From Siphonodentalium dalli (taxonomy: Eukaryota; Mollusca; Scaphopoda; Gadilida; Siphonodentaliidae): a DNA stretch of 64,000 nucleotides. This document shows, piece after piece, positions 1-64,000 of the stretch (the stretch's first letter is position 1; every line of letters starts with the position of its first letter). The stretch lies in assembly GCA_032622095.1 (NCBI GenBank), contig CP136069.1:203282690-203346689 (forward strand), given 5' to 3'. The notes below the pieces were generated by a model. It made no database searches and was not told the origin of the DNA. It saw only the letters and a program-made list of their open reading frames with translations. The position numbers were made by a program, and so were the translations under genes.

Positions 1-867
1 AGTTCACGGCCGACCTGATGCATGCATCTTAGTTTTCTTGTTATGTCAATAATGTTGAGTTTTGGTTTATGACAAGCTATGTCAATTACCAATAAAAGAA
101 ATTTAAAAGATAATTTGTAAGTCTTATATTTCAACTTTTATGGATATTTTTCGTTCTGCAGCCCGATGATGGTTGTGTTGTGATGGTATTATAGTTGCAG
201 TATGTAACCACTATGACCGCGTTAATTACTTTCGACGTTTAGGTATGAACAATGGCTGGGCCATGCACTCTTGGCGGGAACACAATACCTCCGATTTTTG
301 ATCCGCATTTAGAAGCTTTCTGGTGTGGTGAATGGGAAACCTGCAGTAATAAGCCGTGGTTTTTTGTAATAATTTGAAGGATTAGTTGTTTTAACGGAAT
401 TCTGAAGCGGTGCATTCATGTAACCAATATATTTTATATTATGATTTATATTTATGGCTAATAATATGATCTTGGTGGTGTTACCATTTCTGACTATGGT
501 TTTCTTGTTCTTATTGGGCGATACATCTTACCCAATAGGTGTATACGCAAACAATTAACCGATTAGACTGAATATAGGAAAACGTAAATATGATCATACG
601 CTAACGTAATTTACGAACCACAGCTAAATCACACACAATACAATGCATGTGTGTATCCACCCTTACCGACGGATTGATGAAGGCGACACTGCTAACAGTT
701 CTTCAGATTCACCGGTCTATATTATTTTTACTTTATGGCATTTGGGTATCAATATATCACGGTACTATTCTGTTTTTTCAAAGTGTTGTTAGTCATTATA
801 GTGTTTGACAAAATTATTTTATGAATTGAAACATTTTGGCGAACTCATCAATTATAAAAGGGTATTT
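1..867. other. No feature recognised
   Basis: AT-rich sequence with no convincing exon, repeat structure or transposon end that I can name. Confidence 0.5.
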
Positions 868-1327
868 GTGACCCGCCATATCAAATCCAGTCGGAAGTCG
901 GGATTTTTTTTACCCTGTGCCAATGCATTCTCTTATATATGCAAGTAGAGAATATGTCGCCTCGCATATATAAGAGAATGCATTGGCCTAACAATTTTTT
1001 ACAATTTTAATAATTTGTTCTTGTATTCTTTAACAATTTTATAATTTCACCCATACCGAGCCCCAGAGAAACATGAGCAGACGACACTCTTCTATGTGCT
1101 TCTATATATGTGTGGGGCTCTCTGCAGGGTAATGGATGTTTTTTTTATTTTATGTCCTAAAAATTGTAAGAAACATTTATTTAAAAAACATTATAAAAAA
1201 TTGTTAAGCCAATGCATTCTCTTATATATGTGAGGCGACCTATGGTCGACTCGCATATATAAGAGAATGCATTGGCACAGGGTAAAAAAAATCCCGACTT
1301 CCGACTGGATTTGATATGGCGGGTCAC
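868..1327. mobile_element. MITE with GTGACCCGCC ends and hairpin-cassette core (copy A)
   Basis: Terminal inverted repeats of about 36 bp start GTGACCCGCCATATC and end with the reverse complement. The core holds two hairpin cassettes (near 938-987, shortened, and 1208-1275), and between them a GAGCCCCAG..TGGGGCTC foldback and a T-rich spacer. No coding capacity. A second copy is at 12188-12644, and the core recurs inside a TTAA-type MITE at 47342-47831. Confidence 0.85.
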
Positions 1328-1395
1328 CATTGTGTGTCTTTTTCAATTTTGTAAAAATAAGATCATATATGTATTCCAATCAAATAAAATTACTT

Positions 1396-1555
1396 CGTCT
1401 CGTCTCGTCTCTCTCTCTCGTCTCTCTCTCTCTCTGTCTCTCGTCTCGTCTATCTGTCTCTCGTCTCGTCTCTCTCTCTCTCTCTCGTCTTGTCTCTCTC
1501 TCTCTCTCTCTGTCTCTCGTCTCGTCTCTCTCTCTGTCTCTCGTCTTGTCTTTGT
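1396..1555. repeat. TCTC/GTCTC microsatellite
   Basis: Pyrimidine-rich simple repeat of CTCTCT and CGTCT runs. The apparent reading frames across it on both strands are low-complexity and not genes. Confidence 0.95.
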
Positions 1556-1715
1556 CTATATCTCCCACTATCGTCAGTCATTTCCCATGCTGTTCTCTTT
1601 CGTCTCGTTTATCATGGTGTATATTATATTGCACACTAGCTGAAACAGGCTCCCTTTGATTTGGTTTGACTTGCGGTGCAGTGGCCAATAAATCCTTCAG
1701 ATGGATCTGTTTTAA

Positions 1716-2107
1716 CCTTTTACCCAACAGAACGGCCCTGTGCCAATGCATTCTCTTATATATGCGAGTCGACCATAGGTCGCCTCGCATATATAAGAGA
1801 AAGCATTGGCTTAACACATTAAAAATTATAAAATTGTTAAAGAATGTAAGAAAAAATGGTAAAAAGTGTTAAAAAAAGATTTTTTTTAGGCCAATGCATT
1901 CTCTTATATATGCGAGGCGACCTATGGTCGACTCGCATATATAAGAGAATGCATTGGCACAGGGCATAACTGTAACCATCACAATGTGGTCAATGAGCCG
2001 GTTCCAATGATATCCATATTTGTATGGTTCTATTGAGACAGACCGAAGATATTTTAGGCTGTTGAAGTTTTATTTGGCCGGTTTTGGCCGGTTTGTTGGG
2101 TAAAGGG
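1716..2107. mobile_element. piggyBac-type MITE, two hairpins (MITE1 copy a)
   Basis: A 392-bp element flanked by TTAA on both sides (1712-1715 and 2108-2111). Ends are CC[C/T]TTTACCCAACA and its inverse. It carries two copies of the hairpin cassette (1741-1810 and 1890-1958) around an AT-rich spacer. TTAA duplications and CCC..GGG ends are typical of piggyBac-superfamily elements. No transposase is present. Confidence 0.88.
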
Positions 2108-2111
2108 TTAA

Positions 2112-3510
2112 TGGCGTGTGTACAAATATTTAAAAACCGACTTATATATTACCAATACACATGTACGTATTTCCACTCCTATGTGGTTATCCATTATGTT
2201 ACCGTCTTTGTGGAATCGCTTGGAGTTGCGGCCATTTTGACAGCCATTTCATGGCTACGATTGTATAATGTTCTGTCTAAACTGGAGGTTGGTTCTGTCC
2301 CTGTCACTCTATTGTCTCTCAACCTCTAATTTAACACAAACTAGTATAATTCCGATGCCACAATATATCGTATAATGACTTATTTCGAGAACTGATGTAG
2401 TATAGAAAACCATGCCGGACGCCATCTTGGGTAACAAAGTTTCCCCAAAGCGGATTGTTGCGGATTTCGGATATGTTGTCCCTGAGGCTTTTTCCGCGTC
2501 GAATGATACCAAAAATCAGCTTATATCGAATTTCTTCCAAATTCTGCTTCAACGACCACACTATATTCCAACTCATAGGAACAGAAGTTGTTACTTTGGC
2601 TCAAAATGGCTACCAAAATGGCCGCCAAAATATGGAAAATGGTAGATATTGCCACACTTTGTCCTGCAATCGCTTACAAGATGTGGTTGACGATTAAAAA
2701 TGGTTATTCTGCCTTATATACATTGAATACTAATATGTCTGATGCACTTTGGTGGTTACTATTTTAACAAAAATATTACCAGAAATATTGGATTTTACTC
2801 TCACAAAACTTGACATAAATATCGGCAAAAAAAATCTCTTCTCAGTTTTGAACCATTTTTTCATGTAAAATGTAACTATCTTTAGTACGAAATGTGTTTA
2901 TAGTTTTGATTAAACTTAAATGTGTCATACTGAGGTGTTTAATAACCAAATTATTCAAGATGGCTTCCAAAATGGCAACTAAATTAGGTAAAAAGTTGAT
3001 TTTCACATATATCGGAATAATTTTCTGCGAAAATGTAGAAAATTGTGACCAACTTGGTTATTAGACATGTTAGTTAATCGACTGCCAACTAAATATGATA
3101 TTCTAGTTGCCACAGTAGTGATAGTACATTATGAGGCATGGACATTTAGTTATGCAGTGTGGAATTGTGCCGAAAACATCTTTTGGTATTCTGGCCATGT
3201 TTTTGAAAAGAAATGGGCAAAAGTTTGAAACAGAACTGAAAGGGACCATAATATATGGCTACTCTAGTCCATTGGCATAAAAAAATTGATTATCTATTGT
3301 TAATATGATTTTCCGAATAGTGTTTTAGTTTTTTTTTAACTTTGGCATTATATTGCATTGTAATTAATATCAATGTGATAGTAATTTGTATACGTACATA
3401 TGTCAGGAATATCGTTTAACATTTCGTCCATTGTGCAAAAGCGCCACCAACAAGAAGGACTATCTGACGTGACCTCTCTATCGATTAACATATCATTTAG
3501 CTATTGAGTC
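2112..3510. other. AT-rich spacer with scattered repeat debris
   Basis: Contains short recurring phrases of the type AAAATGGCCGCCAAAATATG (2606-2640, 2960-2985), which look like fragments of dispersed repeats. I see no exon. Confidence 0.4.
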
Positions 3511-4840
3511 ACCATACATGCACACCAGGTATACCCCTACATCTGACCCATGAACATATAGTCACACCATGTACATGCACACCAGGTATACCCCTACATC
3601 TGACCCATGAACATATAGTCACACCATGTACATGCACACCAGGTATACCCCTACATCTGACCCATGACCATATAGTCACACCATGTACATGCACACCAGG
3701 TATACCCCTACATCTGACCCATGACCATATAGTCACACCATGTACATGCACACCAGGTATACCCCTACATCTGACCCATGACCATATAGTCACACCATGT
3801 ACATGCACACCAGGTATACCCCTACATCTGACCCATGACCATATAGTCACACCATGTACATGCACACCAGGTATACCCCTACATCTGACCCATGACCATA
3901 TAGTCACACCATGTACATGCACACCAGGTATACCCCTACATCTGACCCATGACCATATAGTCACACCATGTACATGCACACCAGGTATACCCCTACATCT
4001 GACCCATGACCATATAGTCACACCATGTACATGCACATCAGGTATACCCCTACATCTGACCCATGACCATATAGTCACACCATGTACATGCACACCAGGT
4101 ATACCCCTACATCTGATCCATGACCATATAGTCACACCATGTACATGCACACCAGGTATACCCCTACATCTGATCCATGACCATATAGTCACACCATGTA
4201 CATGCACACCAGGTATACCCCTACATCTGACCCATGACCATATAGTCACACCATGTACATGCACACCAGGTATACCCCTACATCTGACCCATGACCATAT
4301 AGTCACACCATGTACATGCACACCAGGTATACCCCTACATCTGACCCATGACCATATAGTCACACCATGTACATGCACGCCAGGTATACCCATACATCTA
4401 ACCCATGACCATATAGTCACACCATGTACATGTACACCAGGTATACCCCTACATCTGACCCATGAACATATAGTCACACCATGTACATGCACACCAGGTA
4501 TACCCCTACATCTAACCCATGACCATATAGTCACACCATGTACATGCACACCAGGTATACCCCTACATCTAACCCATGACCATATAGTCACACCATGTAT
4601 ATGTACACCAGGTATACCCCTACATCTGACCCATGAACATATAGTCACACCATGTACATGCACACCAGGTATACCCCTACATCTAACCCATGAACATATA
4701 GTCACACCATGTACATGTACACCAGGTATACCCCTACATCTGACCCATGACCATATAGTCACACCATGTACATGCACACCAGGTATACCCCTACATCTGA
4801 CCCATGACCATATAGTCACACCATGTACATGTACACCACA
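3511..4840. repeat. 57-bp minisatellite, about 23 copies
   Basis: Near-perfect tandem copies; the unit runs from CATGCACACC through CCCATGACCATATAGTCACA to CCATGTA. As 57 is a multiple of 3, long open frames run through on both strands (447 and about 497 codons); these follow from the unit length and are not evidence of protein. Degenerate relatives continue to about 5250 and reappear at 6519-6900. Confidence 0.97.
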
Positions 4841-5250
4841 TTGGTGATCACAGTCACTCATTGTACACCTATTCATCTCACCAATGGCCACATAGTCACT
4901 CAATATATACATATGCACCACATGTAGATATATATACATGTACACCTCACTAATGACCATACAGTCCTCCCAGATGTACCAATACTCCGCACACATGTCC
5001 AATCATACCTTTCAGACTTATATATACACCCCACACATGACAACTCAGCCATTTGCTTATACTCATACGTGCCATCCATGACCATACAGCTATTCCATGT
5101 ATACCTATACATCCACCAATGACAATATACATCCATAACATATATAAATATACATCCCACCCATTACCACGAGGGCACTCCCTACATACCCACACGCTCG
5201 TCAACGACCATCCAGGCATGCATATGCACTTAAATCATGACTGTACCCGG
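4841..5250. repeat. Degenerate tandem repeat related to the 57-bp array
   Basis: Repeated phrases CATGTACACC, AATGACCATA and ACCCACACGCTCGTCAACGA, the last also found at 6640 and 6820. The 5080-5250 part is a diverged copy of the roughly 180-bp unit at 6519-6900. Confidence 0.75.
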
Positions 5251-5504
5251 GGGGAGTCTGCAAAAAAAAAAACGTATATAGGGACGGGGTGGGTGGGTGG
5301 TCCAGAGGCCGAAAAAATCGTGCTTGTAATTTTTTTCCAAAATTGTTTTATTTCAAACAATTTACAAGTACTGACCATGTAATGTTGTTTGTAAGCATGT
5401 TAGTACCATGCTTGTTGGTTTAGGGCTATATATGCAGCTATAGTGACTCTTTAGCCTCAGATTTAGCAACATTCTGGATTTCACACGATCCCGGCCCACT
5501 TCAC

Positions 5505-5937
5505 AGTGGACCACCGTAATAGCGTTCAGGAAACTTAACCCATGGTCGAGTTATAATAATGCAAAACGTGTTTACGGATGGAACAAGGCCGGTAACTCTG
5601 GTATGCATTGATAGGCGAAACCTGTGATATGCAGTAATATGTGCATACATCCTTCCCCTATCATTCTGGTCTATCACCATACCAAACCACATCAAAATTC
5701 GACGGACAGAATTTCATAAAGTCGAACAGGGCCCATAACTCTGGTAGGCATTGATGGTCACAACCCGTGATATTATGCATATTCGTTCCCCATTTCTGGT
5801 CCGTCACCATGCCATAGGACATCAAAATATGACAACCGACTCTTGAGTTATAATGCAAAATGTTTGTACGGACTGACGCACGGACGGCTTGAGACGTCAA
5901 CTATATACCCGCCGACTAATATCGGGGGTATAATAAC
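5505..5937. repeat. Dispersed repeat with GACGG tail
   Basis: Two copies of a unit of about 170 bp (CGGTAACTCTGGTATGCATT; GGCCCATAACTCTGGTAGGC) followed by ACGGACGG and a short inverted end (TATACCCGCC..ATCGGGGGTATAA). The same architecture recurs at 34607-35490, 37440-38065, 41975-42695, 50455-50910 and 58370-58800. The unit pattern may reflect a SINE or LINE 3' end; I cannot assign a clade. Confidence 0.65.
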
Positions 5938-6518
5938 CAGATATCTAGGTGTATACCTAACCAAAAACAATTCCCCTCCCCCACCCCACCCCGGTGAATA
6001 AGACTAAAGAGTTCTTTGGTCATGCACAAAAAATTGTGGAACCCCAGACCTGTTTACCACTATTTACACTGGCCAGTGTTCTCTGTCAGACACAACACAC
6101 TCGATATATTAAGGCTATAATGGGGTCTAGGGTGATTTGTGACATATAGTGTACCTACACAATGCTTTATTATTGTTGTTAGATACTGAAAACACCTGGA
6201 AATAGTTTATTTTTCCTTTTTCTGATCTGTGTTTACCAATTAAGCATGTTATTGCTTGAGTCTTAATGGTACACAACAAGAGTTTGCACCAAAAAAATTA
6301 TAGTGGAATGGGATTGAAAGGCAGTTAACACAGTTATTGAAGAACGGCTAAAAAAAAAACTCTGAAATTTTGATAAAAACATGAGAAAGGGGGGTGGGTC
6401 CCCAAAATTTATGAGGAAAAAAATATTTTTTTTGCACAAATGAGGTGGTGGGTCCCTCAGGGTCGGAAAAAAACTTGTTGGGCCCTATATGTGCAATTTT
6501 TTCCAGACTCCCCCCTGA
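5938..6518. other. No gene; low-complexity spacer
   Basis: AT-rich stretch with a G-rich/A-rich block (6380-6500) that is partly the inverse of 5255-5330. No exon recognised. Confidence 0.4.
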
Positions 6519-6900
6519 CCGTACTGACATACCATATGTACACCTATACATCCACCAATGACTGTGAATGACAATATATATCCTTGACATATATAAATAT
6601 ACATCCCACCCATTACCACAAGGGCACTCCCTACATACCCACACGCTCGTCAACGACCACACAGCTATACCCCAGGCATGCATATACACTTAAATCATGA
6701 CCGTACTGTCATTCCATGAACACATATACATCCACAAATGACAATATACATCCTTGACATAATATAAATATACATCCCACCCATTACCACAAGGGCACTC
6801 CCTGCATACCCACACGCTCGTCAACGACCACCCAGCTATACCCCAGGCATGCATATACATTTAAATCATGACCGTACTGTCATTGCATGTACACCTATAA
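6519..6900. repeat. Tandem repeat of about 185 bp, two copies
   Basis: Each copy contains ATACATCCCACCCATTACCA, GGGCACTCCCT, CACACGCTCGTCAACGAC and AAATCATGACCGTACTG. A third, diverged copy is at 5080-5250. Confidence 0.85.
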
Positions 6901-7033
6901 TACAGTGATGGTGAAAAAAGAAGATTTAAAAACATCTAAATCTATTAACTCTTGAGCTTTGATGTGTGGGTTTCTCGACTCAATTCAAATATTGTTTACC
7001 CCCAAAGCCAAATAAATAGTAATTTGGGGGCGT

Positions 7034-7535
7034 TTAAAGGCACGTGAGGCCTTAGTTGTCGAAAATATTCATATTTGTTCCAATCACCGTAAACAGCAAA
7101 ACATTAAAACGCATACAGTTTCGTTCATATATACCATGACCATCGCGTAAACAGCATGTTATCACAAAGACCTACTATATTTTACCTAAGCAAGAGCCTG
7201 ATTGTTTTACAGAAGACAGCACAATGCTACTGGCTAATCACACACAAATGGCATAAACGCTCTTTATTAGTTCCATATCAGGAATTCACCAACAAAGAAC
7301 GCTCTTTATGTTTACCATCTTAATATAAACAAACACCAGAAAAGTAACTTGTTATGCTTTTGTTTACATAACAATGGTCAAACAGATGACAATAACATAC
7401 TGTTTATGCGATATTTCTTATTTGTATACGGACAAAGTCTGTCTACATTTTGATGTTCTTTCTGTTTGTGGAGGTTTTTGACGGGTGTAAATATTTTCAC
7501 AGGATACCCACCGCCAAGCCCAACCGTACCTTTAA
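7034..7535. mobile_element. Foldback MITE with TTAAAGGCACG / CGTACCTTTAA ends
   Basis: About 500 bp with TTAA at both borders and ends TTAAAGG[C/T]ACG. The interior has CGCTCTTTATGTTTACCAT and GTTTACATAACA phrases that reappear inverted in the neighbouring element at 8021-8539. A third copy begins at 63318. No transposase. Confidence 0.7.
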
Positions 7536-7946
7536 CCCTTTACCCAACAAAACGGCAAAAAACGCCTAAATAAAGCTTCAACAGTCTAAAATATCTTCGG
7601 TCTGTCTCAATAACACCATACAGATATGGATATCATTGGAACCGGTTCATTGACCACATTGTGATGGTTACAGTTATGCCCTGTGCCAATGCATTCTCTT
7701 ATATATGCGAGTCGACCATAGGTCGCCTCGCATATATAAGAGAATGCATTGGCCTAAAAAAACTTTTTACCATTTTTTCTTACATTCTTTAACAATTTTA
7801 TAATTTTGTTCTACATTCTTTGACAATTTTATCATTTTGAATATGTGTTAAGCCAATGCATTCTCTTATATATGCGAGGCGACCTATGGTCGACTCGCAT
7901 ATATAAGAGAATGCATTGGCACAGGGTCGTTCTGTTGGGTAAAGGG
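7536..7946. mobile_element. piggyBac-type MITE (MITE1 copy b)
   Basis: TTAA on both sides (7532-7535, 7947-7950), ends CCCTTTACCCAACA and inverse, two hairpin cassettes (7683-7753, 7854-7921). It shares its left TTAA with the right end of the 7034-7535 element, so the two abut exactly. Confidence 0.88.
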
Positions 7947-8020
7947 TTAATTGGATTGTGCATCTTTAAGTAGAGGAGGAGGCACCAAATACGATAACAT
8001 TTGTTGTCACAAAATTCTAC

Positions 8021-8539
8021 TTAAAGATCCGGGCGGCGTTGGTGGTGGGTATGCTGTTAAAATATTCACCTCCGTCAAAAACCATCATAAACAGAAGGGA
8101 CAGGAAGATATAGATAGACTTCGTTCTTATGCCAATCAGACTCGGAAATATGACATAAACAGTATGTTATTGTCAATCCCCCCCTTTGTTATGTAAACAA
8201 AAGCAAAAAATGTTACGTTTCCTGGCTTTTGTTTAGATCCGGATATGGTAAACATAAAGAGCGTTATTTGTTACTATTTTCCTGATATGGAAATAATAAA
8301 GAGCGTTTATATATTATTTGTGTGATTACCAATATAATTGTGCTGTGTTATGTTAACAGAAGCACAACTTATGTCTTGTTTACGTACACCATGGTATGTC
8401 TTGACGACAATAATACTCTTTACGCGCTAATTATGTTTGGCATATGAGCGGAACAGTATTATATTTTGGTGTTCCTATTGTTGATGGCGATTTGAACAAA
8501 TATAAATATTTCTGCAACGAACGCCGCCCGTGCCTTTAA
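8021..8539. mobile_element. Foldback MITE with TTAAAGATCCGGGCGGCG end
   Basis: Ends TTAAAGATCCGGGCGGCGTT and CGCCGCCCGTGCCTTTAA are inverted repeats with TTAA at the outside. Same family as 7034-7535 but in the opposite orientation. No coding capacity recognised. Confidence 0.72.
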
Positions 8540-8976
8540 CTGATATCTAAACTCATCTCGTGATATGGGTGATCTTTTGATGTGGTTAAAGCTTCCTACT
8601 GAATGATTCTATGATTTTATGATAAAATTTCACATTAAAGGCCCACTTAATTTTCGAATCACCAGATCACATTATATACAACATATTCCATGCTATATAT
8701 CATTTGAAAGAGGAAGCTCCAAAACATTGTATTATTAACTGATCCGATCGAATAAACTGGGAACATTTGTTTTTGACGAGGTACAAATGTGTGTCCTGTA
8801 TTTAATTCTTATCCGGACTGTACTGCAAAGTCTATTATACTCAATGGAAGGGGAATAACTCTATCTCTTAGTTTGAATTCTGATGCATTCTGGGTTGACA
8901 CGGGGGTCTTGGAACGAATCTCTATCACTTGTTGGACAGTCCTAGGCCACAACTGCTTCGTATTCCGATGAATATA

Positions 8977-9140
8977 TAGAGAGTAATCAATTGGTTCCGA
9001 GAATTACGTTAAATAATTCATGAGAGGTGAGAGACGTCGGTAAGAAACGAGTGCGCGTTACCGCACGAGTTTCTTACCCAAACGTCTCTCGCCTCGAGTG
9101 AATTATTGAACGTAATTCTCGGAACTAATTGATTACTCTA
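8977..9140. repeat. Long imperfect palindrome inside the 8635-12101 element
   Basis: Arms of about 75 nt: TAGAGAGTAATCAATTGGTT on the left is answered by its complement ending ATTGATTACTCTA on the right, with CGGTAAGAAACGAGTGCG / CGCACGAGTTTCTTACC at the centre. Confidence 0.85.
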
Positions 9141-9391
9141 TTTATTACACTTCTGCATCAATTTGATTCGCCAAATATGATTAAAACACACAGAATGAAT
9201 GCTTAAAAGTCCCGATGTGGATAAAGATCAACCATAGAAAATTCAGTCTAGATCAGTAAGCGACGTAACGTCAATGAGGTCACGGGAAATGACATAATTC
9301 ACTAGTGACATTACCAATTTTAATTAACAGCGTTTTCAATGGAAATCGCGCATAGGAGTGTAATAAATATATTTTTTTGGTTCCTCTTCCA

Positions 9392-12080
9392 AATGGCATA
9401 TAACATAGAATAATGTTATCTGGGCATTCCTAATGGTATATAACATGGAATAATGTTATCTGGGCATTCTGGGTATATAACATGGAATAATGTTATCTGG
9501 GCATTCCTAATGGTATATAACATGGAATAATGTTATCTGGGCATTCCTAATGGCATATAACATGGAATAATGTTATCTGGGCATTCTGGGTATATACTAT
9601 GGAATAATGTTATCTGGGCATTCCTAATGGCATATAACATGGAATAATGTTATATGGGCATTCCTAATGGTACATAACATAGCATAATGTTATCTGGGCA
9701 TTCTGGGTATATAACATGGAATAATGTTATCTGGGCATTCCTAATGGTATATAACATGGAATAATGTTATCTGGGCATTCCTAATGGTATATAACATGGA
9801 ATAATGTTATCTGGGCATTCTGGGTATATAACATGGAATAATGTTATCTGGGCATTCCTAATGGCATATAACATGGAATAATGTTATCTGGGCATTCGTA
9901 ATGGTATATAACATAGAATAATGTTATCTGGGCATTCTGGGTATATAACATGGAATAATGTTATCTGGGCATTCCTAATGGTATATAACATGGAATAATG
10001 TTATCTGGGCATTCCTAGTGGTATATAACATGGAATAATGTTATCTGGGCATTCCTAATGGTATATAACATGGAATAATGTTATCTGGGCATTCCAAATG
10101 GCATATAACATGGAATAATGTTATCTGGGCATTCCTAATGGTATATAACATGGAATAATGTTATCTGGGCATTCCAAATGGCATATAACATGGAATAATG
10201 TTATCTGGGCATTCCTAATGGTATATAACATGGAATAATGTTATCTGGGCATTCCTAATGGTATATAACATGGAATAATGTTATCTGGGCATTCCTAATG
10301 GTATATAACATAGAATAATGTTATCTGGGCATTCCAAATGGCATATAACATGGAATAATGTTATCTGGGCATTCCTAATGGTATATAACATGGAATAATG
10401 TTATCTGGGCATTCCTAATGGTATATAACATGTAATAATGTTATCTGGGCATTCCTAATGGTATATAACATGGAATAATGTTATCTGTGCATTCCTAATG
10501 GTATATAACATGGAATAATGTTATCTGGGCATTCCTAATGGTATATAACATGGAATAATGTTATCTGGGCATTCCTAATGGTATATAACATAGAATAATG
10601 TTATCTGGGCATTCCAAATGGCATATAATATGGAATAATGTTATCTGGGCATTCTGGGTATATAACATAGAATAATGTTATCTGGGCATTCCTAATGGTA
10701 TATAACATAGAATAATGTTATATGGGCATTCTGGGTATATAACATGGAATAATGTTATCTGGGCATTCCTAATGGTATATAACATAGAATAATGTTATCT
10801 GGGCATTCCAAATGGCATATAACATGGAATAATGTTATCTGGGCATTCTTAATGGTATATAACATGGAATAATGTTATCTGGGCATTCCTAATGGTATAT
10901 AACATGGAATAATGTTATCTGGGCATTCCTAATGGTATATAACATGGAATAATGTTATCTGGGCATTCCTAATGGTATATAACATGGAATAATGTTATCT
11001 GGGCATTCCTAATGGTATATAACATGGAATAATGTTATCTGGGCATTCCTAATGGTATATAACATGGAATAATGTTATCTGGGCATTCCTAATGGTATAT
11101 AACATGGAATAATGTTATCTGGGCATTCCTAATGACATATAACATAGAATAATGTTATCTGGGCATTCCAAATGGCATATAACATGGAATAATGTTATCT
11201 GGGCATTCCTAATGGTATATAACATGGAATAATGTTATCTGGGCATTCCAAATGGCATATAACATGGAATAATGTTATCTGGGCATTCCTAATGGTATAT
11301 AACATGGAATAATGTTATATGGGCATTCCTAATGGTATATAACATGGAATAATGTTATCTGGGCATTCCTAATGGTATATAACATAGAATAATGTTATCT
11401 GGGCATTCTGGGTATATAACATAGAATAATGTTATCTGGGTATTCTGGGTATATAATATGGAATAATGTTATCTGGGCATTCCTAATGGTATATAACATA
11501 GAATAATGTTATCTGGACATTCTGGGTATATAACATAGAATAATGTTATCTGGGCATTCTGGGTATATAATATGGAATAATGTTATCTGGGCATTCTGGG
11601 TATATAACATAGAATAATGTTATCTGGGCATTCTGGGTATATAACATAGAATAATGTTATCTGGGCATTCCTAATGGTATATAACATAGAATAATGTTAT
11701 CTGGGCATTCTGGGTATATAACATAGAATGTTATCTGGGCATTCTGGGTATATAACATAGAATAATGTTATCTGGGCATTCCTAATGGTATATAACATAG
11801 AATAATGTTATCTGGGCATTCTGGGTATATAACATAGAATGTTATCTGGGCATTCTGGGTATATAACATAGAATAATGTTATCTGGGCATTCCTAATGGT
11901 ATATAACATAGAATAATGTTATCTGGGCATTCTGGGTATATAACATAGAATAATGTTATCTGGGCATTCCTAATGGTATATAACATAGAATAATGTTATC
12001 TGGGCATTCTGGGTATATAACATAGAATGTTATCTGGGCATTCTGGGTATATAACATAGAATAATGTTATCTGGGCATTC
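9392..12080. repeat. 40-bp minisatellite, about 67 copies
   Basis: Units of 40 bp with 37-bp variants and a few 34-bp ones (ATAGAATGTTATCTGGG); GG/AG and CCTAAT/CCAAAT variants are arranged in blocks, suggesting multi-unit duplications. Confidence 0.96.
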
Positions 12081-12187
12081 GAAAATTAAGTGGGCCTTTA
12101 AGATATACAATTATGCTTTTTGTGGCAACATATCTCCGTTTTTTAATTTCCCGGAACAAAGCAGGCCACTTACCAAACTAGCTATAT

Positions 12188-12644
12188 GTGACCCGCCATA
12201 TCAAATCCAGTCGGAAGTCGGGATTTTTTTTACCCTGTGCCAATGTATTCTCTTATATATGTGAGTCGACCATAGGTCGCCTCGCATATATAAGAGAATG
12301 CATTGGCCTAATAATTTTTTATCATTTTTTTTAAATAAATGTTTCTGACAATTTTTAGGACATAAAATCAAAAACATCCATTACCCTGCAGGGAGCCCCA
12401 CACATATATAGAAGCATATAGAATAGTGTCGTCTGCTCATGTTTGTCTGGGGCTCTGTATGGGTGAAATTATAAAATTGTTAAAGAATACAAGAAAAAAT
12501 TATTAAAATTGTAAAAAATTGTTAGGCCAATGCATTCTCTTATATATGCAAGGCGACCTATGGTCGACTCGCATATATAAGAGAATGCATTGGCACAGGG
12601 TAAAAAAATCCCGACTTCTGACTGGATTTGATATGGCGGGTCAC
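12188..12644. mobile_element. MITE with GTGACCCGCC ends (copy B)
   Basis: Same ends and core as 868-1327, flanked on both sides by ATAT. Two hairpin cassettes (12237-12306, 12525-12594) and the GAGCCCCA..GGGGCTC foldback between them, in the opposite orientation relative to copy A. Confidence 0.87.
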
Positions 12645-12939
12645 ATATGCGTAATATCATGTCTTCTTATTACAAGGTGAACAGAAAAAAATAGAGGGGT
12701 ACACAAATAAAAGTCAAAAATACCTGACTCCACTAAAATGTCAAGCTGGAAATAGGTAGAATCGGAATATGGAATATAGTATAGAAACCGTTCTCAGATG
12801 GATTTTAACATTCCAAAAACTTGAAACCATTTTTTTTCGACGTAAGGAATCCGACTAGTTCCCAATGGGTGCACATTACAATATTCACCATCTGGGATCT
12901 TAAATCTTAGTCTGGGTCTCCCATAGCAGATGAGGCCAT

Positions 12940-13032
12940 GCAGAATGAGGTTCACAGAGGGTGAATTTAGTGATGCTAGCCTGCTATGCGGGATAGCATC
13001 ACTAAATTCACCCTCTGGGGACCTCATTCTGC
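12940..13032. mobile_element. Foldback element FB2 (GCAGAATGAGG palindrome)
   Basis: Palindrome of about 93 bp starting GCAGAATGAGG, with arms reading GGGTGAATTTAGTGATGCTA and its complement. It belongs to a family seen also at 14039, 22437, 22541, 23154, 24376, 36208, 45131, 48941 and 49216. The flanks (AGGCC..GGGTCTCCCATAGCA and ACTAAACTCAGGCTTG) are also shared, so the palindrome is the middle of a larger repeat. Confidence 0.8.
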
Positions 13033-13045
13033 AAATGACAGGCAC

Positions 13046-13305
13046 ACTAAACTCAGGCTTGATCTGTGATGTAAGACATCCATCTCAAACCTTGCTGATA
13101 AAGTTTAATGTTTAACCCACATGGAGCCTCCTCCAGATGGAAGCATGCACTATACACAGTGACTTCTGCTCCAGTCTATGTGGGGCTCTCTATGGATTAT
13201 CCACACTAAACTCAGGCTTGATCTGTGATGTAAGACATCTATCTCAAACCTTGCTGATAAAGTGTAATGTTTAACCCATAGGGAGCCTCCCCCAGATGGA
13301 ATCAT
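13046..13305. repeat. Tandem duplication of about 157 bp
   Basis: The stretch ACACTAAACTCAGGCTTGAT through GGGAGCCTCC occurs twice (from 13046 and from 13204). It includes the CAGGCTTG flank of the FB2 family. Confidence 0.8.
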
Positions 13306-13427
13306 GCTTCCAAATGATGGCTATTTTTATCATAAGATTTGAATACTTTCCTACTTTAGGTAAATATGTTAGATATTTTGGAAATTTGTCAACCACCAGA
13401 GGCTTAGGTTGGAATTTCTGACCAGTT

Positions 13428-13996
13428 TATTTAGGGGCGATAAGCCCAGTTTATGTAGGGGAGATAAGCCCAGTTTATGTAGGGGAGATAAGCCCAGTTT
13501 ATGTAGGGGAGATAAGCCCAGTTTATTTAGGGGAGATAAGCCCATTTTATTTAGGGCAGATAAGCCCAGTTTATGTAGGGGAGATAAGCCCAGTTTATTT
13601 AGGGGAGATAAGCCCAGTTTATGTAGGGGAGATAAGCCCAGTTTATGTAGGGGAGATAAGCCCAGTTTATGTAGGGGAGATAAGCCCAGTTTATGTAGGG
13701 GAGATAAGCCCAGTTTATTTAGGGGCGATAAGCCCATTTTATTTAGGGCAGATAAGCCCAGTTTATGTAGGGGAGATAAGCCCAGTTTATTTAGGGGAGA
13801 TAAGCCCAGTTTATGTAGGGGAGATAAGCCCAGTTTATGTAGGGGAGATAAGCCCAGTTTATGTAGGGGAGATAAGCCCAGTTTATGTAGGGGAGATAAG
13901 CCCAGTTTATTTAGGGGAGATAAGCCCAGTTTATTTAGGGGCGATAAGCCCATTTTATTTAGGGCAGATAAGCCCAGTTATGTAGGGGAGATAACC
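13428..13996. repeat. 24-bp minisatellite, about 23 copies, each with a GATAAG site
   Basis: Unit GATAAGCCCAGTTTATGTAG plus GGGA, with variants ATTTAG and CCCATTTT. It is open on both strands because 24 is a multiple of 3. Each unit has one AGATAAG, the consensus for GATA transcription factors. Confidence 0.95.
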
Positions 13997-14038
13997 CCAT
14001 TTGCTTTCAATCCTTGAAATAGTATCTGTCATAATTTT

Positions 14039-14130
14039 GCAGGATGAGGTCGCCAGATGGTGAATTTTGAGACGCTATCCAGCACGGTGGGCTAGCATAA
14101 CCAAATTCATCCCTGGGAACCTCATTCTGC
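14039..14130. mobile_element. Foldback element FB2, diverged copy
   Basis: GCAGGATGAGGTCGCCAGA to AACCTCATTCTGC with several mismatches between arms. It is followed by the family flank GGCCTCAACTGCTATGGGAG. Confidence 0.75.
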
Positions 14131-14384
14131 TGAGGCCTCAACTGCTATGGGAGACCCAGGATCAGTTGGTGATGTTCACGTATTAGTCACCTCTATTATG
14201 CATTTTATCTTCTGCAATTAGGGGATATAGCAACTGAACAGAAGGGAAAAAGTAAATAATGAAAGTGTCAATCACATTTTAACTCAACTTGGGAAGGAGT
14301 CTATTTTTTGCTGAGCAATGCATAGAATGATCAAGAAGGAAAGACAAAAAGTTACAGTAAAGCTCTTGTATTGTGTAGATGAAA

Positions 14385-15115
14385 TTATTTTAATTTCAAA
14401 CATTTCACCAATAAATCTGGGACGCAGGGTGTGCGGATGGATTCAAATTTGAATTCCAAGATGGCTGTTGGCATCCATGTTTTATTACGAATTTCGTAAA
14501 TAATCGATGGCTCCAATCTAGAGGATACCCCAAAGATCCATAAGAAGTTTGGTGATGATTGTATGAGGGTGTGTCCTCTAGGTGTGCCGAAGGATTTTGT
14601 CAGGCAAAGAGTAAAATCAAAGATGGCCACTGGCAGCCATGTTATTTACAAAATTTCCAGAATAATTGGATGTCTCCCATCTAGAGTTCACCCTGAAAAT
14701 CTATATAAAGTTTGGTGATAATCGGATGAGGGATTTGGTTTGTAGGGTTTTAGTCATGCAAAGAGTAAAATCCAAGATGGCTGCCAGTGGCCATGTTTTT
14801 CATCGAACATTGTTCAAATTCGATGGCTCCCATCTAGAGGCGATCTTAAACATGCCTGCAAACTTACACAACAATTCTCCAATAAATGCGGGCTGAGGGC
14901 TGGAGCCGATGAATTCAAATTTGAATTCCAAGATGGCTGCTGGCAGCCATGTTTTTTAACAAAAAAAAAAATCTGATGGCTCCCTTCTACAGGTCACCCA
15001 GAAGATCCATAATCCATATGAAGTTTGGTGATGATCGGATGAGGGATGCAGCCTGTAGGGTGAGGACATTTTTGACGGACGGACACGGACTACAACCTAT
15101 GGCAGTTGAGCTAAA
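14385..15115. repeat. Dispersed repeat of about 180-bp units (GATGGCTCCCATCTAGAGG family)
   Basis: Four diverged units sharing AAGATGGCTGCTGGCAGCCA, GATGGCTCCCATCTAGAGG and GAAGTTTGGTGATGATCGGA, ending in a GACGGACGGACACGG tail at 15070-15090. The same family fills 63650-64000. Confidence 0.8.
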
Positions 15116-16160
15116 ACAATTTTAATTTGAGACACTAGATACTTCCTAGAAGATGAGACCTAAGCAGAATGATGTCCCCAGATGGCGAATTTAGTGATGC
15201 TAGCCTATATTCTGCAAATTACTGACACACAATTTCATTGCTTGCTTTGCTTCACTTAGAAATTGATAAAGTTTGAAACTGTCAAGTGATGTCACCAGTT
15301 AAAAGAAACAGGTAGAATTTATTACAAAACTATATTAATAGAAATAATTTATTTCTAGCAAGTATATAAGTATATGAAAATAGAAGAATCAAAGAAATAA
15401 ACAATAAATTGACTTAAATAATATCATGACGAAAGTTTAACAAATAATATTTTAGCAAATAGGATGTTAATACCTCCAGGGACTATCAGGCCCAAACACA
15501 GTATATCTAGTTTGATACTTTATTTCACATTGACTCTATATCGTTAGTCGGTCTACACTGCCAGTCTATGAAGCTGCGCGAGTATATACCACGTGTGCAT
15601 GCAATCTAATATATGACCAGAATCTAAATTACTCCAAAGGACCCCTGTGATCTAGATTCGCCCATCAATATGCGTCGATGATTCTCCAATGTTGATATAT
15701 AGTATTACTTCAAAGATGTATTCAGGGTTCCAGCAACTTCCAGGCTAATTTTAACGAAACTTATTTAACTTTTCGATTAAAGTTAAAATAAAAAAGAAGA
15801 TGCATGCATGAATCAGATTACCCATGAATTATTTTACAAAGAATTAATCACCTATATTTTGGAGATAGTATAAATTTAAAAATGAAACTTCAAACATACG
15901 CATCTACATATAGTTTAGGTAATTTATATATTTGACATATATATATGATGACCATGTTTCATTCGTTATGTTGAGAAACCAACAAATTTGTCACCGGTGA
16001 CTGAAACATGATGCCATAATGCACCGTTCGGTGTAATTTCTAACCAGCCCATGATACTTACATGAACATAAACAAGCCTGTAAATTTTCAGTGATACTCA
16101 TCCACTCGAAACCATGTGATTCCGCACCGTGAGCATATAATGTTGATAAACAAAAGTTGT
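15116..16160. other. Spacer without a recognised gene
   Basis: A deleted FB2 palindrome at 15165-15215 is the only structure I can name. The rest is AT-rich with no exon signal. Confidence 0.4.
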
Positions 16161-16164
16161 CAAG

Positions 16165-16285
16165 TTCACAAAAAAGTCTGTGTCGTCTGCTTATATTCCC
16201 TGATCAACCCTCCAGATGAATAATAGACCATTCTAAAGTATTCTTTTGTAACTATGGGAGAATCCATTTTATAACAAAACAGTAA
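16165..16285. mobile_element. Fragment of the CTATACT-type MITE (MITE2)
   Basis: Shares TGTCGTCTGCTTATATTCC, GATGAATAATAGACCATTCT and GGGAGAATCCATTT with the right half of MITE2 copies at 18915-19159 and 62021-62250. Confidence 0.65.
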
Positions 16286-16420
16286 ATAGTCCCAAGAAAG
16301 GGATGACATGACATCTAATATCTTAAGATTTTTTGAGCAAATATTCATCTAAGAAATATCTTGTTCTCTACAAAAAAGTTAAATATAAAAAATATCTTAA
16401 TTCCAAGGGAAAATAAGAAA

Positions 16421-16620
16421 GGATGGCGTCACCCCCGGTATAATAGATGGCGTCACCCCCGGTATAAAGGATGGCGTCACCCCCGGTATAAAGGATGGCG
16501 TCACCCCCAGTATAAAGGATGGCGTCACCCCCAGTATAAAGGATATCGTTACCCCTGGTATAAAGGATGGTGTCACCCCCGGCCCATAAGAAAGGATGGT
16601 GTCACCCCCGGCCCATTTTC
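16421..16620. repeat. 24-bp minisatellite, about 8 copies
   Basis: Unit AAAGGATGGCGTCACCCCCG plus GTAT, with variants. The local open frames on both strands follow from the unit length. Confidence 0.92.
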
Positions 16621-16664
16621 TGGTACGTGGGATTCGGGTGATTTTGAAGTGGTCCACAGCCTCC

Positions 16665-18372
16665 ACAGGATTCATACACCTCTGTTAAATGGTACTCGGG
16701 ATTCATACCCCTCTGTTAAATGGTACACAGGATTCATACCCCTCTGTTAAATGGTACACAGGATTCATACCCCTCTGTTAAATGGTACACAGGATTCATA
16801 CCCCTCTGTTAAATGGTACACAGGATTCATACCCCTATGTTAAATGGTACTCGGGATTCACATGCCCATATTAACCAGTACACAGGATTCATACCCCTAT
16901 GTTAAATGGTACTCGGGATTCATACCCCTCTGTTAAATGGTACTCGGGATTCATATGCCCATATTAACCAGTACACAGGATTCATACCCCTATGTTAAAT
17001 GGTACTCAGGATTCATATGCCCATATCAACCAGTACACAGGATTCATACCCCTATGTTAAATGGTACTCAGGATTCACATGCCCGTATTAACCAGTACAC
17101 AGGATTCATACCCCTATGTTAAATGGTACTCAGGATTCACATGCCCGTATTAACCAGTACACAGGATTCATACCCCTCTGTTAAATGGTACTCGGGATTC
17201 ATACCCCTCTGTTAAATGGTACTCGGGATTCATATGCCCATATTAACCAGTACACAGGATTCATACCCCTATGTTAAATGGTACTCGGGATTCATATGCC
17301 CATATTAACCAGTACACAGGATTCATACCCCTATGTTAAATGGTACTCAGGATTCACATGCCCGTATTAACCAGTACACATGATTCATACCCCTATGTTA
17401 AATGGTACTCGGGATTCATATGCCCATATTAACCAGTACACAGGATTCATACCCCTATGTTAAATGGTACACGGGATTCACATGCCCATATTAACTGGTA
17501 CACAGGATTCATACCCCTATGTTAAATGGTACTCGGGATTCACATGCCCGTATTAACCAGTACACAGGATTCATACCCCTATGTTAAATGGTACTCGGGA
17601 TTCATATGCCCATATTAACCAGTACACAGGATTCATACCCCTATGTTAAATGGTACTCGGGATTCACATGCCCATATTAACTGGTACACAGGATTCATAC
17701 CCCTATGTTAAATGGTACTCAGGATTCACATGCCCGTATTAACCAGTACACAGGATTCATACCCCTATGTTAAATGGTACTCGGGATTCATATGCCCATA
17801 TTAACCAGTACACAGGATTCATACCCCTATGTTAAATGGTACTCGGGATTCATATGCCCATATTAACCAGTACACAGGATTCATACCCCTATGTTGAATG
17901 GTACTCGGGATTCACATGCCCATATTAACCAGTACACAGGATTCATACCCCTATGTTAAATGGTACTCGGGATTCACATGCCCGTATTAACCAGTACACA
18001 GGATTCATACCCCTATGTTAAATGGTACTCGGGATTCACATGCCCATATTAACCAGTACACAGGATTCATACCCCTATGTTAAATGGTACTCGGGATTCA
18101 CATGCCCATATTAACCAGTACACAGGATTCATACCCCTATGTTAAATGGTACTCGGGATTCACATGCCCATATTAACCAGTACACAGGATTCATACCCCT
18201 ATGTTAAATGGTACTCGGGATTCACATGCCCATATTAACCAGTACACAGGATTCATACCCCTATGTTAAATGGTACTCGGGATTCACATGCCCGTATTAA
18301 CCAGTACACAGGATTCATACCCCTATGTTAAATGGTACTCGGGATTCACATGCCCATATTAACCAGTATTCA
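16665..18372. repeat. 31/62-bp minisatellite, about 1.7 kb
   Basis: Begins as 31-bp units (ACAGGATTCATACCCCTCTG then TTAAATGGTAC) and becomes a 62-bp dimer in which the second half reads TCGGGATTCACATGCCCATA then TTAACCAGTAC. This is a clear case of a higher-order repeat replacing a simple one along the array. Confidence 0.95.
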
Positions 18373-18689
18373 GGATTCAGCAGCAAGGCTGGTACGCTGC
18401 TTTTATATCACCAAATTGTTAAAATTTAATTATTTGTAAGCCAAAATAACACATTTTGATGTAATTCAGTCTCATCCACTTTGATGACATTGAAGTTATG
18501 GTCATTACTTTAAAAATGTGTGATAATTATCATATTAGTTTGAAATAACAATGACTTGTATTCAATATTTTATAAACTGGTATGCAAGATTCACCCCCTC
18601 TAGTAACTGTATTCAGGATTAACGGGGGTAGGGGGTGACACTCCTCTTTGTTTACTGGTATATTTAGAACTTATGGGGGTACGGGTGTG

Positions 18690-18860
18690 CCCTCAGAAAG
18701 CGCAGCGTCACCAGCTGTCATCACATTCTGTTGTTTGCACTGGTCATTCCAATTATCTTACCAACATTATTGCTCGTATTTGAATTCATGCAGTAATATT
18801 TTTCGCTCAATTTTAGAGTCATGCACCAAATTAAAAGCTGAGAACACAATCTCCATATAA
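18690..18860 (-). pseudogene. Decayed duplicate of aminopeptidase B exon 14
   Basis: The segment just past the stop codon of exon 14 (near 20212-20244) is repeated here (18690-18721) with about three mismatches over 31 nt. Similarity continues through the coding part: KIIG followed by a Ser-Ala-Asn ending can be read, and further upstream a second frame gives a weak match ending LLHEFKYEQ before a stop. At least one frameshift and the loss of the KQKYTLP start show it is not a working exon, though a diverged alternative last exon cannot be excluded. A short inverted match to it lies at 20118-20150. Confidence 0.6.
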
Positions 18861-18914
18861 GTCCTGTATCTGATGGTAGTTATTGTTCCAAATAGTTCTT
18901 GAATATAGATTTAA

Positions 18915-19159
18915 CCATTTCTATACTAAAGCATCAATGATGAGTAGTTATCAGATAGGAATGTTCAGATAATAAGTTCAACAAATGACCATAAGTTGAA
19001 TGTTGAACTTATTATCCCTCAATCAATAGGACTCCTTCTGTACCTTTTTTTTTACCTGTCCTCTGCTTTTATCATCTTAATATCCCTTCAAATGGATAAT
19101 AGACCATTCTGATGAACACTTTTAAACTGACTGGGAGAATCCATTTAGTACAGACAGGG
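18915..19159. mobile_element. MITE2 copy with central hairpin
   Basis: TTAA at both borders (18911-18914, 19160-19163). The left end reads CCATTTCTATACTAAAGCAT, the right end GGGAGAATCCATTTAGTACA to GACAGGG. A hairpin with arms AGATAATAAGTTCAAC / GTTGAACTTATTATC lies near 18966-19015. Confidence 0.78.
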
Positions 19160-19163
19160 TTAA

Positions 19164-20243
19164 ATACCACCACATAATATAATAACATATTTCCACGGCA
19201 CAACGTGGAGTGGAAATAATTTGTCTCGGTAGAAGTGAAGTGGTACTTTGGCGGTTAATGCGTATAGTTTAGTGGTAATCAAGTAATGATTGACATGGTC
19301 AGTTGAGTTAAGCGTGTGAGTTGCAGCATGAAATTGTTGTGGTGAACAATCGTGTATAGTTAGGTCAATCTGAGTGTCGCGTTCAAACAGGATAGACCAA
19401 GTTTAAAAAGAAATATATATATATTATCTATATAAATATCTCAATATGATTAGTATCTGACAATCAGATATGTATTTCTGAAGCACGAGGTCCGACATCG
19501 ATCCTGGAGGCAGCGCTAGTAAGTGGCTTCAGATACCAGGTTCCATATTTTTCCCCTAAAATATATTACAAATTAATACAAGGGGTTTTTACAGTGATTT
19601 TCCTGGCCCACTTCGTTGTCGGTGAAGGGAGTTCCGGAACTACAAATTTCGCAAAAAAATTTCTAATATCAAAATGATACAATTACCAAGTTAAACTCAG
19701 TAAAACAAGCATTTCAGGCATGAAAATCAATTACCGTATGCAAATTCATATTAGTGTACGTGTATGTAGTATAAGCATTGTTACCGAAATTGAAAATATT
19801 AATAGCATCATCAAGGTTATAAAATGTGTTTGATTGTTCAATGTCTAATAATTCATTAAAAGGTTTGCCGCCACCACGTGTGAGCGTGACCATTAGCAAC
19901 CAGGTGTTTGCTTATTCACTTGGCAGAGGGGTTGAGACCTGGTCATTATTTATTTGAACATTGTGTATTACAGCAACATTTATTTATGGACATGACCCCG
20001 AGCTCTAATGAGGTAACATAACCTTAATCTGACAGGCTATGCACTTCATAACAGTTCGTATATTTTTTTCTGTTTCTTCGCTAAACTCTTAGAGTTGTAC
20101 TATTTTTGGCTTGGTGTTGAAAATAGTGCTGCATGAATTCAAATACGGGTATGGCTTCTTATTTATCTTATCATATTCTCTATAAAAAATAACTTGATTC
20201 CTTGGGCACAAAAGTGCAGCATCACCAGCTGTAATCACATTCG
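19164..20243. other. 3' flank of the aminopeptidase B gene
   Basis: Contains the probable 3' UTR and candidate poly(A) signals. A segment at 20118-20150 is the inverted relative of part of the decayed exon 14 copy. No other gene is seen. Confidence 0.45.
19979..19984 (-). promoter_or_regulatory. Candidate poly(A) signal of the aminopeptidase B gene
   Basis: AATAAA on the minus strand 260 nt after the stop codon; a second AATAAA lies about 30 nt further on (near 19950). Either could set the 3' end of the mRNA. The hexamer is common in AT-rich DNA, so this is a guess by position only. Confidence 0.35.
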
Positions 20244-20404
20244 TTAGTTCGCATCGCTCCTCCCGATTATCTTAGCGACGTAGTTCCTCACTTGGAAATG
20301 TAGTTGTTCTTTGGTTTCATCGAATACTGTCGATGCAAACTGTTTAGCAGAATCTGATCCCTTCACTAATTCCCTGTATACAGGAAGAGTGTATTTCTGT
20401 TTAC
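20244..20404 (-). CDS. RNPEP: Aminopeptidase B exon 14 (residues 577-628 and stop)
   Basis: Acceptor TTTGACAG, then phase-1 continuation of Gly576 followed by [17 protein letters not shown] and [17 protein letters not shown], ending [11 protein letters not shown] and TAA (20246-20244). It matches the RNPEP C terminus (KQKYTLPLYHAMM, AKETFASTASQLH, NYVQQI). It lies 11.6 kb from exon 13. A decayed copy lies at 18690-18860. Confidence 0.92.
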
Positions 20405-23400
20405 CTGTCAAAAAATTTGAGAAATTAATAAGAGCATTGCAAGGCGTGACATAATATTCCCATTGCTTTGTTTAGTGTAAACATTAGTGTTTCCAATTCC
20501 AGTTAGTGTTTCCAATTCCAAACTAGGGGTGCCACGATTAATCGTATAATCGATGAACCGTTTATAAAGCCGATAATCGATTACGATTTCCATCGTCGAT
20601 TAATCTGCGTTCTTTATTTCGGACGTCGGAAAATGCTGGGTATTATTGAATACCGGTTTTGTTTTACACAGTTTAATCTATAACGGAAGGGTTAACAACC
20701 TTTGATCGTTTATCAAAGAGATTCCGACAACATGAGTACTACTATGAACTTATGTTGTAAACAGTCAGCAGTTTATTTGATGATGCGACATGGTTACTAT
20801 TTGGGTCGTTGTATATTCTACAAATTGGCGGCACTGCAGATTTGAACTTATGACGACGTCATTGTATATTTTTACTTGAAAGGCGGCACTACGTCTTTGA
20901 AATGTGCCGACTGCCACAGTGTTCAATGATTGGAATGCACTCGCCCTTGAATCTGACTGGACCAATGGAGAGTTGATTGACATTCTCTGGAAACCAGAAA
21001 ACCTACGGAATTTTAATCCGCGATGTTCTCCGCAATGTTATTTGCGAGTATACTTTGTTTGCATAAGTATATGTTGATGTTACTAGTACAGGCTATCGCG
21101 TATAATATGGTGAATGTTGAATGAAAATCGATATTATCAAATAATCAACTTATAGTTTCCGTAACATTATATTCTCTTTTTAAGAACCGCCGGCCAGCTG
21201 TCGTTCATTCCTTCTTTTATATTGTTTGTATGTTTGGCTATTCATAACATTGAAATTAATCGCTATGTTCGTTCTAATGAACTTACAAATATTATAAGCA
21301 TTATCCATAACATCTCCGAGAACTGTGCTGTTATTGAATACATTATGCTCATTGGTCATTAACAGTGGTTTATGATGCACTTTATTAAAAATTAAACCAG
21401 CCAATGCCTCAAACAACCAGCGACAGTGCAGTTAATCAGCACCGAGCCAATATTCCATATTACGGATTACTTCCACTGATATTATTGTGTACGATTAATC
21501 GATTATAGTCGATTATTGACGACCGATTATCGATTATCAAAATCAATAATCGTGGCACCTCTATTCCAAACATGATATACAAATGAAACGGAAATTTAAA
21601 ATAGAAGTGGTAACATAATTATGTAAACGGGGACCAGACAAGCCCGAGGGATTATATGAAGGCCGAGGGATTATATGAAGCCCGAGGGATTATATGAAGA
21701 CCGAGGGATTATATGAAGGCCGAGGGATTATATGAAGCCCGAAGGATTATATGAAGGCCGAGGGATTATATGAAGCCCGAGGGATTATATGAAGGCCGAG
21801 GGATTATATGAAGCCCGAGGGATTATATGAAGGCCGAGGGATTATATGAAGGCCGAGGGATTATATGAAGGCCGAGGGATTATATGGAGGCCGAGGGATT
21901 ATATGAAGGCCGAGGGATTATATGAAGCCCGAGGGATTATATGAAGCCCGAGGGATTATATGAAGGCCGAGGGATTATATGAAGGCCGAGGGATTATATG
22001 AAGCCCGAGGGATTATATGAAGGCCGAGGGATTATATGAAGCCCGAGGGATTATATGAAGCCCGAGGGATTATATGAAGGCCGAGGGATTATATGAAGGC
22101 CGAGGGATTATATGAAGCCCGAGGGATTATATGAAGCCCGAGGGATTATATGAAGGCCGAGGGATTATATGAAGTCTTCTCCCATCGCTCTGTTTCAAAT
22201 TGCACAAGTCGAAAAATTCCAATAACTCTGGTATATATAAGCAACATGGACCCAAAATCAATCATGACCTTTATTTTCACACGGCGCATGCAGTTATCCT
22301 GGTGGCAATATCATGTATTTTCATGGCAAAGATGTCTATTGACAATGGTTTTTATCTGTGTACTTTTAACTGGAGGTCTGGAACCCTGAATGTAGACCCC
22401 TGCTAATCAGGCCTTGAAATAGGGTGTCTGTCATTTGCAGAATGAGGTCCCCAGAGGGTGAATTTAGTGATGCTACCCCCGCATAGTGGGCTAGCATCAC
22501 CAAATTCACCCTCTGGGAACCTCATTCTGCTGAGGTGTAAGCAGAATGAGGTCCCCAGAGGGTGAATTTGTTGATGCTAGCCCGCTATGCGGGGTAGCAT
22601 CACTAAATTCACCCTCTGGGGACCTCATTCTACAAATGACAGACACACTATTTCAAGGCTTGCCTGCTAATCAGGGACTTTCATTTCGATTCGAATCATG
22701 TAAGAAAATCAAAATCACATTGAATCTTGAATAAAATCTTATATCGAGTGTATCAACAGTAAAAACGAGGATCGACAGTTGGGGAAAGACTTAAATTGGT
22801 AGCTGTAACGAAACGAAAACCTCTTAAAAACTGATTGCGCCAATGGATTTTATATTACCTAACCATATTAATGCGTCTTCAGCACAATATGCATGCATTT
22901 TATTTTCCTCATAAATACTGATGGATGTGTCTCATTGAATGTGATCAAAGGTGGATGGGGAGTAACTCTTTATAATTTGCTTCCGAACTATCATACTCGG
23001 CAAACTTCATCGATCTCTGTGTTGTACTGAAATCTGCCATTTAAATGGTATCACTCTGAACTCTTTGACCTATGGCAATATATGGAATGGAGACTTGTGA
23101 CGTTTTGCGAATTAGTTTGGCTGTAATTCTCTTGTCTCTTGTGTCTGTCATTTGCAGATTGAGGTCCCCAGAGGGTGAATTTAGTGATGCTACCCCGCAT
23201 AGCAGGCTAGCAGCACCAAATTCACCCTCTGAGAACCTCATTCTGCTGAGGTGTAAGCAGAATGAGATAGGGTCCTGCGAATATTCGATATTCGATTCGA
23301 TTCGAAAGTCAAATTCGATTCGAATTCGATTCGAAATTGCCAACTCGAAATTTCAAATATACACTAATGGAAAAGTAGGCTGTTTACGGGCAGGTACACA

Positions 23401-26400
23401 CGTCGATCTTAGCTGTTTTGTGCCATTTAATTACAGAAAATGATGTATATATGTACCTTATAATTCTCATTGTACATCGCGATTATATATATTAAATATA
23501 AGTATAGACAGCAATTAGCCACTATAGGACAACTAAATACGTCTGATTTCTATCTTTGAACATGGTAGCCAAAAGCTCGGAGATCGCTATGGACCGATGA
23601 CGCGCGTAAATTATAATAGCTATGAGACTGATCAACTGCTAGCGTTATCCGCGGTCTATCCGTCTCAGATTCCGCGTTATGTAATATAGCTCAGAATTTA
23701 AACAACACGTGTTCCCGGCATCGAAAACTGCATTTTGGCGGTGTTTTCTTTTGAAGTTTACTTTCAAATTCGGAGCGTTCTTTGACACTTGACAAAACGT
23801 CATCCGTTATTCATGTTTATTTTAAACATGATAAAGCTGCAGGCGTACACATGTGATGAATGCAACATGGTGTATAAATCGTAAGCATCTCCAGGACAAC
23901 GACCCACCTATGGAATCATCTGTCCAAGAAGCATCCAGCACTACATAAACAGGCTAAGCTGCGACTGCTGTTGCATCTTCCGCAAGTTTATAACAACGGG
24001 TGATTCCGAATGTTGATTTGCAATTTTGCATGCACATGCATGCAATCTGTACAAATTTTGCGTGATTTTAGTTCCAATAATCTGTTTAGTGGTTATATAT
24101 TAATCGTCGTGACGGCCGCTTTGACGTTTTAATCAATTATCATTTGAAGTTAATAGTATTGCAAATGACGGTCATCGCCACATAAGTTATGATTTAACTT
24201 CGGGCATGTAGTTCATGGAACGTTTCACAAATCGTCTAATCGTTGACAAAACATGCCCAATTGAGAATACAACATACATATATATGATTCGAATCGATAT
24301 TCGATTCGATTTCCTGAATTCGATTCGATATTCGATTCGATCAAAATCTCCAATTCGCAGGACCCTAGAATGAGGTCCCCGGAGGGTGAATTTGGTGATG
24401 CTAGCCCGCTATGCGGGGTAGCATCACTAAATTCACCCTCTGGGGACCTCATTCTGCAAATGACAGTCACGCTATTTCAAGGCTTGATTCAACTCCTTGC
24501 CTCCCGGAGTCATGTTGGGTTTACATCATTCTTACTGAGATTATAATGAATTAAATAATTGGGCAGTCTATTTATAGATCATTTGCTACAGTGTAATCTG
24601 TATGTGCATGCATTCATTAGTTTCGTGAAATTCTCAGCACAAGAGCGATGTTGTAAGTACTCTGTAGTCCATATAAACCATGGGAATCAGCCAATGCACC
24701 GAGAGAACAGATTCGATAAAAGATTTGAATCAGGGCAGCTGATTTCGAATCGAGTTGAATCAGACAGATGATTCAGAATTGCAATGAAAAAAATCGATTC
24801 GCAGGGCCCTACCTGAATGCACCTTCAACAAACCTCGACTATGGAGGAATTCTCTACCTGAATGCACCTTCAACAAACCTTGACTATGGAGGAATTCTCT
24901 ACCTGAATGCACCTTCAACAAACCTTGACTATGGAGGAATTCTCTACCTGAATGCATATCTAACTAACCTTGACTATGGAGGAATTCTCTACCTGAATGC
25001 ATATTTAACTAACCTTGACTATGGAGGAATTCTCTACCTGAATGCATATTTAACTAACCTTGACTATGGAGGAATTCTCTACCTGAATGCATATTTAACT
25101 AACCTTAACTATGGAGGAATTCTCTACCTGAATGCATATCTAACTAACCTTGACTATGGAGGAATTCTCTACCTGAATGCATATTTAACTAACCTTGACT
25201 ATGGAGGAATTCTCTACCTGAATGCATCCTCAACTAACCTTGACTATGGAGGAATTCTCTACCTGAATGCATATCTAACTAACCTTGACTATGGAGGAAT
25301 TCTCTACCTGAATGCACCTTCAACAAACCTTGACTATGGAGGAATTCTCTACCTGAATGCATATTAACTAACCTTGACTATGGAGGAATTCTCTACCTGA
25401 ATGCATATTTATCTAACCTTGACTATGGAGGAATTCTCTACCTGAATGCATATTTAACTAACCTTAACTATGGAGGAATTCTCTACCTGAATGCATATTT
25501 AACTAACCTTGACTATGGAGTTTAACTAACCTTGACTATGGAGGAATTCTCTACCTGAATGCATATTTAACTAACCTTGACTATGTTTAACTAACCTTGA
25601 CTATGGAGGAATTCTCTACCTGAATGCATATTTAACTAACCTTGACTATGGAGGAATTCTCTACCTGAATGCATATTTAACTAACCTTGACTATGGAGGA
25701 ATTCTCTACCTGAATGCATATTTAACTAACCTTGACTATGGAGGAATTCTCTACCTGAATGCATCTTCAACTAACCTTGACTATGGAGGAATTCTCTACC
25801 TGAATGCATATTTAACTAACCTTGACTATGGAGGAATTCTCTACCTGAATGCATATTTAACTAACCTTAACTATGGAGGAATTCTCTACCTGAATGCATA
25901 TTTAACTAACCTTAACTATGGAGGAATTCTCTACCTGAATGCATATTTAACTAACCTTAACTATGGAGGAATTCTCTACCTGAATGCATATTTAACTAAC
26001 CTTGACTATGGAGGAATTCTCTACCTGAATGCATATTTAACTAACCTTGACTATGGAGGAATTCTCTACCTGAATGCATATATAACTAACCTTGACTATG
26101 GAGGAATTCTCTACCTGAATGCATATTTAACTAACCTTGACTATGGAGGAATTCTCTACCTGAATGCATATTTAACTAACCTTGACTATGGAGGAATTCT
26201 CTACCTGAATGCATATTTAACTAACCTTGACTATGGAGGAATTCTCTACCTGAATGCATATTTAACTAACCTTGACTATGGAGGAATTCTCTACCTGAAT
26301 GCATATTTAACTAACCTTGACTATGGAGGAATTCTCTACCTGAATGCATATTTAACTAACCTTGACTATGGAGTTTAACTAACCTTGACTATGGAGGAAT

Positions 26401-29400
26401 TCTCTACCTGAATGCATATATAACTAACCTTGACTATGGAGGAATTCTCTACCTGAATGCATATTTAACTAACCTTGACTATGGAGGAATTCTCTACCTG
26501 AATGCATATTTAACTAACCTTGACTATGGAGGAATTCTCTACCTGAATGCATATTTAACTAACCTTGACTATGGAGGAATTCTCTACCTGAATGCATATT
26601 TAACTAACCTTGACTATGGAGGAATTCTCTACCTGAATGCATATTTAACTAACCTTGACTATGGAGGAATTCTCTACCTGAATGCATATTTAACTAACCT
26701 TGACTATGGAGTTTAACTAACCTTGACTATGGAGGAATTCTCTACCTGAATGCATATATAACTAACCTTGACTATGGAGGAATTCTCTACCTGAATGCAT
26801 ATTTAACTAACCTTGACTATGGAGGAATTCTCTACCTGAATGCATATTTAACTAACCTTGACTATGGAGGAATTCTCTACCTGAATGCATATTTAACTAA
26901 CCTTGACTATGGAGGAATTCTCTACCTGAATGCATATTTAACTAACCTTGACTATGGAGGAATTCTCTACCTGAATGCATATTTAACTAACCTTGACTAT
27001 GGAGGAATTCTCTACCTGAATGCATATTTAACTAACCTTGACTATGGAGGAATTCTCTACCTGAATGCATATTTAACTAACCTTGACTATGGAGGAATTC
27101 TCTACCTGAATGCATATTTAACTAACCTTGACTATGGAGTTTAACTAACCTTGACTATGGAGGAATTCTCTACCTGAATGCATATATAACTAACCTTGAC
27201 TATGGAGGAATTCTCTACCTGAATGCATATTTAACTAACCTTGACTATGGAGGAATTCTCTACCTGAATGCATATTTAACTAACCTTGACTATGGAGGAA
27301 TTCTCTACCTGAATGCATATTTAACTAACCTTGACTATGGAGGAATTCTCTACCTGAATGCATATTTAACTAACCTTGACTATGGAGGAATTCTCTACCT
27401 GAATGCATATTTAACTAACCTTGACTATGGAGGAATTCTCTACCTGAATGCATATTTAACTAACCTTGACTATGGAGTTTAACTAACCTTGACTATGGAG
27501 GAATTCTCTACCTGAATGCATATTTAACTAACCTTGACTATGGAGGAATTCTCTACCTGAATGCATATTTAACTAACCTTGACTATGGAGGAATTCTCTA
27601 CCTGAATGCATATTTAACTAACCTTGACTATGGAGGAATTCTCTACCTGAATGCATATTTAACTAACCTTGACTATGGAGGAATTCTCTACCTGAATGCA
27701 TATATAACTAACCTTAACTATGGAGTTTAACTAACCTTGACTATGGAGGAATTCTCTACCTGAATGCATATTTAACTAACCTTGACTATGGAGGAATTCT
27801 CTACCTGAATGCATATATAACTAACCTTGACTATGGAGTTTAACTAACCTTGACTATGGAGGAATTCTCTACCTGAATGCATATTTAACTAACCTTAACT
27901 ATGGAGGAATTCTCTACCTGAATGCACCTTCAACTAACCTTGACTATGGAGGAATTCTCTACCTGAATGCATATTTAACTAACCTTGACTATGGATGAAT
28001 TCTCTACCTGAATGCACCTTCAACTAACCTTGACTATGGAGGAATTCTCTACCTGAATGCATATTTAACTAACCTTGACTATGGATGAATTCTCTACCTG
28101 AATGCATATATAACTAACCTTGACTATGGAGGAATTCTCTACCTGAATGCACCTTCAACTAACCTTGACTGTGGAGGAATTCTCTACCTGAATGCATATT
28201 TAACTAACCTTGACTATGGAGGAATTCTCTACCTGAATGCATATTAACTAACCTTGACTATGGAGGAATTCTCTACCTGAATGCATATATAACTAACCTT
28301 AACTATGGAGTTTAACTAACCTTGACTATGGAGGAATTCTCTACCTGAATGCATATTTAACTAACCTTGACTATGGAGGAATTCTCTACCTGAATGCATA
28401 TTTAACTAACCTTGACTATGGAGGAATTCTCTACCTGAATGCACCTTCAACTAACCTTGACTATGGAGGAATTCTCTACCTGAATGCATATTTAACTAAC
28501 CTTGACTATGGATGAATTCTCTACCTGAATGCATATATAACTAACCTTGACTATGGAGGAATTCTCTACCTGAATGCACCTTCAACTAACCTTGACTGTG
28601 GAGGAATTCTCTACCTGAATGCATATTTAACTAACCTTGACTATGGAGGAATTCTCTACCTGAATGCATATTAACTAACCTTGACTATGGAGGAATTCTC
28701 TACCTGAATGCATATATAACTAACCTTAACTATGGAGTTTAACTAACCTTGACTATGGAGGAATTCTCTACCTGAATGCATATTTAACTAACCTTGACTA
28801 TGGAGGAATTCTCTACCTGAATGCATATTTAACTAACCTTGACTATGGAGGAATTCTCTACCTGAATGCATATTTAACTAACCTTGACTATGGAGGAATT
28901 CTCTACCTGAATGCATATTTAACTAACCTTGACTATGGAGGAATTCTCTACCTGAATGCATATTAACTAACCTTGACTATGGAGGAATTCTCTACCTGAA
29001 TGCATATATAACTAACCTTAACTATGGAGTTTAACTAACCTTGACTATGGAGGAATTCTCTACCTGAATGCATATTTAACTAACCTTGACTATGGAGGAA
29101 TTCTCTACCTGAATGCATATATAACTAACCTTGACTATGGAGGAATTCTCTACCTGAATGCATATTTAACTAACCTTGACTATGGAGGAATTCTCTACCT
29201 GAATGCATATTTAACTAACCTTGACTATGGAGGAATTCTCTACCTGAATGCACCTTCAACTAACCTTGACTATGGAGGAATTCTCTACCTGAATGCATAT
29301 TTAACTAACCTTGACTATGGAGGAATTCTCTACCTGAATGCATATATAACTAACCTTGACTATGGAGGAATTCTCTACCTGAATGCATATTTAACTAACC

Positions 29401-32400
29401 TTGACTATGGAGGAATTCTCTACCTGAATGCATATTTAACTAACCTTGACTATGGAGGAATTCTCTACCTGAATGCACCTTCAACTAACCTTGACTATGG
29501 AGGAATTCTCTACCTGAATGCATATTTAACTAACCTTGACTATGGAGGAATTCTCTACCTGAATGCATATTTAACTAACCTTGACTATGGAGGAATTCTC
29601 TACCTGAATGCATATTTAACTAACCTTGACTATGGAGGAATTCTCTACCTGAATGCATATTTAACTAACCTTGACTATGGAGGAATTCTCTACCTGAATG
29701 CATATTAACTAACCTTGACTATGGAGGAATTCTCTACCTGAATGCATATATAACTAACCTTAACTATGGAGTTTAACTAACCTTGACTATGGAGGAATTC
29801 TCTACCTGAATGCATATTTAACTAACCTTGACTATGGAGGAATTCTCTACCTGAATGCATATATAACTAACCTTGACTATGGAGGAATTCTCTACCTGAA
29901 TGCATATTTAACTAACCTTGACTATGGAGGAATTCTCTACCTGAATGCATATTTAACTAACCTTGACTATGGAGGAATTCTCTACCTGAATGCACCTTCA
30001 ACTAACCTTGACTATGGAGGAATTCTCTACCTGAATGCATATTTAACTAACCTTGACTATGGATGAATTCTCTACCTGAATGCATATTTAACTAACCTTT
30101 ACTATGGAGGAATTCTCTACCTGAATGCATATTTAACTAACCTTGACTATGGAGGAATTCTCTACCTGAATGCACCTTCAACTAACCTTGACTGTGGAGG
30201 AATTCTCTACCTGAATGCATATTTAACTAACCTTGACTATGGAGGAATTCTCTACCTGAATGCATATTAACTAACCTTGACTATGGAGGAATTCTCTACC
30301 TGAATGCATATATAACTAACCTTAACTATGGAGTTTAACTAACCTTGACTATGGAGGAATTCTCTACCTGAATGCATATTTAACTAACCTTGACTATGGA
30401 GGAATTCTCTACCTGAATGCATATTTAACTAACCTTGACTATGGAGTTTAACTAACCTTGACTATGGAGTTTAACTAACCTTGACTATGGAGTTTAACTA
30501 ACCTTGACTATGGAGGAATTCTCTACCTGAATGCATATTTAACTAACCTTGACTATGGAGGAATTCTCTACCTGAATGCATATATAACTAACCTTAACTA
30601 TGGAGTTTAACTAACCTTGACTATGGAGGAATTCTCTACCTGAATGCATATTTAACTAACCTTGACTATGGAGGAATTCTCTACCTGAATGCATATTTAA
30701 CTAACCTTGACTATGGAGGAATTCTCTACCTGAATGCATATTTAACTAACCTTGACTATGGAGGAATTCTCTACCTGAATGCATATTTAACTAACCTTGA
30801 CTATGGAGTTTAACTAACCTTGACTATGGAGTTTAACTAACCTTGACTATGGAGTTTAACTAACCTTGACTATGGAGGAATTCTCTACCTGAATGCATAT
30901 TTAACTAACCTTGACTATGGAGGAATTCTCTACCTGAATGCATATATAACTAACCTTAACTATGGAGTTTAACTAACCTTGACTATGGAGGAATTCTCTA
31001 CCTGAATGCATATTTAACTAACCTTGACTATGGAGGAATTCTCTACCTGAATGCATATTTAACTAACCTTGACTATGGAGGAATTCTCTACCTGAATGCA
31101 TATTTAACTAACCTTAACTATGGAGGAATTCTCTACCTGAATGCACCTTCAACTAACCTTGACTATGGAGGAATTCTCTACCTGAATGCATATTTAACTA
31201 ACCTTGACTATGGAGGAATTCTCTACCTGAATGCATATTTAACTAACCTTGACTATGGAGGAATTCTCTACCTGAATGCATATTTAACTAACCTTGACTA
31301 TGGAGGAATTCTCTACCTGAATGCATATTTAACTAACCTTGACTATGGAGTTTAACTAACCTTGACTATGGAGTTTAACTAACCTTGACTATGTTTAACT
31401 AACCTTGACTATGTTTAACTAACCTTGACTATGGAGTTTAACTAACCTTGACTATGTTTAACTAACCTTGACTATGGAGTTTAACTAACCTTGACTATGG
31501 AGTTTAACTAACCTTGACTATGTTTAACTAACCTTGACTATGGAGTTTAACTAACCTTGACTATGGAGTTTAACTAACCTTGACTATGTTTAACTAACCT
31601 TGACTATGGAGTTTAACTAACCTTGACTATGGAGTTTAACTAACCTTGACTATGTTTAACTAACCTTGACTATGTTTAACTAACCTTGACTATGGAGTTT
31701 AACTAACCTTGACTATGGAGTTTAACTAACCTTGACTATGTTTAACTAACCTTGACTATGTTTAACTAACCTTGACTATGGAGTTTAACTAACCTTGACT
31801 ATGTTTAACTAACCTTGACTATGTTTAACTACCCTTGACTATGGAGTTTAACTAACCTTGACTATGTAGTTGACTAACCTTGACTATGTTTAACTAACCT
31901 TGACTATGGAGTTTAACTAACCTTGACTATGGAGTTTAACTAACCTTGACTATGTTTAACTAACCTTGACTATGTTTAACTAACCTTGACTATGTTTAAC
32001 TAACCTTGACTATGTTTAACTAACCTTGACTATGGAGTTTAACTAACCTTGACTATGGAGGAATTCTCTTATGTTGGTCAGCTCTTTATCAAATTTGTTC
32101 TTTATGCAAATCTGCGACCATCGCAGTCTGATCTGTGAAAGATATTTCCCAACATATATACAAAAGAACGATATGGTATTCATTATATTTATAGCAATGT
32201 TACCCAGGCATATAAAAGATTCCACTTCATTTAATAACCTTCCCATGACTGGAGCTTACTCGTAAAAACCCTCTGCCAACGCATATATAAGAGAACACAT
32301 TGGCCTAACAATATTTAGCTTGACATTGTAAGCCAGTGCATTGTCTTCTATATAAAGGGTAGAGATGAGCCGATAATCGGAAACGACAATCGGAATCTGC

Positions 32401-35400
32401 CGATTGTGGCCCATCGGATGACAATCGGTTTCAACATCGGCATTTCCGATTGTCTAAATAATAATCAGGTGCTTGTTTTTCTTCAATAAACTGTGTTAAA
32501 TATAACGATGTTTTGTTGAATAAATGACCAGTAAACATGGGGAAAGGGTAACCAAACACAAATTTGATGATATACAGCCAGGTCCTGCCAAACACAGGTA
32601 TAAACCCCCGAAAGTACCGTCACCTGAAACATAATTACGTGGTTGACTGCATTCACCACGCTTCAGTTATTATATATCGAATGAATTGAAATAAATATGT
32701 AAAATATCCCGACGAGACCCATTATATAGTGTAGTGTATTTACAACATCCCCCATTGTTCACCAATTAACAACTACTATTCAACGTAGTGACGGCTAATC
32801 ACCAGTATTCAAACTAATTCCAGGTCAGCCAGTAACCTCAATGACCTCTTATCTAAATGCCGACATCATAAAAACATGTAGACAGTAATCAAGTGTTGCG
32901 TCATCCTTAGTATTCAGTGTCTCTACAGTTGAGTTCAGGATAATGTGGTTTGTAATACGACCCTGCCTAACTATGCTTAAAAGCCATGTCCTGATTGGCC
33001 AGTGGCCCGAGCTACCATGGCTATCTCGTTCCAGTTTTGTGGTACAATTCTACTTTTTCCAAATGTACCACGAAAAAAATCGGTTTATTCAGATCGCCGC
33101 ACGCGATTTTTTCCTGTCTTTTCTAACTCCGCGCAAACGGGGCATCAACGGAGTACACCCGCACCTGTAACCCTTTGAATTTTGCTACATCTTGACAATC
33201 TTGCGAATTTTCTAGCGATTTGTCGCTTGAAACCAGTTTGGTTGCCAATGAATATGGTCCAAATGATGTTATGGTATATTTAAGAAATAAATACACGGTG
33301 TAGAGGTGTGTATGGTCAAGTTGTACCACAAAAAACTGATTGTAGGACGACGCGTAGCTGAGTCCTACAATCAGTTTTTTGTGGTACAACTTGACCATAC
33401 ACACCGATACACCGTGTATTTATTTCTTTTGTAATACGACTGAAAGTTTATGGTCACAATTCGACTGAATAGTCAACGAAATACTGCGCTTTTTCGGTCT
33501 CAGGTGAGAAAACATTTTGTGGTGTAATTCGTATTGGGCGTACTCGATTTCTTTGCATGGAGTACTCTGGTAATGCAGTGTCTTGTTATGAAATTCCCCC
33601 TGTTGACTTTTCGAGGCACCTCTTCTAGAAATAATCGTTGTGATTGGCTAAAAACCGATGTGTTTTCAGCGGCGCCCGTGCGTTTCATTTAAATTGTACA
33701 GGAAATACGATTGCGGTCATTTCTGTTTTGAACGTTGTTGGGGCAACATGAATATGATCATCGACTATGGACCATTTTCCTTACACAAAGCGATCTAAAT
33801 GATCTAGTTTACTAAACTAATCTTATTCCCCTTCTGTACTGGTGAACAAACGCTTTCATTTTCAACTTGATTCCGAAATATCGAATATGATCGAGATTCG
33901 AATCGACGAATGCACAGCCCGGACCCATGGATTTATTTTGTCATTTAATATACTTATTAAGTAACTTTCTTTGGTCGTAACATATATCAATATACCATAA
34001 CATCATTTGGACCATATTCATTGGCAACCAAACTGGTTTCAAGCGACAAATCGCTAGAAAATTCGCAAGATTGTCAAGATGTAGCAAAATTCAAAGGGGT
34101 GCGGGTGTACTCCGTTGATGCCCCGTTTGCGCGGAGTTAGAAAAGACGGGAAAAGTCGCGTGCGGCGATCTGAATAAACCAATTTTTTTCGTGGTATAAT
34201 TGGAAAAAGTAGAATTGTACCACAAAACTGGAACGAGATAGCCATGGTAACTCGGGCCACTGGCCAATCAGGACATGGCTTTTAAGCATAGTTAGGCAGG
34301 GTCGTATTACAATTCCAAATGTACCTGTAATCATGATTACATTTTGATTACTTTTTGATTACTTTTACTAAACTATCCATATGGATGGCTATAATAGAAT
34401 ACTCATATTCTCATACTATAGTACTGTCGAGTGTGCACAGATACAAACAACATATCAGAAAGTCAGTACAATTTGTTCAGGTGTTATGTTAGTGGTACAA
34501 TGTACATTCTGGCAGTGGACACAGATAACACACAATTGCTGAAATGTTGAATACAGCATGTATGGCAATAAACTTGTTATATAGAGACAAAGAACTGTTC
34601 TAATATGAACAAGCAGTCGCAGACGATGGTATCCCCCGCCGAATTGTGCAGTTGGGAAAGTGCAATCTCAATAATGTTTGCGTTCTCAGTATGTGCTAAA
34701 CAAGAGGTGAGATTTTGTCAAAAAGCCTGGCTTGCGAACTCACTTTAGGACTGACATTTGTGGAAATGAGCCCTGTGACGTCGTCCATTTGCAAACAAAA
34801 AAATAAACAAAGTCCAATAACTCTGCTGAAAATATCCGGCCGAACCTGGTTTGCGAACTCGTTCTAGATACTCGTCATGTGAACTCATATGCCAAAAATC
34901 TTTTAAATCCGTTGACATTTGTGGAAATGAGCCCTGTGACGTCTGTTTATTTTTTTCCAATAACTCTGCTGAAAATATCTGGCCGGACCTGGTTTGCGAA
35001 CTCGTTCTAGATACTGGTCATGTGAACTCATATACCAAAAATCTTTGAAATCCGTTGACATTTGTGGAAATGAGCCCTGTGACGTCGTCTATTTGGTAAA
35101 TTCAACAAAAATAATAAACAAAGTCCAATAACTCCGGTAAAAATATCCGGCCGGACCTGGCTTGCGAACCCATTCTAGGTAATGGTCAGGTGAACTCTTA
35201 TACCAAATATCTTTGCAATCCGTTGAGATTTATGGAAATGAGCCCTGTGACGTCGTCTATTTGCTATTTGGTAAATTCAACAAAAATAATAAACAAAGTC
35301 CAATAACTCCGGTAAAAATAACCGGCCGGACCTGGCTTGCGAACTCATTCTAGGTAATGGTCAGGTGAACTCATATACCACAAATCTTTGAAATCCGTTG

Positions 35401-38400
35401 ATATTTGTTCAAGTTATGACTCTTACAAATTCGGGACGGACGGAACCCATTCCTATATCCCCCGGAATTTTCAATTTAGCGGGGGATAATAAATAGGCTA
35501 GCCAACTTCAATAGGATAAAATATTCTTGGGACTGCTGCAGACAATGGCTGTAGAGTCACACTGATACAATACGGCTAATTAACTGAACAAAGCAGGTGT
35601 TATGTACATTGGTAGACCTAATTACCTAATTAGCTGGTTTGTCATTTACTGCACTCATGCAGTTAAGCCGCATTTAATCCTCATCAGGTAACAATTGATG
35701 ATCATTTAATACACCTTTGTGTTATTTTCATTGTGTTGGGCATTGAATCTAACAGAACATGCAAATAATTTATAATTGTTTCTAATGATATTTTCATAAA
35801 TATTATGCGTTATTTGCAATGCATGTAAGAAAATTAAAAATATATTAAACATATATGTACATAAATAAATACACAAAAGACATAATATATTCCAATAAGT
35901 TGATGCACAACTTCATGGCGAAACCTCACCAATACATGTGAAAGTAAACGATAACATTTACTAATGTAGTTGTAATCGTAATCGATTACATTGAAAACAA
36001 ATGTAATCAGTAATCGTAATCATGTAAATCAAAAGTAATTGTAAACGTAATCGATTACATTGGCATATAATCGCCCCAACCCTGTTCTATACCCCCTAAT
36101 TTGGAGAAGATAAAATGCATAATTGAGGTGACTGATGGGTGAACACCACCAACTTCAACTGGGGAACTTCAATCTGATCCCAGGTCTCTTATAGCAGTTG
36201 AGGTTAAGCAGAATGAGGTTCCCAGAAGGTGAAGTTAGTGACTCTGGCCCACCGTGTGAGATATCATCACTAAATTCACCCTCTGGGAACCTACATATGT
36301 CACACACTATATCCAGACTTTCAGTGGGGTATAATAACCTGACGAACATACCTCTGCATTGTGCAGTATACCCCCCAGCTTCGTTGTGGGTATAATAACC
36401 TGGTGAACATACCTCTGCATTGTGGGACTTTGGAATGTGAGGATATTCTTCAGTGAACTTCTTGAGTGACCCGACAGACACACATTCAGCATCCATGATT
36501 TTATCAAGGAAATGCAGCACTTGGTAGGTCTTCCATCCAGTAATATCCTTATTTACCTCCTAAAATAAAGAGTGGTTAAATTAGGGGATAAACATGCTAT
36601 CTGGCGTGATTTTGGGACATTTATTGGTGGGTTTTATGATGGAAAATGCAGTTTTACTGGTGACGTGAGGAGCCTGTAAAACAGATATTTTTCATAGGAA
36701 AACCCACTGATAAACGTCCCAATTTTCTAATTCAGACTGACCGAAAAATCATGCTTCTTAAAATTTAAATGTCAGATGAGTTTACATGACTCGAATAACT
36801 TTATTCTTAAAACTTGGATGTCAGATGAGTTTCTTGTTTGTATGCATTAGATTAGACGATCCTTCAATCATAAACAATCATTTTCTGGAAGTGGAATTCC
36901 GAACAAAAATGTGCAATCTGAATTGGTTGGGGTGGGAGGGGTGGCGAATAACTTTATTCTTAAAACTTGGATGTCAGATGAGTTTCTTGTTTTGTGCAAT
37001 ATATTAGGCGATCCATGAATGCTAACAGTCATTTCCTGGATAAGTAAGCACCCTTTTGCTCAAAATCTTGTAATCTGCTTGCAGTTGGTACTCATTGGAT
37101 CACAAGTGCTCAATCTCTAGGTTTAGAAGTACATTTCGGTCAAATGTCTGTGATCGGAATTTGAGGTGGGGGTGAATGACATTAGTCTTACAACTCGGAC
37201 GTCAGATAAGTTTCTTACTTTGTGCATTAGATTTGACGATCCTTCAACCGCAACTAACGAAATTATCTCAAATTTATTAATGAAAAACATAAGAACAAAC
37301 TAGAGGGGTGACTGTCCCAATGGATACTACGGATACCCCCCGTGTTTTTAAAATACTAAGATGTTTCACATGTCAGTTAACATTTAGTTAAAATAACAGT
37401 TCCCATTGCAGGTGCACAAACCTAACCGTAATCTTAAACCTATTGACCAATAAATGTAGGAATAAAAGCTCGGACAAAATTATGCATTTTGCAAAAAAGT
37501 CGAAAAAGGGGAAAATAACTCAACAAAAAAAGTCGGACAGACATCATAATCGCAGGTGCACAGGTTCCCATGGTACTAAATATCAGTGCCAAGATTAAAA
37601 AACATTGACCTAAAAATGTAGAAATAAAAGCTCAGGCAAAATTAGGCATGTTGCAAAAAAAAAAAAAAGTCGTAAAAAGGGGATAACTCCACCAAAAAAT
37701 GTCGGACAGACATCATAATCGCAAGTGCACAGGTTCCCATGGTACTAAATGTCTGTGCCAAGTTAAAAACAAATTGACCTAAAAATGTAGGAATAAAAGA
37801 TCGGACAAAATTATACATGTTGCAAAAATATTCTAAGTCGAAAAAGGGGGAATAACTCCACCAAAAAAAAAGTCCCACAGACATCATAATCGCAGGTGCA
37901 CAGGTTCCATGGGAGTTGATGCCTGTGCCAAGTTTCACGGAAATTGATAAAAAACCGACTGAGAAAAACTCCGGACAAATTTGTGTCCACGGACGGACGG
38001 ACGACGGACGGACAAGCTGACTCCAGTATACCGCCCCCCCTAACTTCGTTGCGGGGGGTATAATCACATATTTTCAGAGCTATAGCGATGAATTGTTATT
38101 TAATCTTCTGAGTAGGTATGTTCTGAGATACCTCTTTCCAAATTATGCATACATTATTTTGGGTTTCAAACGAGCCATGTCTGTTTTACATTTTCAATTA
38201 CTTACTATGTGTCCCAACAGTAAAACTGTATAAAAGGAACTAGAACACTGACCTCTGTTGAAATTCCAATCCACGTATTGGCGAGTTTTTCCACAGGTTC
38301 TGTCAACTCCTTCCCTGCTGATAAATCTGGCTCATAAGGTGGCCAGCCAGCCTTGTCAAGCCATGTTGAATGAAACTCGAACCCCTCCCTGTGATATAAG

Positions 38401-41400
38401 TGCAATTTAAATTAATAATAGGATATTTATATAGCAATCATCCAAGGATCTAGGCGCAAATCTATCTACTAGTATATAAAAGCCAAGTGTTGTGTGAGTA
38501 TGTTTGTAACTCTGTCATGCATTTGGAGGAATTAAAATATATAACCATCTTGCCAAATTTCAGGCCAATCAGTTCAAGAGGACTTGAGATAAAATGAATT
38601 TGCCAAAAATTGTCAAGGTGATATTTTCCCTCATATAATTAATTTGTCCGAATACGAATGTGGTTTCAGTGGCGTCCGTCATTAGAAATCACCAAAGCCA
38701 AATCCAGACAAACTATATGCACCGTTTGCCAGCTTTCTTTATAACGTTATCAGTGGTGACGATATTTTCCTGCATGTCATGTTTGATGGGCCACACCTAG
38801 TACATATATAAACAAAACAACAAAGTATCAACAGGGTTCACTCTGTTCACAGCCAATGGCCAGAATTTTTTTTTGAAAATGGCCAAAGAAAATTACATTT
38901 GGCCAAACTTTTTGTACAAAAAGTTCAAGTCTATGCAGTAAAGCAGAAAATCACCAGATCTCACTAAATCCCTTAGGCCCGTTTTATACGTTGTGCCAAA
39001 CATGGGTCAAGCTATCTTCCCCTGGCTCGACATTGGCACGTCTCTGGCACATTTGTTCGATTTATATGTCGAGCCAGCTGGCACGTGCTGTAATCGTATA
39101 TTTCGAACAATTTTAGCATTTCTGATACAAAATGCTATAATCATTTCCGCGATAGTGTCTGCTGACAATGCACTATAAACTGGCCCCCTATACAGTGCAT
39201 GAATTTCATAATTTACGCTTTCGTTGGTTTCAAAATTGGGATCTTGTCATTCATTTGCCTTAAATCTTCGAATACATGTATATATCTCTGAAATATATTT
39301 ATTCCCAACTTTCGCGAAACGTCCTTTGTCAGTTGATACATGCATGTCCCCATAGTACCATACAATTGCCTTGTACATTTACAACAGCCAAGAGTTAGCA
39401 TGTCTGTGGCCCGACGCTGTTTTATACGACGTGCCAGACACGGGTCGTGTTAGGATGACTCAAGAGATAACGCAAAAACTTCAAATTGCGCATGCTCTCC
39501 GCAAATGGGGCCTTAAATAGGGAATGGTTTTCCCTGAATCATCTTAGCGCAACCCGTGTTTAGCATGTCGTATAAAGCAGCGTCGAGCCCCAGACGTGTA
39601 GCACATCGGTATCAGACTTGTAGCACATCGGGTCATGCCAGAGAAATTCTGTCGCGCCAGTTGGTTTTATACGTCGTGCTCCAGTCGAGCTATCTTGGAC
39701 TTTGTCATTTTCACACTAATTAGGCTGGCGCGACCCGTGTCTGGCTCGACGTATAAAACGGGCCTTACACTCCAAGAATCATACTCCAAGAATAATAATA
39801 TTGACACTTAAATTCATTGCTAGATGGCTTATAATGGCCTAATTCGCAATGCAACTTATTAACTGATCCAGTAGGAAGCCCCACGGTAATTGAAGTGAGG
39901 GTCACCAGCTCTAGAATAATTATTAATGAACAACTTACTTGTTTTGAATTTCTTGCTTGGCCAAATCAGGAAAATATCCAAGGAAGAATTCAAACAGGTC
40001 CTCTGCTACTATACTCTAAAAGAAAAGAGTTTAATGCTTAAAGATGCATAATCTTATTTAACGCCCCTTAATTACTATTTATTTGTCTTGGGGGGGGGGT
40101 AAATAAATTTTATTTAAGTTGAGGAACCCACCCCTTTAAACTCAGAGTTATCAGATTTCAATTTTTTATATCTGTTAATTATATAAATATACGGATATGT
40201 GCTGATGCTGTCATTAGAGACTGAGATGTCATGCAAGGGCACAGTTCGCGGTAGCTTTGCAAGGTCATCATAATTATCTTTGGAATACAAGACAATGAAA
40301 AGTATAGCCAGCAACAAAAAGCTAAGAAAAGACGTTAGTCGATGAACCCACCCATCAAAGCTCCGAGTTATCAGATTTTGATTTTTGAAATCTATTTATT
40401 TCCCAGAAAATGTATTCACAAAAGTAAATAACCATCTTCTTTCATGTGTGATCGGCATTGTGCCAATGCATTCTCTTATATATGCGATTCGACCATAGGT
40501 CGCCTCGCATATATAAGAGAATGCATTGGCTTAACACATTAAAAATTATAAAATTGTTAAAGAATGTAAGAAAAAATGGTAAAAAGTGTTAAAAAAAGTT
40601 TTTTTTTAGGCCAATGCATTCTCTTATATATGCGAGGCGACCTATGGTCGACTCGCATATATAAGAGAATGCATTGGCACAGGGTATAACTGTAACTATC
40701 ACAATGTGGTCAAGGAGCCGGTTCCAATGATATCCATATTTGTATGGTTCTATTGAGACAGACCGAACATATTTTAGGCTGTTGAAGCTTTATTTGGCCG
40801 GTTTTGGCCGGTTTGTTGGGTAAAGGGTTAATGTATAAAACATGATTACCGAATCGAGAATAAGTTACCTATGTATCTATTATGAGAATCATTTCCAATG
40901 ACCGCTAAACGCGACCTCTGAATTCTCATTACAGCACATGTCCGTATATATTTCTGGTGGAATTTTTGCTAGGCTGACAACAATTCGAGGTGTGGAAAAT
41001 AAATAGATTTAAAAGATCAAAATATCTAAATAGCTCTGAGTTTTGAATGGTGAGTTCCTCGACCCAAATCAAATATTTTTTACCCACAAGGCAGAAGAAA
41101 TGGTAATCTAGGGATGTTAAATCGGAAGGGTATCTTTGAAGGGGGACTATACATTCATATATCTCCAAACCAGACCCCCTATAAACCAAATCCCTCTCCA
41201 TACCGAGCACAAATTGTCCAATTCCAAATTCACCCAAGTGCATTCTCACTATAAATTACAAATCCCTCAAATAACAGATATTTATGTATAGTCCCCCTTT
41301 AAGTTTGAAGTCCTTATGTCCAGCCTTAACCCTTTACCCAACAGAAGGGCCCTGTGCCAATGCATTCTCTTATATATGCGAGTCGACCATAGGTCGCCTC

Positions 41401-44400
41401 GCATATATAAGAGAATGCATTGGCTTAACACATTAAAAATTATAAAATTGTTAAAGAATGTAAGAAAAAATGGTAAAAAGTGTTAAAAAAAAAACAAATT
41501 TAGGCCAATGCATTCTCTTATATATGCGAGGCGACCTATGGTCGACTCGCATATATAAGAGAATGCATTGGCACAGGGCATAACTGTAACTATCACAATG
41601 TGGTCAAGGAGCCGGTTCCAATGATATCCATATTTGTATGGTGTTATTGAGACAGACCGAAGATATTTTAGGCTGTTGAAGCTTTATTTGGCCGGTTTTG
41701 GCCCTTCTGTTGAGTAAAGGGTTAAGTAAATCATGATAATTCTCACCTTGAACTGATACTTAGCAACGTAGGCTTTCAGGAAATCATCAAATTTGTCGAC
41801 ATCTCCAGAAAGATGCTGCAGATAGCTGACGAAGCAGTAACCCTTCTCGTATGGAGTCTCGTTATATGTATCATCCGGGTCGACACCGGCTTCTATAATC
41901 ACTCTCAGCTTATTGAGTGGGTGATCCTAGAATAGATACCATCACTACTACCTTAAGCAGATATAAAAAAAAAACAAGCAGTCGCAGACAACGGTATTTG
42001 CGTTCTCAGAATGTGCTAAACAAGAGGTGGGATTTTGTCAAAAAGCCTGGCTTGCAAACTCATTTTAGGTACTGACATTTGTGGAAATTAACCATGTGAC
42101 GTCGTCCATATGCACCAAAAATAATAAACAAAGTGCAATATCAGGCCGGACCTAGATTTTTGTGAACCCGTTCTAGATACTGGGCATGTGAACTCATATA
42201 CCAAATATCTGTGAAATCCGTTGAGATTTGTGGAAATGAGCCCTGTGACGTCGTCTATTTGCTATTTGGTAAATTCGACAAAAATAATAAACAAAGTCCA
42301 ATAACTCCGGTAAAAATATCCGGCCGGACCTGGCTTGCAAAATCTTTCTAGGTAATGGTCATGTGAACTCATATACCGAATATCATTGAAATCCGTTGAG
42401 ATTTGTTAAATGAGCCCTGTGATGTCGTCTATTTGCTATTTGGTAAATTCGACAAAAATAATAAACAAAGTCCAATAACTCCGGTAAAAATATCCGGCTG
42501 GACCTGGCTTGCAAACATATTCTAGGTAATGGTCAGGTGAACTCATATACCAAAAACTTTGAAATCCATTGACATTTGTTCAAGTTATGACTCTTACAAA
42601 TTCGGGACGGACGGATGGACGGCTAGACGAGCGGCACGGCGGACGGACGGAACCAATTCCTATATCCCCTGTAAATTTTCAATTTGGCGGGGGATAATTT
42701 TATGTAAACTTTTTTCTCATGCCTTAACTGTAAATTTGTACGAGATAAGGTCATACAATACGAGATAAGGTCATACAATTTCCTAAACTCAGACCTGATC
42801 TGTACAAATAAAACGGCTTGTAACAACAAAGATACTAATTCTAGTGGCAACATTATGTAGAATGACAATTACATGGTGGTGGGTGGTCCTAGAAAAAAAA
42901 CCATCAGTATATGTTCTGCCTCCAGTAAGAAACCGCATCGTTGATTGGTCAGAGAGCCGCGCAGCATATCCATTGTTTACGTCTCGAGTCGTCAACATAA
43001 GGGAAACCAAGACAACCGTTACATCGTCTCTCGCTGGCCTGCTTTTTTCATGACGTCATTTACGTTGAACAACATTATGGCAAGAGCGATAGGAGATTTT
43101 GACATTTTTTCTGGTGATCATTCTACGGAATAAATGTAAAATTTCTAAGAATGACCAGAACTGTCGGCAGAACATATATGTTATTGTGGTGGATTCGCTA
43201 CTCAGTTAAACATAAACTCCAGGCCATCAATGTCACACCATGTTACCATCAATCCACCACAATAACTTATAATATACTACTGCAAACATACTATATCTGC
43301 AGCATTAGTATATAGAATGACAATTGCATGATTTAACCCTTTACCCAACAAACCGGCCAAAACCGGCCAAATAAAGCTTCAACAGCCTAAAATATCTTCG
43401 GTCTGTCTCAATAGAACCATACATATATGGATATCATTGGAACCGGCTCATTGACCACATTGTGATGGTTACAGTTATGCCCTGTGCCAATGCATTCTCT
43501 TATATATGCGAGTCGACCATAGGTCGCCTCGCATATATAAGAGAATGCATTGGCCTAAAAAAAAACTTTTTTTAACACTTTTTACCATTTTTTCTTACAT
43601 TCTTTAACAATTTTATAATTTTTAATGTGTTAAGCCAATGCATTCTCTTATATATGCGAGGCGACCTATGGTCGACTCGCATATATAAGAGAATGCATTG
43701 CGTTCTGTTGGGTAAAGGGTTAATATACAAATTGATGTATTTATATAGCACTTTCCACAGTGAATTATTTTCAACATGCTTTACATGATTATCACATCGG
43801 GCATTGATTAACCATCCTCACTTAGGTCAAATAAATAAAAATACTGTGTTCTCATGCACCTCCCTCATCACCCGAAGAGGGCCTCATCAAATAAATAAAA
43901 ATACTGTGTTCTCACCACCTCAGGTCCTCATCACCCGAAGAGGGACTCATAAATAAATAAAAATACTGTGTTCTCAGGCACCTCCCTCATCACCTAAAGA
44001 GGGCATCATAAAATAAATAAAAATACTGTGTTCTCACCACCTCAGGTCCTCATCACCCGAAGAGGGACTCATAAATAAATAAAAATACTGTGTTCTCACC
44101 ACCTCAGGTCCTCATCACCCGAAGAGGGACTCATAAATAAATAAAAATACTGTGTTCTCACCACCTCAGGTCCTCATCACCCGAAGAGGGACTCATAAAT
44201 AAATAAAAATACTGTGTTCTCAGGCACCTCCCTCATCACCTAAAGAGGGCATCATAAAATAAATAAAAATACTGTGTTCTCACCACCTCAGGTCCTCATC
44301 ACCCGAAGAGGGACTCATAAATAAATAAAAATACTGTGTTCTCACCACCTCAGGTCCTCATCACCCGAAGAGGGACTCATAAATAAATAAAAATACTGTG

Positions 44401-47400
44401 TTCTCACCACCTCAGGTCCTCATCACCCGAAGAGGGACTCATAAATAAATAAAAATACTGTGTTCTCACCACCTCAGGTCCTCATCACCCGAAGAGGGAC
44501 TCATAAATAAATAAAAATACTGTGTTCTCACCACCTCAGGTCCTCATCACTCGAAGAGGGCCTCATAAAATAAATAAAAATACTGTGTTCTCATGCACCT
44601 CAGGTCCTCATCACCCGAAGAGGGCATCATCAAATATATAAAAATACTGTGTTCTCACCACCTGAGGTCCTCATCACCCGAAGAGGGCATCATCAAATAT
44701 ATAAAAATACTGTGTTCTCACCACCTCAGGTCCTCATCACTCGAAGAGGGCCTCATAAAATAAATAAAAATACTGTGTTCTCATGCACCTCAGGTCCTCA
44801 TCACCCGAAGAGGGCATCATCAAATATATAAAAATACTGTGTTCTCACCACCTGAGGTCCTCATCACCCGAAGAGGGCATCATCAAATATATAAAAATAC
44901 TGTGTTCTCAGGCACCTCCCTCATCACCTAAAAGAGGGCATCATCAAATATATAAAAATACTGTGTTCTCAGGCACCTCCCTCATCACTAAAAAGAGGGC
45001 CTCGTCAAATAAATAATAAAAATACTGTGTTCTCAGGCACCTCCTTCATCACCCAAAAGAGGGCATCATAAAATATATAAAAATACTGTGTTCTCAGGAA
45101 CCTCCCTCTTCACCCGAAAGTGGGACTCTATAGCGTCACTAAATTCACCCTCTGGGGACCTCATTCTGCCCACGTCAGACACTTGTGCATAAACTTGGTT
45201 TTTTAACCACCTTCAAATGAACATTGAGGAATTTATATTACTATTCACCTCTCCTCCGATGTCCATGTGCTGTCTTAGTAGAGACAGTCCTGTCGCTGCC
45301 TCCAGACATGTGTACGGTCTCCCAAATATCTTCTCCATGATCCTTCTCTGTGCGAACATGGTGAAGCCCTGACAGAGAAATTTTACATGTATTAACCTTC
45401 ATGGAGCCCCAGACAGAGAGAACAATGCGCTGATGACTGTCGTCTGCTTGGGTCTGTGTGAGGATCCATATGGGAGTGTTATTAACCCTTTATGGAGCCC
45501 CAGACAGAGAGAACAATGCACTGATGACTGTCGTCTGCTTAGGTCATTGTGAGGCTCCATACGGGAGTGTTATTTAACCCTTTATGGAGCCCCAGACAGA
45601 GAACAATGCACTGATGACTGTCATCTGTTTGGGTCCGTGTGGGGCTCCATACAGGAGTGTTATATAACCCTTTATGGAGCCCCAGACAGAGAACAATGCA
45701 CTGACGATTGTCATCTGTTTGGGTCGGTGTGAGACTCCGTAACGGGAGTGTTATAAAACCCTTTCATGTAGGGACATTATACATTATGGTCTATATAATT
45801 CTACAATTTAGATATATGTTCCTGTTGAAGACGAAATGACCATTTATTTTTAATGCATCTGGGGATAGATTCTATATACTGCATGAAAATTGTAGGATTG
45901 GACTTCTTGGAAAAGATAAAAACAGAAGGCCTCAAACCCGATCATATTTTCCACATTTATTACATGCTTGTTCCTAGAAGTAGAGTGTTATTGCTGTTCC
46001 ATATTGACAAATCTGTATGGAATGTACGTTCCATAAGCATCTCGTTGATTTCAAATGACATACATGACGTTCGCCATGAAACCGGAACTATAAAGTAAAA
46101 GCATCATCACACATGAAAAAACAAGCATTGTGTGTGATTAAATATACCTTGTAAGCCTGTATTATTTAATGCACAGATTATAGGATGGGTGATGTGTATT
46201 AAACACAGAACGACACGGGTGTTAATGGGTTTGTATTACGGCATTTGCACCACTCGTTCTATCCTTCTGCGCTAACAATCATGCCATAATCAACAAATCC
46301 ATTAACAAACTTGTGTCGTTCTGTGTAAATATTTACATGTACCTAACTTAAGAAAACAGGTATTTATTATTGTTCTCTCTTCCACTCACTTACCTCATTC
46401 AGCCAAAATTCGCTCCAATTTGCATTTGTTACCAAATTGCCAAACCAACTGTGAGACTGAAAAAAGTATTTTTTCTAATATAAATAAAAGGTCTCTGACC
46501 ACACGTACCTGAAAAAAGATGGTTTTCTTAGGAGGTTGGCATTTTCAGAACAAAACAAAATTGAATAATGGTAAAAATCAGTGTAAAATTGAAAATTAGA
46601 ATGCTAAAAAAAACAAGAAAGGGGAATACCTTGGTGAAAAAAAATTCTGCATCGTTCGTATACATGTTGCACATTAGCATTATATGGGTAAGAAAATCCT
46701 AAAGTTTCAATCTCTGCATATGAAACTGTGGGAGGAGTTGATTACAAAACAAAGGTAGCCAAAAAACAAAATGGTCAAAATTTTCTAAATTAAGAAAGGA
46801 GAATAACTTGGTGAAAAACGATATTTTCCGTCATCAATATGCATGTTGCACATCAGCAATATATTGGTAACAATATCCTAATGTTTCATTTCTCTACAAT
46901 CGAAACTGTGAGAGGAGTTGATTACACAATGAAGGTTCCCATAATATGACAAGATGGAGGTAATTTCGAAACTACTCATAAAATTATTTTTCGGGGGACA
47001 AAGATGGCAATATGGAAGTATAGCAAACACATGAATCAAGATCTGAGAAAATTCTGCCAAAAAGTTCTGTTTTATTTGGAGAGATCAACCTTATGCTGTC
47101 ATACCTTCCAACTGAGAAATATGAATATTGTGAAATCATTTGGATTCCTGAGGATTTTAATATTATCTATTGGTATCGTGGAATGGCCCGACCATGAAAA
47201 CAGCACTCAACTACACGCTATAATTGAAAGTATAACATTATGATATTTACAATCAGGTTTCGGGATTCAAAATACTAAAAATTTATATAGAATATTCTCT
47301 AATCCTCTTTTTCTGAACATTTCCCACAAGTCATTTGTTAACCCTTTGAGTGCCAGGTCCGATTTTTTGTATCAACCCATATACCCTGTGCCAATGCATT

Positions 47401-50400
47401 CTCTTATATATGCGAGTCGACCATAGGTCGCCTCGCATATATAAGAGAATGCATTGGCCTAACAATTTTTTACAATTTTAATAATTTTTTCTTGTATTCT
47501 TTAACAATTTTATAATTTCACCCATACAGAGCCCCAGACAAACATGAGCAGACGACACTCTTCTATATGCTTCTATAGATGTGTGGGGCTCCCTGCAGGG
47601 TAATGGCTGTTTTTTATTTTATGTCCTAAAAATTGTAAGAAACATTTATTTAAAAAAAATGATAAAAAAAATTGTTAGGCCAATGCATTCTCTTATATAT
47701 GCCTAACATTTTTTTATTTTTTTATTTTTTTTTACAATTTTTTACAATTTTAATAATTTATTCTTATATTCTTTAACAGACTTATTTTGTAGGTTTAGGG
47801 CCGATGAGATCGCCCCCTGGCACTCAAAGGGTTAAACTTATTGTCTGAAAATTTCCACCTTTGAATATGAATCATTCTGCTCTTTTATTCTCCATTTTTC
47901 TGTCTGTCGTCTGCTTTTATTACCTGAACAACCCCTCAAAATGAATAATAGACCATTCCAATGTATACTTTTATAACAGAGTGGGAGAATCCATTTAATA
48001 TAGAAAGGGTTAAACTGAATATCCAAAATAACTTACAATTTCATGAATGACGACATCCGTTAGTGACTTATCTCCAACCAGTAAACATGGAGTAACAAAG
48101 GTGAGGCATGGGTTCTCCATTCCCCCAAATGGAAACGATGGGGGCATGACAAGTATATCGTATCGTCCCCAGACATATGGTCCAAACAGCTGCTCTCCCG
48201 TCGCTATGAATTCCTCGACAACGCCGTCAAATTCTTTCTTAGCCTTTTCCTGAAGAAAACAAAAAGCTAAATAATTTTCTAAAATATATATATTTTTTTT
48301 ATTTTATTCAGAACAAGGACAAAGGAGATAAAGACAAAATATGTGCACGCATTCATGCTCTCCATCCAATAGATGGAGGAACGGAACTCTACCAGTGACA
48401 AGTCTTTTGGAAATATTTAAAGGCACATATTGTGTTGGTACAATTTTAGCAAGCACTGTTCACCATAACAGCAAGATGAAGCAGTGACACCGTGACTAAG
48501 TACTACCTTCACATATCTTTGTTGGAAAATGGGCTTTCTTTAGCTTCAACAATGGTGATAAAAATAATAAAAAACATTTCTTAAGAATAACTTCAAATTT
48601 CCATCTTAAAACAGCTAAAGTGGTCTATGGTGTGTAATATTTAAGGTTTGCAGAATCAAAGTTCCAAAAAATATGTGCAACTTTAATTAATTTATGTTCT
48701 GAATTTCTCATACACAACATAATTAGTAAATTTTTTCTAAAATATTTGAATTAGCGCAATGGGAATAGTTGATATTGTCTTTGCATTCAATTCGACATCA
48801 CATTTTGATTCTATTTTGATTCGAATTTGAAACCGCGAATAGAGATTTTGAATATCTTTGAAATGTCATAAGAGCATTATTTTTGTCAAAATTTTCATAC
48901 CCCATACATTCAAATCTGGATTTAGTGTATCTGACTTTTACAGAATGAGGTCCCCAGAGGGTGAATTTAGTGACTGTGGGCTAGAATCACTAAATTCACC
49001 CTCTGGGGACCTCATTCTGCTTAGGCCTCATTATCTGGGAAGTATCTATAGTCACAAATTAACATTGTTTTTTGTTACTTTTTCCATTCTGTTTCTATAT
49101 CCCCTAATTTGCAGAAGATAAAATGCATAATCGAGGTGACTAATGGGTGAACATCACCAACAGCAACTCGGGAACTTCAATCTGATCCTAGGTGTCCCAT
49201 AGCAGTTGAGCCCTAAGCAGAATACAGTTCCCAGAGGGTGAATTTGGGAATGGTAGCCCGCTGTAACTAAATTCACGCTCTGGGGACCTCATTCTGCAAA
49301 TGTCAGACACACTAAATTCAGGCTTGCATATGTTTATTAAATTCTGGAGGTCACAAAATTCTCCCTTTTCCATTAGTTTCAGCTGATTCAATCTAATTAA
49401 TTGGCGAGATGCTGCTAAAAAACTCTCATTAAATTTTTATTTTGTTATATTTTGTAACCATTGTTAGAAGCACATGAATACACTGTACACGTATGTGTCT
49501 GTCAGGAGTTTGGTGCTGAAAACCTGAGTGTATTGATTATAGTCTCCAGTTTTCCCACCCCTACCCAGCTCTACTTATATTTTATTTTTTTATTCTTATT
49601 TGATTCTGGGATATTTTCTAACTGCTTCTTTTATTTGGATCACAAGAGTGGTACTTTTTTATCTGGTCTTACCAATATGCATGGCTCAGTCCAGACGTGA
49701 CTCCGCGGTCCAATCTGAGCGCTCTTTATGTCCCCGACAGCGAGCGATATCAGGTAACACTGGACTGGTATCTTCTGTTTGAAGAAATGAGTGTTCTTGT
49801 CTCCCTTGTTGTTCGGAATTTCCCCAAAACTTGACTCTCCTGCACTCATGACAGCTGTAAGCCCACCAGGTACCTAACATTGAGAAAGACAGTTCTCTAT
49901 ATATATTAAAGCAGAGTTTGGTGTATAATATTTTATTTCTCAATAGTACATTCCATATACAGTCAATTTCGCTTTATTGCATAGCGTCGGTGCATGGCTT
50001 TTCTAATGCAGTTAACCAAATAAGCATAAAGCCGAAATCACCAAAAAAAAAGCACAAACCGTTTTTTTTTTTAATCTTATGGGATTCCCGGAATCTTAGT
50101 TTCACTTTCAGTTTCAACTGAAACTGACTGTGAAACTAGAATAATTGAACCATGTTTACAAACTTGCATTTTATGAAGCAGACACAATTCAACAAATAAT
50201 TAAGTAAATATACACATTTTAATAAATCATGCAATTTTCAACTTCGTATTTTAAACTAAATTTTATTTACAAATTGCAATCAATTCGGCACCATGAGATG
50301 ACCTTTATATCCCTTCTCAGCTAAATTTTTGACGATTTTCGCATGCATCAAAGCAATTTTCGCATGCATCAAAGCGGAATACAGTGTGACCTTTATACAA

Positions 50401-53400
50401 ATAAAAGGTCAGCCGACCACAGTGTCCCCCGAAATCGTGGCAAGTCGATGTGGCTTTGTTAAAAGAAATTAATAAAAAATGTTGAAATTTTCTAAGTCGA
50501 AAAGAGTTAATAACAAAAATTTATATACATGTTGCACATCTCCAATATGTGGGTAACAATACTCTGAAGTTTCAAATATCTACGATCAAAACTGTAGGAG
50601 GAGTTGATTACACCATGAAGGTACCCTCATACAGAAAATTATAAAAAATGTTGAAAAGGGTTAATAACTTTGTCAAAAAATATTTTTTCCGTCATCTATA
50701 TACATGTTGCAAATCTTCAATATATGGGCAACAATTTTCAAATCTCTAGGATGAAAACTGTAGGAGGAGTTGATTACATCATGAAGGTACTCAAAAGTGT
50801 GATGGACGGATACACGAACGGCTCGACGAACGGCTAGACGGACCGACGGACGGATGGACGGATCCAATTTCTATAGTCCCCCGAAAATTTATTTTTCGGG
50901 GGACAATAAACAATTAAAAAATAGTCTTATTATGGGAAAATGGCTGTAAGTGGATATTTATGGTGGCCATCTCCAAGAGGCATATACATTTTGATGGTAG
51001 TATGTTAAGTATTGAATGTATGTATTTTGTATGAAGTAGTTTATGGAGGTAGCTCGAAGTTGACATTGACCATGATAAATCAGGGTATTATATCAATTCA
51101 TGATCCACCAAAGTCCATATTAACTCTGAGAAATCTGAATGTGTGTTTGTATTATTACTTCTATAATATAGCATATATAATATTTATGTCTGATCCCCAA
51201 GTCATCAGACCTATATGAATTGAATGGTTGAGAGGGATCCATATGTTTGAGTCTATGGTTTCATCAAAATTAGAGTTTTCTCGTATATGTATCTTGAATC
51301 ATTCTGCAAAAATTATGATGGAGTTAAGTACTGAATCATTTTGTTAGAACAATAAACTGTTGTACTTGTGCGAACATTGGCAATTTCAAACTTATGGCCA
51401 AAATAGGACAATATTCGATTCTTGGTCTAAAACTGAAATATTTTACACTAAATATTGGTTGGAAAATTTCATAATCAGAGCAATTGTAAGATTTTTTCGA
51501 TCTAAAATTTGCAACTGCTTTTATATCAGGCATGCAATTTCCAACAGATGAAACTTTTGATCAAATTTGTGGTGTGAGATACACCCATATCCTATCATCA
51601 CAATCTTTCACTGACCTTCACATTAGCAGTGAATGTGCTTTTGACGGCTGGCGTGTCTTGACACGGGAAGAAACATCGGTTACAGACGGACTGACCCTGC
51701 GTATACATAAATGGATTCTCCTTCCCTGCAAGAGATAACCATTTTGTTGAGGTCACATAAAGTTGAGGAATCTGAGGGCAAACTTAAAGGCCCACTTAAC
51801 CCTTTACCCAACAGAAGGGCCCTGTGCCAATGCATTCTCTTATATATGCGAGTCGACCATAGGTCGCCTCGCATATATAAGAGAATGCATTGGCTTAACA
51901 CATTAAAAATTATAAAATTGTTAAAAAATGTAAGAAAAAATGGTAAAAAGTGTTAAAAAAAGTTTTTTTTTAGGCCAATGCATTCTCTTATATATGCGAG
52001 GCGACCTATGGTGGACTCGCATATATAAGAGAATGCATTGGCACAGGGCATAACTGTAACTATCACAATGTGGTCAAGGAGCCGGTTCCAATGATATCCA
52101 TATTTGTATGGTTTTATTGAGACATACCGAAGATATTTTAGGCTGTTGAAGCTTTATTTGGCCGGTTTTGGCCGGTTTGTTGGGTAAAGGGTTAATTTTC
52201 AAACTCCCAGATCACATATATAATATATGCCATATTATATACCATTTGAAAGAGGAAGCTCCAAAACATTGTATTATCAACTTATCCAGTGTAATAAACT
52301 GTAAACATGTTGTTTTGTTGAGTTACCAACATGTTTTTATCATCCAGATTGTAGTAAAAACTGTATTATTTTCACTGGAGGGGGAATAACTCTATATCTT
52401 AAAGATAAAGTTATTCCCCTTCTATTGAAAATTCATCTTTAATTTGAATTCTGTTGCATTTTCGAGTCACCAATTATTTTTTTATAGTGCCTTGATATAC
52501 GGTTTTAACAACAATCTATGCCATAAAATATGATTAAAATACTATAATTCATCACCATTTGAAACATCTGTGTCTCAGAAGATGCCCATAGAGAAATAGA
52601 AAACAGCTGAAATCATAGAAAGATTACCCCTGTTTTGGCTCCCAGAATGCAACAGAAGATGAAATTTCAATGGAAGGGTAATAACACTATCTTTAAGATA
52701 TAGAGTTATTCCGCCTCCATTGAAAATAATACACTTTTTACTACAATCTGGATGACAAAAACTTGTTGGTAACTCAACAAAAACAACATGTTCACAGTTT
52801 ATTACACCGGATAAGTTGATAATACAATGTTTTGGAGCTTCCTCTTTCAAATGGTATATAATATAACATATATTTTATATATGTAATCTGGGGGTTCGAA
52901 AATTAAGTGGGTCTTTAATATCTTCATTCCAAAGTGAATTGCTCGTCCATGAGTATTTAGTATAGAAACTTAGAAGGGTTAAATTGAATGATGTTAAACA
53001 ATGCACGGTATCTGCAGCATGATCGATCAAATCATAGATCAAGTTTTATTAACCCTTTCTTGGCAGTAGCTGCGCTGGTGCAGCATTAAATATCATGTGT
53101 CAGTGCATTCTCTTATATATGCGAGTCTCCCATAAGGAGCCTCCCATATATAAGAGAATGTAGTGGCTCACACGGTCAAGGTAAATATCAAACTCCAGGC
53201 GAAGTTATCTCCCATCGCTCCGCTGAGATATCACTCACTGCCGTAAGGACATTTGGTAAGGATTTCTTACGTGTTCTTAGTTCTTATATTTTAGGATTAA
53301 AATTGTCTATGTCTGGCTCAGTCTATATAGCGAAAGAATTACCATTATTGCAAACTTTTGTTGGTCAAAATAAGATAATAGGTGACTAAATATAGTTCTG

Positions 53401-56400
53401 ACGATATGTAAAAATAGATGTATCGGTCCGCAAAGTACCATCCTTGTGGCAGTGCTATATCGCAGTGCTAATGTAGAGAGAGCTGCATGGAGTTTGGGTA
53501 AATATAGTTAGGCTAATGCATTCTCTTATAAATGCGAGGCGCCCTATGAGAGACTCGCATATATAAGAGAATGCATTGGCACAGGGTTTTCTCAAAATTT
53601 CAGGAAGCTCAAGTCATGAAAGGGTTAACAAACATGTTACACAGTAGAATTGAACAAATACCTGCGGTCTGTGATGGTTCCAGCCAACATATACCGGGAC
53701 CACCATCACCCGCCTGATATGCTATTTGTAGACTGAAATCTCTTCCGGCTGTAAACTCGCTGGCAAGCTGTAAATAAACATGTCTTTATTAACCAATTCT
53801 ATAAATAAACATGTCATCATATTAACCCAGTCTATAAATAAACATGTCTTTATTAACCAATTCTATGCTGCATGGTTTCTCCCATTCAGTTATAAAAGTA
53901 TGTATAGGTCTACTGTACAGTAATGCTCTAAGTAATCGACTCCTTAACCACAGCAGAATTATGGGTAACTTTTCAGGATTTAGTCGGAAATATGGCTTGT
54001 TCCGACAAGCCATATTTCCGACTAAATCCTGAAATATTACCCATAACTCTGCTGTGGTTAAGGAGTCGATTACTTAGAGCATTACTGTAGGACAGGGATG
54101 TGAGCACCCCAGCCCATACATGTATATAATAGGTATCACAAAATTATCGTGCGCTTATCATGATTATATGTTTACATTCAATTTTTTTTTAGATATGTTA
54201 CACCTCGGGATACGGACATACAGACTAATATTTTGACTATATATATATATGTTACAAGATACAGATTTTCCCCTGCACTGCATGTTGTGACTACCCCCCC
54301 CCCCCCCCCCCCACCCCCAATAGCTCTTGTTCTGGCTGTTTCACGACATGTTTGTATTAAACAAACGTGACCTCTGATGGTTATATAAACAAATTAATAT
54401 AAAATTCATAGTTGTATAGTTTGTGCTTTCATTGCTTTGTACGTGGATTCTGTAATATAAATAAATGCATATGAAGAGCGCTTGGTCCACGATTTGCATG
54501 TGAAGTACATGATCATATGACAACGGTACAATGGTCACTTTATAAGTTGAACAAACCGTTACAGAATAATTATATTAACTAAACTTATTTAAAGTGACAC
54601 ATACAAATTACTCTGTAAAACTACTGAAATTTTGGCGTAAAAAAGACGATAACTTACTGATGAATATGACCTGAGATTCAGGGTTCTCTAGAATTTATTT
54701 ATTACCCTTTTTTAGTTTTGGACTGGCTAAAACTGCTCTGATGGCAGACTTCCTCTTCATCATTAGCGGAATTTAACCCTTGATCATTTTTAAAATTTAT
54801 TGATTATAATAATGTGATACATTGATGGAAAGAGCTCTAAGAGCTCTTTCCATCAATGTATCAAATTATTATAATCACTAAATTTTAAAAATGATCAAGG
54901 AAATATGGGTTGATACAAAAATCGGACTCGGCACTGAAAGGGTTAAGCTTCCAGTGAGCACGGTAGGGTACTTTTGTGCAGACCCAGGACACTGTAGCAC
55001 CCCCCCCATTCTGATGTGGACACCATAGAACAATATCATTGAAAAGTAATCATTGGAATGGTCTACTATTCATCTGGAGAGATGTTGAGGTAATAAAAGC
55101 AGACGACAGACAGATAAACATTGTACAAGAGCAGAATGGTTCATATTCATTGGTGGGAAATGTTCAGATAATAAGTTCAACGAATTTATGGCATTGTTAG
55201 ACATGTCTTAATTTGTACTCTGTTTCTTGGAATGGCTTCTTGTCGTCAACTATTATCAATGATGCTGTCTGATAATGATGGCCAGACTCCCTTGGGATTT
55301 GAGATGGTAGTTTTTGAAGACCGAGGTGGAATGGTCTGGCGATAAAATATGTCAGTACATCAGAATGTAAATCAGAAAGAAGGTTTTGAAGTCAAGCTGT
55401 AGGATTATTTAATGTTGGCACCTGATCTTACGCTGACACACTAGCACTGACCTGCACACAGCACTAGGGGGAGGCATTCCAACATGGGGTGGTCTGTCTA
55501 TATACACTGACCTGCATGCAGCACAAGGGGGAGGCATTCCAACATGGGGTGGTCTGTCTATATACACTGACCTGCATGCAGCACAAGGGGGAGGCATTCC
55601 CAAATGGGGTGGTCTGTAGGGAACAGCGATCTATGTTTTTCAACCAGAATGGATTCAACTCACACGGAGATATGGTGAAGAAGTTTCCACTTCAGTACAT
55701 GCATGTCAGAGTGTCGATTAACCCCTTCTATACTAAATACTCATTTCTGAGTAGTTCCCCTTTTGGAATGTTCACATAATAAGTTCAACAAACAACATAT
55801 GGTAATTTGTTGAACTTATTATCTGAATATTTCCTAATGGATAACTACTTGTCATTGAGTATCTAGTATAGAAAGGATTAAATTTATCGAAGTCAAGGCA
55901 CCACAGAGTTTAAAAAGAGAGTTCCACAAAGCAGGGTGTGAGACCTTCAACGTGTGTAGTCAGGAATCATGCAAAACATCTTTAACCCTTTCAATGTTAA
56001 AGCATCATTGATGAGTAGTTATCCCATAGGAGATGTTCAGATAATAAGTTTCACCCTTTCTATACTAAAGCATCATTGATGAGTAGTTATCCCATAGGAA
56101 ATATTCAGATAAGTTTAACCCTTTCTATGCTAATGCAACCTTGATGAGTAGTTATCCCATAGGAAATGTTCAGATAATAATTTTCGCCCTTTCTATACTG
56201 AAGCATTATTGATGAGTAAGTTTATGCCGCGGTACTTTTAGTTAACACAGTCGCCTATGGAAAATAATTAGGTGTTTGACTGTTTGTAACCTATAGAGGA
56301 GACCTTTTTGAGTGAATACTAGAACTATTCAATGAGTGACACCGAATCACAAGTCACGAGTTGAAAATTGATATTTCCACTGTTGTTGATAATGAAATAA

Positions 56401-59400
56401 TATGGGATTCACTCAAAACACCATCGGTGTTCTATTTAGTATATGCTTTAACCCTTTACCCAACAGAAGGGCCCTGTGCCAATGCATTCTCTTATATATG
56501 CGAGTCGACCATAGGTCGCCTCGCATATATAAGAGAATGCATTGGCTTAACACATTAAAAATTATAAAATTGTTAAAGAATGTAAGAAAAAATGGTAAAA
56601 TGTGTTAAAAAAAGATTTTTTTTAGGCCAATGCATTCTCTTATATATGCGAGGCGACCTATGGTCGACTCGCATATATAAGAGAATGCATTGGCACAGGG
56701 CATAACTGTAACTATCACAATGTGGTCAAGGAGCCGGTTCCAATGATATCCATATTTGTATGGTTCTATTGAGACAGACCGAAGATATTTTAGGCTGTTG
56801 AAGCTTTATTTGGCCGGTTTTGGCCGGTTTGTTGGGTAAAGGGTTAACCATGTCAATAATTATTATTTTTAATGCTTAAAAATGCATTATCTGAATTAAC
56901 GCTCCTAAATTACTATTTCTTTGGCTTTGGAGGTGAAAAATATTTGATTCAAGTCGAGGAACCCACCAATCAAAGCTCATAGTGATCAGATATTGATTTT
57001 TTAAGTTTGTTATATCTCGAGATGTGCAATTATATAAAACATCATCAAACAGATGGTATCGGACAAAATTGCAGATGAAGATGGATAACTCTAAAATCAA
57101 ATGATAATACAGCCATATTTCATGGAACAAAATGTTGATAAATAACACATTTTGGGAAATTTTATATCATAGTTGACAGTGGTTAGCATTATTTTGTTGC
57201 AATTAATCAATTAGGATGACTAAAGCATATTTTGAAGAATTGTTGTTGTTGTATCTTGATGATATAGGGACCATCTGATCGGATTGAGTACCTTTAAAGT
57301 TGCTAAATTAAGCAGCATTTTCACTTATAATAGCACAACAAATTTAACAGTACACGGAACCGATCAGCTGATAGGTAGCAAACCGCTTTCAATTCATGAC
57401 GCCAGCTGATTTTACTGGAAATAAGCGACATGAAGATATAATTTTGAACAAAATGATATCTTTACTGTCGGTCTAGACAATAAATATAATATTTACGTTG
57501 CGTCTATTTCCCACTATTTAATGGGGAAGCATATAATAAGGAACAGATTAAAGTGACCATATTAATTTCTAATTGTTTTAATTTCTGATTTACATTTATA
57601 TCTTTCAATTTATCAGAGATCTGCAGGAAGAGGAACATAAGATTAACCCTTCCATGAATGGAGCTTCCTGAAATTTTGTGAAAACCATGTGCTAATGCAT
57701 TCACTTATATATGTGAGTCACCCACAGGAGCCTCACATATATAAGAGAATGAATGCTCTGGCACAGGATCTTTATCACCAGTGCAGCTCCTGTCACGAAA
57801 GGATTACTTATCCCTTTACCCAACAAAACGGCCAAAACCGGCCAAATAAAGCTTCAACAGCCTAAAATATCTTCGGTCTGTCTCAATAGAACCATACAAA
57901 TATGGATATCATTGGAACCGGCTCCTTGACCACATTGTGATAGTTACAGTTATGCCCTGTGCCAATGCATTCTCTTATATATGCGAGTCGACCATAGGTC
58001 GACTCGCATATATAAGAGAATGCATTGGCACAGGGCCCTTCTGTTGGGTAAAGGGTTAAAGTTAAATATAAACCTGTATGTGCAGAGCTTTCCCATATCC
58101 TGTGAAATCTCTGACACTGAAGGTGAGATTTTCAGTAGAGTTATCTTCCTTCAACTGTATCGTTTCCACCTTCAGGGTTTCATAAATATCAAGGATAACT
58201 GAAAAGTAATAAAAAGTGTTAACGACAATATAATACAATATAATACAATAAAAGTCACTGACCAAAATGTCTCCCGACAAAGGTGACAGGTTTTCAGATT
58301 CCTGTACAACAAACTGTAGGATGAATTGATTACACCAATATGATACAAAGTGCATATTCACTAAATATTTTGCACATCTTCAATGTGTCGAGAAAGAGTC
58401 AATAACTCTATACCGGTAATAAAAAAAACATAAAACATTTCTATGCCGAAAAGTGGCAATAACTCTGACTGAACTCAAAATCGGAGATACGCAGGTTTCC
58501 ATGCTGGTTGACATCCGAGCCAAGTTTTAAAAACTTGACTGGAAAATGACGGAATGTAGACTAGGTCAAAAGATTCCCAGGATGATCGATTCTATGCTGA
58601 AAAATGGCAATAACTCCACCGAAATGGCAATAACTCCGCCAAAATGAGTCTGACCAAACTCAAAATCACAGGTGCGCATATTCCCATGCTGGTTGATACA
58701 TGGCGTAAGTTTTAGATGATAGAATACAGACTTGGACAAAGTTCCGGATGGACACACAAACTAGAGTCATTACTATAGTCCTCCGACGCAATGTCGGGGG
58801 AAAATAATCAGGGGAGTCAGAGCATGGGAGGGGGTGGGCAGATGGTGTCACATGACCTTCTCCTCCTACCCTTTCATACTTCATAGAGTGGCAAGAAATA
58901 CCTCTGATATCAGCATTGCTGTAATGTCCTAAGAGACAATATACCAATTCTAGAAGTGAAATATGAGCTTGGGCATGGAAAGTGCTTTAAAATGTGGTGG
59001 GTGTGATTTCCAAACTTTGCCATTTCGGCATTTATTCCAATACCTCTGAATGAAAAAAGTGCACTTTTCTGGAAGTTTTTCTAAAAATTTCCTTTAAAAA
59101 GCATTTTTTTCTCTCAATATTATCTGTTAGAACTATTAAATTTGAACAATGAACAATTTGATATCGACTTCTAAAGCTGGATTGGAAGAACTCATCGATA
59201 TGTGCGACAGTTACAGTAAGTCGTGGCGGTTCGTTTTCTCGCACACGAAGAGCGCTATTGTGGTGTTTAATGAAACTAAGAGTCAACATGACCGACAAAA
59301 GAGAACATGGCCCATTGGTGAGCAACGACTTCCCGAATCTACCGAAGCACTGCATCTTGGAATCAGACAATGCAAATTCCAAAATGACCAGCGTAGGTCT

Positions 59401-62400
59401 TCTGCCGTCTCTGACAAGATGAGGAAATCTTATTTCTCTATTTCTGGCAGGGACATTGTTAAACAACGCACACCAACGACGATGGCTTCCCTTTTAAAAT
59501 CTATCGTCCTCCCAAAAAGCCTATTTGGATGTGAGATTATGCCTCTCTCTTCAGCCTCGAACACATATCACATGGAAAAGGCTTACCGCACATGCTTAAA
59601 ACACATTCAAGGACTTCCGACGCGTACGCCTACGAACATCGCTATGAGTTTACTGGGACTCATGCCACTCGAAAGAGAAATACATATTAAGAAACTCGTC
59701 TTCCTAGCTGACCTCATACATCTTCCACAAAATCACCAAGTGCCACTCAGGACATTCATCTTTAATTTTATCAATGTACAATCTTTAGTCGCCATACCAG
59801 CGGTTATGTTGCAGATGTCATCCACCTGCTCCACCAGTATGACCTCTACAATTTCTTGGAATCATTCATGGAGACCGGTAAATTTCCGTCCAAACATACT
59901 TGGAAAGAACTTTGTAACTCAACTATACAGCGTCACTATATATCAGAATGGGATCGCAAAGTTACTTCCGTCTCATCACTGGAAATATTCCGTTTAACAC
60001 ACTGCTAACCACTCTCAGTCTGGAGCATCTGGAGATTGCTCAAATGTCATCCCCAGTGTTCCCAGACACTAAAGCCCCTCTCCTTACTTCTGAACAGAAC
60101 GATGTTTGACAACAATAGCACATGTTGTGCTTGTACTAACTCATTTAGTAACGAATTACTGCACGCCATGCGACACTGCACAGACGACCGTTTGCTTGCG
60201 ATCAGGAATGCCTATTGAGAGCATATAATTAACCGATTCGGTGTGGCTACATTTCTGCACTTGGACTCGAGTGATGACTGTTCAGTACTCGCCTTCCTCC
60301 TTGGAAGCGACTGCTTGAATCCGCCCGACGTCATAACAAAGAACCTAGACCAAATCATCCTGGATTCTGCCTATTTTATCTTTGTTATGTGCCAACTGAT
60401 CGATCGTGTTCATACTTAGACATCAACACCAAGGAAGAAAATCTGTATTATTCCACATCACCATTTTGTACGAAACCATTATTCTTATTGTATTATGTAT
60501 ATAATATCTTCTCCAGCAATGGGGGTATGAAATAAATATATATATCTATATATATATAGTCCTCCGACGCAATGTCGGGGGGAAATAATCAGGGGCGTCA
60601 GAGCATGGGAGGGGGTGGGCAGATGGTGTCACATGACCTTCTCCTCCTACCCTTTCATACTTCATAGAGTGGCAAGAAATACCTCTGATATCAGCATTGC
60701 TGTAATGTCCTAAGAGACAATATACCAATTCTAGAAGTGAAATATGAGCTTGGGCATGGAAAGTGCTTTAAAATGTGGTGGGTGTATTTCAAAACTTTGC
60801 CATTTCGGCATTTATTCCAATACCTCTGAATGAAAAAAGTGCACTTTTCTGGAAGTTTTTCTAAAAATTTCCTTTAAAAGGCATTTTTTTTCTCTCAATA
60901 TTTTCTGTTAGAACTATTAAATTTGAACAATGAACATTGCTTCTGGAGTATATTTTCCAGATTTTGAGAAAAAATATAAATAAAAAGCCACCATCTCTCA
61001 TTGCCTGAGAACACAGATATTTTATGTTAACCCTTTCTATACTACATACTCATTGACGAGTAGTTACCTCATTAACCCTTTCTATACTACATACTCATTG
61101 ACGAGTAGTTACCTCATTAACCCTTTCTATACTACATACTCATTGACGAGTAGTTCCCTCATTAACCCTTTCTATACTACATACTCATTGACAAGTAGTT
61201 CCTTTATTAACCCTTTCTATACTACATACTCATTGACGAGTAGTTCCTTTATTAACCCTGTCTATACTACATACTCATTGACGAGTAGTTCCCTTATTAA
61301 CCCTTTTTATACTACATACTCATTGACGAGTAGTTCCTTTATTAACCCTGTCTATATTACATACTCATTGACGAGTAGTTCCTTTATTAACCCTGTCTAT
61401 ACTACATACTCATTGACGAGTAGTTCCCTTATTAACCCTTTCTATACTACATACTCATTGACGAGTAGTTCCCTCATTAACCCTTTCTATACTACATACT
61501 CATTGACGAGTAGTTCCTTTATTAACCCTTTCTATACTACATACTCATTGACGAGTAGTTCCCTTATTAACCCTTTCTATACTACATACTCATTGACGAG
61601 TAGTTCCCTTATTAACCCTTTCTATACTACATACTCATTGACGAGTAGTTCCCTTATTAACACTTTCTATACTACATACTCATTAACGAGTAGTTACCTC
61701 ATTAACCCTTTCTATACTACATACTCATTGACGAGTAGTTCCTTTATTAACCCTTTCTATACTACATACTCATTGACGAGTAGTTCCCTTATTAACCCTT
61801 TCTATACTACATATTCATTGACGAGTAGTTCCCTTATTAACCCTTTCTATACTACATACTCATTGACGAGTAGTTCCCTTATTAACACTTTCTATACTAC
61901 ATACTCATTGACAAGTAGTTACCTCATTAACCCTTTCTATACTACATACTCATTGACGAGTAGTTCCCTTATTAACACTTTCTATACTACATACTCATTG
62001 ACGAGTAGTTACCTCATTAACCCTTTCTATACTACATACTCATTGACGAGTAGTTCCTTTGGGAAATGTTCACATAATAAGTTCAACAAACAAAAGTTCC
62101 GACCAATGAATATGATTTCTTCTACTCTTGTGTTATCTCTTTTTCTGTCTGTCGTCTGCTCATGTATCCGGAGCACCCTTCTAAATTAATAATAGGTCAT
62201 ACCAATATTTTTTATAACTGAATGGGAGAATCCATTTAGTATAGAAAGGGTTAACAGCTTTATGCTTGTTTTTGTGTACATACCTTCCTTTGTTGATTTT
62301 AAGGTTGTTTTTGTGTACATACCTTCCTTTGTTGATTTTAAGTTTGTTGTGTGTACATACCTTCCTTTGTTGATTTTAAGGTTGCTGTGTGTACATACCT

Positions 62401-62599
62401 TCCTTTGGTGATGTTAAGGTTGTTGTGTGTACATACCTTCCTTTGTTGATTTTAAGGTTGCAAATGTGATGATGGCCACTCCATTGACGACTTTTTCTTT
62501 GAATGATACTTCTAAATCGAGATGATAATCCTTTACTGCAATCTCCCTGAAGTTAGAACAGGTGGCCACATCAATAGCAGTATCCGAATGAAGTCCCAT
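20244..62599 (-). CDS. RNPEP: Aminopeptidase B-like M1 zinc metallopeptidase gene, 14 coding exons, complete
   Basis: Aminopeptidase B removes N-terminal Arg and Lys from peptides; it acts in the cytosol and secretory pathway of animals. I joined 14 exons by similarity, GT-AG borders and phase: 62437-62599, 58074-58198, 53662-53767, 51616-51725, 49673-49873, 48037-48249, 46394-46456, 45249-45368, 41747-41926, 39939-40015, 38253-38388, 36413-36559, 32048-32132, 20244-20404. They total 1887 nt, giving 628 residues, close to the roughly 650 of vertebrate RNPEP. Order of parts: N-terminal beta domain (about 1-200), catalytic domain with GGMEN (277-281), HEISH (304-308), Glu327 as third zinc ligand and Tyr393 in PYEKG, then the C-terminal helical domain. 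KQKYTLP (577-583) replaces the RMK segment that binds the substrate carboxylate in LTA4 hydrolase, which favours aminopeptidase B over LTA4H. No signal peptide or membrane segment is seen. A non-coding upstream exon is possible. The family call is secure; the RNPEP versus RNPEPL1 choice rests on remembered sequence. Confidence 0.93.
20524..21563. mobile_element. hAT-type element with perfect 8-bp target duplication
   Basis: Ends TAGGGGTGCCACGATT and AATCGTGGCACCTCTA are inverted repeats. The flanks carry the identical 8 bp TTCCAAAC (20516-20523 and 21564-21571). Subterminal ATCGATTA-type repeats run inward from both ends. An 8-bp duplication and TAG-type ends are hAT features. I see no transposase, so it is probably non-autonomous. 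It lies in intron 13. Confidence 0.85.
21641..22173. repeat. 19-bp minisatellite, about 28 copies
   Basis: Unit GAAGCCCGAGGGATTATAT with a GAAGGCC variant in irregular order, inside intron 13. Confidence 0.96.
22437..22632. mobile_element. Two FB2 palindromes in tandem
   Basis: Palindromes at 22437-22530 and 22541-22632, joined by TGAGGTGTAA. The same paired layout, interrupted by a hAT insertion, is found at 23154-24456. Confidence 0.85.
22640..23150. other. Intron 13 sequence, nothing recognised
   Basis: AT-rich; no exon or transposon end that I can support. Confidence 0.4.
23268..24367 (+). mobile_element. hAT-type element inserted in FB2, with BED-finger remnant
   Basis: Ends TAGGGTCCTGCGAAT and the exact inverse. 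The flanking 8 bp are GAATGAGA and GAATGAGG, a target duplication with one later change. Subterminal ATTCGATTCGA repeats run inward on both sides. Inside (23834-23990, plus strand) is a broken zinc-finger segment: [12 protein letters not shown], a frame change, then [19 protein letters not shown], the CxxC...HxxxxH pattern of BED fingers at the N terminus of hAT transposases. The catalytic part is gone. Confidence 0.85.
23834..23990 (+). pseudogene. BED-type zinc finger of a hAT transposase, frameshifted
   Basis: CDEC at 23852-23863 and [11 protein letters not shown] from about 23905 are in different frames, with a stop between. BED fingers bind DNA in hAT transposases and in domesticated ZBED proteins. 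The frame break and the missing downstream domain mark this as a relic. Confidence 0.7.
24700..24811. mobile_element. Right end of a hAT-type element next to the 45-bp array
   Basis: ATTCGATAAA, GATTTCGAATCGAG and a final ATTCGCAGGGCCCTA resemble the right end of the 23268-24367 element. The end touches the first unit of the 45-bp array (24812), so the element probably inserted into or beside it. The matching left end is not clear. Confidence 0.55.
24812..32047 (-). repeat. 45-bp minisatellite built from the exon 13 splice donor, about 7.2 kb
   Basis: Read on the minus strand, each unit carries GAATTCCTCCATAGTCAAG followed by GTTAGTTAAA. This is the last part of exon 13 and its donor, followed by ATATGCATTCAGGTAGA. 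Length and unit size give well over 140 units. Next to the exon (about 31345-32047) the units are shortened to about 19-23 bp, all still spanning CAAG|GTTAGT. Farther away, 45-bp units are mixed with variants (TTAACTAAC, TATATAACTA, CACCTTCAACTA). Short 22-bp units recur near 26374, 26710, 27139 and 27479, showing higher-order duplication. The array lies wholly inside intron 13, so it should be transcribed with the gene. Confidence 0.97.
32048..32132 (-). CDS. RNPEP: Aminopeptidase B exon 13 (residues 548-575)
   Basis: Codes for [14 protein letters not shown] and [14 protein letters not shown], matching LRLRWGQIVLKND and VKEFLHNQGKQKY of RNPEP. Acceptor TCTTTCACAG, donor CAAG|GTTAGTT, phase 1. 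Its last 22 nt, with the donor, are the seed sequence of the 45-bp array that fills more than 7 kb of the following intron. Read-through into the intron meets a stop at once (GGT TAG). Confidence 0.94.
32277..32350. repeat. Degenerate hairpin-cassette remnant
   Basis: CTGCCAACGCATATATAAGA, GAGAACACATTGGCCTAACA and CAGTGCATTGTCTTCTATAT are partial arms of the hairpin cassette described in the findings. Confidence 0.55.
32350..32470. mobile_element. Possible left end of a hAT-like element
   Basis: TAGAGATGAGCCGATAATCG followed by many short inverted copies of CCGATTGT, the layout seen at hAT subterminal regions. I found no matching right end. Confidence 0.35.
32950..34312. mobile_element. Foldback element with inverted repeats of about 330 bp and a nested hairpin
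   Basis: The left arm (32950-33285) begins TTGTAATACGACCCTGCC; the right arm (33985-34312) is its inverse with few changes. Inside the left part is a near-perfect hairpin at 33282-33429 with about 68-nt arms (AAGAAATAAATACACGGTGT). No transposase is seen. It lies in intron 12. Confidence 0.85.
34607..35490. repeat. Dispersed repeat with tandem ~150-190-bp units and GACGG tail
   Basis: Four units share CCAATAACTC[C/T]G, AAAATATCCGGCCGGACCTG and GAGCCCTGTGACGTCGTCTA. It ends with ACAAATTCGGGACGGACGG and TATATCCCCC..GCGGGGGATAATA. The same family is at 41975-42695. Confidence 0.82.
35491..36207. other. Intron 12 spacer with TAATCGATTAC repeats
   Basis: Contains repeated GTAATCGATTACATT motifs (35970-36065) followed by CGCCCCAACCCTG, which resembles a hAT right end. 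I did not find the matching left end. Confidence 0.4.
36208..36296. mobile_element. Foldback element FB2 copy
   Basis: GCAGAATGAGGTTCCCAGAA to CACCCTCTGGGAACCT, with the family flank (TGATCCCAGGTCTCTTATAG) on its left. Confidence 0.75.
36331..36452 (-). repeat. 61-bp duplication spanning the exon 12 donor
   Basis: CCACAATGCAGAG|GTATGTTC at the exon 12 end is repeated 61 nt into the intron (second donor edge at 36352/36351). The intervening sequence, CAGTATACCCCCCAGCTTCG then TTGTGGGTATAATAACC, matches the tail of the dispersed repeat at 38030-38062. The copies could therefore also be a target-site duplication around a tiny retroposed fragment. Confidence 0.8.
36413..36559 (-). CDS. RNPEP: Aminopeptidase B exon 12 (residues 499-547)
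   Basis: Codes for [20 protein letters not shown] and [19 protein letters not shown], matching WKTYQLVYFLDKIL and TYPSI.NARNAE in RNPEP. The acceptor is a NAGNAG site (TAGGAG), so use of the second AG at 36557/36556 would drop one Glu. The donor GAG|GTATGT recurs 61 nt further into the intron. Confidence 0.92.
36780..37280. repeat. Diverged tandem repeat, about 3 copies of ~170-230 bp
   Basis: CTTAAAACTTGGATGTCAGA and GAGTTTCTTGTTTTGTGCA recur at 36805, 36957 and (diverged) 37190; intron 12... upstream side, between exons 12 and 11. Confidence 0.7.
37440..38065. repeat. Dispersed repeat with tandem units and GACGG tail
   Basis: Three units share AGTCGGACAGACATCATAAT, GCACAGGTTCCCATGGTACT and GACCTAAAAATGTAG. 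It ends with GACGGACGGACGACGG and a short inverted end, ACCGCCCCCCCT..GGGGGGTATAATC. Confidence 0.82.
38253..38388 (-). CDS. RNPEP: Aminopeptidase B exon 11 (residues 453-498)
   Basis: Codes for [18 protein letters not shown], then [18 protein letters not shown] and NTWIGISTE, matching GFEFDRWLNTPGWPPY.PDLS of RNPEP. This is the hinge between the catalytic and C-terminal helical domains. Acceptor TATCACAG, donor GAG|GTCAGTG. Confidence 0.94.
38390..38975. other. Intron 10 spacer, nothing recognised
   Basis: AT-rich sequence between exon 11 and the PIF-type MITE. No repeat family I can name. Confidence 0.4.
38976..39764. mobile_element. PIF/Harbinger-type MITE
   Basis: Ends GGCCCGTTTTATACGT and the inverse, followed inward by GTGCCAAACATGGGTC / ACCCGTGTCTGGC repeats. 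Flanked by the 3-bp duplication TTA on both sides (38973-38975, 39765-39767). TTA duplications and GGCC-type ends are hallmarks of PIF/Harbinger. No ORF of a DDE transposase is visible. Confidence 0.82.
39939..40015 (-). CDS. RNPEP: Aminopeptidase B exon 10 (residues 428-452)
   Basis: Codes for [18 protein letters not shown] and AKQEIQN, matching the SI.ADDFL.FYLEYFPELK segment of RNPEP. Acceptor CTTTTAG, donor AA|GTAAGTTG, phase 2. The split codon makes Lys with exon 11. Confidence 0.92.
40030..40458. other. Intron 9 spacer with repeat fragments
   Basis: 40043-40140 contains the AATGCTTAAAGATGCATAAT and TTAATTACTATTTATTTG phrases of the GGTACTCAATC MITE family (full copy at 62880-63317). 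Confidence 0.5.
40459..40827. mobile_element. piggyBac-type MITE, left end missing (MITE1 copy c)
   Basis: Starts within the first hairpin (40459) and runs to the normal right end, GTTTGTTGGGTAAAGGG followed by TTAA (40828-40831). Two hairpin cassettes (40462-40529, 40611-40680). Confidence 0.83.
40940..41325. repeat. Partial copy of the GGTACTCAATC MITE family
   Basis: GATTTAAAAGATCAAAATATC, GAGTTCCTCGACCCAAATCA and TACCCACAAGGCAGAAG are the inverse of phrases in 62880-63317 and 56870-57297. Confidence 0.6.
41330..41721. mobile_element. piggyBac-type MITE (MITE1 copy d), 25 bp from the exon 9 donor
   Basis: TTAA at both borders (41326-41329, 41722-41725). Ends CCCTTTACCCAACAGAAGGG and the inverse; two hairpin cassettes (41355-41424, 41505-41571). 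Its end is so close to the exon 9 donor that its hairpins lie in the early part of the intron transcript. Confidence 0.9.
41747..41926 (-). CDS. RNPEP: Aminopeptidase B exon 9 (residues 368-427), catalytic tyrosine
   Basis: Codes for [19 protein letters not shown], then [17 protein letters not shown] and [15 protein letters not shown]. Tyr393 in PYEKG corresponds to the transition-state tyrosine of the LTA4H/aminopeptidase B branch (Tyr383 in LTA4H). Acceptor ATTCTAG, donor AAG|GTGAGAA. A MITE ends 25 bp beyond the donor. Confidence 0.95.
41975..42695. repeat. Dispersed repeat with GACGG tail
   Basis: Second copy of the 34607-35490 family: starts AACAAGCAGTCGCAGAC, has units with AAATATCCGGCCGGACCTGG, ends ACGGACGGATGGACGG and a CGGGGGATAAT tail. 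In intron 8. Confidence 0.82.
42700..43336. other. Intron 8 spacer with one imperfect hairpin
   Basis: GTTATTGTGGTGGATT (43170) and AATCCACCACAATAAC (43251) form a foldback. No coding similarity. Confidence 0.5.
43337..43719. mobile_element. piggyBac-type MITE (MITE1 copy e)
   Basis: TTAA both sides (43333-43336, 43720-43723), ends CCCTTTACCCAACA and inverse, hairpin cassettes at 43487-43554 and 43635-43700. The second hairpin runs straight into the terminal repeat, a small deletion. Confidence 0.88.
43838..45125. repeat. 62-bp minisatellite, about 21 copies, in intron 8
   Basis: Unit ATAAATAAAAATACTGTGTT, CTCACCACCTCAGGTCCTCA, TCACCCGAAGAGGGACTCAT, AA. Variants CTCAGGCACCTCCCTCATCA and ATCATCAAATATATAA are clustered toward the exon 8 side. 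Confidence 0.95.
45131..45169. mobile_element. Half of an FB2 palindrome
   Basis: TAGCGTCACTAAATTCACCC to CCTCATTCTGCC, the right arm only, about 80 nt downstream of the exon 8 donor. Confidence 0.75.
45249..45368 (-). CDS. RNPEP: Aminopeptidase B exon 8 (residues 328-367)
   Basis: Codes for [16 protein letters not shown], then [18 protein letters not shown] and IGGE, a close match to the RNPEP segment after the zinc glutamate. Acceptor CTGTCAG, donor GAG|GTGAATAG, phase 0 at both ends. A 90-bp tandem repeat starts about 25 nt upstream of the acceptor. Confidence 0.94.
45393..45765. repeat. ~90-bp tandem repeat, 4 copies, beside the exon 8 acceptor
   Basis: Each unit starts TTAACCCTTTATGGAGCCCC and contains AGACAGAGAGAACAATGCAC, TGATGACTGTCGTCTGC and GAGGCTCCATACGGGAGTGT. 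The ends of each unit are inverted (GGAGCC/GGCTCC), so each could fold. The TTAACCCTTT start matches TTAA-type MITE ends. Confidence 0.85.
45766..46393. other. Intron 7 spacer, no feature recognised
   Basis: No repeat or exon supported. 46190-46330 has weak inverted symmetry around ACACAGAACGACACGGGT / TTGTGTCGTTCTGTGT. Confidence 0.4.
46394..46456 (-). CDS. RNPEP: Aminopeptidase B exon 7 (residues 307-327), rest of zinc site
   Basis: A 63-nt exon coding [14 protein letters not shown] and SEFWLNE. His308 completes HEISH and Glu327, the last codon, is the third zinc ligand after an 18-residue spacer, exactly as in M1 enzymes. Acceptor TTTTTTCAG, donor GAG|GTAAGTG. Confidence 0.96.
46600..46990. 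repeat. Dispersed repeat (TTTTCCGTCAT..TGTTGCACATC family)
   Basis: Two units share ATACATGTTGCACATTAGCA, GAAACTGTGGGAGGAGTTGA and TTACA. It ends at TTTTTCGGGGGACAAA. A longer copy is at 50455-50910. Confidence 0.72.
47342..47831. mobile_element. piggyBac-type MITE with CCCTTTGAGTGCCAGG ends and borrowed core
   Basis: TTAA both sides (47338-47341, 47832-47835). Ends CCCTTTGAGTGCCAGG and the inverse (CCTGGCACTCAAAGGG). The core from the first hairpin (47391-47458) through GAGCCCCAGACAAACATGAG to a half hairpin near 47681-47705 is nearly the same as the core of the GTGACCCGCC-ended MITEs. It appears to sit in a MITE2 copy whose right half continues to 48009. Confidence 0.85.
47836..48009. mobile_element. 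Right half of a MITE2 copy
   Basis: TTATTGTCTGAAAATTTCC, CTGTCGTCTGCTTTTATTAC and GGGAGAATCCATTTAATATA to GAAAGGG with TTAA (48010-48013), ending 24 nt from the exon 6 donor. Confidence 0.72.
48037..48249 (-). CDS. RNPEP: Aminopeptidase B exon 6 (residues 236-306), GGMEN loop and first zinc ligands
   Basis: Codes for [19 protein letters not shown], then FGGMENP and the [13 protein letters not shown] segment, and ends DVVIHEI. GGMEN is the exopeptidase motif that binds the free N terminus; His304 is a zinc ligand and Glu305 the general base. The HEISH motif is interrupted by the intron after HEI. The donor is ATT|GTAAGTT and the acceptor ends CTTCAG. Confidence 0.96.
48250..48940. other. Intron 5 spacer, nothing recognised
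   Basis: AT-rich. Weak ATTCGAATTTGAAACCGCGAAT similarity to hAT subterminal repeats near 48810-48840 only. Confidence 0.4.
48941..49020. mobile_element. Foldback element FB2 copy
   Basis: CAGAATGAGGTCCCCAGAGG to CTGGGGACCTCATTCTGC with a shortened centre. It is followed by the larger family flank (TATATCCCCTAATTTGCAGA, GATGGGTGAACATCACCAAC). Confidence 0.85.
49216..49297. mobile_element. Foldback element FB2 copy, diverged
   Basis: AGCAGAATACAGTTCCCAGA to GGGGACCTCATTCTGC, with the AAATTCAGGCTTG flank after it. Confidence 0.75.
49673..49873 (-). CDS. RNPEP: Aminopeptidase B exon 5 (residues 169-235)
   Basis: Codes for [16 protein letters not shown] through [19 protein letters not shown] and VWTEPCIL, matching RNPEP VP..LTAVMSA, YLIALAIGDL.SAEVGPRS and VWAEPCL. 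The acceptor is AATGTTAG and the donor TTG|GTAAGACC. It ends the N-terminal beta domain and leads into the catalytic domain. Confidence 0.93.
49900..50454. other. Intron 4 spacer with an interferon-response-like palindrome
   Basis: 50098-50137 reads AGTTTCACTTTCAGTTTC and then its inverse-like GAAACTGACTGTGAAACT. It matches the ISRE pattern by composition, but the setting gives no support for function. Confidence 0.3.
50455..50910. repeat. Dispersed repeat with GACGG tail
   Basis: Units with ACATGTTGCACATCTCCAAT, AACTGTAGGAGGAGTTGATT and ACATCATGAAGGTAC. It ends ACGGACGGATGGACGG and AGTCCCCCGAAAATTTA / TTTTTCGGGGGACAATA. Confidence 0.8.
50911..51615. other. Intron 4 spacer, nothing recognised
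   Basis: AT-rich, no repeat family or exon that I can support. Confidence 0.4.
51616..51725 (-). CDS. RNPEP: Aminopeptidase B exon 4 (residues 132-168)
   Basis: Codes for [14 protein letters not shown] and [15 protein letters not shown], the most conserved part of the M1 beta domain. The TQGQ glutamine contacts the substrate N terminus in this family. Acceptor CTTGCAG; donor AAG|GTCAGTG. Phase 1 in, phase 0 out, consistent with exons 3 and 5. Confidence 0.94.
51784..52918. mobile_element. Foldback MITE (TTAAAGGCCCACTTAA ends) interrupted by MITE1
   Basis: Left end TTAAAGGCCCACTTAA at 51784, right end AATTAAGTGGGTCTTTAA at 52918. After the MITE1 insertion the arms read CAGATCACATATATAATATA, GAAAGAGGAAGCTCCAAAAC and AACAACATGTTCACAGTTTA. 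They pair over several hundred bp around a centre near 52540. This is the family that carries the 40-bp array at 8635-12101. Confidence 0.87.
51800..52191. mobile_element. piggyBac-type MITE (MITE1 copy f) nested in a MITE
   Basis: 392 bp with TTAA on both sides (51796-51799, 52192-52195). The host reads CCCAC-TTAA-TTTTC once the insert is removed, so TTAA is the duplicated target. Two hairpin cassettes (51827-51893, 51973-52041). Confidence 0.93.
53053..53623. mobile_element. TTAA-type MITE with diverged hairpins
   Basis: TTAA both sides (53049-53052, 53624-53627), left end CCCTTTCTTGGCAGTAGC, right end AGTCATGAAAGGG. Hairpins at 53100-53166 (GTGCATTCTCTTATATATGC, arms TCTCCCATAAGGAG) and 53514-53582 are diverged versions of the cassette. 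Confidence 0.75.
53662..53767 (-). CDS. RNPEP: Aminopeptidase B exon 3 (residues 97-131)
   Basis: Codes for [17 protein letters not shown] and then [13 protein letters not shown], which matches the conserved GPGVCWL.PEQTAG of RNPEP. Acceptor TTTACAG; donor GCAG|GTATTTG, phase 1. The intron next to the acceptor holds three copies of a repeat of about 31-36 bp that includes the acceptor-side sequence. Confidence 0.92.
53770..53862. repeat. Tandem repeat beside the exon 3 acceptor, 3 copies
   Basis: TATAAATAAACATGTCTTTA then TTAACCAATTC is repeated three times (31-36 bp). The first copy runs into the acceptor of exon 3 (TTTATTTACAG on the minus strand); the others keep TTTATTTATAG. Confidence 0.82.
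53916..54090. repeat. Near-perfect hairpin with 85-nt arms
   Basis: TACAGTAATGCTCTAAGTAA on the left pairs with TTACTTAGAGCATTACTGTA on the right; the centre is TGGCTTGT-TCCG-ACAAGCCA. Only about two mismatches. In intron 2. Confidence 0.93.
54295..54312. repeat. Poly-C tract
   Basis: About 18 C in a row followed by ACCCCC, in intron 2. Such a tract is prone to length errors in assembly. Confidence 0.9.
54777..54942. mobile_element. TTAA-bordered foldback MITE
   Basis: TTAA on both sides (54773-54776, 54943-54946). 54779-54900 is a 60-nt-arm hairpin (CCTTGATCATTTTTAAAATT). The right end, CGGCACTGAAAGGG with TTGATACAAAAATCGGACT, is related to the end of the 47342-47831 element. Confidence 0.8.
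54993..55190. mobile_element. MITE2 fragment, inverted
   Basis: GGAATGGTCTACTATTCATC, AATAAAAGCAGACGACAGAC and GAAATGTTCAGATAATAAGT are the complement of the right half of MITE2. Confidence 0.72.
55447..55618. repeat. 60-bp tandem repeat, 3 copies
   Basis: CACTGACCTGCATGCAGCAC, AAGGGGGAGGCATTCCAACA, TGGGGTGGTCTGTCTATATA. Frames on both strands look protein-like only because of the 60-bp unit. Confidence 0.93.
55722..55877. mobile_element. Palindromic MITE2 derivative
   Basis: TTAA both sides (55718-55721, 55878-55881). Left CCCCTTCTATACTAAATACT and right GAGTATCTAGTATAGAAAGG are inverse, with the ATAATAAGTTCAACAAA / TTTGTTGAACTTATTAT hairpin at the centre. Confidence 0.82.
55983..56222. repeat. 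Tandem copies of the MITE2 left end, about 4
   Basis: Units of about 75 bp: TTTCTATACTAAAGCATCAT, TGATGAGTAGTTATCCCATA, GGAAATGTTCAGATAATAAG. This is a second, independent amplification of the same MITE end that forms the 61027-62020 array. Confidence 0.85.
56452..56843. mobile_element. piggyBac-type MITE (MITE1 copy g)
   Basis: TTAA both sides (56448-56451, 56844-56847), 392 bp, hairpin cassettes 56478-56545 and 56627-56694. Almost identical to copies d and f. Confidence 0.92.
56870..57297. mobile_element. MITE of the GGTACTCAATC family
   Basis: Right end GGATTGAGTACCTTTAA; the interior matches 62880-63317 (CTCCTAAATTACTATTTC, GAGTCGAGGAACCCAC-like, GATGGATAACTCTAAAATCA). Confidence 0.75.
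57298..57642. other. Intron 2 spacer, nothing recognised
   Basis: No repeat or exon supported. Confidence 0.4.
57647..57802. mobile_element. TTAA-type MITE with diverged hairpin
   Basis: Left end CCCTTCCATGAATGGAGCTT after TTAA (57643-57646), right end TGTCACGAAAGG. The hairpin at 57690-57760 (TATATATGTGAG..CTCACATATATA) is a diverged cassette. It abuts MITE1 copy h. Confidence 0.7.
57812..58055. mobile_element. Single-hairpin piggyBac-type MITE (MITE1 copy h) next to exon 2
   Basis: CCCTTTACCCAACA end to GTTGGGTAAAGGG with TTAA on the right (58056-58059) and TTAT on the left. It has one hairpin (57959-58028) that is now a perfect palindrome through its centre, as if the two hairpins of the full element recombined. 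244 bp. Confidence 0.88.
58074..58198 (-). CDS. RNPEP: Aminopeptidase B exon 2 (residues 55-96)
   Basis: Codes for [14 protein letters not shown] through GYGKALHIQ, part of the N-terminal beta-sheet domain. The acceptor is preceded by a T-rich tract ending TTTTCAG; the donor is CAG|GTTTAT. The first codon is split with exon 1 (G plus TT gives Val). A single-hairpin MITE ends at 58055, only about 18 nt beyond the donor. Confidence 0.9.
58370..58773. repeat. Dispersed repeat with GACGG-like tail
   Basis: AACTCTGACTGAACTCAAAA, GGTTTCCATGCTGGTTGACA and AAAATGGCAATAACTCC units, ending in GGATGGACACACAAACTAGA and CCTCCGACGCAATGTCGGGG. The tail crosses into the left 382-bp direct repeat. Confidence 0.7.
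58774..59155. repeat. Left 382-bp direct repeat flanking a LINE
   Basis: From TATAGTCCTCCGACGCAATG to TTTGAACAATGAACA. The copy at 60555-60936 has the same length and only a few differences. Confidence 0.92.
59149..60218 (+). pseudogene. LINE reverse transcriptase C-terminal part, frameshifted
   Basis: The first frame (59149-59997) starts at a truncation: [20 protein letters not shown], then [47 protein letters not shown] and [13 protein letters not shown]. This is typical of the region after the catalytic domain in non-LTR reverse transcriptases (thumb and connection). Near 59770 the likely reading shifts frame ([18 protein letters not shown]) and again near 60005. A final segment ends [19 protein letters not shown], a C..C..H..C pattern like the C-terminal zinc motif of such proteins. 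It is dead by truncation and frameshifts. The ATG near the start is accidental. Confidence 0.8.
59156..60554 (+). mobile_element. 5'-truncated non-LTR retrotransposon (LINE)
   Basis: Carries the last part of a reverse-transcriptase ORF. It ends with GAAATAAATATATATATCTA and a TA-rich tail, then a copy of the sequence that precedes it. No catalytic RT motifs, endonuclease or 5' region remain. I cannot name the clade. Confidence 0.82.
60555..60936. repeat. Right 382-bp direct repeat flanking the LINE
   Basis: Copy of 58774-59155, starting directly after the TA-rich LINE tail. Confidence 0.92.
61027..62020. repeat. 45-bp minisatellite grown from a MITE2 end, 22 units
   Basis: Unit TTAACCCTTTCTATACTACA, TACTCATTGACGAGTAGTTC, CCTTA. 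It is exactly the left terminal 45 bp of the MITE2 copy that follows (62021-62250), including the TTAA target. A 378-codon open frame crosses it only because 45 is a multiple of 3. Confidence 0.96.
62021..62250. mobile_element. MITE2 copy capping the 45-bp array
   Basis: TTAA at 62017-62020 and 62251-62254; left CCCTTTCTATACTACATACT, right TTTAGTATAGAAAGGG. Interior: TTCACATAATAAGTTCAACA, TGTCTGTCGTCTGCTCATGT, GGGAGAATCC. Confidence 0.88.
62268..62436 (-). repeat. 38-bp tandem repeat spanning the exon 1 splice donor, 4 extra copies
   Basis: On the minus strand each unit reads AACCTTAAAATCAACAAAGG, AAG|GTATGTACACACA. The first is the true exon 1 end and donor (62437/62436); four more copies follow in the intron, keeping AAGGAAG|GTATGT. 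Read-through meets a TAA after EGMYTQQP. Confidence 0.93.
62437..62599 (-). CDS. RNPEP: Aminopeptidase B exon 1 (start codon, residues 1-54)
   Basis: Begins [17 protein letters not shown], matching the DVAS.SNF segment near the N terminus of RNPEP, so this ATG (62599-62597) is the likely start. A CAG acceptor-like site lies 5 nt upstream of the ATG (exon edge would be 62604), so the exon could carry a short 5' UTR joined to an upstream exon outside or unseen in the window. Ends in phase 1 at a GAAG|GTATGT donor. Both ends are duplicated in tandem: the donor to the left (62268-62475) and the ATG region to the right (62590-62885). Confidence 0.85.
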
Positions 62600-62885
62600 G
62601 GCACCTGCAATCAATAGAACAGGGCTTAAAGGCATGAAAGGAGTCCCAGGGCACCTGCAATCAATAGAACAGGGCTTAAAGGCATGAATGGAGTCCCATG
62701 GCACCTGAAATAAATAGAACAGGGCTTAAAGGCACGAATGGAGTCCCATGGCACCTGCAATCAATAGAACAGGGCTTAAAGGCACGAATGGAGTCCCATC
62801 GCACCTGCAATCAATAGAACAGGGCTTAAAGGCATTAATGGAGTCCCATGGCACCTGCAATCAATAGAACAGGGCTTAAAGGTAC
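62590..62885 (-). repeat. 50-bp tandem repeat spanning the exon 1 start and acceptor, 6 copies
   Basis: On the minus strand each unit has ATTGATTGCAG|GTGCCATG, then GGACTCCATTC, then ATGCCTTTAAGCCCTG. The copy at 62599 is the true start. In upstream copies the frame reads MGLHSCL and stops. One copy has CATCG in place of CATGG and one CCAGGG, each losing or changing the ATG context. Confidence 0.92.
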
Positions 62886-63317
62886 TCAATCAAATTAAGA
62901 GCCCCTAAATTACTATTTAGTTGGCTTCGGGGGTAAAAAATATTTGATTCGAGTCGAGGAACCCATTCATCAAAGCTCAGAGTGATCAGATATCGATTTT
63001 TTAAATCAATTATTTTTCACCACCTGGAATATTTAGTGGCCCAGTAAAAGTCGATGGGAAGACCAAATAGCATATGAAGATGGATAACTCTAAAATCAAG
63101 TGACTTTTTTGTGTCAGACATTTGACAAACTGGCAAAATTTCATTGCACAAATGTTGATAAATAACAGGTTTTGGACAATTTTATACTATAGTGGACTGT
63201 GGTTAGCATTGTTTTTGGGCAATTAATCGATTCTGATAAGTGAAGTGGCATTTCAAAAAAAAAATGTTGTTGATGGAATCTGATGATATGGGGACCATCG
63301 AATCAGATTGGGTACCT
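62880..63317. mobile_element. MITE of the GGTACTCAATC family, inserted at TTAA
   Basis: Ends AGGTACTCAATC and GATTGGGTACCT with TTAA at 62876-62879 and 63318-63321. The left TTAA is the one in each 50-bp repeat unit (GGGCTTAAAGG), so the element may have entered the array. No ORF. Confidence 0.78.
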
Positions 63318-63650
63318 TTAAAGACACTTGCGGTGGGTATGCTAGTCCCACCCGTTATAACTGCCATAAACAGAAACAATATTAAAATATAGACATATTT
63401 TATTTTTAAACCAATCATAAATATCGTGTAAATACTATGTTATTGTCAAGTTTTTATGCTTTGTTATGTAAAACAAAAGCCAGGTTCTGTAAAATTTTTG
63501 GCTTTAGTTTACATAACAAAGCGTCTGAACTTCACTGAAGCTCAACTTGGAGAGGGGCTAATGTCAAATGGTACAGTTAATGGAACGATAAGGAATGCAG
63601 AAAGTTGGTATGTCTTTGTAATACTAAACACCAACTGATATAGTCATATT
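63318..63650. mobile_element. Partial TTAAAG-type foldback MITE
   Basis: TTAAAGACACTTGCGGTGGG matches the left end of the 8021-8539 element; GCTTTGTTATGTAAAACAAA and TTTACATAACAAAGC form an internal hairpin. The right end is not clear. Confidence 0.6.
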
Positions 63651-64000
63651 AAGAGTAAATTTAAGATGGCCACTGGCAGCAATGTTTTTAAATGGATTCG
63701 GATAAAATGGTAAACTCACATCTAGAGGTCAACCCGAGGGTTCATATGAAGTTTGGTGATGATCAGAAGACGGATGTGACCTGTAGGGTGCCAAAGATAC
63801 AAAGATTTAAATCCAAGATGACTGCCAGCGGCCATATTTTTAATCTAAAATCTTTCAAATTCAATAGCTCCCATCTAGAGGTGATCCCATACATGTCTGT
63901 AAATTTTCAAAACATTTCGCCAATAATTGTGGGCTGCATGATGTGCCAATGGATTTAACTGTAAAATCCATATGAAGTTTGGTGATGATTGGATGAGGAA
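63651..64000. repeat. Dispersed repeat (TCCCATCTAGAGG family), cut by the window edge
   Basis: AAGATGGCCACTGGCAGCA, CATATGAAGTTTGGTGATGA and AAATCCAAGATGACTGCCAG match 14385-15115. Frames across it are incidental. Confidence 0.78.

Follow-up and report, generated by a model that had tools for sequence, protein, structure and literature searches.

A probable mirage-type minisatellite of exon 13 splice-donor copies in an intron of a molluscan aminopeptidase B gene

Intron 13 of an aminopeptidase B (RNPEP) gene in a mollusc holds a 7.2-kb tandem array in which the end of exon 13 and the adjoining 5' splice site recur 189 times. We consider it probable that this array is a neutral minisatellite of the kind called "mirages" in amphioxus, grown by slippage or unequal exchange and tolerated since splicing keeps to the first donor. 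Smaller arrays of the same type lie at exons of other genes, and in a genome-wide sample of exons local junction copies were more frequent at donors than at acceptors.

Structure and origin of the exon 13 array

The window (the whole stretch of DNA analyzed, 64,000 nucleotides) comes from a genome of 2.23 Gb in nine contigs. Its minus strand carries the RNPEP gene, which was matched by tblastn to a human RNPEP sequence. We mapped 14 coding exons, from 62604 to 20244: 13 came from tblastn, and exon 2 is a weak match added later (58193-58083, E = 0.06). All exons except exon 2 were fitted to AG/GT boundaries. The exon number 13 given by an earlier first-pass annotation is consistent with this map when the weak exon 2 is counted. 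No RNA family reached its gathering score in the window. The features of the exon 13 region are as follows.

32048..32132, minus strand: RNPEP coding exon 13, from which the repeated junction stems, 85 nt long (tblastn, AG/GT boundaries)
20405..32047, minus strand: intron 13, 11,643 bp, host of the array (exon boundaries)
20244..20404, minus strand: RNPEP coding exon 14, the last, with first base 20404 (exon mapping)
24809..32057, minus strand: donor minisatellite, 189 donor-bearing units including the exon's own, spacings of 20-45 bp (Tandem Repeats Finder, unit count)
31348..32057, minus strand: exon-proximal block, 33 short units (20, 22 or 23 bp) made of the last 10-13 exon nucleotides and the donor
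24809..31347, minus strand: distal block, 45-bp units made of the last 22 exon nucleotides, the donor and intron sequence

Read on the minus strand, exon 13 ends in AGAGAATTCCTCCATAGTCAAG, followed by GTTAGTT. Exon 14 begins at 20404, and the array thus occupies 7.2 kb of the 11.6-kb intron. Its existence, first noticed in the letters alone, was confirmed by Tandem Repeats Finder, which splits it into three adjoining rows (24809-28310, 28311-31350 and 31328-32057), and by a unit count allowing at most 3 substitutions relative to the exon 13 end plus donor, with the exon's own copy counted. The figure of more than 140 copies in the first-pass annotation fell short of the 189 donor units counted. 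Spacings between units were 45 bp (128 cases), 23 bp (36), 20 bp (17), 44 bp (6) and 22 bp (1). The description of every unit as 45 bp long and carrying the last 22 exon nucleotides held for most of the distal units; the 33 units on the exon side are 20, 22 or 23 bp long and hold just the last 10-13 exon nucleotides.

Exact copies were numerous (all counts include the exon's own): 163 of CATAGTCAAGGTTAGTT on the minus strand, 183 of AAGGTTAGT, by which the units were found to carry the AG/GT signal, 119 of the last 22 exon nucleotides, in an array contiguous with exon 13, and 115 of a 25-mer. No donor-bearing units were found on the plus strand. A chance origin was excluded: at the threshold applied to junctions, copies were found at 0 of 203,886 positions when genome fragments were base-shuffled.

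The units are homogenized. The 128 complete 45-bp units comprise 14 distinct sequences, and in the distal block, where 23-bp units are interspersed and higher-order blocks occur, 17 distinct sequences were found among the 155 units compared. Blocks of unit types are themselves repeated (e.g., ABCGA), and the most diverged units, judged by eye, are those at the far edge of the array. Concerted evolution within the cluster, with boundary units excluded, is thus evident from the 14 distinct sequences among 128 and from the repeated blocks. Few unit types and repeated blocks are as expected if the array grew recently by block amplification.

The 45-bp unit also contains CAG/GTAGAG and AAG/GTTAGT (the slash marks the junction), 24 nt apart and in frame. 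A reading of the unit as a recursive splicing site or microexon seems unlikely: it would need a 21-nt intron, which is below the size range known for animal splicing.

We then asked where else the unit occurs. A 24-mer of the 45-bp unit gave 134 matches genome-wide at up to 3 mismatches on a single strand (repeat counts of this kind may be lower bounds); the first 100 of the 134 all lay inside the window, and the window by itself also yielded 134. The equal counts indicate that the unit looks private to intron 13, and the same unit was not found at other loci, as in an interspersed satellite family, when the 2.23-Gb genome was searched with this 24-mer at up to 3 mismatches. The direction of origin put forward in the first-pass annotation, exon junction first and satellite second, is well supported by the sequence: the units carry coding sequence, they abut the exon, and they were found nowhere else in the genome search.

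Besides exon 13, RNPEP has three further junction duplications.

62273..62460, minus strand: exon 1 donor array, units of 38-39 bp with the end of exon 1 and its GTATGT donor, 4 further copies
62586..62882, minus strand: exon 1 5'-end array, acceptor-like site plus start codon (TTGCAG followed directly by GTGCCATGGG), 50 bp unit, about 6 copies
36340..36424, minus strand: exon 12 donor and a single copy 61 bp downstream

Counting a junction as duplicated when another 24-mer of that strand, no more than 1.5 kb away, agreed with the 24-mer centered on the junction at 20 or more of 24 positions, we found copies at 4 of the 25 RNPEP junctions tested, exon 2 being left out. By the same measure, the rate in the window was 35.8% for positions in introns and 0.7% for those in the interior of exons. 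RNPEP junctions are therefore duplicated less often than intron positions, in a gene full of minisatellites whose stronger arrays span about 30% of its length.

Junction copies at donors and acceptors of other genes

We sampled 210 exons of other genes across the genome. The first 120 encode M1 peptidases, myosins, TCP1/Cpn60 proteins and proteasome subunits and were hand-picked from 207 listed rows, leaving out mainly near-duplicates, intronless matches and the window; the other 90 are kinesin exons, also picked by hand, from 123 listed rows. Exon ends were set by a simple site score and an open frame near the edges of HMM matches, and 36 donors and 18 acceptors that fell under the cutoff or were not located were excluded. 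Local tandem copies of the junction were present at 17 of 174 donors and 4 of 192 acceptors (Fisher test, P value = 0.0026), a 5-fold difference in odds. Some sampled exons share a gene or are paralogs, and in a bootstrap that clusters by position alone (81 clusters) the probability that the donor rate was not above the acceptor rate was 0.00025. The first-pass annotation had treated the exon 13 array as a singular event; this view did not survive, given that junction arrays are common in the sample and their kind has been described in amphioxus.

The direction of the difference was the same in the two parts of the sample (11/107 donors and 3/110 acceptors in the first 120 exons, 6/67 and 1/82 in the kinesin exons). 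Fisher P values ranged from 0.0002 to 0.015 over 12 settings of the match and site-score thresholds. Removing four doubtful donors left 13/170 versus 4/192 (P value = 0.022), and restricting the count to junctions with at least 2 copy pairs left 10/174 versus 2/192 (P value = 0.016). Donors L102 and L209 each have a single near copy, and its loss of GT makes both donors doubtful; at L005 and L097, the donor picked was the second copy.

Clear arrays were seen at a TCP1-family exon (L018) and a proteasome-family exon (L060), and among the kinesin exons at L173 (13 copies in the fragment) and L175 (11 copies). Three M1 genes (L065, L068 and L076) carry arrays of different unit lengths at what is apparently the same exon end; in L065, a sister M1 gene, 42 donor copies run along 2.4 kb.

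We compared these rates with those of the adjoining introns. Enrichment of donors over the intron background was unsupported (9.8% versus 7.4% in the downstream intron; bootstrap P value = 0.11), and since donors are not overrepresented relative to their own introns, there is no sign that arrays are drawn to them. Acceptors were below their own upstream intron (2.1% versus 4.4%; bootstrap P value = 0.011). This dip is local: the rate was about 2% over the 45 bases immediately upstream of the acceptor and 3.4-6.7% at −300 to −46. In 30 longer kinesin fragments, the rate was 9.5% in deep intron and 8.2% in near intron, with copies at 1/17 donors and 0/26 acceptors.

One tentative reading, to which we give distinctly less than even credence, is that splice site choice in this genome obeys transcription order, and that the asymmetry reflects such a first-come, first-served rule across the genome. 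Extra donors would arise downstream of the real donor and be ignored, leaving their arrays free to drift to as many as 189 copies; additional acceptors, arising upstream of the real acceptor, would be used first and would be purged. If this is true, the RNPEP array is an extreme natural experiment for the rule. Mutational bias, or tighter constraint on the branch site and pyrimidine stretch, would also fit the asymmetry. The mutational form, in which tandem duplications simply start at donors more frequently than they do at acceptors, agrees with the raw counts and with the differing unit lengths at the apparently shared exon end of the three M1 genes; it appears rather unlikely to us, in that donors do not clearly exceed the nearby intron and acceptors are low relative to their own, a deficit that removal by selection fits better than mutational bias does.

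A single native intron with about 190 nearly identical 5' splice sites offers a setting in which to test how the correct donor is chosen by the spliceosome. Should donor arrays prove common and harmless and acceptor arrays rare, comparing the two would measure selection at each site without engineered genes.

Donor strength, conservation within units and tolerance of the array

The exon 13 donor, AAG/GTTAGT, was predicted to pair weakly with U1: its duplex has an energy of −6.7 kcal/mol versus −14.0 kcal/mol for the consensus, ranking 10th among the 12 RNPEP donors tested. The array had been portrayed in the first-pass annotation as a series of near-perfect U1 binding sites, which these values contradict, whereas the immediate stop that it predicted on read-through into intron 13 (GGT TAG) is correct and in frame.

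To assess conservation within units, we moved circular windows along the units of five arrays and compared each with the splice window (−3 to +6). Windows at least as invariant as the splice window numbered 19/45 in the exon 13 unit, 44/57 in L065, 53/58 in L060, 28/39 in L018 and 37/37 in L076. Selection on the donor copies thus found no support in these five arrays, in none of which the splice window was the least variable part. In the exon 13 array, variation was 0.003 in the splice window versus a unit average of 0.016. Across 11 arrays, GT was retained in 237 of 244 copies, a count that worn copies escape because copies were chosen for their likeness to the real junction. All 168 scored copies of the exon 13 array kept GT; losses were confined to L018 (4 of 9 scored copies), L065 (2 of 42) and L068 (1 of 7), with none in the scored copies of the remaining arrays. 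These figures indicate that decoys are generally not broken down, L018, with 5 of 9 kept, being the exception. The retention of GT and the lower variation of the splice window at exon 13 could be read as retention of the signal, yet 19 of the 45 windows are equally invariant.

The first-pass annotation had raised decoy use, intron retention, slowed splicing and a length-dependent effect on gene output as possible consequences. Unit conservation and GT loss gave no sequence sign of any of these, L018 excepted. A harmful field of decoys, causing mis-splicing, intron retention and a length-dependent drop in gene output, is accordingly an improbable description of the array: the in-frame stop after the first donor, the 188 further donor-like units in intron 13 and the losses in L018, as purging of decoys predicts, are in its favor, but GT losses elsewhere are few, every scored exon 13 copy has kept its GT, and the available parts of the amphioxus reports describe normal splicing of mirage genes (PMC3087553, PMC3902484). 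A function for the array as a block of U1-binding sites, guarding a long intron against premature polyadenylation or raising expression, is in our view very unlikely. The full retention of GT at exon 13 and the greater frequency of arrays at donors than at acceptors would suit such a block, and they are countered by the weak U1 pairing, by the splice window not being the best-conserved part of the units in the five arrays, and by donor rates that do not exceed the intron background. Long arrays are difficult to assemble, but an assembly artifact, or an interspersed satellite inserted beside exon 13, is scarcely credible: the units include the coding end of exon 13 itself, show ordered variation and were found nowhere else in the genome search, and smaller arrays like this one lie at exons of other genes.

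The reading we favor is the neutral, mirage-type minisatellite. Short tandem duplications over the boundary of exon 13 and intron 13 would have placed copies of the exon end, with its 5' splice site, inside the intron; their expansion to 7.2 kb, under concerted evolution, would be the work of slippage or unequal exchange. Most probably the copies are silent, and the spliceosome would take the authentic donor, which adjoins the exon and is transcribed first; this use of the first donor would be why the array is tolerated. A splice made from a donor farther along would bring in GGT TAG and so yield a truncated protein. That the array is tolerated, and neither used nor selected, is the most likely interpretation of the sequence data, as donors lie in arrays no more often than nearby intron does, other parts of the units in the five arrays vary as little as the splice window or less, and amphioxus mirages are reported to splice normally. 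The array sits in sense orientation within a long intron and may still affect intron 13 splicing or transcript level.

Relation to known junction repeats

Mirages, as described in the available parts of the amphioxus papers, are minisatellites that duplicate exon-intron boundaries; they occur in Adh3, the globins BflGb6 and BflGb9, TnC and PGBD5 and are said to leave regular splicing undisturbed (PMC3087553, PMC3902484). Their units measure 10-72 bp in Adh3 and about 150-160 bp in the globins, and concerted evolution is described for BflGb6, with two haplotypes of 6 and 3 units (PMC3087553, PMC3902484). In the open-access literature covered, junction-spanning minisatellites were found only for amphioxus, and the parts covered of the literature on huntingtin and Conus do not describe junction arrays.

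The exon 13 array repeats in tandem a segment across an exon-intron boundary, exon sequence included, and it has the structural features of mirages, as known here from the sequence of one assembly. As far as the amphioxus accounts go, the tandem units in both cases consist of an exon end, a splice signal and adjoining intron, and both 5' and 3' boundaries are copied in amphioxus and in the arrays described here. The exon 13 array differs from the mirages described there in being far larger (189 units over 7.2 kb), and the present work differs in its host, a mollusc, and in that occurrence was counted in a genome-wide sample of exons. Two joined muscle myosin exons of this genome scored highest against eight squid and scallop chains (258.7 to 250.3 bits), above a vertebrate cardiac myosin (235.5 bits), which makes a lancelet host improbable; searches for the molluscan haemocyanin and GFP families returned no match, which is no evidence that they are absent.

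PMC3087553, in the parts available, also describes the idea that introns are gained by tandem duplication of AG/GT proto-splice sites. The duplicated segment contains a splice signal here too; in contrast to that scheme, the array copies stay within one intron, and no new intron position is claimed. The ordinary intronic minisatellites of the window are head-to-tail arrays of the same kind, and they differ in that only the exon 1-end and exon 13-donor arrays hold a tested RNPEP junction together with exon sequence. If the mirage reading of the exon 13 array is right, it would connect the growth of minisatellites with intron length, and perhaps with intron gain, and mirages, which the literature covered reports only from lancelets, would reach another phylum.

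Arrays upstream of RNPEP exons 1 and 3

The RNPEP gene, which lies on the minus strand of the window, has arrays upstream of two further exons:

62586-62882, upstream of exon 1: 50-bp array whose units repeat an acceptor-like TTGCAG together with the start codon context GTGCCATGGGACT
53771-53866, immediately upstream of the exon 3 acceptor: 31-bp array of three copies

We inspected five upstream units of the exon 1 array and found that the ATG was present in four, with an in-frame stop shortly after it in every case. These ATGs would be upstream start codons if the array is 5' UTR instead of intron. The units of the exon 3 array copy the acceptor's TTTATTTA(T/C)AG and carry no exon sequence. 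Across the window, the stronger tandem arrays, built from many unrelated units, made up about 31% of the sequence (for example, 57 bp × 23, 40 bp × 69, 62 bp × 27, and 45 bp × 23).

Acceptor-side arrays at other M1 or M1-like exons

Arrays that include an acceptor were also found elsewhere in the genome, at one exon of the M1 peptidase family, to which RNPEP belongs, and at one M1-like exon:

C8:21297656-21298587, M1 peptidase gene (L082): repeated 101-bp unit that contains an acceptor followed by the beginning of the next exon
Within C9:189190361-189196325, an interval that also takes in a 5-kb upstream piece (L155), M1-like exon (L092): array of 76-bp units including the acceptor, upstream of the exon

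The 101-bp copies sit upstream of the real exon, and the peptidase-family matches at C8:21297753 and C8:21297854 fall within them.

Repeated matches across the genome

Searches of the whole genome gave groups of two or three matches that scored the same or almost the same; some were inverted relative to one another:

C9: 212.33 and 213.89 Mb
C1: 28.50 and 28.77 Mb
C7: 207.98, 209.49, and 209.79 Mb

These groups suggest large duplications of recent origin, either segmental or inverted. Contig C4 held numerous muscle-type myosin head exons between about 158 and 291 Mb, including a series of near-identical matches at 274-275 Mb, a distribution that suggests a large myosin gene cluster.
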